Source of the DNA: a virus
Strand: one strand, 5' to 3'
Length of the DNA: 33,150 bases
Virus record (IMG/VR): IMGVR_UViG_3300025138_000179
Span: 1-33,150 of that record
In this document: in pieces, positions 1 through 33,150 of the stretch
Position numbering within the stretch: position 1 is the stretch's first letter
How the letters are laid out: each line of letters opens with the position of its first letter
Translations under genes and position numbers: made by a program
The notes under the pieces: model-generated
Seen by the model: only the letters and a program-made list of their open reading frames with translations
The model's database searches: none
What the model was told of the DNA's origin: nothing

Positions 1-618
1 TTCTAATAAAACAACGCCAAATTCACCGCCAACCAATCCAGTAATATGCCCTGCATCTGCTATTTCCTGAAAGTCAGCTTGTGCCGTTCCTAATGTCCAA
101 GAATTAGCATCATTTATCTGTGACCACCGCACACGAGAGCGATATGTAGCTGAAGAATACGTTACATTTGCAGTAACAACAAAATCTCGAACAACTGCTA
201 AATATTTTGCAGCCGGAGCACCAGAAATCGCAGAAAACGCTGAACTTGAACCAATTGTAAACTTTTGCAAAACATCGCTATCACTGCCACTTGCGATAAC
301 GTCATTACCAAAACGAACAAACTTCCATTGCTCATCGCCAGATACAGAATAAGCACCGCTTTTCACATCAGCTAACGCAAATGTGCCATTATTCATTTTA
401 TAAAGCTTGCCGGAGTCACCGACAAATATAAATATCGTATCGTTTGTGTCTTTAGTCGCGTAAATGCCTCTAATCCGGTTGTCAGCCGCTTGGCTAACTT
501 CAGAAAGACCAAAGAAAGGTCTGTAACCTCTGGCAGCGGGGATAACATTTGTAGCAACCGTAGACCCAGGATTTTGAAAATCTGATTGATCAGGTAGCCA
601 CTCACCGAAAGGTATCAT
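1..618 (-). CDS. Tail protein, P22 gp10-like hub/stabilisation type (3' end cut by window edge)
   Basis: An open frame of 206 codons runs from an ATG at 618 to the left edge without a stop, so the C-terminus is missing. The N-terminus contains DQSDFQNPGSTVATNVIPAA followed by RGYRPFFGLS. From memory this resembles the start of the large tail-hub or DNA-stabilisation proteins of marine podoviruses; the family name is an inference. The rest looks beta-rich (for example TIFIFVGDSGKLYKM and QWKFVRFGNDVIASG). Its ATG overlaps the stop of the preceding tail gene as ATGA (615-618), which points to translational coupling within the late operon. A different minus frame at 393-605 is open by chance and is not a gene. 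Confidence 0.72.
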   Translation of the reverse strand, partial: MIPFGEWLPDQSDFQNPGSTVATNVIPAARGYRPFFGLSEVSQAADNRIRGIYATKDTNDTIFIFVGDSGKLYKMNNGTFALADVKSGAYSVSGDEQWKFVRFGNDVIASGSDSDVLQKFTIGSSSAFSAISGAPAAKYLAVVRDFVVTANVTYSSATYRSRVRWSQINDANSWTLGTAQADFQEIADAGHITGLVGGEFGVVLLE

Positions 619-1529
619 TGATTTAACCACCTATCTGTACCCGCTGTGCGAGTGTTAAATACGGCTGTAGCCGGAACTATATCGGTCCAAGCCTCGCCCA
701 TTTCTTCCGCAATCGCCACACCCTCTATGCTTAGATTAACTGACGCTGCACACGCGGCCTTGTAGTTTACACCAGTTGTTGTACTTCCTGTGATTGCGAT
801 TGTGTCAGCCGCCGCCAACGCAAATGTACCCAGAACATTTCCTGTAGCTGTTATAGCAATATTAGTAGTTGCCGCTATCTCTACAACTCGTGTAGACGCA
901 ACCGCCGTACCAGTAATTGCTATTGTTGCTGAAGCTGCAAAAGACTTAATTAATCCAAATTCAAAAGACGTAATATTAGCTGTGCCACCCATCCCTGAGT
1001 GGTTTGTGCAATAATAATATAACGTGCTTGGTGTACTCGCAGAAACAGTTATCTCAGTGTAAGCATTAGCCGTTCCTGGTGTGCCTGTTGTGGTAACTCC
1101 TGTGGAATACTCTGAACCACTAGCATGAGAGCCATTTGCAGTTGTAGAAAACCGTAGCGGGTGGCCTGAGTTACTACTATCAGACTGATCAAACCTATAC
1201 GTGTTACCGACTACAAGCTCTAATGTAGGACTCGCTCCAGACAAACCCGCTATATAGTATTTATTACCTGAACCATAAGAGTTAGTCCCAGACGCAACGG
1301 TTACGCCATAAACAACAGTTGTTGCCGCATTTATCGTAATTAATGCAGTCGCAGATACCGCTGCCTTAAAGTTAGCACTAGCTGTGCCAGTAACAGCAAT
1401 ACTTTCAGCCGCCGCAACCTCGAATAAATTGATATTATCAAGATATTCTAACGTGCCATAAGCGTCTAAACTGTCTAGCGTACCCCAAGTGTCTAGCTGA
1501 TCTAGAGTGGGGCCAATTATTTGAGCCAT
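615..1529 (-). CDS. Tail/virion protein with cupredoxin-like domain
   Basis: This is a 304-residue late structural protein. Residues 13-31 hold short repeats (WGTLDSLD, YGTLEYLD). Regions 37-70 and 194-275 hold repeated beta segments of the type (A)IAITGTA, rich in Ala, Thr and Ile. Between them, about residues 74-188, is a domain with GNTYRFDQSDSSNSGHPLRF and YYYCTNHSGMGG. H123, C174, H177 and M180 match the His/Cys/His/Met pattern of type-1 copper sites. The His-x2-Met spacing is like that in cytochrome oxidase subunit II rather than the longer spacing of plastocyanin. Such segments are familiar from marine phage structural proteins, but copper binding here is inference. The gene sits between a small head-tail protein and the tail hub gene and is coupled to the latter by ATGA. 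Confidence 0.75.
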   Translation of the reverse strand: MAQIIGPTLDQLDTWGTLDSLDAYGTLEYLDNINLFEVAAAESIAVTGTASANFKAAVSATALITINAATTVVYGVTVASGTNSYGSGNKYYIAGLSGASPTLELVVGNTYRFDQSDSSNSGHPLRFSTTANGSHASGSEYSTGVTTTGTPGTANAYTEITVSASTPSTLYYYCTNHSGMGGTANITSFEFGLIKSFAASATIAITGTAVASTRVVEIAATTNIAITATGNVLGTFALAAADTIAITGSTTTGVNYKAACAASVNLSIEGVAIAEEMGEAWTDIVPATAVFNTRTAGTDRWLNQ

Positions 1530-1530
1530 G

Positions 1531-1917
1531 TTAAGCCGCCGTTATGTCTAGATCACCAGTTGCAACCCTAACAATATCTCCTGTCGCTATAACTTTTGAT
1601 GCACTAAAAGTACCATGAATCAGCATATTTCCGGAACTTGCCGCGTCAAACAAAGCCCAATGGCTAACCGTTCCCCAAGCACCAGTAGCCGCACTAAACT
1701 CAATAGTAGAGTCATTACTTGTTGTACCGCTTGCTGCACTTGCAAAACTAATTACTTTTCTCGTGTAGTTATTTCCTGTCAACTCTGTGCCTGAGTTATC
1801 ATCACCAAATGATCCAGTTGATAAACCCAAATACACCGCTGAAGGTTTTGTATAAGCCGTTGTTCCTAAAACGTGATCTAATACCTTTAGCTCAAGGTAG
1901 TCTGACATTGCACTCAT
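1531..1917 (-). CDS. Small phage tail/neck protein
   Basis: This is a 128-residue protein beginning MSAMSDYLELKVLDHVLG, followed by KPSAVYLGLSTGSFGDD and WGTVSHWALFDAASSGN. This layout of a short N-terminal helix, a YLGLST beta segment and a 'W..V..WALFD' core recurs in small tail-fibre or neck proteins of marine podo- and siphoviruses; I recognise the type but not a named function. The ATG at 1917 is preceded by GGAGCG five bases upstream, which favours this start over the ATG at 1908. It lies one base upstream of the cupredoxin-domain gene and two bases downstream of the adaptor gene, so all are read as one late transcript. Confidence 0.7.
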   Translation of the reverse strand: MSAMSDYLELKVLDHVLGTTAYTKPSAVYLGLSTGSFGDDNSGTELTGNNYTRKVISFASAASGTTSNDSTIEFSAATGAWGTVSHWALFDAASSGNMLIHGTFSASKVIATGDIVRVATGDLDITAA

Positions 1918-1919
1918 TT

Positions 1920-2543
1920 TTACGCTCCTAAATAATCAGATTTCATTGAAAGCGAACCCGCAAAGAACGCTTTATCATTATCCTTGTTAATCTCTTCTAT
2001 TGCTCTTGAGAAAAGTGTGTCGTACTGCGCGGCCCTAGCCTCATCCATTAAGAAAATATGTGCAGCGGATAATGAACCATATAAATATACGTCTGAATGA
2101 CGTGTTAAAACTGTGTTGGTAAGGTTAGCATCCGATAATGATAATACGTCCTCACCGTAAATAATCTCTATTGTATACGCACTATCTGGAATAGGACGCA
2201 TGGCAATCTCAGCACCAATAATAGTATAAAGTTTGGGTCTACCACCGCCAGAGGAAGCATACTTTTCGTAATAATCCTTTGGTGTCGCATAGTCTAAAAC
2301 TTCAACTGTGCTTGTGTTGTTCTTAACGAGCCTAATACGCCGTAAATCAGTTGGTAGTGATATAAACTCATCACCGGAAGTTGTTACGGCTGTCGCACGT
2401 TTTTCCTGTGACCGCGTTTCTAGCTCCCTACTCATTCTTGACTCAGCAAGAGAAATAAATTCAGGAATACGATCAGTTAAATCGGAACGAGCCAAAAAAT
2501 TAGCAATAGCTGTTTTAAGCTCTGTATACGTTGTAATCGCCAT
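1920..2543 (-). CDS. Head-tail adaptor (gp6/gp4-like head completion protein)
   Basis: This is a 207-residue protein. The N-terminal MAITTYTELKTAIANFLARS and SLAESRMSRELETR helices, the ISLPTDLRRIRLV strand and the late RHSDVYLYGSLSAAHIFLMDEARA helix match the common phage adaptor layout in which helices pack around a central beta sheet. The family role is the first connector ring below the portal, closing the packaged head. Its position after portal, scaffold, capsid and a small structural gene, and before tail genes, fits. The ATG at 2543 overlaps the stop of the upstream gene as TAATG. I am confident of the adaptor class, less so of the exact homologue. Confidence 0.78.
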   Translation of the reverse strand: MAITTYTELKTAIANFLARSDLTDRIPEFISLAESRMSRELETRSQEKRATAVTTSGDEFISLPTDLRRIRLVKNNTSTVEVLDYATPKDYYEKYASSGGGRPKLYTIIGAEIAMRPIPDSAYTIEIIYGEDVLSLSDANLTNTVLTRHSDVYLYGSLSAAHIFLMDEARAAQYDTLFSRAIEEINKDNDKAFFAGSLSMKSDYLGA

Positions 2544-2860
2544 TAGATAAGCCTACCGCCTGTTGCCTTGAAACCTTTGTTTTCTTCAAGCCACTGCATC
2601 CAAGCTTTCGGGTTATCCTTTGGTTGCCCAAACCTGTCCACCAAATGATGATAAAGTATGGCAGGGATTTCACCGACTTTGTGATTATGCTTTTGAGTAT
2701 TCCCAATCATATCACCGTAGCGATAATCATTTGCACTCTCTTTCGCTAAATCCTTCACCGGATCAACGTTCACAGTTGTTGTAACTCTGTGACCATCAGC
2801 GCCACTTTCAAAGACTGTGCGCTTGCCAGTTATCGGATCTGCATTTAGTAGCTTTTTCAT
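2543..2860 (-). CDS. Small conserved phage structural protein, function unknown
   Basis: This is a 105-residue soluble protein starting MKKLLNADPITGKRTVFESG, with HRVTTTVNVDPVKDLAKESA in the middle and a C-terminal helix KAWMQWLEENKGFKATGG. No catalytic motif or membrane segment is visible. It is the first gene after the capsid terminator and overlaps the adaptor by TAATG. A GAGGT ribosome-binding site four bases before the ATG supports the start at 2860. The position between capsid and adaptor suggests a head-associated protein, but this is inference from context only. Confidence 0.65.
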   Translation of the reverse strand: MKKLLNADPITGKRTVFESGADGHRVTTTVNVDPVKDLAKESANDYRYGDMIGNTQKHNHKVGEIPAILYHHLVDRFGQPKDNPKAWMQWLEENKGFKATGGRLI

Positions 2861-2873
2861 TAAAACCTCAAAT

Positions 2874-2901
2874 AAAAAAAAGGGGCGAACTAGCCGCCCC
2901 C
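2874..2901 (-). terminator. Rho-independent terminator after the capsid gene
   Basis: On the minus strand GGGGCG (complement of 895-900), a seven-base loop and CGCCCC (complement of 882-887) form a six-pair GC-only stem, followed directly by eight T (complement of 2874-2881). It lies 22 bases after the capsid stop and 14 bases before the next start. Partial termination here would give more capsid message than downstream tail message. Confidence 0.88.
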
Positions 2902-2922
2902 AAGTTGTGAATGGAGAAAAAA

Positions 2923-3867
2923 TTAACTTCCACTTAAACCTATAACCGCCGCATGCGCCTTGGGTGCTTTGACGATCAAAGTATATTCGCTAACTAAAGC
3001 GAATTTTGTGGCGTCACCTGTAGCAGCAACGTCACTTACGCTAAACATACGACCTGGGAGAGAGCCTATGCAAACGTAATCAGTATCAATCAGATATACC
3101 TCTGAATTGTTAGCCTGACGGTCAATCGTTACAGCCAACTCACCAAAATCACTCAAATAAAGTGATACTGAGCCGACGATAGCAATATCGCGTGGTGCAG
3201 TATAGTTTAACTGCGCTGAAGCAACAGAACCAGACGATAAATCAGAAAAGTTCTGTTTATTCGTTGGTGACATAAGCAACATGTTCGGGCTTCCACCGTC
3301 AGTGTATGCAGCCAACATCGCAGCATCTATTTGACCCAAAGTTAAGGCTCTGGCAGTTCCCGTCAAATCGGCGACATCACTCCCATCACCAGTAGCAAAT
3401 GCCATATCACTAGGCTTATCACCGTTTGTAATCCAGTTGATAAGCTTCGCGCATTTACGCGGATCTGAGCCTGAACGAGCTTCATTGGCGAATAAGGATT
3501 TCTCTATATCGCGCCGTTGCTCAATTCCTTTGAGCACCTTAACGTATGCAGTTTCCTTATCACGCCCTGCTTTGTCTACAACATCTAGAGTATTTGAGAC
3601 ACTCGCCGCTTGGACCGCAATTTGGTGGTGGTTGCCAAGTCGTGTCGTTACAGCGGGATTGACGTATGAATAATCAGCGCCTTCATTGGCGTGATTGTTC
3701 GCTGCCGCCGCTGCAAGTTCTTGAACTTGCCATTCGTGAAAGATACCCTTTGTGGTTTCTTTCTGTGAGTTTGAAACTAGTGGAGTTTCGTCTGGATCGA
3801 TTCTGTATATGACATCACTCAAATCCTCACGTTCCCCGATAGCTGTTGAGCTAGTATATGTAGCCAT
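2923..3867 (-). CDS. Major capsid protein, SU10-like
   Basis: This is a 314-residue HK97-fold type capsid subunit that builds the icosahedral shell. The N-terminal pattern 'DLSDVIYRIDPDETPLVSNS' with a following GIFHEWQVQEL is the recognisable start of the SU10/DUF5309-type capsid family. Further support comes from SPTNKQNFSDLSSG and the C-terminal YTLIVKAPKAHAAVIGLS beta strand. The length is ordinary for the family. The start is fixed by a near-perfect AAAGGAGG site six bases before the ATG, the strongest ribosome-binding site in the late region, as expected for the most abundant virion protein. It follows the scaffold gene by 17 bases and is followed by a strong terminator. Confidence 0.9.
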   Translation of the reverse strand: MATYTSSTAIGEREDLSDVIYRIDPDETPLVSNSQKETTKGIFHEWQVQELAAAAANNHANEGADYSYVNPAVTTRLGNHHQIAVQAASVSNTLDVVDKAGRDKETAYVKVLKGIEQRRDIEKSLFANEARSGSDPRKCAKLINWITNGDKPSDMAFATGDGSDVADLTGTARALTLGQIDAAMLAAYTDGGSPNMLLMSPTNKQNFSDLSSGSVASAQLNYTAPRDIAIVGSVSLYLSDFGELAVTIDRQANNSEVYLIDTDYVCIGSLPGRMFSVSDVAATGDATKFALVSEYTLIVKAPKAHAAVIGLSGS

Positions 3868-3884
3868 TATTGGCCTCCTTTAGA

Positions 3885-4835
3885 TTAACGAGTTAAAAGA
3901 TATTGAACTGCCGAATCTCGACTGTTCGTTTTCTTCAGGTTTTCAAAAGCCTTACGCTTCCGATCACTTGCAGAGTCAGCTTTAGATTTTGGTTGACCAC
4001 TTTTAACCATCTTAGGCGCGGCATTTACTCTCTTCTTTGCAATGGGTTTACCCGACTGCAAATTGTCATAAAGGTACGCTTTACGCATTAACTCGATGTA
4101 GCGACTATCAATTGTGCTTGCTAGCTCTTGATCTGACCAACCACGCTCTTTAGCGTAGCTCACCAAAGCAGCTTTTTCTTTGGCTTCCACCTCAGAATTT
4201 TTCCACTCCGGTATTATCTCAAGTAATTTAGCTTGCTCGCGTTGAAGGTTCTCTTGCTGTAAACGCAACTGTTCTGACTGAACGGCTTGCATTTTGGCTT
4301 GATTGTCGCGCTCAGTATCGCGCTGCCTAACGTATTCAAGTGGATCACTCTCATACAGACTATCCCAATACGCCTGATCTTTTGGTTGATTAGCCGTTTG
4401 TAATTGTTGCTGCATAAGACCTAAAGCCTGTTCATACTGTGTACGAACTTGCTCAGTTTGCGCTTTTTCAGTGTCTAAAGCTTTACGCTCTTCAGACGCT
4501 TTCATAAGCCTTTTTTGAGCAGTTTGCTCAAGCTGATAGTTTTTGATCAACTCATCTTGAGTTACATCATATTCATCACCATCAACCTTCACGCGATAAG
4601 TGTCTACGAGTTCCTCGTATTGCTCATCACTTTCCTCAGTTTCTACCTCTTCTGCTTCAGCTTGGCTTTCTTCAGCGGCATCAGCTTCTACGGTTTCCTC
4701 TTCGGTTGCCTCTACTTCAGTTTCGGCACTAGGCTCTTGAACTTCCTCGCTTGCCTCTTCAGGGGCTTGGGTGTCCAAAAGTAAACTTACAGCATCATGC
4801 TGCGAAAGACTGGATTCGGATTGAGTACCAGACAT
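3885..4835 (-). CDS. Capsid scaffolding protein
   Basis: This is a 316-residue protein with three visible zones. Residues about 20-75 are very acidic (runs of Glu, such as EATEEETVEAD). Residues about 100-220 are a long Gln/Glu/Lys-rich coiled coil (QTEQVRTQYEQALGLMQQQL, then QSEQLRLQQENLQREQAK). The last 50 residues are basic, with SASDRKRKAFENLKK. An acidic, helical body with a basic C-terminal capsid-binding end, placed between portal and capsid genes, is the standard picture of a scaffold. No protease motif was found, so it is probably released rather than cleaved by itself. The start has a GGAG site upstream. Confidence 0.82.
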   Translation of the reverse strand: MSGTQSESSLSQHDAVSLLLDTQAPEEASEEVQEPSAETEVEATEEETVEADAAEESQAEAEEVETEESDEQYEELVDTYRVKVDGDEYDVTQDELIKNYQLEQTAQKRLMKASEERKALDTEKAQTEQVRTQYEQALGLMQQQLQTANQPKDQAYWDSLYESDPLEYVRQRDTERDNQAKMQAVQSEQLRLQQENLQREQAKLLEIIPEWKNSEVEAKEKAALVSYAKERGWSDQELASTIDSRYIELMRKAYLYDNLQSGKPIAKKRVNAAPKMVKSGQPKSKADSASDRKRKAFENLKKTNSRDSAVQYLLTR

Positions 4836-4858
4836 ATAAAAATCTCCAAATTGTTAAA

Positions 4859-5116
4859 TTATTTTCGCAATTCTTCCATTTGTTGAGAGGCCATTTTTCC
4901 AGTTGTTACAACACTTTCAAAATGTCCCTCGAAAGCCTCAAGAGCTTTCAGCAAGTGGAAACATTGCTCACGATAAGCGGTGTCTTGAGGATCACTTCCT
5001 GACCAACCCAAAACATACGTTTTTCGTAATTCTTCAAATGCTTCTACAATCAATGGGTTCCGCAAAACGTCAGCCGCTTTCGCGCCCCTGTCTTGCTCAC
5101 TAATAAAATCTGTCAT
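4859..5116 (-). CDS. Small conserved head-region protein
   Basis: This is an 85-residue, mostly helical protein: MTDFISEQDRGAKAADVLRN, a segment FEELRKTYVLGWSGSDPQDT, then CFHLLKALEAFEGHFESVV. Proteins of this size and pattern (D/E-R-G.KA..LL..p, followed by W..S.p.D...RE) commonly lie just after the portal in phages with SU10-type capsids; no function is known to me. The ATG at 5116 overlaps the portal stop as ATGA (5113-5116), so translation is coupled to the portal. It may be a portal or scaffold partner, from location alone. Confidence 0.7.
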   Translation of the reverse strand: MTDFISEQDRGAKAADVLRNPLIVEAFEELRKTYVLGWSGSDPQDTAYREQCFHLLKALEAFEGHFESVVTTGKMASQQMEELRK

Positions 5117-7107
5117 GCTCTTGGCAAGTTATCTGAAACCTGACCACCAAAGGCTAGTTTCTGTTGACGTAACTGAAGTTCAGCTTGTAGCTCTTGCCTA
5201 CGCAACTCAATCTCAGCTTGCATTTTCTCACGCTCTAGCTGTAACTCAGCTTGCATTTTCTCACGCTTCAACTCTAACTCAGCTTCAAGCCTTGCCTGTT
5301 CTGGACTTGGACCTTCCTGTTGACCCAACTGAGCCACCGCCTGATCGACTTGCTCACCAGAATTAAAGAATTGATCTGTGTCCTTAAATCCCGCCATTTC
5401 TGCGATTTTCTTCAAAGTATTCACATACTGGCTTGGCTTAACAACAGGATTATTCGGACCTAACTGTTGTAATAACTGTTCTTGCTTGCCGGAAATCTGA
5501 AGCAACATAGCCATTTTCTCATCTTCACGTCCATTACCCAGACCAACCTCAATAGATAAATCAAAGTTATTCTTCATAGCTTCAGGATCAATCGCTACAA
5601 AATCACCACGAATACGAATGGTACGCTTTTTGTCTTGATGCTTTTGTAAAACCGTAAACACACCCTTTGCTAAATCACGGCATCCGGTTTCAGCAAACAC
5701 ACGAGCAATCATTTCTATCTTTAGCTGTGCGCCCTGTATAGTAGCGTTTACCGCGCTTGCAGTGGTAGACTGCAAAGTAGATGGATCAAGCCCCATAGAC
5801 GCCTTAGAGAAGCCTGTACGCTGATCCCTGACCTGATCAACATACTCTAGCATATTAAAGCCAGTTGAGCCTATCTGTGGAACAGGTAAAGCTTGTACCA
5901 TTCCTGGTGCACGAGTACGCACAACACCACCAGGACGTGACGATAATAAGTCAGAAAAGTTCACCTGACCCTCAACCGCCGCAACCCTGCTATTGTTAGT
6001 CAAATACAGATTATCCAACATTTGACGCAAAATAGTGGACTTAATCATCTGTAAATCCATCACCATTTCAGCAACAGATCTACCAACCATCCTATGCGGC
6101 ATTAAAATTGGTGATAATAACGCAAATGGCACATGATCAAATGGCTCATTCTCAAGGATCTCTACACCGTCACCCAAAGAAACAACACGCCGTAGCTCCG
6201 GTATATTATCACCATCATAATCTGCGCGAATATACGCCTCAGTCACCAAGACCTCACGCATAGCCGGATCATGGTTTTCATGCCGATCACCAGACTCTAA
6301 TTCCTCAAAACGTGCCTGTCTTTCCGCTTCATCATCTAAATCGTCATGACCCGCATAGTTTAACACCACATCAGCGTCATAACCTTGCTCAATCAAATCA
6401 CCCGCACGAACCTGAGTACGGTGGGCTATAAATGCACAATCTTCTAATGAAGTGGCCCTACGAGAAAAAATCAGTTCTTCAGGGGGTACATTGTCTATCT
6501 TAACCTTACCCGATTTAGTCTTGCGTTTAATCTCAACACTATAACTTATCTCTTGCGGTATCTCCTGACCTGTGGCCTCATCAACAATACCAACCTCAGT
6601 TACATCCTGAGACACAATCTCCACACTTGGATCTTGTAACTTATAAGCAAGCTCATCCTCAGTCAAACCCTCTAAGGTTTCATTCTCAACCGTGTCAGTC
6701 TCTTCCCAATAAAACTTCACACAACCCTGCTTAAATAATAACGCATCCTTAAACCAATTGTGTATAACGGAAAAACCACGATTATCATTGTTGATAGAAA
6801 AGTTAACTAAATCAGAGGCTTGTTCTGCGGCCTTAACGTCTTCTGGACCCCTTGGTAGAAAACGTGCGAACTCCGGTGAGGATGTAAACATCTTCATCAA
6901 AGACGGCATAATATATTCAATCGTATCTGAGACTTCCGTAGCAACCACCTGAGAACGGTTCTCGACCTCGTTTCCAAATGGCTCACCAAGATAATAGCTA
7001 AGTATATCTGTACGATCTTGTGAAAACTCACTGTCGTAATAGTTTACCGCGCTCTGTATCTCATGCTGTAAAGCACTGCGAAAACGCTCATCATCCATTT
7101 TAGGCAT
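5113..7107 (-). CDS. Portal protein, P22-like
   Basis: This is a 664-residue dodecameric ring protein through which DNA enters and leaves the capsid. The N-terminus has RSALQHEIQSAVNYYDSEF and DILSYYLGEPFGNEVENRSQ, followed by SDTIEYIMPSLMKMFTSSPE, the typical P22-type portal opening. Later landmarks are FKDALLFKQGCVKFYWEE, NVPPEELIFSRRATSLEDC and MVMDLQMIKSTILRQMLDNL. The last 90 residues are an almost uninterrupted coiled coil made of repeats of the form EL(Q/K)LxREKMQAE, which also leaves near-identical DNA repeats at about 5165-5285. This resembles the helical barrel of P22-like portals. The ATG overlaps the stop of a 15-residue gene as TAATG. Confidence 0.92.
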   Translation of the reverse strand: MPKMDDERFRSALQHEIQSAVNYYDSEFSQDRTDILSYYLGEPFGNEVENRSQVVATEVSDTIEYIMPSLMKMFTSSPEFARFLPRGPEDVKAAEQASDLVNFSINNDNRGFSVIHNWFKDALLFKQGCVKFYWEETDTVENETLEGLTEDELAYKLQDPSVEIVSQDVTEVGIVDEATGQEIPQEISYSVEIKRKTKSGKVKIDNVPPEELIFSRRATSLEDCAFIAHRTQVRAGDLIEQGYDADVVLNYAGHDDLDDEAERQARFEELESGDRHENHDPAMREVLVTEAYIRADYDGDNIPELRRVVSLGDGVEILENEPFDHVPFALLSPILMPHRMVGRSVAEMVMDLQMIKSTILRQMLDNLYLTNNSRVAAVEGQVNFSDLLSSRPGGVVRTRAPGMVQALPVPQIGSTGFNMLEYVDQVRDQRTGFSKASMGLDPSTLQSTTASAVNATIQGAQLKIEMIARVFAETGCRDLAKGVFTVLQKHQDKKRTIRIRGDFVAIDPEAMKNNFDLSIEVGLGNGREDEKMAMLLQISGKQEQLLQQLGPNNPVVKPSQYVNTLKKIAEMAGFKDTDQFFNSGEQVDQAVAQLGQQEGPSPEQARLEAELELKREKMQAELQLEREKMQAEIELRRQELQAELQLRQQKLAFGGQVSDNLPRA

Positions 7108-7154
7108 TACTTTTTCTTGCCGCCCTTTTTCTTACCCTTATGATATCCTGGCAT
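7107..7154 (-). CDS. 15-residue lysine/glycine-rich peptide gene
   Basis: ATG at 7154 encodes MPGYHKGKKKGGKKK and stops at 7107, sharing the TAATG junction with the portal start. GGAAG lies four bases upstream of the ATG. Very short MPGYH-type basic peptides occur at this location in other marine phages, as I recall. Ten of the fifteen residues are Lys or Gly, so it could bind DNA or act mainly as a leader that delivers ribosomes to the portal. Function unknown. Confidence 0.6.
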   Translation of the reverse strand: MPGYHKGKKKGGKKK

Positions 7155-7166
7155 TGCACTTCCTTT

Positions 7167-7373
7167 CTAAACATCCCAACTAATTCTAGTAGAACTTGTC
7201 TTGCGTTTTGCAGCCTTTTTAGCCTTGGCTGTCCTTGCTTTACTCGCGGGTCTACACGCCGGATAAGGACGCCCATCATCCTTCTTACCGCTGCGCCCAC
7301 ACGGCTTACCTGTCTTTACATCACGCCAATCTTCAGCAAACCATTTGGTTAAACCGCCGCGATACTTAGCCAT
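7167..7373 (-). CDS. Small basic protein, YRGGLTKWFAEDWRDV family
   Basis: This is a 68-residue protein. Residues 4-18 (YRGGLTKWFAEDWRDV) followed by KTGKPCGRSGKKD, PYPACRP and a Lys/Ala/Arg tail form a pattern I recognise from small conserved proteins of marine phages and giant viruses (possibly the DUF5872-type family; the name is uncertain). Two cysteines flank the basic core. The ATG at 7373 overlaps the upstream stop as TAATG. It is one of four small basic proteins encoded between the large terminase and the portal. Their shared location suggests roles in DNA packaging or condensation, but nothing in the sequence proves that. Confidence 0.72.
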   Translation of the reverse strand: MAKYRGGLTKWFAEDWRDVKTGKPCGRSGKKDDGRPYPACRPASKARTAKAKKAAKRKTSSTRISWDV

Positions 7374-7522
7374 TAAGCGTATGTACCCCCACGCTTCTTA
7401 TACTCACGCACCAACCACGCATTTGCATAAGCACTGGGGTATACCTTAAATTTCTTCTTAGCCTCACTCTTAACACGAGAATAAAGCTGCTTATTCTTTG
7501 GAACAGGTGCTTTCTTAGGCAT
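7373..7522 (-). CDS. Small basic protein, FKVYPSAYANAWLVREYKKRGG family
   Basis: This is a 49-residue protein starting MPKKAPVPKNKQLYSRVKSE, with the highly recognisable core KFKVYPSAYANAWLVREYKK ending RGGTYA. This short motif recurs in marine phages and large DNA viruses. The start at 7522 is chosen because GGAAAG lies ten bases upstream and because the upstream gene ends in an eight-base overlap here. A longer reading to 7630 has no site of its own and would fully overlap a real gene. The stop overlaps the next ATG as TAATG. Function unknown; neighbours are packaging genes. Confidence 0.72.
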   Translation of the reverse strand: MPKKAPVPKNKQLYSRVKSEAKKKFKVYPSAYANAWLVREYKKRGGTYA

Positions 7523-7694
7523 TAGACGAATACTTTCCAGTTTGCGTCCCTGCCATACGCGCCTTATAAGAAGGTCTGCGCTTCTTAGTTGACTTCGTAG
7601 CGGTCTTAACTTCACCCACCATAGTATCAACTGCGTCTGCTACTTCCTTCATTTTACTCACTTTTGGCCTACTGTACATTTTCATATATTGCAT
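7515..7694 (-). CDS. 59-residue basic protein (short gene)
   Basis: The frame starts at an ATG at 7694 with GAGGTG five bases upstream and ends at 7515, overlapping the start of the next gene by eight bases. The product begins MQYMKMYSRPKVSKMKEV and ends KKRRPSYKARMAGTQTGKYS then SNA. It is lysine- and arginine-rich in its second half, with no membrane segment. The good ribosome-binding site, the tight overlaps on both sides and the filling of an otherwise empty 180 bases between two genes support it. No family recognised. Confidence 0.7.
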   Translation of the reverse strand: MQYMKMYSRPKVSKMKEVADAVDTMVGEVKTATKSTKKRRPSYKARMAGTQTGKYSSNA

Positions 7695-7703
7695 GTTTTC
7701 ACC

Positions 7704-7997
7704 TCAACAATCCCACATTCTTCGTGACCAATAATTTGCAGAAAACTTGTCACTCTTGCCCTTAATCCCACCAGAACGAGCACAATAACTCGCCTTATTA
7801 GACGCATTTCCCTTTTTAATGCTCATATTAGGATCGCCAAAGGTCACTTTCTTAACGTTTGGCCCCTTCTTAGCTAATACCTTGAACTTCTTAGATCCAC
7901 CTGGGGTGCGCTGAACCTTGTTAAACCCAGGAAATGTCTCACCATTATACTTCACACGCCCACTAGAAAGCCGCTTAACCCTACTCACTAATGCCAT
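7704..7997 (-). CDS. Small basic phage protein, KYNGETFPGFNK family
   Basis: This is a 97-residue protein. It contains RVKYNGETFPGFNKVQRTPG, KKFKVLAKKGPNVKKVTFGD then PNMSIKK, and a C-terminal CARSGGIKGKSDKFSANYWS then RRMW. The signature 'FGDPNMSIKK...YWSxRMW' is shared by a recurrent family of short phage proteins located near terminase and portal genes; I do not know its function. The ATG at 7997 overlaps the terminase stop as TAATG, which decides this start over one four codons upstream. The high Lys/Arg content fits nucleic-acid contact, which is an inference. Confidence 0.75.
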   Translation of the reverse strand: MALVSRVKRLSSGRVKYNGETFPGFNKVQRTPGGSKKFKVLAKKGPNVKKVTFGDPNMSIKKGNASNKASYCARSGGIKGKSDKFSANYWSRRMWDC

Positions 7998-9400
7998 TAC
8001 ACAATCCAACTACTGTTGCCGTATTCCAAATCACCAGAAAAACTATAATGATCTACCGAACCCGCCGCTTTCATGGCTTGGCTCCCGAACGTTAAAATAA
8101 AAGCATCAGCTAAATCAGGAGAGCGTAAACCGCGCCTCTTCATCTCATCCTTACCTTCAGCCTTAAACTTACCAGAGGACAAAATCTTAAAGCGTAACGC
8201 GGTAAGCTCATTGACCAATTCTTCCTGATCCGGCATCGAACAATCTCGCGCCTCAAACCACTCACGACACTTAAACCATAACTCATCACGTAAACGCTGA
8301 TAACGTGCGCCCAAACTAGGGCTTTCAGCAACGTTAATCGCCCTCGCGGGTAATCCAAGCTCCTGAAGCCTAGAACACACACCCGCGCCGATCCCAATGC
8401 TGTCTACACAGATCTCAACCGGACGCTCCATAAAACTCGTGGCCTCATACTCCGTCAGAACAAAGCCCACAGTCTCCATAAGGTCTTTACCCTGCCAAGA
8501 CTTAACAGGCTCCAACAAGACGTTCCCCTGCCTCTTAGCAAGCCCACATCGGTCATTCCCATAGTGAGCCACGTCCAAACCCCAAATGGGAGAGATATTC
8601 ATAGGATCAACCTCACGCGAAATGGCAGACTCAACAATGTGCCTACCAATCAACGTGTCGTTACTATCCTCACCAAACTCACCAAGAGCACGTATGCGGA
8701 AAATATTGCTATCCTCACCATACTGAGACTTCATCTCCTCAATAAAGTCCTCACTCACATACGGACTGTCATAACAACTTACCGTCATCTTATTCCAACG
8801 GTGGGCGCTCTTATGAAAAGCATCATAAAAATAACCAGTATTACGTGTGGGATTGCCCACCATAAGGATCTTGGAACCTTCCGTAGATAACGCACCCTGC
8901 GCTACCTCAAAGATTACATCATCCACACCGGAACATTCGTCGATAACAAAAAGCAACCTCTCGTGGTGAAAGCCTTGCAGCGCCTCCGGATTCTCTTTTC
9001 TCGACACTCTAGCGTGACAACTTGAGTCTACACCCTTTACCACAATCTTATCACTGGTGATCTCAAGTTGGCTCTGTAAACCCTTGGGCATCTTTCTGGC
9101 CCACTTCTGGATCTCAGCCCATAACACCTGATTTAACTGATTAGCAGAGTTGGCAGTACACACAATCCGGCAAGAACGTGTAATCATGTACCACAAAATA
9201 ACCCAACTCAGCAAAGCAGACTTGCCTACGCCGTGTGAGGACTTCACAGCAACGCGAGGATCATCCCTGACAGCGTTTAAGGCTTCCTTCTGCCATTCTT
9301 GTGGTTCCGCACCAAGACAAGACTGCACAAAGAGCACAGGATCACCATGAAGCTGAAGCAAAATGTCAGCAGTGGATTTAGCAGAATTTTTTTGGTGCAT
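7997..9400 (-). CDS. terL: Terminase large subunit
   Basis: This is the 467-residue packaging motor. Residues 54-61 (SSHGVGKS) are a variant Walker A loop. LLFVIDE with D154-E155 is Walker B. VGNPTRNTGYFYDAF (181-195) is the coupling region typical of terminases. The RNase-H-like nuclease half shows GLDVAHYGND with D276, ICVDSIGIGAG with D333, and SPDLADAF with D429/D432 as candidate metal-binding acids. The motor cuts concatemeric DNA and pumps it through the portal. The gene is preceded by a 290-bp structured gap rather than directly by the small subunit. The ribosome-binding site before the ATG at 9400 is weak (AAGG, 12 bases away). Confidence 0.93.
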   Translation of the reverse strand: MHQKNSAKSTADILLQLHGDPVLFVQSCLGAEPQEWQKEALNAVRDDPRVAVKSSHGVGKSALLSWVILWYMITRSCRIVCTANSANQLNQVLWAEIQKWARKMPKGLQSQLEITSDKIVVKGVDSSCHARVSRKENPEALQGFHHERLLFVIDECSGVDDVIFEVAQGALSTEGSKILMVGNPTRNTGYFYDAFHKSAHRWNKMTVSCYDSPYVSEDFIEEMKSQYGEDSNIFRIRALGEFGEDSNDTLIGRHIVESAISREVDPMNISPIWGLDVAHYGNDRCGLAKRQGNVLLEPVKSWQGKDLMETVGFVLTEYEATSFMERPVEICVDSIGIGAGVCSRLQELGLPARAINVAESPSLGARYQRLRDELWFKCREWFEARDCSMPDQEELVNELTALRFKILSSGKFKAEGKDEMKRRGLRSPDLADAFILTFGSQAMKAAGSVDHYSFSGDLEYGNSSWIV

Positions 9401-9690
9401 ACGGTACTTTTACCTTGAGATTACCACCAAGGGGGGTGGTAAAAAGAAACCCCTGCGAAACAGGTGTGGATCTGTTCCATCAGGGGCTGCGAGTAGTGCC
9501 AAGTATTCGTCAAAATAGGAACGGCACAAACACGAGAGGTGAGCTATGACTTAATGGGTAATGACCCATTGTATATTCATCTAGCAGTTATGAAGGCTTC
9601 TGTCAATATGCCTTTTCGAATATTATAGTCGGGAGTATGTGGGGGTATATACATATATACACGCCCCCGTGATTTTTTTGCAGGGGGGGG
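9401..9690. other. Structured non-coding gap between the terminase genes
   Basis: There is no convincing gene in these 290 bp. They hold perfect inverted repeats: TTACCACC/GGTGGTAA at 9421-9442 and AATGGGT/ACCCATT at 9553-9570. There is a two-part stem at 9450-9486, and a GGGGG/CCCCC pair at 9641-9668 enclosing an alternating TATAT/ATATA palindrome, followed by T7 (672-678). A run of eight G (9683-9690) touches the stop of the upstream gene. Candidate roles are a pac/cos site, a structured leader or a small RNA; the sequence alone does not decide. Confidence 0.55.
9441..9486 (-). terminator. Terminator-like hairpin upstream of the large terminase
   Basis: On the minus strand CCCCTG, a small internal loop, AACAG, an eight-base loop, CTGTT and CAGGGG form a two-part stem (9450-9486) followed by TTTCTTTTT. 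This has the shape of a Rho-independent terminator within the late operon, between small and large terminase genes. It could limit or time late transcription, or be read through by antitermination. Confidence 0.5.
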
Positions 9691-10146
9691 TTAACGGAAT
9701 TTTGACAATAATTTCGACGGTCTACCCGCCTTTCTCTTAGGTTTTGTTACATTTTCCTCTTCTGGTTCCGAAGTAAAATCAGAATGTTCAATAATATCAG
9801 CGTCTTGCACATCATCACCTTTACCTTCATTAGGTAAATGCACATCCTTTGCGTCAAGAATCCTGTTTGCCTCACCTATCCTTGAGGCCACATCTTGCAA
9901 GGCTAAAGCGAACTCAGACCCTGCACCTGTAACGCTTATATCTTGCGGTAAAAGCTTTGATAACTTGGATATTGTACCGCTTGCGTCTTTCTCCAATTGA
10001 TCAGCAATAAGGAAATCAACAGGCTTGCCGCGTTTGTCTGTAATATGAAGAGCAGAATAGATTTCTTTTCTTAATCTTGCTGTGATTTGTTGACCTGTTC
10101 CAGTGCCTTTTGGACGCCCAACACTATTCTTATTTTCTTTAACCAA
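9691..10146 (-). CDS. Probable terminase small subunit with two AT-hooks
   Basis: This is a 151-residue protein placed just upstream of the large terminase. Residues 10-14 (GRPKG) and 137-145 (KRKAGRPSK) are AT-hook-like minor-groove binding motifs at the two ends. The middle is helical (ITARLRKEIYSALHIT, DFLIADQLEKDASGTISKL, SEFALALQDVASRIGEANRI). An acidic linker follows, with many Asp/Glu from about residue 105. Position and DNA-binding character suggest recognition of the packaging site; the homology itself is not certain. The start is TTG at 10146, with GAGG eight bases upstream and no nearby ATG in frame. A run of eight C follows the stop codon on the coding strand. Confidence 0.6.
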   Translation of the reverse strand: MVKENKNSVGRPKGTGTGQQITARLRKEIYSALHITDKRGKPVDFLIADQLEKDASGTISKLSKLLPQDISVTGAGSEFALALQDVASRIGEANRILDAKDVHLPNEGKGDDVQDADIIEHSDFTSEPEEENVTKPKRKAGRPSKLLSKFR

Positions 10147-10182
10147 CTGTTTTTCCTCACTATTTATTTTATATTCTCTTTA

Positions 10183-10210
10183 TTTATAGCTAAATGAATA
10201 AATTATTCAA
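10183..10210 (-). promoter_or_regulatory. Possible late promoter (small terminase) with everted half-sites
   Basis: On the minus strand TTGAAT (10210-10205), 16 bases and TATAAA (10188-10183) form a fair sigma70 promoter about 40 bases before the TTG start. TGAAT-N5-ATTCA at 10195-10209 overlaps the -35 region; these are the same half-sites as the repressor operator but turned outwards. Confidence 0.35.
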
Positions 10211-10218
10211 TTAGTATG

Positions 10219-10262
10219 TTGACTTTTATATTCTATTACTATTATATTATTCACATCTGAAT
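10219..10262 (+). promoter_or_regulatory. Early promoter of the antirestriction operon with operator at the start site
   Basis: TTGACT (10219-10224), 18 bases and TATATT (10243-10248) form a sigma70-type promoter. The perfect palindrome ATTCA-CATC-TGAAT (10249-10262) lies where transcription should begin, about 25-38 bases upstream of the first ATG. A bound repressor would block initiation. The same palindrome occurs in two other promoters of this genome. Confidence 0.75.
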
Positions 10263-10286
10263 AAATTAAGTGTGGAAGGAAAACAG

Positions 10287-10589
10287 ATGCAAACAATAAT
10301 AACAAAGTATTTAGGCCCAACAAATAATAGAGGCTCTAGGATTAAGGCTATGCAATCAAGCAAGGGTTTTAATGGTGAAAGAGCTTATTCTATTACACGC
10401 TCGTATGACTACTCACTTGAGGTTGATGAAAACCATACGAAAGTAGCGAAAGAGTTCGCCGATAAAATGGGTTGGACAGGCGATTGGATTAGCGGCTCTA
10501 TTGATAATCACGGAGGTTATGTCTTCGTCAATTCATATTGGAAACATGAGACAAACTCTTTCGCTTGCTCTGTAAAAGAGGTGTCATAA
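10287..10589 (+). CDS. Conserved small protein preceding ArdC (KYLGPTNNRGSRIKA type)
   Basis: This is a 100-residue protein starting MQTIITKYLGPTNNRGSRIK, with SYDYSLEVDENHTKVAKEFA and KMGWTGDWISGSI, ending in GGYVFVNSYW and a short tail. The 'TKYxGPTNxRGSRIxA ... K.GW.G' pattern is a familiar hypothetical protein of plasmids and phages, often near antirestriction genes; its function is unknown to me. The ATG at 10287 is preferred over a GTG at 10272 because GGAAGGA precedes it. It is the first gene of the plus-strand operon, directly behind the operator-bearing promoter, and its stop overlaps the next start as TAATG. Confidence 0.75.
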   Translation: MQTIITKYLGPTNNRGSRIKAMQSSKGFNGERAYSITRSYDYSLEVDENHTKVAKEFADKMGWTGDWISGSIDNHGGYVFVNSYWKHETNSFACSVKEVS

Positions 10590-11479
10590 TGTCAAAAGCA
10601 AATGAAGCATTAAACGCAATAGCTCAGACTGTAATTACTATGATGAATGAGCATGGCACAAACTGGACAAAGCCTTGGAAGGATGCAGTCAGGGTTCATG
10701 GTCAACCAACAAGTGCCAAGAAAAGACCTTACACTGGTATCAACAGAATTAGCCTTGGATTGTCTATGGCAATCCATAGCCATACCTCGCCAGTGTTCGG
10801 AACTTTTAAACAATGGAAGTCCCTTGGTGCAAATGTCAGAAAAGGCTCTAAAGGTTACAAAGTAATATTTTACACAACAGTGATCGTAAAAGATAAAGAC
10901 ACTGACAAGGATAAGGCTTTACCATGTGCCAAGGTTTATACTGTCTTTAATAGTGATCAAGTTGAGAATTGGAATGGCTCTTGGTTAGAAGATGATATTG
11001 AAGAGTTTGACCAACAGTGGAGCAACATAAACGACGTTGACCAGTTCATCAATTCAATTGGCGCTAATATTACTTTGGATAATTCAAATAGTGCATTTTA
11101 TAGACCGTCAACTGACTCTATCCATATGCCAAACAAGGCACAATTTGACAATGCACAAGGCTATTATGGGACATTATTTCATGAGCTCGTGCACTGGACA
11201 GGCCATGAGACAAGAGAAGATAGAAAGCTTAACACTCGTTTTGGCTCTGATAAGTACGCATTCGAGGAGCTAATAGCTGAGTTAGGTGGTGCAATGCTAA
11301 GTGGTATTACTGGCGTTGAAGCTACACCAAGAGAAGACCATGCAATCTATCTTAACAATTGGATGCAGTGCCTAAAGGATGATCCAAGAGCTATTCAAAA
11401 AGCTTGTAGCTTAGCTGAAAAGGCTTCTCAGTTTGTCCTTAACAGCTCGTCAATAATAGTAATGAAAGAGGCCGCTTAA
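10589..11479 (+). CDS. ArdC-like antirestriction protein with zincin domain
   Basis: This is a 296-residue protein with two parts. Residues 1-120 match the ArdC N-terminal ssDNA-binding (DUF1738) type: NWTKPWKDA, PYTGINRISL, FGTFKQWKSLGANVRKGSKG. Residues about 140-290 form a metallopeptidase-like domain with LFHELVHWTGH (H198, E199, H202) and a downstream FEELIAELGG supplying the likely third zinc ligand. ArdC-family proteins protect incoming plasmid or phage DNA against restriction; whether peptidase activity is needed is unsettled. The ATG at 10589 overlaps the previous stop, with AGAGGTG upstream. Early, operator-controlled expression fits protection of DNA on entry. Confidence 0.88.
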   Translation: MSKANEALNAIAQTVITMMNEHGTNWTKPWKDAVRVHGQPTSAKKRPYTGINRISLGLSMAIHSHTSPVFGTFKQWKSLGANVRKGSKGYKVIFYTTVIVKDKDTDKDKALPCAKVYTVFNSDQVENWNGSWLEDDIEEFDQQWSNINDVDQFINSIGANITLDNSNSAFYRPSTDSIHMPNKAQFDNAQGYYGTLFHELVHWTGHETREDRKLNTRFGSDKYAFEELIAELGGAMLSGITGVEATPREDHAIYLNNWMQCLKDDPRAIQKACSLAEKASQFVLNSSSIIVMKEAA

Positions 11480-11590
11480 ATGCCTCTCTCTGAACTCCTA
11501 ACCATAATCAAACAAACAGCGCCTACTGATTGGGTGGGCGCAATCTTAATCTTTGCAACGTTCTTTGTTGCAATCTCAATTTTAACATAG
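11480..11590 (+). CDS. 36-residue single-span membrane peptide
   Basis: ATG at 11480 directly follows the ArdC stop (TAA then ATG). The product is MPLSELLTIIKQTAPTDW followed by one hydrophobic span, VGAILIFATFFVAISILT. The N-terminal half has both charges and the C-terminus ends inside the membrane. It fills the only gap between the ArdC and methyltransferase genes, and its stop lies eight bases before the next ATG. No family recognised. The ribosome-binding site is only modest (GAAAGAGG about ten bases before the ATG). A membrane-located early peptide might affect host membrane or defence systems, but this is speculation. Confidence 0.6.
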   Translation: MPLSELLTIIKQTAPTDWVGAILIFATFFVAISILT

Positions 11591-11598
11591 GTGACAAG

Positions 11599-12273
11599 AT
11601 GAATAGTATAGAAAACACAAAAGTATTGGTAGGCTGTGAAACAAGTGGGACAGTCAGAGAAGCTTTCACAAACTTGGGCTATGACACATGGTCCTGTGAC
11701 ATTCTCCCTAGCGACATTCCTACAAATCGACACATTCAAGACGATGTAAGAAACGTCCTTAAAATGGACAATTGGGATCTGGTGTTCATTGGACACCCAC
11801 CTTGCACAAGGCTTTGCAACTCTGGTGTTCGATGGCTGCACAAAGCACCACCCAACAGAACCAAGCTTGAAATGTGGCAAGAGCTAGAAGAGGGTACAGC
11901 GTTATTTTCTGAGCTTTGGAACGCAAACGTGCCTTGTTTAGCTATCGAAAATCCAGTTATGCACAAGTACGCCAAAGAGAGAATTATAAATTATAAACCG
12001 TTTGCCCAATCTGTGCAGCCTTGGGAGTTTGCAACGGATGAAGACGGAGAAGATAACGTCAAAAAACGGACTTGTTTTTGGACTCGTAACCTTCCCAATC
12101 TTGTGAAAACCGGAACACTTGACGGTTCAACAGCAAGGGCAGACGTACACAACGCCGCCCCTAGTGCAGACCGTTGGAAAATCCGTTCTAAGTTTTACCC
12201 TGCTCTAGCGGCGGCTATGGCCGAACAATGGGGAAACCATGCAGTGATGCAGAAAGCGGCGTTAGCAGCATGA
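11599..12273 (+). CDS. Short C5-cytosine methyltransferase-like protein
   Basis: This is a 224-residue protein. VLVGCETSGTVREAF (9-23) resembles the SAM-binding motif I. FIGHPPCTRLCNSGVRWL (63-80) carries the PPC motif with candidate catalytic C69, and AIENPVMHKYA (115-125) carries the ENP motif. These are motifs I, IV and VI of C5-methyltransferases. The protein is much shorter than complete enzymes and shows no obvious target-recognition domain; the C-terminal SADRWKIRSKFYPALAAAMA is typical of this phage family. It probably modifies phage DNA or acts together with another specificity factor. AGGTGAC precedes the ATG; the stop overlaps the next gene as ATGA. Confidence 0.78.
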   Translation: MNSIENTKVLVGCETSGTVREAFTNLGYDTWSCDILPSDIPTNRHIQDDVRNVLKMDNWDLVFIGHPPCTRLCNSGVRWLHKAPPNRTKLEMWQELEEGTALFSELWNANVPCLAIENPVMHKYAKERIINYKPFAQSVQPWEFATDEDGEDNVKKRTCFWTRNLPNLVKTGTLDGSTARADVHNAAPSADRWKIRSKFYPALAAAMAEQWGNHAVMQKAALAA

Positions 12274-12611
12274 CCAGTAAAATTTATAAAATTGCACACA
12301 ATCGCGGCAAGCCTCGCGTGTGGATGGAAGGTAAATTTCTGCTTGATCACGATATTATCAAGGGCATGAAGTTTGATAGATTGATGCCACACGTTGAGCA
12401 GGGCGAAAGAGATTACCCTTTGCAAATGACATTGGCTTTCCACTCAAAGGGAAGCCATACAGTAGCCGGATCAGAAACGCGCCCAATTATTGATTTGAAT
12501 GGTGCTTATCTCAATCAGATATTTGAGGGATGCACACACTACAAAGCGATAATGGATTTGGATGTAATCACGTCCAAGCTTTTAATTCACATTTCAGGGG
12601 TTAAACAATGA
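12270..12611 (+). CDS. Small protein coupled to the methyltransferase
   Basis: This is a 113-residue protein beginning MTSKIYKIAHNRGKPRVWME, followed by GKFLLDHDIIKGMKFDRL, and later RPIIDLNGAYLNQIFEG. The 'NRGKPRVWxEGKxL...G' segment recalls a small beta domain that I have seen next to, or fused with, phage cytosine methyltransferases. That would make this a separate partner, perhaps helping DNA recognition. This link is from memory and needs a profile search. The ATG overlaps the methyltransferase stop as ATGA, and its own stop overlaps the next ATG the same way, so the three genes are coupled. Confidence 0.65.
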   Translation: MTSKIYKIAHNRGKPRVWMEGKFLLDHDIIKGMKFDRLMPHVEQGERDYPLQMTLAFHSKGSHTVAGSETRPIIDLNGAYLNQIFEGCTHYKAIMDLDVITSKLLIHISGVKQ

Positions 12612-12826
12612 TCCACTTTCGTAAACCAACCGCGTTAAATGTAAGGCCATATACTGCACCGATAATAATGTTAGAACGTGCAGCAAGAGCCTTACCAAGT
12701 GCTATGGTATGCAAGATTTTGTATAGTGTCTTAGCTGATAATGACCGTATTCAGGCTGTTGATCTAGACACATTAGCCAACAAGCTAGGACGCATTGCAC
12801 ATGAAAGGCAAAGACAATGCAAGTAA
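12608..12826 (+). CDS. 72-residue protein of unknown function
   Basis: The product is MIHFRKPTALNVRPYTAPII, then MLERAARALPSAMVCKILYS, and an end QAVDLDTLANKLGRIAHERQ. It looks helical, with an amphipathic C-terminal half and a basic end; there is no membrane span or metal site. The start overlaps the previous stop as ATGA, and the last ten bases overlap the next gene. No family recognised. Inclusion rests on the tight packing within the plus-strand operon and on the compositional match with its neighbours. Confidence 0.6.
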   Translation: MIHFRKPTALNVRPYTAPIIMLERAARALPSAMVCKILYSVLADNDRIQAVDLDTLANKLGRIAHERQRQCK

Positions 12827-12993
12827 GCATTAACAGACTAACTGACTTTGCCTCAGACCTTGAGCAAGAATTACCAAAGTTGTCACGCGATATCTTAGAC
12901 GCGGCAACAAGAATTGAAAGATTAACGTTTCAAGTTGCAAGGTTAAAATCTGAAGTAATTATTTTACAAAAAGAAAAGGAGAATAAGCTATGA
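12817..12993 (+). CDS. 58-residue coiled-coil protein (short gene)
   Basis: ATG at 12817, ten bases inside the previous gene, opens a frame ending at 12993. The product starts MQVSINRLTDFASDLEQELP and continues with DILDAATRIERLTFQVARLK then SEVIILQKEKENKL. Heptad-spaced Leu/Ile/Val from about residue 26 onward predict a coiled coil. The stop overlaps the next ATG as ATGA (12990-12993). It fills a 170-base interval that would otherwise be empty in a fully packed operon. Function unknown; it may dimerise or bind another operon product. Confidence 0.65.
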   Translation: MQVSINRLTDFASDLEQELPKLSRDILDAATRIERLTFQVARLKSEVIILQKEKENKL

Positions 12994-13196
12994 CTAAATT
13001 CAAAATTGGACAAAATGTAATTTTAAAGCCAAACGCATATGAGCAAGACTATAATATGAAATTATGGTGTAATGAGCTAAATGGCAAAATTGGCAAAATT
13101 ACAAAAATATATGATGATGGTTGGAATGATGCAAAGGTAAGTTTTGGGAAATATGATGATAGAAGCATTAATATGGATTACTTAGACTTTGCATAA
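12990..13196 (+). CDS. Small beta-barrel-like protein
   Basis: This is a 68-residue protein: MTKFKIGQNVILKPNAYEQD, LNGKIGKITKIYDDGWNDAK, VSFGKYDDRSINMDYLDFA. The pattern 'F.iGq.V.lk...... GkiGkI..iy.....aKVsFg' resembles an SH3/KOW-type small beta barrel, a fold often used for nucleic-acid or protein contact. AAGGAG lies eight bases upstream of the ATG. It is the last gene of the plus-strand operon and ends four bases before the convergent minus-strand gene, with no obvious terminator between them. Confidence 0.65.
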   Translation: MTKFKIGQNVILKPNAYEQDYNMKLWCNELNGKIGKITKIYDDGWNDAKVSFGKYDDRSINMDYLDFA

Positions 13197-13200
13197 GCTA

Positions 13201-13704
13201 TCACCCTCTAGGCATCCCGAACACATCACCAAGCGCATCTAAGCACAGCCGTAAGGCCACTATTCCACCTTTAGGATCGTGGCCTTGTTGTTTTGCCCAT
13301 TCGTTTGCACTAGCACCCTCTACAACCACCCATTGCGCCACGTCTGACAGATCCTTGCCTATTGTCCTGAGTGCAGCAAGATAATCCGTAAAGGCATCGT
13401 GTCCTTGATCATCGTTTCCGCGTGTCCCATCCACTATGTTTGCATCGTATGACGCTGTAAGCTTTTGTGCTCTCCCTGCCCTACGCCACAAAGCATACAA
13501 CTTCATTCCGGCCTCAAACTGGCGTCTGTTGATCTGTTCACGCGAGTAATACCTATCTAACGGAGTCTGAACCGTCACACGCATCCGTTTAGGGCTTCCC
13601 AGACGCTTATCTGTGTTTTCGTAAGCGATACCTGAAGTATGCTGCAAACGCTCTCGTGTGCCGAAATCAGACGGCGTGTGGATCGGTTTCTTGCTCTTCA
13701 CCAT
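13201..13704 (-). CDS. DUF6456-like phage protein, possible regulator
   Basis: This is a 167-residue protein. TPLDRYYSREQINRRQFEAG in the middle and a C-terminal GGIVALRLCLDALGDVFG match what I remember of the alphaproteobacterial DUF6456 pattern: a '...PL..L...i...qf.AG..l' segment, then a terminal helix pair like that of sigma-4/HTH proteins. Such a protein placed last in the replication operon might control late genes, as antiterminator-type proteins do; this is inference. The ATG at 13704 lies inside the end of the preceding gene (38-base overlap) and has AAGGA upstream. Confidence 0.6.
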   Translation of the reverse strand: MVKSKKPIHTPSDFGTRERLQHTSGIAYENTDKRLGSPKRMRVTVQTPLDRYYSREQINRRQFEAGMKLYALWRRAGRAQKLTASYDANIVDGTRGNDDQGHDAFTDYLAALRTIGKDLSDVAQWVVVEGASANEWAKQQGHDPKGGIVALRLCLDALGDVFGMPRG

Positions 13705-13966
13705 TCTCTGTCCTTAAACTTAGTGCCAACGCTAGATAATTTATTGCATCCAAAATATTGTCCTCGCGCCAGTTAAGATCGTTTCTCCCTAGCTTAAACT
13801 CCACCATATCCATTGCGACATCGCTTGGTGTTATTCTTTCACCACGCCTAATAGATGAACGTATAGCCAACTGCTTAAACAATTCATCAGCGTGTCCATG
13901 CTCTCCACCACGTTCAATTAATATTTCTTTGCATGTTTCTAAAACTTGTAATGCGGCCTTACTCAT
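13667..13966 (-). CDS. DUF6378-like small phage protein
   Basis: This is a 99-residue protein. ILIERGGEHGHADELFKQLA, followed by RITPSDVAMDMVEFKLGRND and DNILDAINYLALAL, matches the small phage protein type with 'ERGxxHGd...... iTp.dva..m..lKlaR.. ....D...DaagYlala', which I associate with DUF6378. The helical layout with paired acidic residues resembles MazG-like folds, but no activity is established. The ATG overlaps the upstream stop by eight bases. It belongs to the downstream end of the replication operon. Confidence 0.68.
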   Translation of the reverse strand: MSKAALQVLETCKEILIERGGEHGHADELFKQLAIRSSIRRGERITPSDVAMDMVEFKLGRNDLNWREDNILDAINYLALALSLRTENGEEQETDPHAV

Positions 13967-14393
13967 TTTCTAATTCCCATTTTCTGCGTTTAATCATTTC
14001 TATTTGCCATTGCTTATATTTCGCCAGATTAGGTGCGTTTAAAATCTTTCTCCGATTAGCAATTCCTTCAAGCATTCCAATACATTTAATTTCACTCACC
14101 ACAGCTAAAAAATCCTTTTCTTTTAAATCAGCAAAATCAGACTTATTTCGGGTCAAGGTTTCGGGACAGGACATGACAGTATATAAATACTGTCCTGTTG
14201 TCCTGAGTTGTCCCAAAATAACCTCACCTTGTCCTAGCCGTGTCCTAGCCGTGTCCCCAAGTAGGCTAAGTATGTTGTTTTTATTGACTTTTTTCAGGAC
14301 ACCATCTGGGACATCAGGACACAGCCATTTTAGCTTTAAAACTCTCGTGTCCCCGCCGTGTCCCAGACCAATTTCGAACGGATATTCACCCAT
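13959..14393 (-). CDS. Unknown protein whose gene carries the TGTCCY array
   Basis: This is a 144-residue protein, from ATG 14393, which overlaps the primase-helicase stop as TGATG. It has MGEYPFEIGLGHGGDTRVLK, CPDVPDGVLKKVNKNNILSL in the middle, and a basic helical end KYKQWQIEMIKRRKWELENE. No family recognised. The coding DNA is unusual: it contains thirteen of fourteen clustered TGTCCY motifs in both orientations and in different reading frames, so the DNA rather than the protein seems to be constrained. By analogy with lambdoid O genes, it may encode an origin-linked protein or simply host the origin. Confidence 0.6.
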   Translation of the reverse strand: MGEYPFEIGLGHGGDTRVLKLKWLCPDVPDGVLKKVNKNNILSLLGDTARTRLGQGEVILGQLRTTGQYLYTVMSCPETLTRNKSDFADLKEKDFLAVVSEIKCIGMLEGIANRRKILNAPNLAKYKQWQIEMIKRRKWELENE

Positions 14394-14438
14394 CACCCAA
14401 ATGCCTCCAAAATCAACCCTTTTTCGAGCTTTAGGACA
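14164..14438. repeat. Cluster of 14 TGTCCY motifs (iteron-like array)
   Basis: TGTCC or its complement begins at 14164, 14169, 14191, 14199, 14209, 14230, 14241, 14252, 14297, 14309, 14317, 14348, 14359 and 14434. In every case the sixth base is a pyrimidine (TGTCCT or TGTCCC). Several spacings are near one to four helical turns (11, 11, 21, 22, 31, 45). Two copies form an 11-bp tandem repeat at 14230-14251. T-rich stretches flank and interrupt the array (14275-14294). Confidence 0.7.
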
Positions 14439-16159
14439 CCCTGATCTATCATCCTTTTTATGTGTCTATTTGCTGTTCTTTGAGAGCATTCTAGCTCCAA
14501 TGCCACCGCTTCCTTGAGGTCAGATCTGCTCACCTCGCCAAAGTCATTCATCCTATCGAATTGCTCTTTGACCACCTGTTCTGCGTAATCTGGTGATTTC
14601 TTATCCATTGGTTTATCTGGTGTCATTTCAAGCACGAGTGAGCTTGTGTCCTGACCATCTGCATCCACCAAAGACATAGACAATTTCAGGAACGCCAGTG
14701 GTTCGCTTTTCTCTTCATCTTTCATCTTGGTGGGCGTGAGTAATATCTTAAAATCGCCCCATTGTTCGACGCGATATTCAGAGTCTAGAGAGCCATGCAA
14801 AGCGTATCCACCACGCCCTCTATCCTTATTCTGGTGTCCTATGTGGTGGACAATCATCACAGTGGCTTGATAGCGGTCCTTTAGCCTGTCACAGACTTGA
14901 ACATACGCCATCATATTTTGATTATTTTCCTCTCCATCCATTGTTCTACTGAGTGTGTCGAGCACAATAAGGTTGAGCTTACCTATTTGCTCTTGGAGTG
15001 CGTCTAGCTCATTACATAGGTGTAGTTCACTATCTGGATCGTTTAGGATCACGCTACGATTGCTTTTGGCGAATGGTACACCTGTGAGGTCTTGGTTGAA
15101 GTTCTTACACCAAGCCGCGACACGTTTAGCGAACCCTGCATGCCCTTCCCCTGCGATATAGGCAACGCTACCTTTTTGCACCTCTAGTTCGTGGTATGGT
15201 TTGCCTGTGGCGATACACAGAGCCATATCAAGGGCTACGAACGTTTTACCTGATCCCGCCGCACCAAAGATCATGGCGAGGGAGTTTTCTTCTATAACGT
15301 TTTTGATCATCCACTTGGTTGCGGTCATGCGTAGATCGCTCACCATCGTGAAGAGTGTGTCGGGTTTTTTGACTGAGGTTAGGCTTTTGTGGACTGCCTT
15401 TAGTCCTAGCTGTTGGTGTAGATCGTTAAAGTCTTGTCCTTGTAGTGGTGGCACGACATAGGGCAGCTTTGTTTTCTTTGCTGCTTCTATCCCTTTTTCA
15501 TCGTTATCAGCCGCTACGACGAGTTCAAACTGAGGAAACGCCGTTTGTAGCTTGGTGCAGACTAAAGGTAAGTTCCCTGCGTCCAATGCGAATATACAGG
15601 CACATCCAGGTTGGGACATGGCTATACTTGCTGAAGTTGCCCATCCTTCGGCTACATAAGTGCGTCCTTTGGTGAGCTTACCACACACACCGAAAACACC
15701 TTCTGCCTTATTTAAGCCAGTGCTAAATAGTTTCTTTCCATCTGGTGAGATTGTTTGTTCACCCACACGTTGTCTGTGTATGTTGAACAGTGGAATGACT
15801 ACGTTGTGACCTTCAAGCTTTGCACCTAACAGATCAACGCCTTTTTTCTCATTATATGGCCTAGTATCTTCCACGTTAAATTCTTCTTTAGGTTGGAATG
15901 TTAAAACGTTGTCCTTGATAGGATCGAGTGAGCACAACAGACCACGTTTGGCGAGTTCGCTTTGGATTGCTTTAAAGTCACCACATTGTCTGCAATGGGT
16001 CTTGATTAATCCGTTGTGGTTGGTAATCCAGAATCTGTCTGTCCCACCACAGTTTACACAACAGCCATGCCACTCGCCTTTTGCGGTTTGCTTGAGGTCT
16101 AAACCATCTATGATCCGTTGGGCGTACTCACTCCAATAAGGTTGTTCGAAGTCAGCCAT
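14393..16159 (-). CDS. Primase-helicase (zinc finger, TOPRIM, RepA-like ATPase)
   Basis: This is a 588-residue replication protein with domains in order. A zinc ribbon has C34-x2-C37 and C56-x2-C59. A TOPRIM primase core has E171 in YVAEGWATSASI and D218-N-D220 in VVAADNDEKG. A RecA/RepA-type helicase has Walker A GAAGSGKT (299-306), a GEGH motif at 337-340, Walker B LIVLDTLSR (D401) and HH at 438-439. The C-terminal 60 residues look like a winged helix (FGEVSRSDLKEAVALELECS, then QRTANRHIKRM). It should unwind DNA and prime synthesis for the host polymerase, as no phage polymerase is visible. It lies after the SSB-like gene with a four-base gap. Confidence 0.9.
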   Translation of the reverse strand: MADFEQPYWSEYAQRIIDGLDLKQTAKGEWHGCCVNCGGTDRFWITNHNGLIKTHCRQCGDFKAIQSELAKRGLLCSLDPIKDNVLTFQPKEEFNVEDTRPYNEKKGVDLLGAKLEGHNVVIPLFNIHRQRVGEQTISPDGKKLFSTGLNKAEGVFGVCGKLTKGRTYVAEGWATSASIAMSQPGCACIFALDAGNLPLVCTKLQTAFPQFELVVAADNDEKGIEAAKKTKLPYVVPPLQGQDFNDLHQQLGLKAVHKSLTSVKKPDTLFTMVSDLRMTATKWMIKNVIEENSLAMIFGAAGSGKTFVALDMALCIATGKPYHELEVQKGSVAYIAGEGHAGFAKRVAAWCKNFNQDLTGVPFAKSNRSVILNDPDSELHLCNELDALQEQIGKLNLIVLDTLSRTMDGEENNQNMMAYVQVCDRLKDRYQATVMIVHHIGHQNKDRGRGGYALHGSLDSEYRVEQWGDFKILLTPTKMKDEEKSEPLAFLKLSMSLVDADGQDTSSLVLEMTPDKPMDKKSPDYAEQVVKEQFDRMNDFGEVSRSDLKEAVALELECSQRTANRHIKRMIDQGVLKLEKGLILEAFG

Positions 16160-16162
16160 ATT

Positions 16163-16858
16163 TTAAAATGGAATTTCATCGTCCATATCAGGATTTACCG
16201 CATCAGACTTTGCCGCCTGTTCCTGACCTTCTATTTCTAGGTCAAACGATGGTGGAGTAGGTGCGGGTTGCTTATCGGGTTGCTTGTCTTCTGGAATACC
16301 AAATGGGTCTACTTCATCACCACCATTATCCACCGCATCAAAATCGTCTGATTGATCTGCATACTTAGCCTCTATAACTTGCACGGCGCTGAGTAGTAGC
16401 TTTATACCCCATTGTTCAGCATTTGGGTTAAAGGTGGGCAACATTGCAAACTTAATGTTTCCTGTTGAGCCACTCCATATAGATAGGTCAGCAAGTGGTT
16501 GCTTTGCTCCATCTATGACTTTTATAGGCTGTGATGGAGTTCCCTTAGTTGTTACGCAACGCTTTCTTGCCGTAAATTGCACAGTACCATCGTCTTGTTT
16601 TTTCATACCATGAATTGTGCCAAACTTACCTAATTTACTGTTGATTTTCTTACACTCGTTAAAGTGTGCAATAGCTTGCTTCCACAAGTCTTGGCCCTCT
16701 TCATGCGATACTATGAAGGATATTGACCATTCAGCGTTTGGTGCGCTTTCGCTAACCTTTTCTGATTTTTCGATTTCTTTTTTATAAACATAGCCGCTAT
16801 CCAATCTAGGCCATTGAAAGATTACATTGCGTATTAATACATCCTTAAACTCTGACAT
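16163..16858 (-). CDS. Single-stranded DNA-binding protein (DUF2815-like)
   Basis: This is a 231-residue protein. The N-terminal two thirds have the look of phage gp2.5/DUF2815-type OB folds: VLIRNVIFQWPRLDSGYVYK, WSISFIVSHEEGQDLWKQAI and GNIKFAMLPTFNPNAEQWGI. The C-terminal 60 residues are Pro/Asp/Glu-rich and end in MDDEIPF, matching the acidic DDDIPF-type tip through which bacterial SSBs recruit partners. It should coat ssDNA during replication and recombination. GGAG precedes the ATG. It sits between the exonuclease and primase-helicase genes, a common phage recombination-replication arrangement. Confidence 0.85.
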   Translation of the reverse strand: MSEFKDVLIRNVIFQWPRLDSGYVYKKEIEKSEKVSESAPNAEWSISFIVSHEEGQDLWKQAIAHFNECKKINSKLGKFGTIHGMKKQDDGTVQFTARKRCVTTKGTPSQPIKVIDGAKQPLADLSIWSGSTGNIKFAMLPTFNPNAEQWGIKLLLSAVQVIEAKYADQSDDFDAVDNGGDEVDPFGIPEDKQPDKQPAPTPPSFDLEIEGQEQAAKSDAVNPDMDDEIPF

Positions 16859-16870
16859 TATTTTTCTCCA

Positions 16871-17689
16871 TTATATTTGATTAACCATCCATTCTTGGGG
16901 ATGGAGCATTGTAAAAGAGGGCCAACCAGTGCTGTAATCGCCTGTTGTTTTGGCCTCCTTTATTTGTTCCAAAACATCGTCAAGGCGTTCTGAGTAAATA
17001 CGCATTAGCTCTTGTGACATGAGGAATAAATTCACGCTATGTGGGGCTTTCTTTTCCACCACAGCGAAAGCAAAATAGATACATTGAATACCCTCTTGCT
17101 CACATACCCTTTTGTAAAATGCAGCTTGATAGCCGTATGCTAGGTCTACGAACTGTCTAAAAAAGTTCTTTTCTGTTGGAATTTTGCCAAAGGTTTTGAC
17201 ATCCATAATGATGCCCTTGTCCGTTGTGTATAGATCTGGACGTGCCTTTAATAATAAACCTGACTTTTTATCTATGGTGTAAACACTGGCTTCTTTTACC
17301 GCTGTTTCGTTTCGGGCGATTTTGCGTATGTCTTTATGTTTCCACAAAGCTTTTGTCATTTGCAGTGCTTTGGCGTATTCACCTTCCGGTAATAATATCA
17401 CGCCATTGTCTTTGGCTTGCTGATAGTCTTCAGCCCACGCTTTCCCTGCCCTTGATTTATGCTTGCCTATAACCGCTTGTTTTCGGTTTTTGCCTTCAAA
17501 CATTGCGTGTACACCAGAGCCAATATCTACAACGCTTGGGCTAAGATCTTCACTAGGTTGGCTTGCATGGTAAGGCGTTGTGGTCAGAAACTTTTTTACA
17601 AAGCTTGAGGATAACCCATCGCTATCATGGTATTGTTTGTTAGTGAGGTCGTGGAATATACCTGTCTTCATATCTACTTTAAGTGGCAT
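16871..17689 (-). CDS. RecE-like PDDEXK exonuclease (DUF3799 type)
   Basis: This is a 272-residue nuclease. GSGVHAMF (H61), E133 in AVKEASVYTI, KARPDLY (D152), IIMDVKTF (D163, K165) and YGYQAAFYKR (Q188) form the H/E/D/D-x-K/Q set of the lambda-exonuclease/RecE branch of the PDDEXK superfamily. Such enzymes degrade the 5' strand of duplex ends to leave 3' tails for annealing. No separate RecT/Beta annealase is visible; the SSB-like neighbour may fill that place or the host RecA may be used. The start overlaps the stop of the upstream gene as TAATG. Confidence 0.85.
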   Translation of the reverse strand: MPLKVDMKTGIFHDLTNKQYHDSDGLSSSFVKKFLTTTPYHASQPSEDLSPSVVDIGSGVHAMFEGKNRKQAVIGKHKSRAGKAWAEDYQQAKDNGVILLPEGEYAKALQMTKALWKHKDIRKIARNETAVKEASVYTIDKKSGLLLKARPDLYTTDKGIIMDVKTFGKIPTEKNFFRQFVDLAYGYQAAFYKRVCEQEGIQCIYFAFAVVEKKAPHSVNLFLMSQELMRIYSERLDDVLEQIKEAKTTGDYSTGWPSFTMLHPQEWMVNQI

Positions 17690-18294
17690 TATTCATCCTC
17701 ATCTTCAGGATAAATTTTGCCGTGACCGTCACAGATTTCACAGACTACTTCAGTATTACGTCCATTACCATTTGGGAAAACGTCGAGATATTCAGTTGAT
17801 GGGTGGCGTGTGACTACACCTAATCCGTTGCACTCGTGACAGTGCAGTGTATTCACAGTCGCTTTTCTAACTGGCTTTATTTTAATTGGTGTGATTGCCA
17901 TTAGTTCCCGCGCAAGTGAACAAAACGCATCCACTGTCATACTTACGAGATCCAGGTTTTCGTCCCAATCACCGCCAACAGCCTTGGCAAACGCATTTAT
18001 TCTAATCACTGCTATGCTTGGTTGGCGGTCAAAACGATATATTACACAGGGGAATTTACCCACTCTATCTGCTGCACGTTGGGCTTGTTCCATCCACGCT
18101 TGCTTAAAGCTACCAGATACACGCCGCTTACATTCTATAACAAATGGGAAGTTTTCAGCTTCACAGATTAGGTCGCCATGATCAGCTTCACGATATTGAT
18201 TTAGCTCACGTTTAAAAACCAAACCAAGATTTTCAAACAATGTGTTTTTAATTTCTGATTCGTACCCAACCCCTTTGGCGCGACTATTCACCAT
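17689..18294 (-). CDS. Holliday-junction-resolvase-like nuclease with C-terminal zinc knuckle
   Basis: This is a 201-residue protein. The N-terminal half has the resolvase/PDDEXK set GVGYESEI (E12/E14), ADHGDLI (D41) and FVIECKRR (E54-C-K56). The C-terminal part has CHECNGLG (C152, C155) and CEICDGHG (C185, C188), a paired CxxC-GxG zinc site like that in DnaJ. The pairing suggests a structure-specific nuclease with a zinc module for DNA or protein contact. It probably resolves branched replication and recombination intermediates before packaging. The start lies inside the last eleven bases of the Cro-like gene, and the stop overlaps the exonuclease start. Confidence 0.75.
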   Translation of the reverse strand: MVNSRAKGVGYESEIKNTLFENLGLVFKRELNQYREADHGDLICEAENFPFVIECKRRVSGSFKQAWMEQAQRAADRVGKFPCVIYRFDRQPSIAVIRINAFAKAVGGDWDENLDLVSMTVDAFCSLARELMAITPIKIKPVRKATVNTLHCHECNGLGVVTRHPSTEYLDVFPNGNGRNTEVVCEICDGHGKIYPEDEDE

Positions 18295-18544
18295 CGAAAA
18301 TTACCTCGCCTCTTTGGGCAGCTTGAAAAGATCTAATTGCGTCCTGAATGTCATCTTTGATCGTGAGCCATGCTTCTACTGGCACGTCATTGTTTGTGAT
18401 TTTTTGGATTTTTAAGGCAGTCACAACACTTGGTACAACGTCACCACTGATGTACCTAGATAGAGTAGGTTGGGATACGCCGATTCTCTCAGCGAGGGAT
18501 GCCTGTGATACCTCTTTCGTGATCATGTATTCAAATAACTGCAA
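18284..18544 (-). CDS. Cro-like HTH regulator
   Basis: This is an 86-residue protein with an XRE-type helix-turn-helix (VSQASLAERIGVSQPTLSRY, followed by ISGDVVP) near the N-terminus and a short C-terminal helix. It is divergent from the repressor operon, with 240 bp of AT-rich regulatory DNA between them, and is the first gene of the replication operon. This is the Cro position in lambda-like switches. It probably lowers repressor expression and its own early transcription during lytic growth. The ATG at 18544 is used; no strong ribosome-binding site is visible before it. Confidence 0.82.
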   Translation of the reverse strand: MQLFEYMITKEVSQASLAERIGVSQPTLSRYISGDVVPSVVTALKIQKITNNDVPVEAWLTIKDDIQDAIRSFQAAQRGEVIFDGE

Positions 18545-18575
18545 GATTTTAGCCTAAATTTTGTCGATTTGTTTA

Positions 18576-18606
18576 ATTCATATTCAAATAAAATGCACTA
18601 TGTCAA
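18576..18606 (-). promoter_or_regulatory. Replication-operon (cro) promoter with imperfect operator
   Basis: On the minus strand TTGACA (18606-18601), 18 bases and TATGAA (18582-18577) form a good promoter about 30 bases before the cro ATG. ATTCA-TATT-CAAAT (18576-18589) overlaps its -10 box and differs from the ATTCA-N4-TGAAT palindrome at two positions. Confidence 0.65.
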
Positions 18607-18731
18607 CTACAATATAGGTAGAATAGTCATATTTATTAATCAATATGATGCTAAGTAATTGCTTTCTATCAATATTATATAGTCATGCAATGTTATATTA
18701 TAATCATTTTGATAATTGAGTATTTTTATTA

Positions 18732-18761
18732 TTGACACATTAATTCATATGTGAATAAAAT
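18732..18761 (+). promoter_or_regulatory. Repressor-operon promoter with perfect operator in the spacer
   Basis: TTGACA (18732-18737), 18 bases and TAAAAT (18756-18761) form a strong promoter 25 bases before the leader gene. The palindrome ATTCA-TATG-TGAAT (18743-18756) fills most of the spacer, so repressor binding should switch this promoter off, giving autoregulation. Confidence 0.75.
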
Positions 18762-18785
18762 ACTTTAGTGATAAAGGAATGGAAA

Positions 18786-19097
18786 ATGAATATAGCTTAT
18801 TTTACTGATATACAGAAAAATAAAAACAACGGCTATATATATGTTTGGTCCTACTTAGTTACCTCAACATCACTGGTTATACCTAAGTTAACGCATGTGG
18901 CAAAGAGGGAAGTTCCTCAGTCAGATTGGGTTAACGGAAATCATTGGGGTATGCCTAACGTCCAAACAGCCCCGCCGTTGTTAAAATTTTCTGCGAGAGT
19001 TCGTGATGCACTTTTAGCACTAAACATAGGTGCAGACCTGTATTGCGGTTTTAATAAAAACGGACCTAGGTGGGCTAGAACTTACCCACCGCCATAG
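18786..19097 (+). CDS. Leader gene of the repressor operon, unknown function
   Basis: This is a 103-residue protein starting MNIAYFTDIQKNKNNGYIYV, with REVPQSDWVNGNHWGMPNVQ in the middle, FSARVRDALLALNIGADLYC and an end GPRWARTYPPP. It has several Trp and Tyr residues and no membrane span. The ATG at 18786 is preferred to an upstream GTG because AAAGGA lies seven bases before it. The gene is transcribed from the operator-controlled promoter and ends 23 bases before the repressor start, so the two are coexpressed. No family recognised. A repressor modulator or superinfection-exclusion protein is possible, from position only. Confidence 0.65.
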   Translation: MNIAYFTDIQKNKNNGYIYVWSYLVTSTSLVIPKLTHVAKREVPQSDWVNGNHWGMPNVQTAPPLLKFSARVRDALLALNIGADLYCGFNKNGPRWARTYPPP

Positions 19098-19120
19098 AAT
19101 AATAAAGAGTGGGGGACATT

Positions 19121-19771
19121 GTGTTCACAAGAATTTACGATGTTAGAACAAAGTTAAAAGTTAAACAGGACGAATTAGCAAAATTGTCCGGTGTGAGTCA
19201 GAGCCAAATTAGCAAATATGAGAAAGGTGAAGTAACCAATCCAAGTTTTGATAAACTCGTTAGATTAGCAGAAGCACTTGGGGTTACAGTGGACGATCTT
19301 AAAACAAAGACCGATGATCAAGATTTTTCACCAATTAGACAGACCACATCAGCCGTATTTGTCCCTTTTTACCAAGGGAAGACAAAAGTGAGAGAATTAG
19401 ATAATGCCTTTGCAGCCCGATTGGGTTTTAATAGGTTAGCTCACCAACAAATTAGAAAACCAAGCTTTCTAGAGTATTCTGATACTGCTTACGCTATGAC
19501 TGTGTATGGTGATCATATGCAGCCGCGCTACAAAGAAGGTGATATAATCTATGCAGACCCGCAACTGATTGTCCAAGAAGAGGATAATGTTGTTGTATCG
19601 TTTAAGGTAGATGGTGCTTTTGTTGGTGTGGTGAGAGAAGTTTTAAGTATAAACGAAAATACTGTTTCATTTAAAGATCTTAAAAGTGGTCAGTCTAAAA
19701 CGTTTAAACTTACCGATCTATACGCGGTACATGTGGTTGTTGGATCACAAAATTATCGCGCAAATCAATAA
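19121..19771 (+). CDS. CI-like repressor with degenerate S24 peptidase domain
   Basis: This is a 216-residue protein (GTG start at 19121, GGGGGA four bases upstream; a GTG at 19109 is an alternative). Residues 10-60 are an XRE HTH (KQDELAKLSGVSQSQISKYE). Residues about 120-205 have the S24/LexA-like fold (TAYAMTVYGDHMQPRYKEGD, IIYADP, VVVSFKVDGAFVGVVREV). The expected catalytic Ser of G-D-S-M is His132, and the expected Lys of the VKRL-type segment appears to be Arg172. No Ala-Gly or Cys-Gly cleavage site is evident in the linker. The protein should bind ATTCA-N4-TGAAT sites as a dimer, but RecA-stimulated self-cleavage is doubtful. Confidence 0.85.
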   Translation: MFTRIYDVRTKLKVKQDELAKLSGVSQSQISKYEKGEVTNPSFDKLVRLAEALGVTVDDLKTKTDDQDFSPIRQTTSAVFVPFYQGKTKVRELDNAFAARLGFNRLAHQQIRKPSFLEYSDTAYAMTVYGDHMQPRYKEGDIIYADPQLIVQEEDNVVVSFKVDGAFVGVVREVLSINENTVSFKDLKSGQSKTFKLTDLYAVHVVVGSQNYRANQ

Positions 19772-19783
19772 AATAAAATTGTT

Positions 19784-19840
19784 AAACTAACCTTGGAATG
19801 TTATTATTTTCTGAGGTTAGTTAACATCAAACTAACCTCA
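19784..19840. terminator. Convergent-gene hairpin with alternative partner
   Basis: TGAGGTTAGTT (19812-19822) and AACTAACCTCA (19830-19840) form an 11-pair perfect stem with a seven-base loop between the convergent repressor and integrase genes. An upstream copy of AAACTAACCT (19784-19793) could pair with the same AGGTTAGTT instead. There is no clear T-run on either side, so terminator function is not certain. Confidence 0.5.
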
Positions 19841-19847
19841 CGAAAAC

Positions 19848-20975
19848 CTAATGTAATGTTATGATGTATTCCTCACCGTAAACATCTTCAGGACGTATCT
19901 GGCGGTAGTGCTTATCAGTCACATTACTGCCAACCTTATGCCCAACAAGCACCTGAACATGGTCCTTGCTTTTGTTCTCATTAAGAAGCTTGTTTATGTA
20001 AAACCTACGCAATCCATGAAAACCAAACTTTTCCACATTTGCCCTGACACATGCCTTATGTAAAACCGATTTCAACACATCGCTTGCTGCGAATAGATTA
20101 CCTTTGGCATTGGTAAACAGCCACTGACTATCGCTTACTGATTTAAGCTGAAGCAAATCATCTTTTAAGTCTTTGCTTATCCTAACTATGCGATTGCTTC
20201 CGGCGGTTTTCGTATCGCCTAGCTCACGTCGATCATTACTGAGTCTAATGTGGATCTTATCACCGTCGATAGCATCCCACCGTAGAGCAAGTATCTCACT
20301 GATCCTCATTCCGTTTGCAGCGGCAAGCTTGATCATAACTTTCTTCCAATGAACACCTGTCACATTCAGTATTGCAACAACTTCCTCTTCAGTTGGTGTG
20401 TATCTTGGATCAGCTTCTTTACATTGCAGCGCATCCACTTCTAGACATGGATTATGTTCGACTAAGCTTTTTTGTTTAAAAAATTTAAAAATACGCCGCA
20501 TTGTTCCAACAATTGTATTCGCGTATTGCGGTGACATATGTTTTTGCAACTCTTCCTGGAAGTTCATAACATTTGGTGTGGTTATGTCATGCACATCCAT
20601 ATTGCCGAAATGCGGTAGGATATGTTTGTTAATATGCACCAAGATAGTTGTGCGCCTGTTAGGTCTTAGCCTACGCCCATATTTTGAGTCACTCTTAAAG
20701 TTCTCAACTCTTTCGTCTATCTCAGCTTTGTAGAGCGTAATTAGATCCACCAGAAGTGAAGATTGCTCTTTATCTAACGTGCCAGAGTATTTTAGTTTTA
20801 TGTCTTGTTTTTGCGCCCAAGCTATCGGTTCTCTGCCCTTTGGTACTTGTCGCATTTTCTCAGTGTTGGTTTTCTTATCCATATATCGGATCACATAGGT
20901 TTGCTCACCCCTGCGTTCTCGTAAATGTAATTTAAGGTATTTACCTTCCCATAGTGCCATTTTTTTTCCATTCAT
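19848..20975 (-). CDS. int: Tyrosine-type site-specific integrase
   Basis: This is a 375-residue phage integrase. An N-terminal arm-binding-like region (about 1-65) is followed by a core-binding helical domain (about 70-175) and the catalytic domain. R224 in NGMRISEILALRW, K256 in GDTKTAGSNR, H320-x2-R323 in FHGLRRF, H346 in LVGHKVGS and Y357 in DKHYRQI form the full catalytic set, so the enzyme looks active. It should recombine attP (the tRNA-Gly fragment 170 bases upstream of the gene) with the host tRNA gene. The ATG at 20975 and one at 20960 are both possible. Its promoter carries the repressor palindrome, so integration is probably under repressor control. Confidence 0.93.
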   Translation of the reverse strand: MNGKKMALWEGKYLKLHLRERRGEQTYVIRYMDKKTNTEKMRQVPKGREPIAWAQKQDIKLKYSGTLDKEQSSLLVDLITLYKAEIDERVENFKSDSKYGRRLRPNRRTTILVHINKHILPHFGNMDVHDITTPNVMNFQEELQKHMSPQYANTIVGTMRRIFKFFKQKSLVEHNPCLEVDALQCKEADPRYTPTEEEVVAILNVTGVHWKKVMIKLAAANGMRISEILALRWDAIDGDKIHIRLSNDRRELGDTKTAGSNRIVRISKDLKDDLLQLKSVSDSQWLFTNAKGNLFAASDVLKSVLHKACVRANVEKFGFHGLRRFYINKLLNENKSKDHVQVLVGHKVGSNVTDKHYRQIRPEDVYGEEYIITLH

Positions 20976-21016
20976 TATCTTATCAGGTAAAGACTATCTT
21001 ACCCATTTATCTTGTC

Positions 21017-21046
21017 ATTCTATTCATGTATGAATGGCATTGTCCA
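21017..21046 (-). promoter_or_regulatory. Integrase promoter with perfect operator in the spacer
   Basis: On the minus strand TGGACA (21046-21041), 18 bases and TAGAAT (21022-21017) form a promoter about 40 bases before the integrase ATG. The palindrome ATTCA-TGTA-TGAAT (21022-21035) lies in the spacer and touches the -10 box, as in the repressor-operon promoter. Confidence 0.72.
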
Positions 21047-21047
21047 T

Positions 21048-21081
21048 AAAAAAAGAGGCGCACCCCACATGAGATACGCCT
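21048..21081 (-). terminator. Terminator insulating the integrase from the late operon
   Basis: On the minus strand AGGCG (21081-21077) pairs with CGCCT (21060-21056), and the stem can extend inward with G-T pairs to an ATGT loop. It is followed by C and seven T (complement of 21054-21048). It lies between the lysis genes and the integrase promoter, so it should stop late transcripts from entering int. Confidence 0.75.
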
Positions 21082-21110
21082 AACTTATTGATAACAATGT
21101 AAATTAAATT

Positions 21111-21130
21111 ATATTCACGCAATATTCACG
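21111..21130 (+). repeat. Direct repeats beside attP, possible integrase arm sites
   Basis: ATATTCACG occurs at 21111-21119 and 21122-21130, one helical turn apart, on the integrase side of attP. Inverted related cores (TTGAATATT near 21234 and TCTGAATACT near 21256) lie on the other side. This two-sided layout fits arm-type integrase sites. Confidence 0.4.
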
Positions 21131-21147
21131 TTATAGGTAATATTCTT

Positions 21148-21192
21148 TTGCCAAGGTAAATGTCGAGAGTTCGAATCTCTTCGCCCGCTCCA
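21148..21192 (+). other. attP core: 3' half of tRNA-Gly(GCC)
   Basis: The segment carries an anticodon loop TTGCCAA (21148-21154, anticodon GCC), a T-arm GAGAG-TTCGAAT-CTCTT (21165-21181), the acceptor 3' strand CGCCCGC (21182-21188), discriminator T and CCA (21190-21192). The 5' half (a GCGGGCG acceptor strand, D-arm and the 5' side of the anticodon stem) is absent, so it is not a working tRNA gene. Phages that integrate in tRNA genes carry exactly such a 3' part in attP, restoring the host gene after integration. It lies next to the integrase. The rest of 20976-21313 holds only the promoter, terminator and repeats listed separately. Confidence 0.87.
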
Positions 21193-21265
21193 ATAATTTC
21201 CCAATAAAAACAATCACTTACGACAAGTTATTTTTGAATATTTTTGCGGTAAAATCTGAATACTC

Positions 21266-21287
21266 GTGACCAAAATGGCTTGGTCAC
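21266..21287. repeat. Perfect inverted repeat downstream of the endolysin gene
   Basis: GTGACCAA (21266-21273), a six-base loop and TTGGTCAC (21280-21287) form an eight-pair stem. CGTGACC recurs at about 21306. There is no T-run directly after it on either strand. It could be a weak terminator at the end of the late operon or a protein-binding site next to attP. Confidence 0.5.
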
Positions 21288-21313
21288 TGGATTGCATTTA
21301 CTTTTCGTGACCA

Positions 21314-21952
21314 TTACTTCAGCCACTCATAGATCTTAAATGTTTGATTTGTACGCTCGTCTAAGTGATTATACCCGCCATTTACTGACTTGGTGACTCG
21401 TTTACATGTGTCTTTGCTCACACCCTCATCACATATTTTCCAAAGCCCTCGCCGCTTGTTGAAGTACCATAAAGCACTCTCCATAGGATAGTGTGATGAT
21501 ATAAGTTGTGGTTCATCCATTACGTCCGGCAAGCGCATATCACTGGCAAACTTACGCACGTTTGCACGTCCGGTTACTTGTAAAAATCCACGTCCTCGAA
21601 AAATCCAACCATCGTCTGTGTCAACATTGCCAAGTTTAGATTTCTCACTACGGTTTTTATCCATGTATACATAGTTTGCTAATGCTCTTGGGTTTTTCGA
21701 ATATGGCTTGGCATCAGCCCTAGTTTTAAAATATCTGCCAAAGACCTTCATCAAAGCATCGACTGAATAGTTTAAGTTTTCCTCAACAGCTTGAAAGTTC
21801 ATGCTTTCAATACACACCTGTCCTAAGAAATGTGCAGCCCTCTCAGGTGACATTTCATAATACTTCATAATTCCTTTTGCTGTGTTTGGCCCAAATTGAC
21901 CATCTGGCGTACACCCACACTTTTGTTGTAGGTTTCTGAATCCTTCACTCAT
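21314..21952 (-). CDS. Endolysin, glycoside hydrolase family 19 (chitinase-like lysozyme)
   Basis: This is a 212-residue cell-wall hydrolase. Residues 5-30 (FRNLQQKCGCTPDGQFGPNT, then AKGI) look like a short peptidoglycan-binding repeat. AHFLGQVCIES (E49) and VEENLNYS (E58) hold the candidate catalytic acids of GH19, and WIFRGRGFLQVTGRANV (116-132) is the family signature. It cuts glycan strands of murein at lysis. There is no signal peptide, so export depends on the holins encoded upstream. The start at 21952 is chosen because of the eight-base overlap with the upstream gene and a GGAG site; a longer frame to 22102 lies wholly inside that gene. Confidence 0.88.
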   Translation of the reverse strand: MSEGFRNLQQKCGCTPDGQFGPNTAKGIMKYYEMSPERAAHFLGQVCIESMNFQAVEENLNYSVDALMKVFGRYFKTRADAKPYSKNPRALANYVYMDKNRSEKSKLGNVDTDDGWIFRGRGFLQVTGRANVRKFASDMRLPDVMDEPQLISSHYPMESALWYFNKRRGLWKICDEGVSKDTCKRVTKSVNGGYNHLDERTNQTFKIYEWLK

Positions 21953-22217
21953 TATCTTTCTCCACTGGCTTGCGGCCCCATTGCCGCGTGTAACCAAATT
22001 GTTCATAACTTTCTGCCCAACGGTTTTCGGTAAAGGTTGCGAACCGGATGAGCATTTCATTCTCTGTGTAAAGTTGGTCAATCCACTCAGAATTTTCCTC
22101 AACTACAGTCTCTAAATGTTCTATTCGGTGAGCCTGTTTACTTACCCACCAGACGCCACCAACCAATTGCACCAACATGGCAAGCACAAGGCCAAGAGGA
22201 AGCTTTAAATCGCTCAC
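21945..22217 (-). CDS. Membrane-anchored coiled-coil protein, possible i-spanin
   Basis: This is a 90-residue protein with one N-terminal membrane span (LPLGLVLAMLVQLVGGVWWV), then a charged helix (HRIEHLETVVEENSEWIDQL) and a basic tail. A single N-in span plus periplasmic coiled coil, directly before the endolysin, is the layout of inner-membrane spanins (Rz), although similar proteins are also called holin-like. No partner lipoprotein is obvious; the small exported protein at 23024-23200 is one candidate. The start is GTG at 22217, overlapping the previous stop as GTGA with GGAAAG upstream. Confidence 0.65.
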   Translation of the reverse strand: MSDLKLPLGLVLAMLVQLVGGVWWVSKQAHRIEHLETVVEENSEWIDQLYTENEMLIRFATFTENRWAESYEQFGYTRQWGRKPVEKDNE

Positions 22218-22306
22218 CTTTTGCTTTCCAAGTATAGTCTTAATAAATTAACGAGAGTGTTTAGCGATACCGCACTAAACAACATAATCCACTGCCACAT
22301 TTCCAT
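22214..22306 (-). CDS. 30-residue membrane peptide (short gene)
   Basis: ATG at 22306 overlaps the holin stop as TAATG, and the stop at 22214 overlaps the next GTG start. The product is MEMWQWIMLFSAVSLNTLVN followed by LLRLYLESKR: one hydrophobic helix with a basic end. The overlaps on both sides strongly suggest a translated gene. It may be a holin modulator such as an antiholin; this is inference from location and topology. Confidence 0.62.
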   Translation of the reverse strand: MEMWQWIMLFSAVSLNTLVNLLRLYLESKR

Positions 22307-22692
22307 TATTTTTTTCCGAAAAATTTAGTTGCTTGCCGCGTTGCAAAAGTTGCACTTAATATTATACCCAAGGCGGCTTTGTACCAATCAGGACAAGCAT
22401 CCAAAGCTGTAAAACCATTCTGCACAATTTCTCTCCCCCATTCCCCTGCAAAGGCAAGCACCAAAGGCAATGCAAAAATTACAGCATAAAGTTCGTCGGC
22501 CCATGAATTATTAGCATTTTGAGCCATAACCTTTTCCCACTCGCTTTCGCTCATGGCTGCGTTTTTCATGACAGCGGCTTTAGCTTCAGCCTCAACTAAC
22601 TTTAGATTAGCGTTTGCAGCTTGCGCATTGGCTTTGCCCTTGAGCCAACCCCCTGCTAACTCAGTAATCGGCCCTATCAATGCTTGGAGCAT
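22306..22692 (-). CDS. Holin of the GTA_holin_3TM type
   Basis: This is a 128-residue protein. The N-terminus has an amphipathic GPITELAGGWLKGKA helix followed by an Ala-rich charged helix. NSWADELYAVIFALPLVLAF is the recognisable core of the holin family first described for gene-transfer-agent release, and a further span lies in WYKAALGIILSATFATRQ. The product should form the membrane lesions that release the endolysin. Its start lies 32 bases inside the preceding two-span gene, and its stop overlaps the next small membrane gene. Confidence 0.78.
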   Translation of the reverse strand: MLQALIGPITELAGGWLKGKANAQAANANLKLVEAEAKAAVMKNAAMSESEWEKVMAQNANNSWADELYAVIFALPLVLAFAGEWGREIVQNGFTALDACPDWYKAALGIILSATFATRQATKFFGKK

Positions 22693-22918
22693 TTGCGCTC
22701 ACTCCTCTATCCGTTTTAGCTTCCTTTCCCAACCACACCGCAAAACAAGCTGAAAAACAGCCAAATATTACGGAGCAAAATCCTGATTGATTTAAGGTTG
22801 GATCTTCTAAACTGATCATCCAATTTGTGACTTGAAAGCACATAATCGTGATGGCTAACATCATCAAACGTGGTAATATTTTTAGCTCATCTATAACGCT
22901 TGCTGTTAACCTTACCAT
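22661..22918 (-). CDS. Two-span small membrane protein, holin-like
   Basis: This is an 85-residue protein: VRLTASVIDELKILPRLMML leads into a first membrane span (about 16-36, MMLAITIMCFQVTNWMI), then a short loop and a second span (GFCSVIFGCFSACFAVWLG), with a charged end. Small two-span proteins with the 'ELKxLPRxMML' opening recur in marine phages next to holins. It may be a second holin or an antiholin. Its position in the lysis cluster supports this; the sequence alone does not decide which. Confidence 0.68.
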   Translation of the reverse strand: MVRLTASVIDELKILPRLMMLAITIMCFQVTNWMISLEDPTLNQSGFCSVIFGCFSACFAVWLGKEAKTDRGVSANAPSIDRADY

Positions 22919-23027
22919 TGGATTTCCTTGCTATATTTAACGCAATCTTTTTCTCACGAGTGATAACCACCACTCGCCCTTTGCTGTCATAAACAACAAA
23001 CTTTCCCTTAGTTTCTCTGAGTTTCAA
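22887..23027 (-). CDS. 46-residue basic protein (short gene, TTG start)
   Basis: A TTG at 23027 overlaps the upstream stop as TTGA. The product is MKLRETKGKFVVYDSKGRVV, then VITREKKIALNIARKSNGKV and a basic end. The alternating KFVVYDSKGRVVVIT pattern suggests a beta hairpin followed by a basic helix. It covers an otherwise empty 105-base interval and overlaps the next gene by 32 bases, the same overlap length seen at the next junction. No family recognised. The non-ATG start and short length keep confidence moderate. Confidence 0.5.
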   Translation of the reverse strand: MKLRETKGKFVVYDSKGRVVVITREKKIALNIARKSNGKVNSKRYR

Positions 23028-23200
23028 AGCTCAATTTTAATGCACACTATTTTTGATTTTTCGTTCGTTACAAGAACTTTAGCCTCTTCTTTTGCTAATT
23101 CGCACACCTCTTGTTTAGTGTAACTTCCTACGTGATAATGTTCAAAGTCACCACCAGTAGCTGCGCTTGTTGTTAATTGAACCCAAAGTAAAACCCACAT
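23024..23200 (-). CDS. 58-residue probable exported protein (short gene)
   Basis: ATG at 23200 directly abuts the stop of the upstream gene. The product opens MWVLLWVQLTTSAATGGDFE, a short signal-peptide-like stretch, followed by HYHVGSYTKQEVCELAKEEA and KIVCIKIEL. Two cysteines (C33, C53) could form a disulphide after export. Similar small marine-phage proteins (hydrophobic start, 'HVGSf....C', 'ICVK') are familiar but unassigned. Within a lysis cluster, an outer-membrane or periplasmic spanin partner is possible, though there is no classical lipobox. Confidence 0.62.
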   Translation of the reverse strand: MWVLLWVQLTTSAATGGDFEHYHVGSYTKQEVCELAKEEAKVLVTNEKSKIVCIKIEL

Positions 23201-23689
23201 TTACCAACGCCCCTGATAAAGTCCAACACCGTAAATCATTCCACCCAAAGTAGCACCGCCAATTATCAAACAACCAATCGTAGCGCCGAACGTAATTAAT
23301 TTTTCTAATGCTTCCTGTTTTTTATAAAGCTGTTCTTTGCGTTGCTTGCGTATTTGACCTTCGATCTTTTTTAATTCTTTAACGTAACTTGGCCCCCAAT
23401 GTGCGCTCAAAAAAGAGTATAATTCTTCCCTCATATGATCCGCTTTAGTTTTGGCCTCGAACACTGCCAGTGCTTCAGCTTCCACAGATCCACTCATTTT
23501 CCTCCACCAAGGGATATTATTCTGTTTATGCTTTTGTTCTAAATGATTGAGGTCCGACATTGCGGAAGCCCATTGGGAAAGTTGACCGACGCAATCTTGC
23601 ATTTCCCTTCCCGCATTCACCGCTTTTTTTAAATAACCTACAGCAGAAGACGCGGCACTAATTGCCGCTGTCACGGTAATTGGGTCCAT
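23201..23689 (-). CDS. Phage protein with C-terminal membrane span, function unknown
   Basis: This is a 162-residue protein starting MDPITVTAAISAASSAVGYL, with a charged helical middle (QSEQ-like KTKADHMREELYSFLSAHWG and KKIEGQIRKQRKEQLYKKQE) and a final hydrophobic segment ITFGATIGCLIIGGATLGGM. Proteins with the MDPI..A......A...i..G..mq opening and a long charged helix are common in marine phages, near lysis and tail genes. It may be a lysis or membrane-associated protein. It is adjacent to short membrane genes on both sides without gaps (TAA-ATG junction upstream). Confidence 0.65.
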   Translation of the reverse strand: MDPITVTAAISAASSAVGYLKKAVNAGREMQDCVGQLSQWASAMSDLNHLEQKHKQNNIPWWRKMSGSVEAEALAVFEAKTKADHMREELYSFLSAHWGPSYVKELKKIEGQIRKQRKEQLYKKQEALEKLITFGATIGCLIIGGATLGGMIYGVGLYQGRW

Positions 23690-23860
23690 TTACATTCTGG
23701 TGATTATAGTAATCAGCATGAGGATAATAGCACCCGCTGATCCGATAAGTAGATTCTCAAGCCTCTTAATTCTAAGTATGGTCTCTTTCCATCTTTCTTC
23801 CAGTTGGGTTTCCACTTTGACCACCCTCTTATCTAAACTAGCTAATGTTGGTTTACTCAT
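23690..23860 (-). CDS. 56-residue coiled-coil membrane protein, XhlA-like layout (short gene)
   Basis: ATG at 23860 opens a frame ending at 23690, immediately before the next ATG. The product is MSKPTLASLDKRVVKVETQL, then EERWKETILRIKRLENLLIG and a C-terminal span SAGAIILMLITIITRM. A heptad coiled coil followed by one membrane span is the layout of haemolysin XhlA-type lysis accessories, which help holin function. The resemblance is of layout rather than proven homology. It is the first gene of the lysis cluster after the fibre genes. Confidence 0.65.
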   Translation of the reverse strand: MSKPTLASLDKRVVKVETQLEERWKETILRIKRLENLLIGSAGAIILMLITIITRM

Positions 23861-23867
23861 GTTTCAC

Positions 23868-25343
23868 CTATGTCTTAACTAATAATTCTGTCGCTGAGAT
23901 AGCAGTCCCTGCCAGTACACTTGGCGTTGCAGCCGTTGTGCCTATCGTTCCATCTGTTTGTACGAAGTATTGTTGCCCTGCGGTAAGACCGCTCTGGTTA
24001 TCTGACACAGAGCCTATGATGTCTACAGTTGCACCCTTGGTGTCAGCTACAGCGCCACCTTTGGACATACCAATAAAGTTTTCGGAGGTAAGGTTAGTGC
24101 CAAATGTGTCTACTGTTGCAACGATAGCTGTTGCCGCATAAGAATTTGCGTAGTCATTATACACCATTACGGCTCTATCTTGGCTAGTATCATACACAAT
24201 AGGAGCAAAAGTTGCTCTTGCATCTTCATTTACTATTGTTTGAGGTGTTCCAAATGAAATGTCAGTGCCGCTTATAGTTCCTGACGCAAGCTTAATTTTA
24301 CCACCATTTTCTTCTGAATAAGAAATTAACATCCTATCAGCATCAGGATCATATACAATGCCTAGTACTACACAGTTTTGACTTTCACCTGTTGCAAAAT
24401 TTACTTCAGATCCAAAGGAAGCTGTCCTACTTCCAGAACTCCCACCGATAGTTACAGTTTTTGCAGCGGCTGACTCTCCATCGGGTCTATCTGTGTAAGC
24501 TAATACTACTTTATTAGTGTCTGGATCAAACTCACAGTTAGTTCTTTCAGCGTCATGGCCTAAATTTATTTCAGTGGTAAATGTAACAGACGTACCAGAA
24601 ATATCTCCAATAGAAATATAACCGTCATTAGAAGTAGATTGGTAAAATACTAAAATACAATTTAAGTTACTGTCAAAACAAACGTCTGCAGAGTAGGCTG
24701 CTGCATTACGAAAAGTAACAATAGAGCCAAAAGATATACTAGTACCACTTACTGTTCCAATAACACATTTACCTTTACCACTGTCACCATTGTCTTGGTA
24801 CACAACAGCTACTTTATTTAAGTTAGTATCAAATGTAGCTTTTATTTCACCTTCAATTGAGTTTTGTGTAAAATCCGCAATAGATCCAAAGGATATACTT
24901 GTGCCACTAACCGTTCCAACAATAGCCCTTCCAGTTGTTCCTATCACTTGATGCCAAAGTGCAATAACTTTATTTGAATTACTATCAAACGTAGCTCCAA
25001 CTTTTTGGGTATTGCCACTATTAAAAACAACAGGAGTACCAAAGCTTATAGAGTTGTCAGAGTTGTCTACTGTTCCAACAATAGCTGTACCATAACTTGA
25101 ATTACCGTTGTCTGAATAGATTACGACAACTTTGTTATTGCTGCTATCATAAACAGCATTCATTCCTTCAACGGGACTGCCATCAAATGCAACTTTAGTT
25201 CCAGAAGCCCCTGCTGTTCCTGTAGAAGCAGCAACACTTACAGTACCATCTGCATTAACCACCACTGGCTTGCCGCTTGGCAGTGTGCCACTGGCTACCG
25301 CTTTAAACTCACCACTCTCTTCAGCCCCTATACGTTTTAACAT
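23868..25343 (-). CDS. Tail fibre paralogue C, seven-repeat beta propeller
   Basis: This is a 491-residue protein. The N-terminal cap is FKAVASGTLPSGKPVVVNAD then GTVSV. Residues about 50-415 contain seven repeats of about 50 residues of the form 'a.fDsn.nKvv.vY.D.gns..GtaivGtvsgtsISFGs.v.F'; this copy is the most diverged, especially repeats 4-6. The C-terminal domain (about 425-491) has LTSENFIGMSKGG, SGLTAGQQYFVQTDGTIGTT and SVLAGTAISATELLVK, a widespread phage fibre end. Seven blades suggest a closed propeller for receptor or surface binding. It lies two bases downstream of paralogue B and ends the fibre cluster. Confidence 0.75.
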   Translation of the reverse strand: MLKRIGAEESGEFKAVASGTLPSGKPVVVNADGTVSVAASTGTAGASGTKVAFDGSPVEGMNAVYDSSNNKVVVIYSDNGNSSYGTAIVGTVDNSDNSISFGTPVVFNSGNTQKVGATFDSNSNKVIALWHQVIGTTGRAIVGTVSGTSISFGSIADFTQNSIEGEIKATFDTNLNKVAVVYQDNGDSGKGKCVIGTVSGTSISFGSIVTFRNAAAYSADVCFDSNLNCILVFYQSTSNDGYISIGDISGTSVTFTTEINLGHDAERTNCEFDPDTNKVVLAYTDRPDGESAAAKTVTIGGSSGSRTASFGSEVNFATGESQNCVVLGIVYDPDADRMLISYSEENGGKIKLASGTISGTDISFGTPQTIVNEDARATFAPIVYDTSQDRAVMVYNDYANSYAATAIVATVDTFGTNLTSENFIGMSKGGAVADTKGATVDIIGSVSDNQSGLTAGQQYFVQTDGTIGTTAATPSVLAGTAISATELLVKT

Positions 25344-25345
25344 AG

Positions 25346-26776
25346 TTACCCTTTCACGATAAGTTTAGTTGCCGATACAGCCGTCCCTGCAAATACGCTA
25401 GGATCAGCCGCTGTTGTACCTAGTGTACCATCAGTCTGAACAAAGTAGCTTTGCCCTGCCGTTAGCCCTGATAGGTTGTCGGCTATTGCACCTTGAATAT
25501 CTATGATAGCCCCTGCACCAGAAGCTGCACCGCTACGAGATATGCCGATATAGTTCTCTGAGGTGAGGGTGGTTGATGCAAATTGAAAAACGAAAGCTGT
25601 CCCGTGGTCAGAGTTCACAGTATCTCTATAAGCAACAACCGTTTTATTAGCATTACTATCAAAAGCAGAAGAAATATAAGTAGAATTAGCATTTTCAAAT
25701 GTTTCAGCGGTATTAAAGGATATACTTGTGCCGCTTACCGTGCCTGTAACGCCTAAACCAAGTGGTCCCACCGTATAGGCAATATCAACTTTATTAGCGC
25801 TACTGTTGAAGGTGGCTGAAATCCAAGTCACCAAACCTGCATCAAATACAACTTCAGAACCAAAGCTGATGGATGTACCACTTACCGTTCCCACCAAACC
25901 AGTGCCATACCCACCATTTCCTGCATCTGCATACGCAACTACAACTTTGTTGGAATTACTGTCAAACGTAAGTGAAATATAAGATGTTCCTGCGGAATTG
26001 AATACGACAAGGCTACCATAACTAATGGACGTGCCACTAACAGTACCAACTACAGTAGAGCCATAATCAGTGTCCTCCTTTCGGAAGCAAATAACAACCT
26101 TGTTGGAATTACTATCAAAAGTACATGCAACCCATTTCACCCAATCATTATTAAATACAACTGGTGATCCAAAGCTAATTGACGTACCGCTTACAGTACC
26201 TACGACAGATGTGCCGTATTTTGTGCCACCACCTAAGTCTTCTGCGTAAGCTATAACTACTTTGTTTGAATTAGTGTCAAACGTGCACGAACCATATTCA
26301 AGATAATCATTTTCAAAAACTGTAGGGCTACCAAAGCTTATAGATGTACCACTTACAGTTCCAACTACAGCTGTTCCTCTTCCGACATTTCCAAGGTCTG
26401 AGTAAACTATGACCACCTTATTAGCATTACTGTCAAAAGTTGCAGATATATATTCGGCACGAGCACTTTCAAAAACAACAGGAGTACCAAAGCTAATAGA
26501 AACTCCGCTTACAGTCCCCACTACAGCGGTTCCGTAATTGCTATTACCTACGTCTTGATAAGCGATCACAATTTTATTTAAGTTACTATCAAAAGTAGTA
26601 GCAGTGTAAGTTGTATTTGCGTTTTCAAACACTGTAGGAGTTGCCCCTTGAACGCTTACAACAACACTAACAGTGCCATCAGCGTTCACAATGACAGTTT
26701 TACCATTCGTTAGCGTACCACTAGCTACAGCGTGTTCCTGTCTTGGTACGCTTTTGTCATTACCAATGATACGCAT
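25346..26776 (-). CDS. Tail fibre paralogue B, seven-repeat beta propeller
   Basis: This is a 476-residue protein with the same plan as its two neighbours: cap (AVASGTLTNGKTVIVNADGT, then VSVV), seven repeats of about 50 residues between about 46 and 405 built on 'TFDSNSNKVVIAYaDxGNxxYGTxVVGTVSGTSISFGS', and a C-terminal SENYIGIS...GLTAGQSYFVQTDGTLGTT domain. Blade 4 carries CFRKEDTDYGS and blade 6 is shortened (YTVGPLGLGVTGTVSG), so loops vary while the core stays constant. This is expected for a surface-binding propeller. It is preceded by a short gene with six bases between them. Confidence 0.78.
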   Translation of the reverse strand: MRIIGNDKSVPRQEHAVASGTLTNGKTVIVNADGTVSVVVSVQGATPTVFENANTTYTATTFDSNLNKIVIAYQDVGNSNYGTAVVGTVSGVSISFGTPVVFESARAEYISATFDSNANKVVIVYSDLGNVGRGTAVVGTVSGTSISFGSPTVFENDYLEYGSCTFDTNSNKVVIAYAEDLGGGTKYGTSVVGTVSGTSISFGSPVVFNNDWVKWVACTFDSNSNKVVICFRKEDTDYGSTVVGTVSGTSISYGSLVVFNSAGTSYISLTFDSNSNKVVVAYADAGNGGYGTGLVGTVSGTSISFGSEVVFDAGLVTWISATFNSSANKVDIAYTVGPLGLGVTGTVSGTSISFNTAETFENANSTYISSAFDSNANKTVVAYRDTVNSDHGTAFVFQFASTTLTSENYIGISRSGAASGAGAIIDIQGAIADNLSGLTAGQSYFVQTDGTLGTTAADPSVFAGTAVSATKLIVKG

Positions 26777-26782
26777 TGCGCT

Positions 26783-27049
26783 TTACTCCCCACCATCTTC
26801 CGCATCTGGATCTACCCAATCAGGGTTGGCTGTCCAGGTTGTACCGTCAAACTTGTACTTGTTGCCTGTCCAATCGTCGGGTGCATTGGTTACATTGTCA
26901 GTCACTGTTATCGTTGTGCTATTTAAATCAGCAATAATAAACTGAGCCGGATCACCGATAGTAATATCGCTTGCTGTTGCTGTTATTGTTACGTCATCAG
27001 CAAGTAAGTATTTGCTGAGATTGCTTGATGTTTCTACGATAGTTTTCAT
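26783..27049 (-). CDS. Small acidic tail protein between fibre paralogues
   Basis: This is an 88-residue protein: MKTIVETSSNLSKYLLADDV, then TITATASDITIGDPAQFIIA, an NAPDDWTGNKYKFDGTTWTA segment and an acidic end DPDAEDGGE. The 'W.GnKY.fDG..W..np.W' pattern is common in small marine phage tail proteins. It is encoded between fibre paralogues A and B, with three and six bases of spacing. It may link fibres to the tail or cap a fibre; this is inference from location. Confidence 0.68.
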   Translation of the reverse strand: MKTIVETSSNLSKYLLADDVTITATASDITIGDPAQFIIADLNSTTITVTDNVTNAPDDWTGNKYKFDGTTWTANPDWVDPDAEDGGE

Positions 27050-27052
27050 TTT

Positions 27053-28504
27053 TTACCCTTTCACTATTAGTTCTGTTGATGAGATAGCGGTTCCCGCCGT
27101 AACGGAAGGACTTCCCGCTGTTGTTCCTATTGTGCCATTATTTTGCACAAAATATGTTTGCCCTGCGGTTAAACCGCTTTGGTTTCTGTCTATTGTGTTA
27201 GTTGTGTTTATTGCTGCACTCTGAGTGGTTGCATATGCACCATCTGAGAAGCCTATGAAGTTTTCTGAGGTGATGTTGGTAGAAGTAGATGTGTTTTGGA
27301 ATACAATTGCTGTACCGTGGTCATCGCCCCCATCATCCTTGTAAGCTATGACAACCTTTTGAGCGTTAGCGTCATAAATAGCTGAAATGTTATTGGAATT
27401 AGCAGTTTCAAAAATAGAGGCACTACCAAAACTAATTGAAGTCCCACTAACCGTTCCAACAATAACCGTACCGTAGTTAGAATTTCCAACATCCCTGTAA
27501 GCTATAACAACTTTCTGAACATTAGCGTCATAAGTGGCTGATATCCAATTACAGCTAGCACTTTCAAACACAGCAGCACTACCAAAGCTAATAGACGTAC
27601 CACTCACAGTGCCTACAATAGCTGTACCATACTGAGAATTGCCAACATCTTCATAAGCTATTACAACTTTTTGAGCGTTAGAGTCATAAACTCCTGAAAT
27701 GTACTCAGAATTAGCACTCTCAAATACAACGGCAGAGCCGAAGCTAATAGATGTTCCACTTACAGTACCAACAATAGCAGTTCCGTAATAAGAGTTGCCA
27801 TTATCCCTATAAGCTACAACAATCTTCTGAGCACTAGCATCATAAATAGTTGAAATATAACTGGTAGAAGCATTTTCAAATATAACAGGAGAACCAAAAC
27901 TAATAGATGTACCTGATACTGCACCTACAACAGCAGTGCCTTTGCTAGAGTTGGCAAAATCCCTATAAGCTATAACAACTTTTTGTGCATTAGCATCATA
28001 GGCCGCTGAAATGACTTCGGTACTCGCACTCTCAAATACAGTAGGAGAACCAAAACTGATTGCTGTTCCACTAACTGTTCCTACTATAGCAGTGCCGTAT
28101 TCAGAACCGCCAATATCACTATAGGCTATAACAACTTTCTGAGCGTTAGTATCATAGACAGCCGACATATTAGTGCTCATAGCACTCTCAAATACAGTAG
28201 GAGAACCAAAACTGATAGATGTCCCACTGACTGTTCCAACGATAGCAGTACCGTGGCTACTGTTTCCGCCATCAGTATAAGCAATAACAACCTTCTGAGC
28301 GTTAGCATCATAAGTGACTGAACTAAAAGTGGTATTAGCACTCTCAAATACTACAGCAGAGCCAACACCTTCAGTAATAGCGGTTTCAGCAACTACACTT
28401 ACAGTACCATTTGCATTAACAATAACAGCAGTACCATCAGTCAGAGTGCCAGAAGCTACTGCCCTGACCTGACCATCCTTCGCAATATTACCAAAAGATT
28501 TCAT
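27053..28504 (-). CDS. Tail fibre paralogue A, seven-repeat beta propeller
   Basis: This is a 483-residue protein and the most regular of the three paralogues. The cap is RAVASGTLTDGTAVIVNANG then TVSVV. Residues about 48-410 hold seven repeats of 50-51 residues, each reading roughly 'sYIsaiYDANAQKVVIAYrD.GNS.YGTAIVGTVSGTSISFGS..VFESA'. The C-terminal domain contains SENFIGFSDG, SGLTAGQTYFVQNNGTIGTT and SPSVTAGTAISSTELIVK. Seven near-identical blades point to a recently expanded propeller. As the tail-tip or side fibre it would contact the host surface. The matching DNA repeats of about 153 bp (about 27275-28360) could recombine within and between the three genes. Confidence 0.8.
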   Translation of the reverse strand: MKSFGNIAKDGQVRAVASGTLTDGTAVIVNANGTVSVVAETAITEGVGSAVVFESANTTFSSVTYDANAQKVVIAYTDGGNSSHGTAIVGTVSGTSISFGSPTVFESAMSTNMSAVYDTNAQKVVIAYSDIGGSEYGTAIVGTVSGTAISFGSPTVFESASTEVISAAYDANAQKVVIAYRDFANSSKGTAVVGAVSGTSISFGSPVIFENASTSYISTIYDASAQKIVVAYRDNGNSYYGTAIVGTVSGTSISFGSAVVFESANSEYISGVYDSNAQKVVIAYEDVGNSQYGTAIVGTVSGTSISFGSAAVFESASCNWISATYDANVQKVVIAYRDVGNSNYGTVIVGTVSGTSISFGSASIFETANSNNISAIYDANAQKVVIAYKDDGGDDHGTAIVFQNTSTSTNITSENFIGFSDGAYATTQSAAINTTNTIDRNQSGLTAGQTYFVQNNGTIGTTAGSPSVTAGTAISSTELIVKG

Positions 28505-28518
28505 AAGATTACTTTCTA

Positions 28519-28881
28519 TTAAGCGTCATCAATCTCTTCATATGAACAAACAGCAGATAAATCTCCCGCTGAACTTGCTTGTATTTTGAGTATGTCACCC
28601 TCAACCAAGTACAGCCCCATGTTCTTATCTATGGGTAGCAAGGTGCTATCAGCCGAAACTGTGATTGTTTTAGCTATGTAATAATCTGCACCAGAACGCG
28701 TAATCCATACCGATATATCAGCCGAATTAGTGCCGTCTATATTGGCTATTACTAATGAATTAATCTTTAATAATTTATTCGATGCAGCGGTTAATAAACT
28801 AACTGCACTTGCAGCAACATCAGCATCTACGGCTGTATTAGCATAAATACTGCTTACTGCGACTACATTTGGATTTGCCAT
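28519..28881 (-). CDS. Small beta-rich tail/virion protein
   Basis: This is a 120-residue protein: MANPNVVAVSSIYANTAVDA, KINSLVIANIDGTNSADISV, WITRSGADYYIAKTITVSAD, then a strand-rich end SAVCSYEEIDDA. The pattern 'lL.INslviaNidgt..adi.v......' followed by 'L..GD.lki.as....l....SyEei.d' is familiar from marine podovirus structural proteins (baseplate or fibre-associated), without a defined role. It lies 14 bases upstream of fibre paralogue A and 15 bases downstream of the next tail gene. Confidence 0.7.
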   Translation of the reverse strand: MANPNVVAVSSIYANTAVDADVAASAVSLLTAASNKLLKINSLVIANIDGTNSADISVWITRSGADYYIAKTITVSADSTLLPIDKNMGLYLVEGDILKIQASSAGDLSAVCSYEEIDDA

Positions 28882-28896
28882 TAAAAATCTCCTATA

Positions 28897-29220
28897 TTAT
28901 CCAAATACCATTGCCATAGCGATGGCTTTTCCAGTTGTTGCAGCATTGTTTAACTGCGTTTGTATTGATGATGTAACACCACCAACATGATTGAGTTCAG
29001 CCGCCGTTGCAGTGACCGAAACCCCACCAACCTTAAATGCTGTGAAGTTTGGGGCAGTTAGCGCAACTGTACCCGCGTCCACGTCTTTCAGATCAGCCAT
29101 AAGCTCCCTGATTGCATTGTTAATACCGGATGGAGCGCAACCTTCGTCTATGTCCACCGATTGAATGTCAGTATTGTTTGCCGCTGTAGCATCAAACTGA
29201 GCAATATTGTTCTTAGCCAT
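28897..29220 (-). CDS. Tail fibre N-terminal-type protein
   Basis: This is a 107-residue protein. QFDATAANNTDIQSVDIDEG followed by CAPSGINNAIRELMADLKDV is a very common N-terminal segment of marine phage tail fibres. The later SVTATAAELNHVGGVTSSIQ then TQLNN is a typical collagen-like-fibre connector. Here the protein stops soon after, so it is either a short separate tail-attachment unit or a fibre whose distal part is now supplied by the propeller proteins downstream. The ATG at 29220 overlaps the stop of the ejection-protein gene. Confidence 0.74.
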   Translation of the reverse strand: MAKNNIAQFDATAANNTDIQSVDIDEGCAPSGINNAIRELMADLKDVDAGTVALTAPNFTAFKVGGVSVTATAAELNHVGGVTSSIQTQLNNAATTGKAIAMAMVFG

Positions 29221-30818
29221 TATCTAAACCTTTCCTCAAGTAATCTTAGTTGTTCAATCGTCGGTAATCTTCGTGGAATTTCTTCATTCACTGTCGGTGT
29301 GCTCATTGCGCCAAGAGCCGGAGAGCCTAATCGTGATATATTTCCAGGTGCAGCAAGAGATTGAGTGGTCAAAGATCTGCCGAGCGGATTTTTATATACT
29401 GCCCCTGTTCCAAGCGTACTCAACAAACCAAGCGCACCAACCGCACCAGGATTTTGTCTAAATTGGTTTAGCCCAATCATTAGCGCGGCTCTTTCAGCCG
29501 AACCACTATCAGGGATAGTTCTACCAATTACTTCCTGTCCAACTGACCCCAACTCTTGAAGTGGTGCATTACCTGTTGCCGTTGCGATTTTATCTCTACT
29601 TCTATCTGTGGCTCTTGAGCCTCTTAATAGTTGTGCAGGGGTAAACCTTCCCTCTCTAGTAATTGCGGCAACAGTAGCCTTCCGAACAGGTAATAATGTT
29701 CTGAAAGCACGTTGTACCTTCTTATACTCCCGACTAGCTTGAGGGTTTGTTCCCTTCATGCTTTCGCGTAAAAGATTTTGAACATCTTGCAAAGCTTCGC
29801 CAAGATTGCGGTCTTGTGGGTTTGCACTTCTCTTGAAATTAGACGCCTCTAGCCCAAGACTGCTATCTATATCTTTCAATACTTCACCGCGTAAAATTTT
29901 GTCTTTAGAAGTAACTTTTGACGCTAAGATTTTTTGTAACTTTGCTTGAAAGGTCTTTAATCCGTCCTGACCTAAATCAAGATTGTTTTCTACAATTTTT
30001 ACTAAACCGTTTTCAAAGTCTTCCCCAACATTTGCCTTTAGCTTTGGTATAACCTTTGTATAAGCTTCATCTAATTGATCTTTAGCAAACTGATACGCCG
30101 CCTGACCTTCTAAGTTTTTTGGAACTTTTTTTGCGCCTTTGCCAAGTATTCTGATAGAAGTATTTATCGCCGCACGATTAAAGTCGCCCATTGCTGTCTG
30201 TTGGGCAGATTCAATAACGTCACCAATAATAGGAATTGAAGTCGCTCTTTCCTCCAACTCTCCCACAATGCCACCAACTCTTTGACCTGGTGTTAAGCGT
30301 ACACCCTCTTTCATCAAGCGTTTTGCCGCTTCGGTAACTTTTGGAAAAACTATGTCGCCAACCTTTGCGCCCCCTGCGCTCAAAACACCAGACGTTACCG
30401 CTGATTTACCTCTTTCTGTTAGATCACCTTCACCTTTACCAAAACCATAAGCTGCACCCTCAATACCGCCAACCTTCATAGCTCCTTTCACACCTAATCT
30501 GGCTAACCCTGCGCCGCCTAATGCCGCTGTAGGTAATGAACCGCCTATCTCCGCTGCGATTGCAGTCTTTGGGTTTTCTTCAGCAAACTTGGATATTTCT
30601 GATCTTATTTTAGTTAAGTTTTTCTGGTATTCGCCATCTCCGATAGACGCTCTGACACGAGCCTCAAGCTCATCACCGAAACCAAAACTTAAACCCTGTC
30701 CCGCTGTTCTAACTAAATTAGTTATGTAAGAGTCGGATTGCTCCTGTGGCTGTAATGCTTTTAGCCTTGCTTCCGCTTGAAGTAATTTAAGTTTCCTGAG
30801 ATTATCAGCGTCTGACAT
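29220..30818 (-). CDS. Probable internal virion/DNA ejection protein
   Basis: This is a 532-residue protein. Residues 40-60 contain GQGLSFGFGDELEARVRASI, a motif often seen in podovirus ejection proteins. A Gly/Ala-rich helical stretch follows (AIAAEIGGSLPTAALGGAGL), then long charged helices and a second Gly-rich stretch near 450-480 (GAVGALGLLSTLGTG). Alternating amphipathic and Gly/Ala-rich helices fit a protein stored in the head and passed into the host envelope to make a DNA channel. It sits between another large internal protein and the tail-fibre genes. Function by type and position, not by a clear catalytic motif. Confidence 0.65.
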   Translation of the reverse strand: MSDADNLRKLKLLQAEARLKALQPQEQSDSYITNLVRTAGQGLSFGFGDELEARVRASIGDGEYQKNLTKIRSEISKFAEENPKTAIAAEIGGSLPTAALGGAGLARLGVKGAMKVGGIEGAAYGFGKGEGDLTERGKSAVTSGVLSAGGAKVGDIVFPKVTEAAKRLMKEGVRLTPGQRVGGIVGELEERATSIPIIGDVIESAQQTAMGDFNRAAINTSIRILGKGAKKVPKNLEGQAAYQFAKDQLDEAYTKVIPKLKANVGEDFENGLVKIVENNLDLGQDGLKTFQAKLQKILASKVTSKDKILRGEVLKDIDSSLGLEASNFKRSANPQDRNLGEALQDVQNLLRESMKGTNPQASREYKKVQRAFRTLLPVRKATVAAITREGRFTPAQLLRGSRATDRSRDKIATATGNAPLQELGSVGQEVIGRTIPDSGSAERAALMIGLNQFRQNPGAVGALGLLSTLGTGAVYKNPLGRSLTTQSLAAPGNISRLGSPALGAMSTPTVNEEIPRRLPTIEQLRLLEERFR

Positions 30819-30819
30819 T

Positions 30820-32319
30820 TTACTTCCTTCTCTCTAATTCTTCCAGAAGTGCTTTTTGTTGTTCGTCAGTCATTTGCTCAACAGGTATTTCAACTAATAT
30901 GTTTGAGATAGCCTCATCAGAGAGGGAACCTAACTGACTTAAATCTTCGGGTATAAGGTTAGAAGATAAAGCTATGGTTTCCTCAAAACCAAGCTCTTGC
31001 CTTGCTCTTTGATCTAAAAGGTTTGGGTCAATTTCAATAGGCTCCAAACGGTTATAGCCTAACTCACCATATCTTGTATCTATGGCGATATTGTATTCCT
31101 GAATTTTATCTTTGTAACTTGTAAACTTATCAGTAAACAATCTTGAAATTTGCCCTCTTACAACTTCAGGATTTTGAAGTAAATTTACGTCACCACCTAG
31201 ATTTGTAATGATACGCAAGGCATCCTGTTCGGTCATAACACCGCCGCCAACGGTTTCAATTCTTGACCTACCAATCAAACCCTGCAATTCACCCGCTGCA
31301 AGTTTCAAAGCAAGCTCTTCCTCACTTAACTTTAGCGTCTTGCCTTTTTTAGAAAGAAGCGTTTTTATTGCTCCTGTCATTTGATCCGCTAAACGTGCAA
31401 AACCAACTTCCGAATTTTGAATATTATTTAGATAACTCGTGTATCTTTTTAAACTTGTCTGATCATCCCTGACTTCGCCTCTTAATTTTTTAAAATTAGA
31501 AGTGTTTGGAACACCAATATTAAAATAACTGTCGGTTACTGGAATTGCCGTTGTTGGATCTAAAATTACCTTTTCGTCACCTTTCATGTAGAAAAGTTCA
31601 TTATTTTCCGTATCAAAAGAAACACTACCAATAATATCATCGCCAATTTTATAAGCACCTTTTTCTTGATACCTATCCATATTATTTTGCGGCTTTGGCA
31701 AGTTTCCTGTTAAAATATACCTTGTACGCTCATCACCAACTAATTTGTAAGTATCAGCAAGTGCAGTTCTTTCGGCGGTCACATTTCTGGTACTTATGTT
31801 TGTAGCCTTTTTAACACCCAAATCGTACTCTTCTTGTGTAATTTTCATGTTAGCAAGGTCTTCAGCTAATTTCCCAAGCGGAGATACAGCGGTACTTCCG
31901 GCGGGTTTAATATAATTAAGGACACTCAGCCTATCGTTATACTCTTGCTCTGAAATTCTATTGTTATTTAGATCACTTTTTAGCTTTGCTATATTTGATA
32001 ACGGTTGGTTTTGCTGCCTTGAAAAAGCTAATTTATCATTTCGTATTTGTGCCGCAACGGAAGCAGGGTTATTGCTTGCTGAAATTATGCCCTTTTCTTG
32101 ATCTGTAAAGCCGCCATCAGAAAGCAGATTTGTCAAAGCCGCTTTGCGCCGCCGATCCTCTTCCATGTCCTGAAAGCTACCATATGTGCCTATTCCGGCT
32201 TGTATGGCTTGCAAAGGGTTTTGCCCATCTAATAGCCCAACACCAGTTGTAAGAAGCCCAAGATTTGCGGGCATACCAAACTGACCAAACCTATTATTAA
32301 AGTTGTCAAATATACCCAT
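30820..32319 (-). CDS. Probable internal virion protein
   Basis: This is a 499-residue protein starting MGIFDNFNNRFGQFGMPANL, then GLLTTGVGLLDGQNPLQAIQ and AGIGTYGSFQDMEEDRRRKA. This 'small helix, Gly-rich segment, NP..AiqaGi......' opening is frequent in marine podovirus internal virion proteins. The middle is helical and charged (SEEELALKLAAGELQGLIGR), and the C-terminus ends in ILVEIPVEQMTDEQQKALLE. No lytic transglycosylase motif was seen. It overlaps the preceding gene's stop at 32319 and is followed by the ejection protein after one base. Confidence 0.62.
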   Translation of the reverse strand: MGIFDNFNNRFGQFGMPANLGLLTTGVGLLDGQNPLQAIQAGIGTYGSFQDMEEDRRRKAALTNLLSDGGFTDQEKGIISASNNPASVAAQIRNDKLAFSRQQNQPLSNIAKLKSDLNNNRISEQEYNDRLSVLNYIKPAGSTAVSPLGKLAEDLANMKITQEEYDLGVKKATNISTRNVTAERTALADTYKLVGDERTRYILTGNLPKPQNNMDRYQEKGAYKIGDDIIGSVSFDTENNELFYMKGDEKVILDPTTAIPVTDSYFNIGVPNTSNFKKLRGEVRDDQTSLKRYTSYLNNIQNSEVGFARLADQMTGAIKTLLSKKGKTLKLSEEELALKLAAGELQGLIGRSRIETVGGGVMTEQDALRIITNLGGDVNLLQNPEVVRGQISRLFTDKFTSYKDKIQEYNIAIDTRYGELGYNRLEPIEIDPNLLDQRARQELGFEETIALSSNLIPEDLSQLGSLSDEAISNILVEIPVEQMTDEQQKALLEELERRK

Positions 32320-33150
32320 TATATCACCCCCATCACTTCATTGCTCAATGCTGCATAATCAAGCATCAAAAAGCCTGTTGGGTGTCTATAAACATGCTCT
32401 GGATAAAGCTTCTTAGCCTCTTGAGCCATAAACCCTTCAGTTGGGTAAATTTCAAAATGATGTCTTTTAGCTGTCTTGTTCCACTTCCAACGGTAAACAT
32501 TCAATCCGTTAGGGTGCTTACCAAGCAACTCTACATCTTCTTTAAGTCTAGTATCTGAAGCAAGTAATCCTAACGCACCGCCACCTATCGCGCCCATAGC
32601 GGGAGTAAGACCAAGCCCCATTGGTCCTAAAGTATTTATCAAACTAGCACCCGCTAAAGCACCGCCTAAACCAGACTGTAATCCGCTAGGACCGCCACCT
32701 GTCTGTGTGCTAGTCGTGCCAAACATGCCTTGACCCATACCGCTTGCACCCAAGAGAGCATTGACACGGTTTTGATCAAGCACGTTCTGATTGGATACTC
32801 TAGCCCTTTCAGCATCAAGAGCCGCCTGTGCAGGGGCTTGCTGCATTGCACCAAGATCTTGCAGTGTGCCAATTCTGCTTTGTTCAGCCGCCAATATTGC
32901 GGGAAGTGCTTGAGCCGCCTGAAGCTGCATTGCAGCGGAAGATTTTGTCTGATCTAGCTGATTAGAAGCAAGTGACTGAGAAGCACCCAATTGACGTGAT
33001 AAATCCGCTTGCTGTGCTCTCAATAAGTTATTTGCAATGTCTGTGTTTTGTCCAAAGTTTTGACCAAATGCTCTTGATAATGCCTGAGTAGCATCGACTT
33101 GATTTGCCAAGTTTGTTTGCCCTGCACCAACAATGTTTTGTCCAAGGCTT
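32319..33150 (-). CDS. Virion protein with C-terminal S74 intramolecular chaperone domain (5' end cut by window edge)
   Basis: The frame stays open to the right edge. A TTG at 33110 is in frame, but sense codons (LGQNIVGAGQTN) continue upstream with the same Gln/Asn-rich style, so the true start is outside. The N-terminal part is Ala/Gln/Asn-rich and helical with GQN repeats; a Gly-rich stretch follows (about 32590-32740). The C-terminal 85 residues begin SDTRLKEDV and include GLNVYRWKW, EGFMAQEAKKLYPEHV and YAALSNEVM, matching the endosialidase-type S74 chaperone with its Ser and Lys dyad (S-D-x-R-L-K). This domain guides trimer folding and then cuts itself off. It precedes two probable ejection proteins. 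Confidence 0.75.
   Translation of the reverse strand, partial: SLGQNIVGAGQTNLANQVDATQALSRAFGQNFGQNTDIANNLLRAQQADLSRQLGASQSLASNQLDQTKSSAAMQLQAAQALPAILAAEQSRIGTLQDLGAMQQAPAQAALDAERARVSNQNVLDQNRVNALLGASGMGQGMFGTTSTQTGGGPSGLQSGLGGALAGASLINTLGPMGLGLTPAMGAIGGGALGLLASDTRLKEDVELLGKHPNGLNVYRWKWNKTAKRHHFEIYPTEGFMAQEAKKLYPEHVYRHPTGFLMLDYAALSNEVMGVI

Follow-up and report, generated by a model that had tools for sequence, protein, structure and literature searches.

Why should one palindrome, ATTCA-N4-TGAAT, sit in the promoters of three widely separated transcription units of a phage, and which protein reads it? The question is raised by the window, by which we mean the whole 33,150-base stretch analysed (positions 1 to 33,150 of the IMG/VR record IMGVR_UViG_3300025138_000179), in which the first-pass annotation had placed perfect copies at 10249-10262, 18743-18756 and 21022-21035 and had proposed that they bring integrase and anti-restriction genes under the lysogeny repressor. 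All three copies are there and no further ones occur anywhere in the window, compared with an expectation of 0.05 (sd 0.26), and none of 100 dinucleotide shuffles gave three copies, the shuffle maximum being two. We propose, with a probability of roughly 0.6, that the palindrome, in the form ATTCR-N4-YGAAT, is the dimer operator of one phage HTH repressor, most likely the CI-like protein encoded at 19109-19771 and perhaps shared with the Cro-like protein encoded at 18284-18544.

The exceptional features of this operator are its position and its conservation. The control arm AGTAT in the same 5-4-5 layout likewise has three copies in the window (5416, 14178 and 19473, all in reading frames), which shows that for some arm to reach three copies is nothing exceptional on its own. 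Allowing two mismatches brings the motif down to background in the window (30 versus 26.3 expected, with 22 of 100 shuffles reaching 30), so that imperfect copies have little meaning without conservation; only exact or RY-degenerate copies were used, together with conservation. As had been claimed, each perfect site lies inside a sigma70-like promoter with 18-nt spacing (promoter scan, letters checked). The scan of 9600-21500 returned 28 sigma70-like matches versus 28.8 in shuffles and is thus weak evidence by itself; its top match was the repressor-operon promoter (TTGACA/TAAAAT, 11/12), and the integrase (TGGACA/TAGAAT) and early (TTGACT/TATATT) promoters, both 10/12, were tied with five other matches that are unrelated to operator sites or lie on the opposite strand. 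An 18-nt spacer is found, among the eight top matches, only in the three that carry operator sites. Extra copies inside coding regions were looked for in the four records covered end to end (the window, G001, G002 and G003, with reading frames from a simple ORF model) and there were none among 12: every copy of ATTCR-N4-YGAAT, three per record, is at the early, repressor or integrase promoter. No other palindrome with 5-base arms (spacer 2-8) was found at two or more noncoding places in these four records, in a search that degenerate or single sites would escape.

The early promoter (10219-10248, plus strand) consists of a -35 TTGACT at 10219-10224, an 18-nt spacer and a -10 TATATT at 10243-10248, and the first operator copy, ATTCACATCTGAAT (10249-10262, plus strand), directly adjoins this -10 and runs across the expected start site, where the annotation had put it. 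Upstream of the -35 are the everted half-sites reported earlier (TGAAT-AAATT-ATTCA, 10195-10209); TGAAT-N5-ATTCA occurs there in six of nine aligned sequences and is absent from L018-L020. The operon opens with a 105-aa gene of phrog_3199 (10272-10589, plus strand), in place of which most close relatives have other genes, and continues with an ArdC-type anti-restriction gene (ORF 10565-11479, plus strand) recognised by its domain and phrog matches (ArdcN, E 2.8e-26; MPTase-PolyVal, 1.8e-44; phrog_7245, E 1.2e-79), the likely start of which is the ATG at 10589 from comparison with G003 and L018. The operator ATTC-N6-GAAT is present in all nine aligned early promoters, the window included, and remains unchanged in front of five kinds of first gene among these records; the exchanged early genes of the relatives include ArdA, the window having ArdC. 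The early promoter does not always keep its 18-nt spacing, which is 17 or 19 in some relatives (alignment read by eye).

In the switch region, the Cro-like HTH protein (86 aa, TTG start, 18284-18544, minus strand) was identified by sequence comparison, and its promoter (18577-18606, minus strand; perfect -35 TTGACA 18606-18601, 18 nt, -10 TATGAA 18582-18577) was spotted by eye and is missing from the list of the sigma70-like scan. The imperfect copy previously noted here, ATTCATATTCAAAT in plus-strand letters (18576-18589, minus strand), has two mismatches and covers the cro -10, as does a cro-side copy in four of 18 records (the window, G002, G004 and G006). The repressor-operon promoter (18732-18761, plus strand; TTGACA, 18 nt, TAAAAT) carries the second operator copy, ATTCATATGTGAAT (18743-18756, plus strand), inside its spacer, in agreement with the annotation, and the first gene behind it encodes a small variable protein, P109 (18768-19097, plus strand), ahead of the repressor in the same operon. 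Unlike lambda-type OL/OR immunity, with its tandem operators between the divergent cro and cI promoters, the region in the window contains one full-strength and one weak site; as in lambda-type immunity, a second early promoter has the same operator.

The third site has a narrower distribution. The tyrosine integrase (375 aa, 19848-20975, minus strand; sequence comparison) is preceded by a promoter (21017-21046, minus strand) with TGGACA at 21046-21041, 18 nt and TAGAAT at 21022-21017, and the spacer contains the third operator copy, ATTCATACATGAAT in minus-strand letters (21022-21035, minus strand), just as annotated. An intrinsic terminator-like hairpin (21056-21081, minus strand) has a T-run that ends at the integrase -35, and attP (21150-21192, plus strand) is the 3' part of a tRNA gene, read as tRNA-Gly(GCC), that is present in marine Rhodobacteraceae genomes; judging from the attachment sequence, marine Rhodobacteraceae are the probable hosts. 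The integrase operator ATTC-N6-GAAT is found in 11 of 11 aligned close records, the window included, and also in L210. By eye, the full site is missing outside the window's clade (G004-G009, G016, L213, L217, L219-L222 and L224), where the region upstream of int shows either no site or only half-sites, apart from a 9-of-10 copy in G009. The idea that integrase control holds throughout the phage family was rejected, as the full site is limited to the window's clade (L210 included).

Conservation was followed in 50 CI loci, from which 27 weak ones (L225-L251) were left out; of the other 23, L001, L002, L003 and L007 were used only in the close-promoter alignment, and L209 and L224 have a partial CI. 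Both arms are retained by all 28 close promoters that were aligned (nine early, eight repressor and 11 integrase ones), some rows among which look near-identical (L018-L020; L005 and L023), and all eight repressor promoters have ATTC-N6-GAAT. The arms change in these relatives only from A to G at position 5 or by the mirror change at position 10, one arm each time, and the outer ATTC/GAAT is invariant in all 28. The suggested resemblance to 434-type operators, which are 14 bp with fixed outer bases, holds for the 14-bp layout and not for the letters, since those of 434 are ACAA/TTGT. The 14 operators in our letter-count table were picked for fitting ATTC...GAAT and hence its invariant columns are no evidence.

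At CI identities of 40-48%, all 16 tabled records (the 18 minus L213 and G016) have an operator-like site in the repressor operon at a distance of 1-10 nt behind a -35-like hexamer; for this table the operators were picked beforehand, the -35 was taken as the top-scoring hexamer within 0-15 nt, and the best -10 scores 3-5 of 6. The early promoter is comparable in 11 of the 18 records, and in nine of these 11 the best palindrome shared by the repressor and early promoters was equalled in at most 8 of 200 Markov shuffles; no shared site was found in G006 and L221, for which 80/200 and 151/200 shuffles were as good. As judged by these comparisons, the operator family is kept at the repressor promoter, and mostly at the early promoter, in distant relatives. 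G008 has ATGCA-N4-TGCAT at both its repressor and early promoters, with a third copy lying in a reading frame; L217, a relative of G008, carries this palindrome at the repressor promoter and a single ATGCA arm at the early promoter; the repressor-side site of G009 lies inside a modelled frame. When the repressor and early sites of six chosen records out of the 11 were re-paired, G008 and L217 being close relatives among the six, 12 of 720 pairings scored as high as the true one (true and ties counted).

That G008/L217 differ in operator type at the repressor and early promoters alike points to a single reader encoded by the phage, and the operator is probably read by one regulator of the phage, likely the CI-like protein. 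Mantel-type correlations of operator, CI-HTH, CI C-terminal and Cro distances were calculated for 17 of the 18 records, excluding G016, whose operator is not settled. Operator distance was correlated with CI-HTH distance (r 0.33, 2/2000 permutations as high) and with Cro distance (r 0.30, 0/2000), the partial correlations for CI and Cro were not significant (406/2000 and 865/2000 permutations), and there was no operator-protein correlation in nine one-per-clade records. The original proposal that integrase and anti-restriction genes are under the lysogeny repressor is partly supported, insofar as one conserved operator family occupies three distant promoters, but CI and Cro are not separated by these coefficients and the integrase part applies to one clade. 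The CI recognition helix is SQSQISKY in the window and G009 and SQSQLSKY in G008 and L217. G016 has the CI helix SQSQISKI, yet ATGCA-N4-TGCAT is in its cro-CI region, and if this is its operator then operator type does not follow the CI helix.

It may instead be that the sites are mainly Cro operators, in which case Cro would turn off the repressor operon and the integrase, and at a later stage the early operon, during lytic growth, while CI would maintain lysogeny through other sites. We regard this as rather unlikely, although Cro as the binder fits at least as well with the strongest site being at the repressor's own promoter and cro having only a weak copy, and operator distance tracks Cro distance as well as it does CI distance. 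The Cro recognition helix, SQPTLSRY, resembles that of CI, but it is identical in the window, G008 and G009 despite the different operator of G008, and the window, G001, G002 and G003 show no sign of a second operator set for CI, as no other palindrome with 5-base arms is repeated in their noncoding sequence, degenerate or single sites apart. There is a precedent in the excerpted text of PMC4997575, where Cro has just one operator to bind in phiKO2 and, as cited there, in PY54, and the phiKO2 operator lies upstream of the repressor gene.

A quite improbable, and on balance disfavoured, explanation is that the palindrome is no operator and merely reflects promoter sequence (spacer plus -10 consensus) or chance. 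In two promoters the site and the -10 have one base in common (TGAATARAAT), degenerate copies and promoter-like matches are at background, and the early and repressor regions of two records have no shared site; mere promoter sequence does not, however, explain why the position of the site relative to the -35 varies among promoters and clades, why both arms are retained throughout the aligned close promoters, why there are no copies elsewhere in four records, or why G008 has both arms of another type at two promoters. That a host transcription factor reads the sites and ties the phage genes to host physiology is highly improbable, for while the motif is present in 8/8 tested bacterial genomes with the attachment tRNA sequence, it occurs there 19 times in ~25.7 Mb versus 18 for the reversed control pattern and versus three times in 0.033 Mb here, operator type differs between related phages with the layout retained, and the motif differs from the LexA box GTTC-N7-GTTC, itself not enriched in the window.

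The CI-like protein that we favour as the reader (220 aa, plus strand) has an N-terminal HTH_3 domain (E 2e-17) and an S24-like C-terminal domain (E 1.1e-5) that lacks the Ser-Lys dyad, a domain composition of the lambdoid type. Its structural model (mean pLDDT 79.8) matches the C-terminal fragment of lambda repressor with a Z of 12.5 over 125 residues (rmsd 3.5) and LexA with a Z of 11.8, and the modelled C-terminal domain has the lambda/LexA fold. The dyad is found in none of the 18 aligned CI homologues, two of which have Ser at the nucleophile position and all of which have Arg, never Lys, at the general-base position, these positions being set by alignment to SEC11 signal peptidase, which uses Ser and His as catalytic residues, and not to LexA. 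The missing dyad suggests that these phages are probably not induced by RecA-stimulated self-cleavage. An SOS-controlled antirepressor was also considered and rejected, as there is no sign of one: the alphaproteobacterial LexA box GTTC-N7-GTTC has a single exact copy in the window, inside a reading frame (1954-1968), and with up to one mismatch there are 18 copies in the window versus 23.5 expected, which is no enrichment. No CI relatives were confirmed among genome contigs in a weak scan with two short patterns, and none were found in INPHARED phages at E 1e-5.

The shared operator is real and conserved, and for the most part it is ordinary, representing a known type of control. Divergent cro and cI, an HTH repressor and a lambda-fold C-terminal domain are as in the CI-Cro immunity of lambda, 434 and P22 with OL and OR, and the 14-bp operator has the size of that of 434. 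As in lambda, where ral is located in the CI-controlled PL operon, the operator is at the repressor promoter and at an early operon with anti-restriction functions, and lysogeny control of anti-restriction genes would in itself be unsurprising. Unlike lambda, with three operators in tandem, there is one full dimer site per promoter here, and unlike all three phages the cro and repressor promoters are separated, with 125 bp from one -35 to the other, a promoter with an operator of its own serves the integrase, and the repressor has no cleavage dyad. Among the telomere phages N15, phiKO2 and PY54, the CB repressors of N15 and phiKO2 are likewise reported to lack the Ser and Lys of self-cleaving repressors, and according to the portion of PMC4997575 consulted the operators of this group are found not only in the cB-cro region but also at another locus, which is OL upstream of repA, a replication gene of the plasmid prophage, compared with the anti-restriction operon and integrase here; their five operators are of 16 bp, in contrast to single 14-bp sites. 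TP901-1 CI/MOR similarly has three separate operators (OR, OL and OD), each bound by CI dimers, but in the extract of PMC7250872 all of these belong to the switch region, with the third one inside mor, and in place of an S24-like domain the TP901-1 CI has a hook and a region for multimerisation. Control by one master repressor through a short element that recurs across the phage genome, as appears to be the case here, is described in the sections cited of PMC10516654 for SP-beta (MrpR/SPBRE) and PMC6550527 for Cluster A mycobacteriophage. MrpR differs in having a tyrosine-recombinase fold (PMC10516654, in part), and Cluster A phages have 20-30 stoperators, most of them outside promoters, and an operator motif and repressor that diverge together (PMC6550527, in part); here there are only three sites, all in promoters, and the window, G001, G002 and G003 do not have the many sites, non-promoter ones included, of a dispersed system.

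The sequences themselves establish the sites, where they lie, how they are conserved and that they differ in type at two promoters of one clade; that a protein binds them, which protein this is and in which direction it regulates are what we infer, and one phage protein probably keeps the repressor, integrase and anti-restriction promoters off. Each of the three sigma70-like promoters has one operator, and a protein bound there would obstruct RNA polymerase, from within the spacer at the repressor operon and the integrase and from the start region at the early operon. Once lysogeny is established, CI would hold down its own production and silence the integrase as well as the early anti-restriction operon, with the weaker operator copy covering the cro -10, and after infection all of the promoters would be open until the switch is set. 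More tentatively, and short of even odds, marine Rhodobacteraceae phages might share a compact three-operator lysogeny regulon, in which a non-cleavable CI, turned off by an antirepressor or a cotranscribed small partner and not by SOS cleavage, reads its own operon, an insulated integrase promoter beside attP and a plug-in anti-restriction operon behind a fixed operator, and in which changes from ATTCA to ATGCA type give rise to new immunity groups in which the cassette site is retained. The missing dyad suggests prophages that are not induced through standard SOS cleavage, and the operator would mark the location of exchangeable early genes, including those for anti-restriction. Should binding be shown, operator type could be read from sequence, and metagenomes could then be used to predict immunity groups and cross-immunity for these uncultivated marine temperate phages. 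The promoter-plus-operator pattern retrieves 14 stretches on 11 contigs from IMG/VR, and every one of these contigs had already been found as a relative.

The 14-bp palindrome ATTCA-N4-TGAAT, a predicted operator, occurs in exact form in the window, an IMG/VR virus record taken whole (33,150 bases), only at 10249, 18743 and 21022, against 0.05 copies expected, and none of 100 shuffled sequences gets to three. As the first-pass annotation had claimed, these copies lie at three distant promoters, those of the anti-restriction operon (the early promoter, 10219-10248), of the repressor operon (18732-18761) and of the integrase (21046-21017), each with an 18-nt spacer, and an imperfect, weak copy (18576-18589) covers the cro -10 (18582-18577). 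This -10 sits 18 nt from a perfect TTGACA -35 at 18606-18601. Within 9600-21500 the repressor-operon promoter is the top-scoring sigma70-like match (11/12), the early and integrase promoters (both 10/12) are tied with five other matches, and only the three promoters with operator copies have an 18-nt spacer among the eight best matches. The number of matches equals the shuffle level (28 and 28.8), and hence the promoters are credible because of their conservation rather than the scan.

Relatives were collected by searches with CI, integrase, ArdC and capsid. ATTC-N6-GAAT is present in all of the aligned upstream regions, window included, of nine early, eight repressor and 11 integrase promoters, some rows of this alignment looking near-identical to one another. 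The arms differ in a single place, position 5 (A or G) or, mirrored, position 10, and no sequence has both arms changed (ATTCG-TATC-TGAAT, ATTCG-TATA-TGAAT, ATTCA-TAAT-CGAAT). The window and the related records G001, G002 and G003, each scanned from end to end, contain three copies each of ATTCR-N4-YGAAT, and all 12 lie at one of these three promoters; extra copies inside coding regions, which the annotation had named as evidence to the contrary, number zero in the modelled frames. The joint pattern TKGACA-N5-ATTCR-N4-YGAAT-ARAAT matches 14 stretches on 11 contigs in IMG/VR, all of them relatives already found by the other searches. Operator and leader (GTGTGGA...ACAGAT) of the early promoter are constant, and the first gene behind them is of five kinds among nine records. 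By eye, a different inverted repeat, TTATGCATA-N9-TATGCATAA, takes the position of the weak cro-side site in the alignment of three close relatives, L003, L004 (= G001) and L007.

Distant records in which CI is 40-61% identical were extracted whole or partly. In each of the 16 tabled records a -35-like hexamer of the repressor operon is followed after 1-10 nt by a site resembling the operator, and its arms, with ATGCA-type arms (ATGCA-N4-TGCAT) counted as their own type, are perfect in most, 9/10 in G003, G004 and G006, and 8/10 in G005, L221 and L222. The repressor and early operators are, respectively, ATTCATAAATGAAT and ATTCGTTTATGAAT in G007, ATTCATATATGAAT and ATTCATTTATGAAT in G009, ATTCATTTTTGAAG and ATTCATTTATGAAG in G004, ATGCAAATGTGCAT and ATGCAGATGTGCAT in G008, and ATGCATATGTGCAT and ATGCAGATATGAAT in L217. 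Scored without a preset motif, the best palindrome common to the two regions is equalled by at most 8 of 200 Markov shuffles in nine of 11 records, and G006 and L221 do not rise above the shuffles. When repressor and early sites of six chosen records are permuted, 12 of 720 arrangements equal or beat the true pairing (itself and ties counted), a modest result since G008 and L217 are relatives. In G008 a reading frame contains a third ATGCA-N4-TGCAT, and in G009 a modelled frame contains the site on the repressor side.

We propose, with a probability of a little under 60%, that the operators are read by the HTH_3 and S24-like repressor CI (19109-19771), alone or together with the Cro-like HTH protein (18284-18544). 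The CI recognition helix is SQSQISKY in the window, G007 and G009 and SQSQLSKY in G008 and L217, the latter two having ATGCA-type operators, whereas the Cro helix SQPTLSRY is identical in the window, G008 and G009, and this leans towards CI. Counting against CI, G016 combines the helix SQSQISKI with a candidate ATGCA-N4-TGCAT site in the cro-CI region. Reading by Cro alone is judged less likely. A weak site at cro combined with a strong one at the repressor promoter would also be expected of a Cro operator, and operator distances are correlated to a similar degree with those of the CI HTH and of Cro, with partial correlations not significant and no correlation with either when one record per clade is used. 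The cro-side copy scores 9/10 in 7 of 18 records and is over the -10 in just four (window, G002, G004, G006). G008 and L217 carry, directly against the cro -35, a near-operator of ATTCA type (ATTCATAAATGACT), the other operators of this clade being ATGCA-type, as if CI and Cro used different sites there. The evidence speaks against a host regulator, as the operator letters change phage-specifically and eight of the genomes with the attachment sequence (~25.7 Mb in all) contain 19 exact copies of the motif (backward control pattern, 18) vs three in the 0.033 Mb window.

The AlphaFold model of CI (mean pLDDT 79.8) matches the lambda repressor C-terminal domain (Z 12.5, 125 residues, rmsd 3.5) and LexA (Z 11.8), and its HTH matches SinR, CylR2, 434 Cro and P22 c2. 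Among 18 homologues, the residue preceding an invariant Met and aligned with the catalytic Ser of SEC11 is Ser in two, and all 18 have Arg, none Lys, where SEC11 has its general base, so RecA-stimulated self-cleavage is unlikely. Published work describes N15 and phiKO2 CB repressors likewise without Ser and Lys (PMC4997575), and Gifsy repressors that are inactivated by antirepressors, not cleaved (PMC3121763). CI is preceded in its operon by P109 (18768-19097), a small variable protein with no match in Pfam, PHROGs or NCBIfam that is a candidate CI modulator or exclusion protein; the versions of the window, G001 and G002 end in W...[YH]PPP.

The proposal that integrase and anti-restriction genes are under the lysogeny repressor is supported in part. 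Sites are present at both promoters, and the site at the integrase gene (tyrosine type, 19848-20975) is a trait of the window's clade: its most distant member is L210 (integrase 53% identical), and no full operator was seen at the integrase promoter in the distant records examined outside the clade. A hairpin resembling a terminator (21081-21056) reaches as far as the integrase -35. The attP includes the 3' part of a tRNA gene, read as tRNA-Gly(GCC) (21150-21192), which recurs in 61 bacterial genome stretches, the majority titled Rhodobacteraceae/Alphaproteobacteria and many marine, and hence the host is probably of this group.

Lysogeny control through several operators is already known in other phages, lambda OL/OR being one example. 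Others are N15/phiKO2 (PMC4997575), TP901-1 (PMC7250872), SP-beta MrpR (PMC10516654) and the Cluster A stoperators (PMC6550527). The traits of its own in the present system are the single-site layout, the integrase promoter behind a terminator and the exchangeable early operon. Literature searches on integrase promoters governed by CI, on Roseobacter prophage operators and on anti-restriction under CI (subscription journals mostly uncovered), gave no title on this phage group among the matches listed.

The early operon of the window encodes an ArdC-type anti-restriction protein (10565-11479), preceded by a 105-aa phrog_3199 protein, and those of G004 and L221 encode ArdA (PF07275; E 8.4e-26 and 2.2e-28). 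The third early gene (11530-12273) has no Pfam or NCBIfam match and is DNA methyltransferase-like by eye. Ahead of it is a leader (~11530-11600) with a terminator-like hairpin (11553-11573), whose translation (MGGRNLNLCNVLCCNLNFNIGDKM) recurs, slightly altered, before different genes in G001, G002, L018 and L021 and in a more diverged form in G003. A stem-loop-like intergenic element of about 50-70 nt, TGACGCATCG...GCAGCGCTT..GGCGCTGCATTGCCATGCGCCAAAGCATG, repeats in early operons of distant relatives (G007, 19860-19912 and 20752-20804; G004, ~9006 and 9304; G006, ~23096; diverged in G008, ~12607), near the end of one gene and ahead of the next start, and is possibly a cassette separator or an RNA element.

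Follow-up and report, generated by a model that had tools for sequence, protein, structure and literature searches.

A putative iteron-type replication origin directly behind a RepA-type primase-helicase gene in a virus genome and its relatives, with a repeat motif that follows the helicase C-terminal domain

In lambda-type origins the iterons are found in coding sequence of the replication region, inside the gene of a separate initiator, O. Phage P4 depends on a second, distant element (crr), and the helicase of its alpha protein is of the SF3 type. Alpha unites a Toprim-type primase, a helicase and a winged helix in one protein and recognises origin repeats (PMC4234260). In the SaPI Rep/ori system and in SCCmec Cch2, the C-terminal domain of the initiator helicase binds short iterons located directly downstream of its own gene (PMC7581432); Cch and SaPIbov1 Rep belong to DUF927, Cch2 and SaPI5 Rep to Primase_Cterm/D5 (PMC7581432). 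The IncQ plasmid RSF1010 encodes the helicase RepA, and its origin combines iterons with the short stem-loops ssiA and ssiB, which act as priming sites (PMC4234260). ORF904 of pRN1, a primase-helicase with a C-terminal winged helix, acts on a structured element that follows the gene encoding it (PMC4234260).

The replication origins of most environmental phages are unknown. The window considered here, i.e., the whole stretch of DNA analysed, is the 33,150-base IMG/VR virus record IMGVR_UViG_3300025138_000179 (positions 1 to 33,150), in which the following features were delimited:

Positions 14163 to 14438, no strand assigned: iteron array of 14 TGTCCY/RGGACA sites in both orientations (from sequence counts, shuffles and relatives).
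Positions 14175 to 14194, no strand assigned: palindrome GACAGTATATAAATACTGTC close to the far end of the array, with inverted iterons on both sides (from the sequence and relatives).
Positions 14393 to 16159, minus strand: Toprim primase and RepA-type (AAA_25) helicase of 588 amino acids (Pfam AAA_25 1.9e-36, Toprim_3 7e-9; PHROG primase/helicase families).

Based on sequence comparison, the array and the palindrome very probably represent a replication origin bound by the C-terminal winged helix of the adjoining primase-helicase, the binding and the origin function being both inferred. The 588-residue Toprim/AAA_25 protein is proposed to be initiator, helicase and primase in one. In the corresponding model, its C-terminal winged helix would bind the TGTCCY (RGGACA) sites, with many subunits placed about one helical turn apart and in opposite orientations on either side of the palindrome; the bound subunits may then assemble helicase rings facing the palindrome, after which the palindrome or the neighbouring A+T-rich DNA would open, the helicase would load (ring loading is likewise an inference) and the fused primase domain would lay the first primers. 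As the specificity domain adjoins its binding sites, both would be inherited and exchanged together as a cassette, and such exchange would give every phage lineage its own origin code.

Exactly 14 TGTCC starts occur on the two strands between 14164 and 14434, followed in all cases by C or T, the site reading RGGACA on the coding (minus) strand. A preliminary description of this DNA had considered this number far above chance, which was confirmed by the counts and shuffles: the stretch 14163-14438 is the densest in TGTCC of the whole window, and TGTCCY occurs 43 times across the window versus 25.0 +/- 4.5 in dinucleotide shuffles, none of which exceeded 35; most of this excess comes from the cluster. 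Comparable clusters are not common in the rest of the window, the highest 5-mer count in any 275-bp window outside the array being 11, for the A/T-rich AATAA or ATATA. The spacing near whole helical turns that had also been noted holds in relatives, where the distance between sites of the same orientation has a mode of 10 bp. Looser TGTCC copies, previously reported for the neighbouring genes, are indeed present, only part of them being conserved among relatives; these sparser TGTCCY copies beyond the array (13363-13764, 14647 and 14835) could be auxiliary sites. The cumulative GC skew, which the preliminary description had proposed to compare, falls nearly throughout the window without a turn at the array and was uninformative in this respect, and scans of the window with Rfam and for tRNAs gave no match.

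In principle the repeats might merely result from coding sequence, from codon bias or from a protein repeat, as 13 of the 14 sites lie inside one ORF of 145 codons and the remaining one at the end of the helicase gene. However, as first described, the sites are spread over different reading frames and both orientations, and shuffles of the codons that preserve the protein encoded by this ORF (5,000 trials per codon scheme) never produced 13 sites, whether drawn from the phage codon usage (mean 1.6, maximum 6) or from the ORF's own codons (mean 3.6, maximum 9). Moreover, 59 of 113 relatives lack a forward frame that stays open over the full length of the array. Among close relatives, variation at third codon positions in the array part affects 5 of 26 columns within motifs and 19 of 54 outside them, which is the direction expected for constraint on the motif, with a small effect. 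The codon shuffles and the arrays without an open frame rule out a protein repeat or codon bias, and an origin of the repeats as a coding by-product can be virtually dismissed.

The ORF that contains most of the array was compared with its relatives:

Positions 13959 to 14396, minus strand: ORF of 145 codons that overlaps the stop of the helicase gene and whose N-terminal part is seen as translated origin (from ORF calls and comparison with relatives).
Positions 13959 to 14123, minus strand: conserved small domain, C-terminal ~55 amino acids, LEGIANRRKIL...RK.ELE (from comparison with distant relatives).

The start of this ORF overlaps the stop of the 588-residue primase-helicase gene, and clear sharing with distant relatives is confined to about the last 55 residues of its product. 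In the loci L035 and L037 the LEGIANRRKIL domain forms a separate ORF of ~53 amino acids behind the array, and in the window, L034, L036 and phage CRP-406 the ORF extends back through part or all of the array. Since only the last ~55 residues are shared with distant relatives, the N-terminal part is best seen as translated origin, the putative origin of the window being embedded in the variable N-terminal part of the 145-codon gene. Searches of the 145-residue protein of the window against Pfam and PHROGs gave no match. The preliminary description held that phages encoding the same protein without the cluster would refute its reading; no such case was met, and in L037, whose ORF has no internal array, an array is located just upstream of the ORF. 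The iteron-type origin inside coding sequence that it had put forward is the reading best supported by the comparative evidence, with origin function remaining an inference. Genes with DUF6456 and DUF6378 domains follow the region (window positions 13201-13704 and 13667-13966, minus strand), and an ArdC-like anti-restriction protein with a zincin-like metallopeptidase domain is encoded at 10565-11479 (plus strand).

The full-length 145-residue protein was found in 16 other viral contigs with 88-95% identity, and nearly all array sites are retained in these close relatives. One of the usual changes is an A/G exchange at the first base of RGGACA, and in several of them one site has shifted by one base and is nonetheless retained. 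In four contigs (L013, L014, L015 and L016) a stretch of ~20 bp between sites has been swapped for unrelated sequence. The two versions of this stretch, GACAGTATTTATATACTGTC and GCCCAATATCTTTATATTGGGC or a near variant, are both palindromes, indicating that the dyad is kept while its letters change.

A wider set of loci was gathered by similarity to the helicase or, for close relatives, to the 145-residue protein, without use of the motif. Among the matches of the search made with the helicase only are the phages CRP-406, Alteromonas PB15, Idiomarinaceae 1N2-2, Salicola CGphi29, CRP-823 and CRP-831, and all six have a dense array, with sites in both orientations, at or just behind the end of their helicase gene. 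Their motifs mostly differ from that of the window, GGGACA of CGphi29 being close to it; the eighth record in this comparison, ct76p945 (L033), has no such array behind its helicase gene. The position of the array beside the primase-helicase gene, pointed out in the preliminary description, is not peculiar to the window phage: in 170 of 214 loci the top 6-mer in the 400 bp around and behind the helicase stop exceeds that of every other 400-bp window of the same locus, with counts commonly of 8-18 versus a control mean near 3.5. Motifs vary with the phage and include RGGACA, CTACAAA, GTATAAA, CGGTAC, GTACCA and others. The loci are partly redundant, with 158 distinct C-termini among the 214, and a 6-mer present seven or more times was found for 113 of these 158. 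In about a fifth of the loci, no clear array is apparent within the stretch that was tested. In L054 and L056, 13-14 copies of TACCGA are located ~850-1050 bp downstream of the helicase and not directly behind it. No repeat array is present in the retrieved DNA of a group of loci whose CGphi29-like helicases have an unusual tail (L082, L086, L096, L097, L100, L102 and L111), and replication may start differently in these.

The palindrome is a further recurrent element of these loci, and in the window it is adjoined by a candidate unwinding element:

Positions 14000 to 14149, no strand assigned: A+T-rich stretch just beyond the palindrome, candidate unwinding element (32-35% GC versus 42% for the window).

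In many arrays a palindrome, usually centred on CT(T/A)TAG, is located towards the far end, about 90-210 bp behind the helicase stop. Stems with 6 or more base pairs around a CT[AT][TAC]AG centre were detected in 48 of 111 arrays compared to 2 of 1820 control windows. In 75 loci with a dyad by a looser rule, 7.7 iterons on average precede the palindrome and 1.8 follow it, and the nearest iterons on either side are inverted in 70 of 71 scorable cases versus 388 of 1010 of all neighbouring pairs. The palindrome of the window lacks the common CT(T/A)TAG centre, and sister lineages have other arms (GCCCAATATCTTTATATTGGGC) but keep the dyad. The Roseobacter phages CRP-823 and CRP-831 have the palindrome AAACCCTTTAGGGTTT in common despite their different iterons, suggesting that it is probably read by something besides the variable helicase tail. 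By its likeness to the ssi hairpins of RSF1010 (PMC4234260), it can be inferred that the palindrome may be a melting or priming site. The 100 bp after the arrays are on average 5 points below the GC content of their locus (112 loci), a modest difference that does not constitute a functional test.

The part of the primase-helicase proposed to read the iterons corresponds to the following segments:

Positions 14396 to 14593, minus strand: predicted C-terminal winged helix (about residues 523-588), proposed to read the iterons (from AlphaFold2, Foldseek and motif co-variation).
Positions 14444 to 14482, minus strand: predicted recognition helix, about residues 560-572, SQRTANRHIKRMI (from the AlphaFold2 model; the helix stretch is identical in L034).

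AlphaFold2 predicted for residues 489-588 of the window protein a winged helix of the order helix-helix-helix-strand-strand, with pLDDT mostly of 91-94, and a similar fold was predicted for a CRP-type tail. Winged-helix domains, several of them solved with DNA, make up most of the Foldseek matches obtained for the C-terminal models; with weak E-values (0.017 and above), these matches provide support for the fold only. A sequence search of solved structures returned none for the helicase, profile matches being not convincing, and a direct scan of bacterial genomes gave no confirmed relative of the helicase. Pfam detected no DUF927, Primase_Cterm/D5_N or SF3 family in the primase-helicase, and found AAA_25 and Toprim_3 instead. 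In the CRP family, the predicted recognition helix (76-89 of the C-terminal fragment) contains 77, 80, 82, 78 and 81, which are among the residues with the best motif association; residues 95, beside the wing, and 106 likewise have high ranks. The predicted winged helix comes together with strong motif co-variation, and its iteron specificity is inferred, with no binding data.

In pairs with at least 70% motor identity (n=522), motif similarity correlates with C-terminal identity with a rho of 0.82, or 0.70 when controlling for the motor, and once the C-terminus is known motor identity contributes a partial correlation of -0.002. Over all pairs the partial correlation is 0.20, a small value because distant pairs carry little signal, motif similarity being scarcely informative below about 50% C-terminal identity. 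This value was reached by 0 of 200 label permutations, a count that is not a strict probability, since the sequences within families are related. All the listed pairs with near-identical motors (88-99%) but different motifs have C-termini that are only 22-68% identical, as exemplified by L119 and L125 (motor 97%, tail 39%). Conversely, L034 and the window share the motif CAGGACA and the unchanged ECSQRTANRHIK helix with 60% identity in the C-terminal domain and 53% in the motor. Between L164 and L161 most iterons have switched jointly, at matching positions, from GGTACG to GTTACG, and the helicase tail has changed with them; by comparison of the two sequences, this is the concerted evolution of an origin, insofar as the inferred origin function holds. 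L158 has nearly the tail of L161 and an array shortened by an apparent deletion, and may be a defective or chimeric contig.

The cultured Roseobacter phages offer a natural experiment on tail and motor. The array is made of CTACAAA in CRP-823 and CRP-811 and of GTATAAA in CRP-821 and CRP-831. Over the first ~600 helicase residues CRP-823 is nearest to CRP-821, but over the last ~110 residues it pairs with CRP-811, and CRP-821 with CRP-831 (97-100%, versus about 70-83% between classes), so that the arrays group by the C-terminus and not by the first ~600 residues. DNA identity between the classes is mostly 90-100% until roughly -350 relative to the helicase stop, often 56-90% from -350 to +200, with about 40% at the array start, and mostly 82-100% again beyond +200. 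Judging from this profile, the C-terminal domain and the array were swapped jointly as one ~550-bp cassette between nearly identical flanks. On the basis of these alignments, the motif follows the predicted C-terminal winged helix of the helicase and not its motor domain.

The tail codons adjoin the array, and hitchhiking could explain part of their co-inheritance and may inflate the co-variation. This adjacency, together with the presence of small HTH genes near many of these helicases, leaves room for another protein (the 145-residue product, an HTH protein encoded nearby or a factor of the host) that binds the iterons, the tail co-variation being linkage only. This is nevertheless considered highly improbable: CRP-823 and CRP-831 differ in motif despite the near-identity of their exonuclease (100%), SSB (99%) and downstream protein (91%); in the CRP phages the downstream gene, which is just as adjacent, does not track the motif as the tail does; and the motif-associated residues are for the most part within the recognition helix predicted for the helicase. 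The preliminary description had named the 144-residue protein and the primase-helicase as possible binders, and the evidence points to the second, through its C-terminal winged helix; the first is disfavoured, as the conserved small domain of this protein is common to phages with different motifs. Neighbouring HTH genes are not excluded as the source of the binder; the CRP swap points to the helicase tail instead.

Helicase similarity alone also led to two plasmids in which an array immediately follows the gene, one of the CGCGAGGTT type and one of the TGCGGAAG type. The first, pRS11DPr4 (CGCGAGGTT type), has a non-phage gene list, which includes genes for restriction, partition and toxin-antitoxin functions and in which no further replication initiator is annotated; the PLSDB gene tables are incomplete and therefore the plasmid evidence is only suggestive. 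The second looks like a phage-plasmid. These plasmids bear on the proposal that the array is an operator or silencer by which the helicase tail or another regulator controls downstream transcription, with replication starting elsewhere. Such a role would suit the location of the array at the start of the downstream genes, DNA-binding sites in two orientations would fit a regulator, and autoregulation by the helicase would also account for the tail co-variation. It is, however, very unlikely, given that often 8-18 sites and a palindrome flanked by inverted iterons exceed the needs of an operator, that the position behind the helicase is kept while the downstream genes change, and that the same layout is present on plasmids where the helicase appears to be the replication gene. 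Neither the silencer nor the partition site that the preliminary description had offered as alternatives to an origin gained support.

An origin read by the adjoining primase-helicase, if true, would be predictable behind the gene of RepA-type primase-helicases in many phages, its specificity being relatable to the helicase tail. The many motifs read by homologous domains would represent a natural data set on how winged helices change their targets, and dozens of natural domain/motif pairs would allow a protein-DNA recognition code to be derived. Such origins would also bear on the sharing or exclusion of replication machinery among phages or phage-plasmids. With the cassette swap that occurred naturally in the cultured Roseobacter phages, the protein-DNA pairing is directly testable. 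The paper on Roseobacter phages (PMC12629253) makes no mention of iterons or repeats and uses "origin" once, in an unrelated sense, and no earlier description of such origins was found among the open-access papers searched, which is weak evidence of novelty. With some reservation, it is considered likely that these loci belong to a widespread and apparently undescribed class of phage and plasmid origins, in which a Toprim/RepA-type primase-helicase reads its own downstream iterons via an exchangeable winged-helix cassette and a palindrome, often with a common CT(T/A)TAG centre in phages with different iterons, would serve as universal melting or priming site.

That initiator helicases can read iterons following their own gene is a known principle, which here would involve a different helicase family (AAA_25/RepA). 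The window shares with SaPI Rep and Cch2 a short-repeat array directly downstream of the helicase gene and differs from them in the protein, which is of DUF927 or Primase_Cterm/D5 in those systems and combines an AAA_25 RepA-type motor with a Toprim primase in the window; furthermore, the putative origin of Cch2 has three iterons (PMC7581432), whereas the phage arrays often have 7-18 and a recurrent palindrome. With P4 alpha it has in common the fusion of a Toprim primase to a helicase with a C-terminal winged helix (predicted in the window protein), but the motor is AAA_25/RepA without SF3 match and the array is directly behind the gene. Membership in either the SaPI Rep or the P4 alpha group fails because the window motor is of the AAA_25/RepA type. 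In pRN1 an archaeo-eukaryotic primase, an SF3 helicase and one 100-nt stem-loop without iterons are found instead. Lambda-type origins likewise have iterons within coding sequence of the replication region, but those of the phages studied here follow the helicase gene and overlap an accessory ORF. Like RSF1010, the window joins a RepA-type helicase to iterons plus a palindrome, an ssi-like action of the latter being an inference. No RepC-like gene was found among the scanned neighbours, and unlike the separate RepA, RepB' and RepC of RSF1010, the helicase, the primase and the proposed iteron binder of the phage form one polypeptide.
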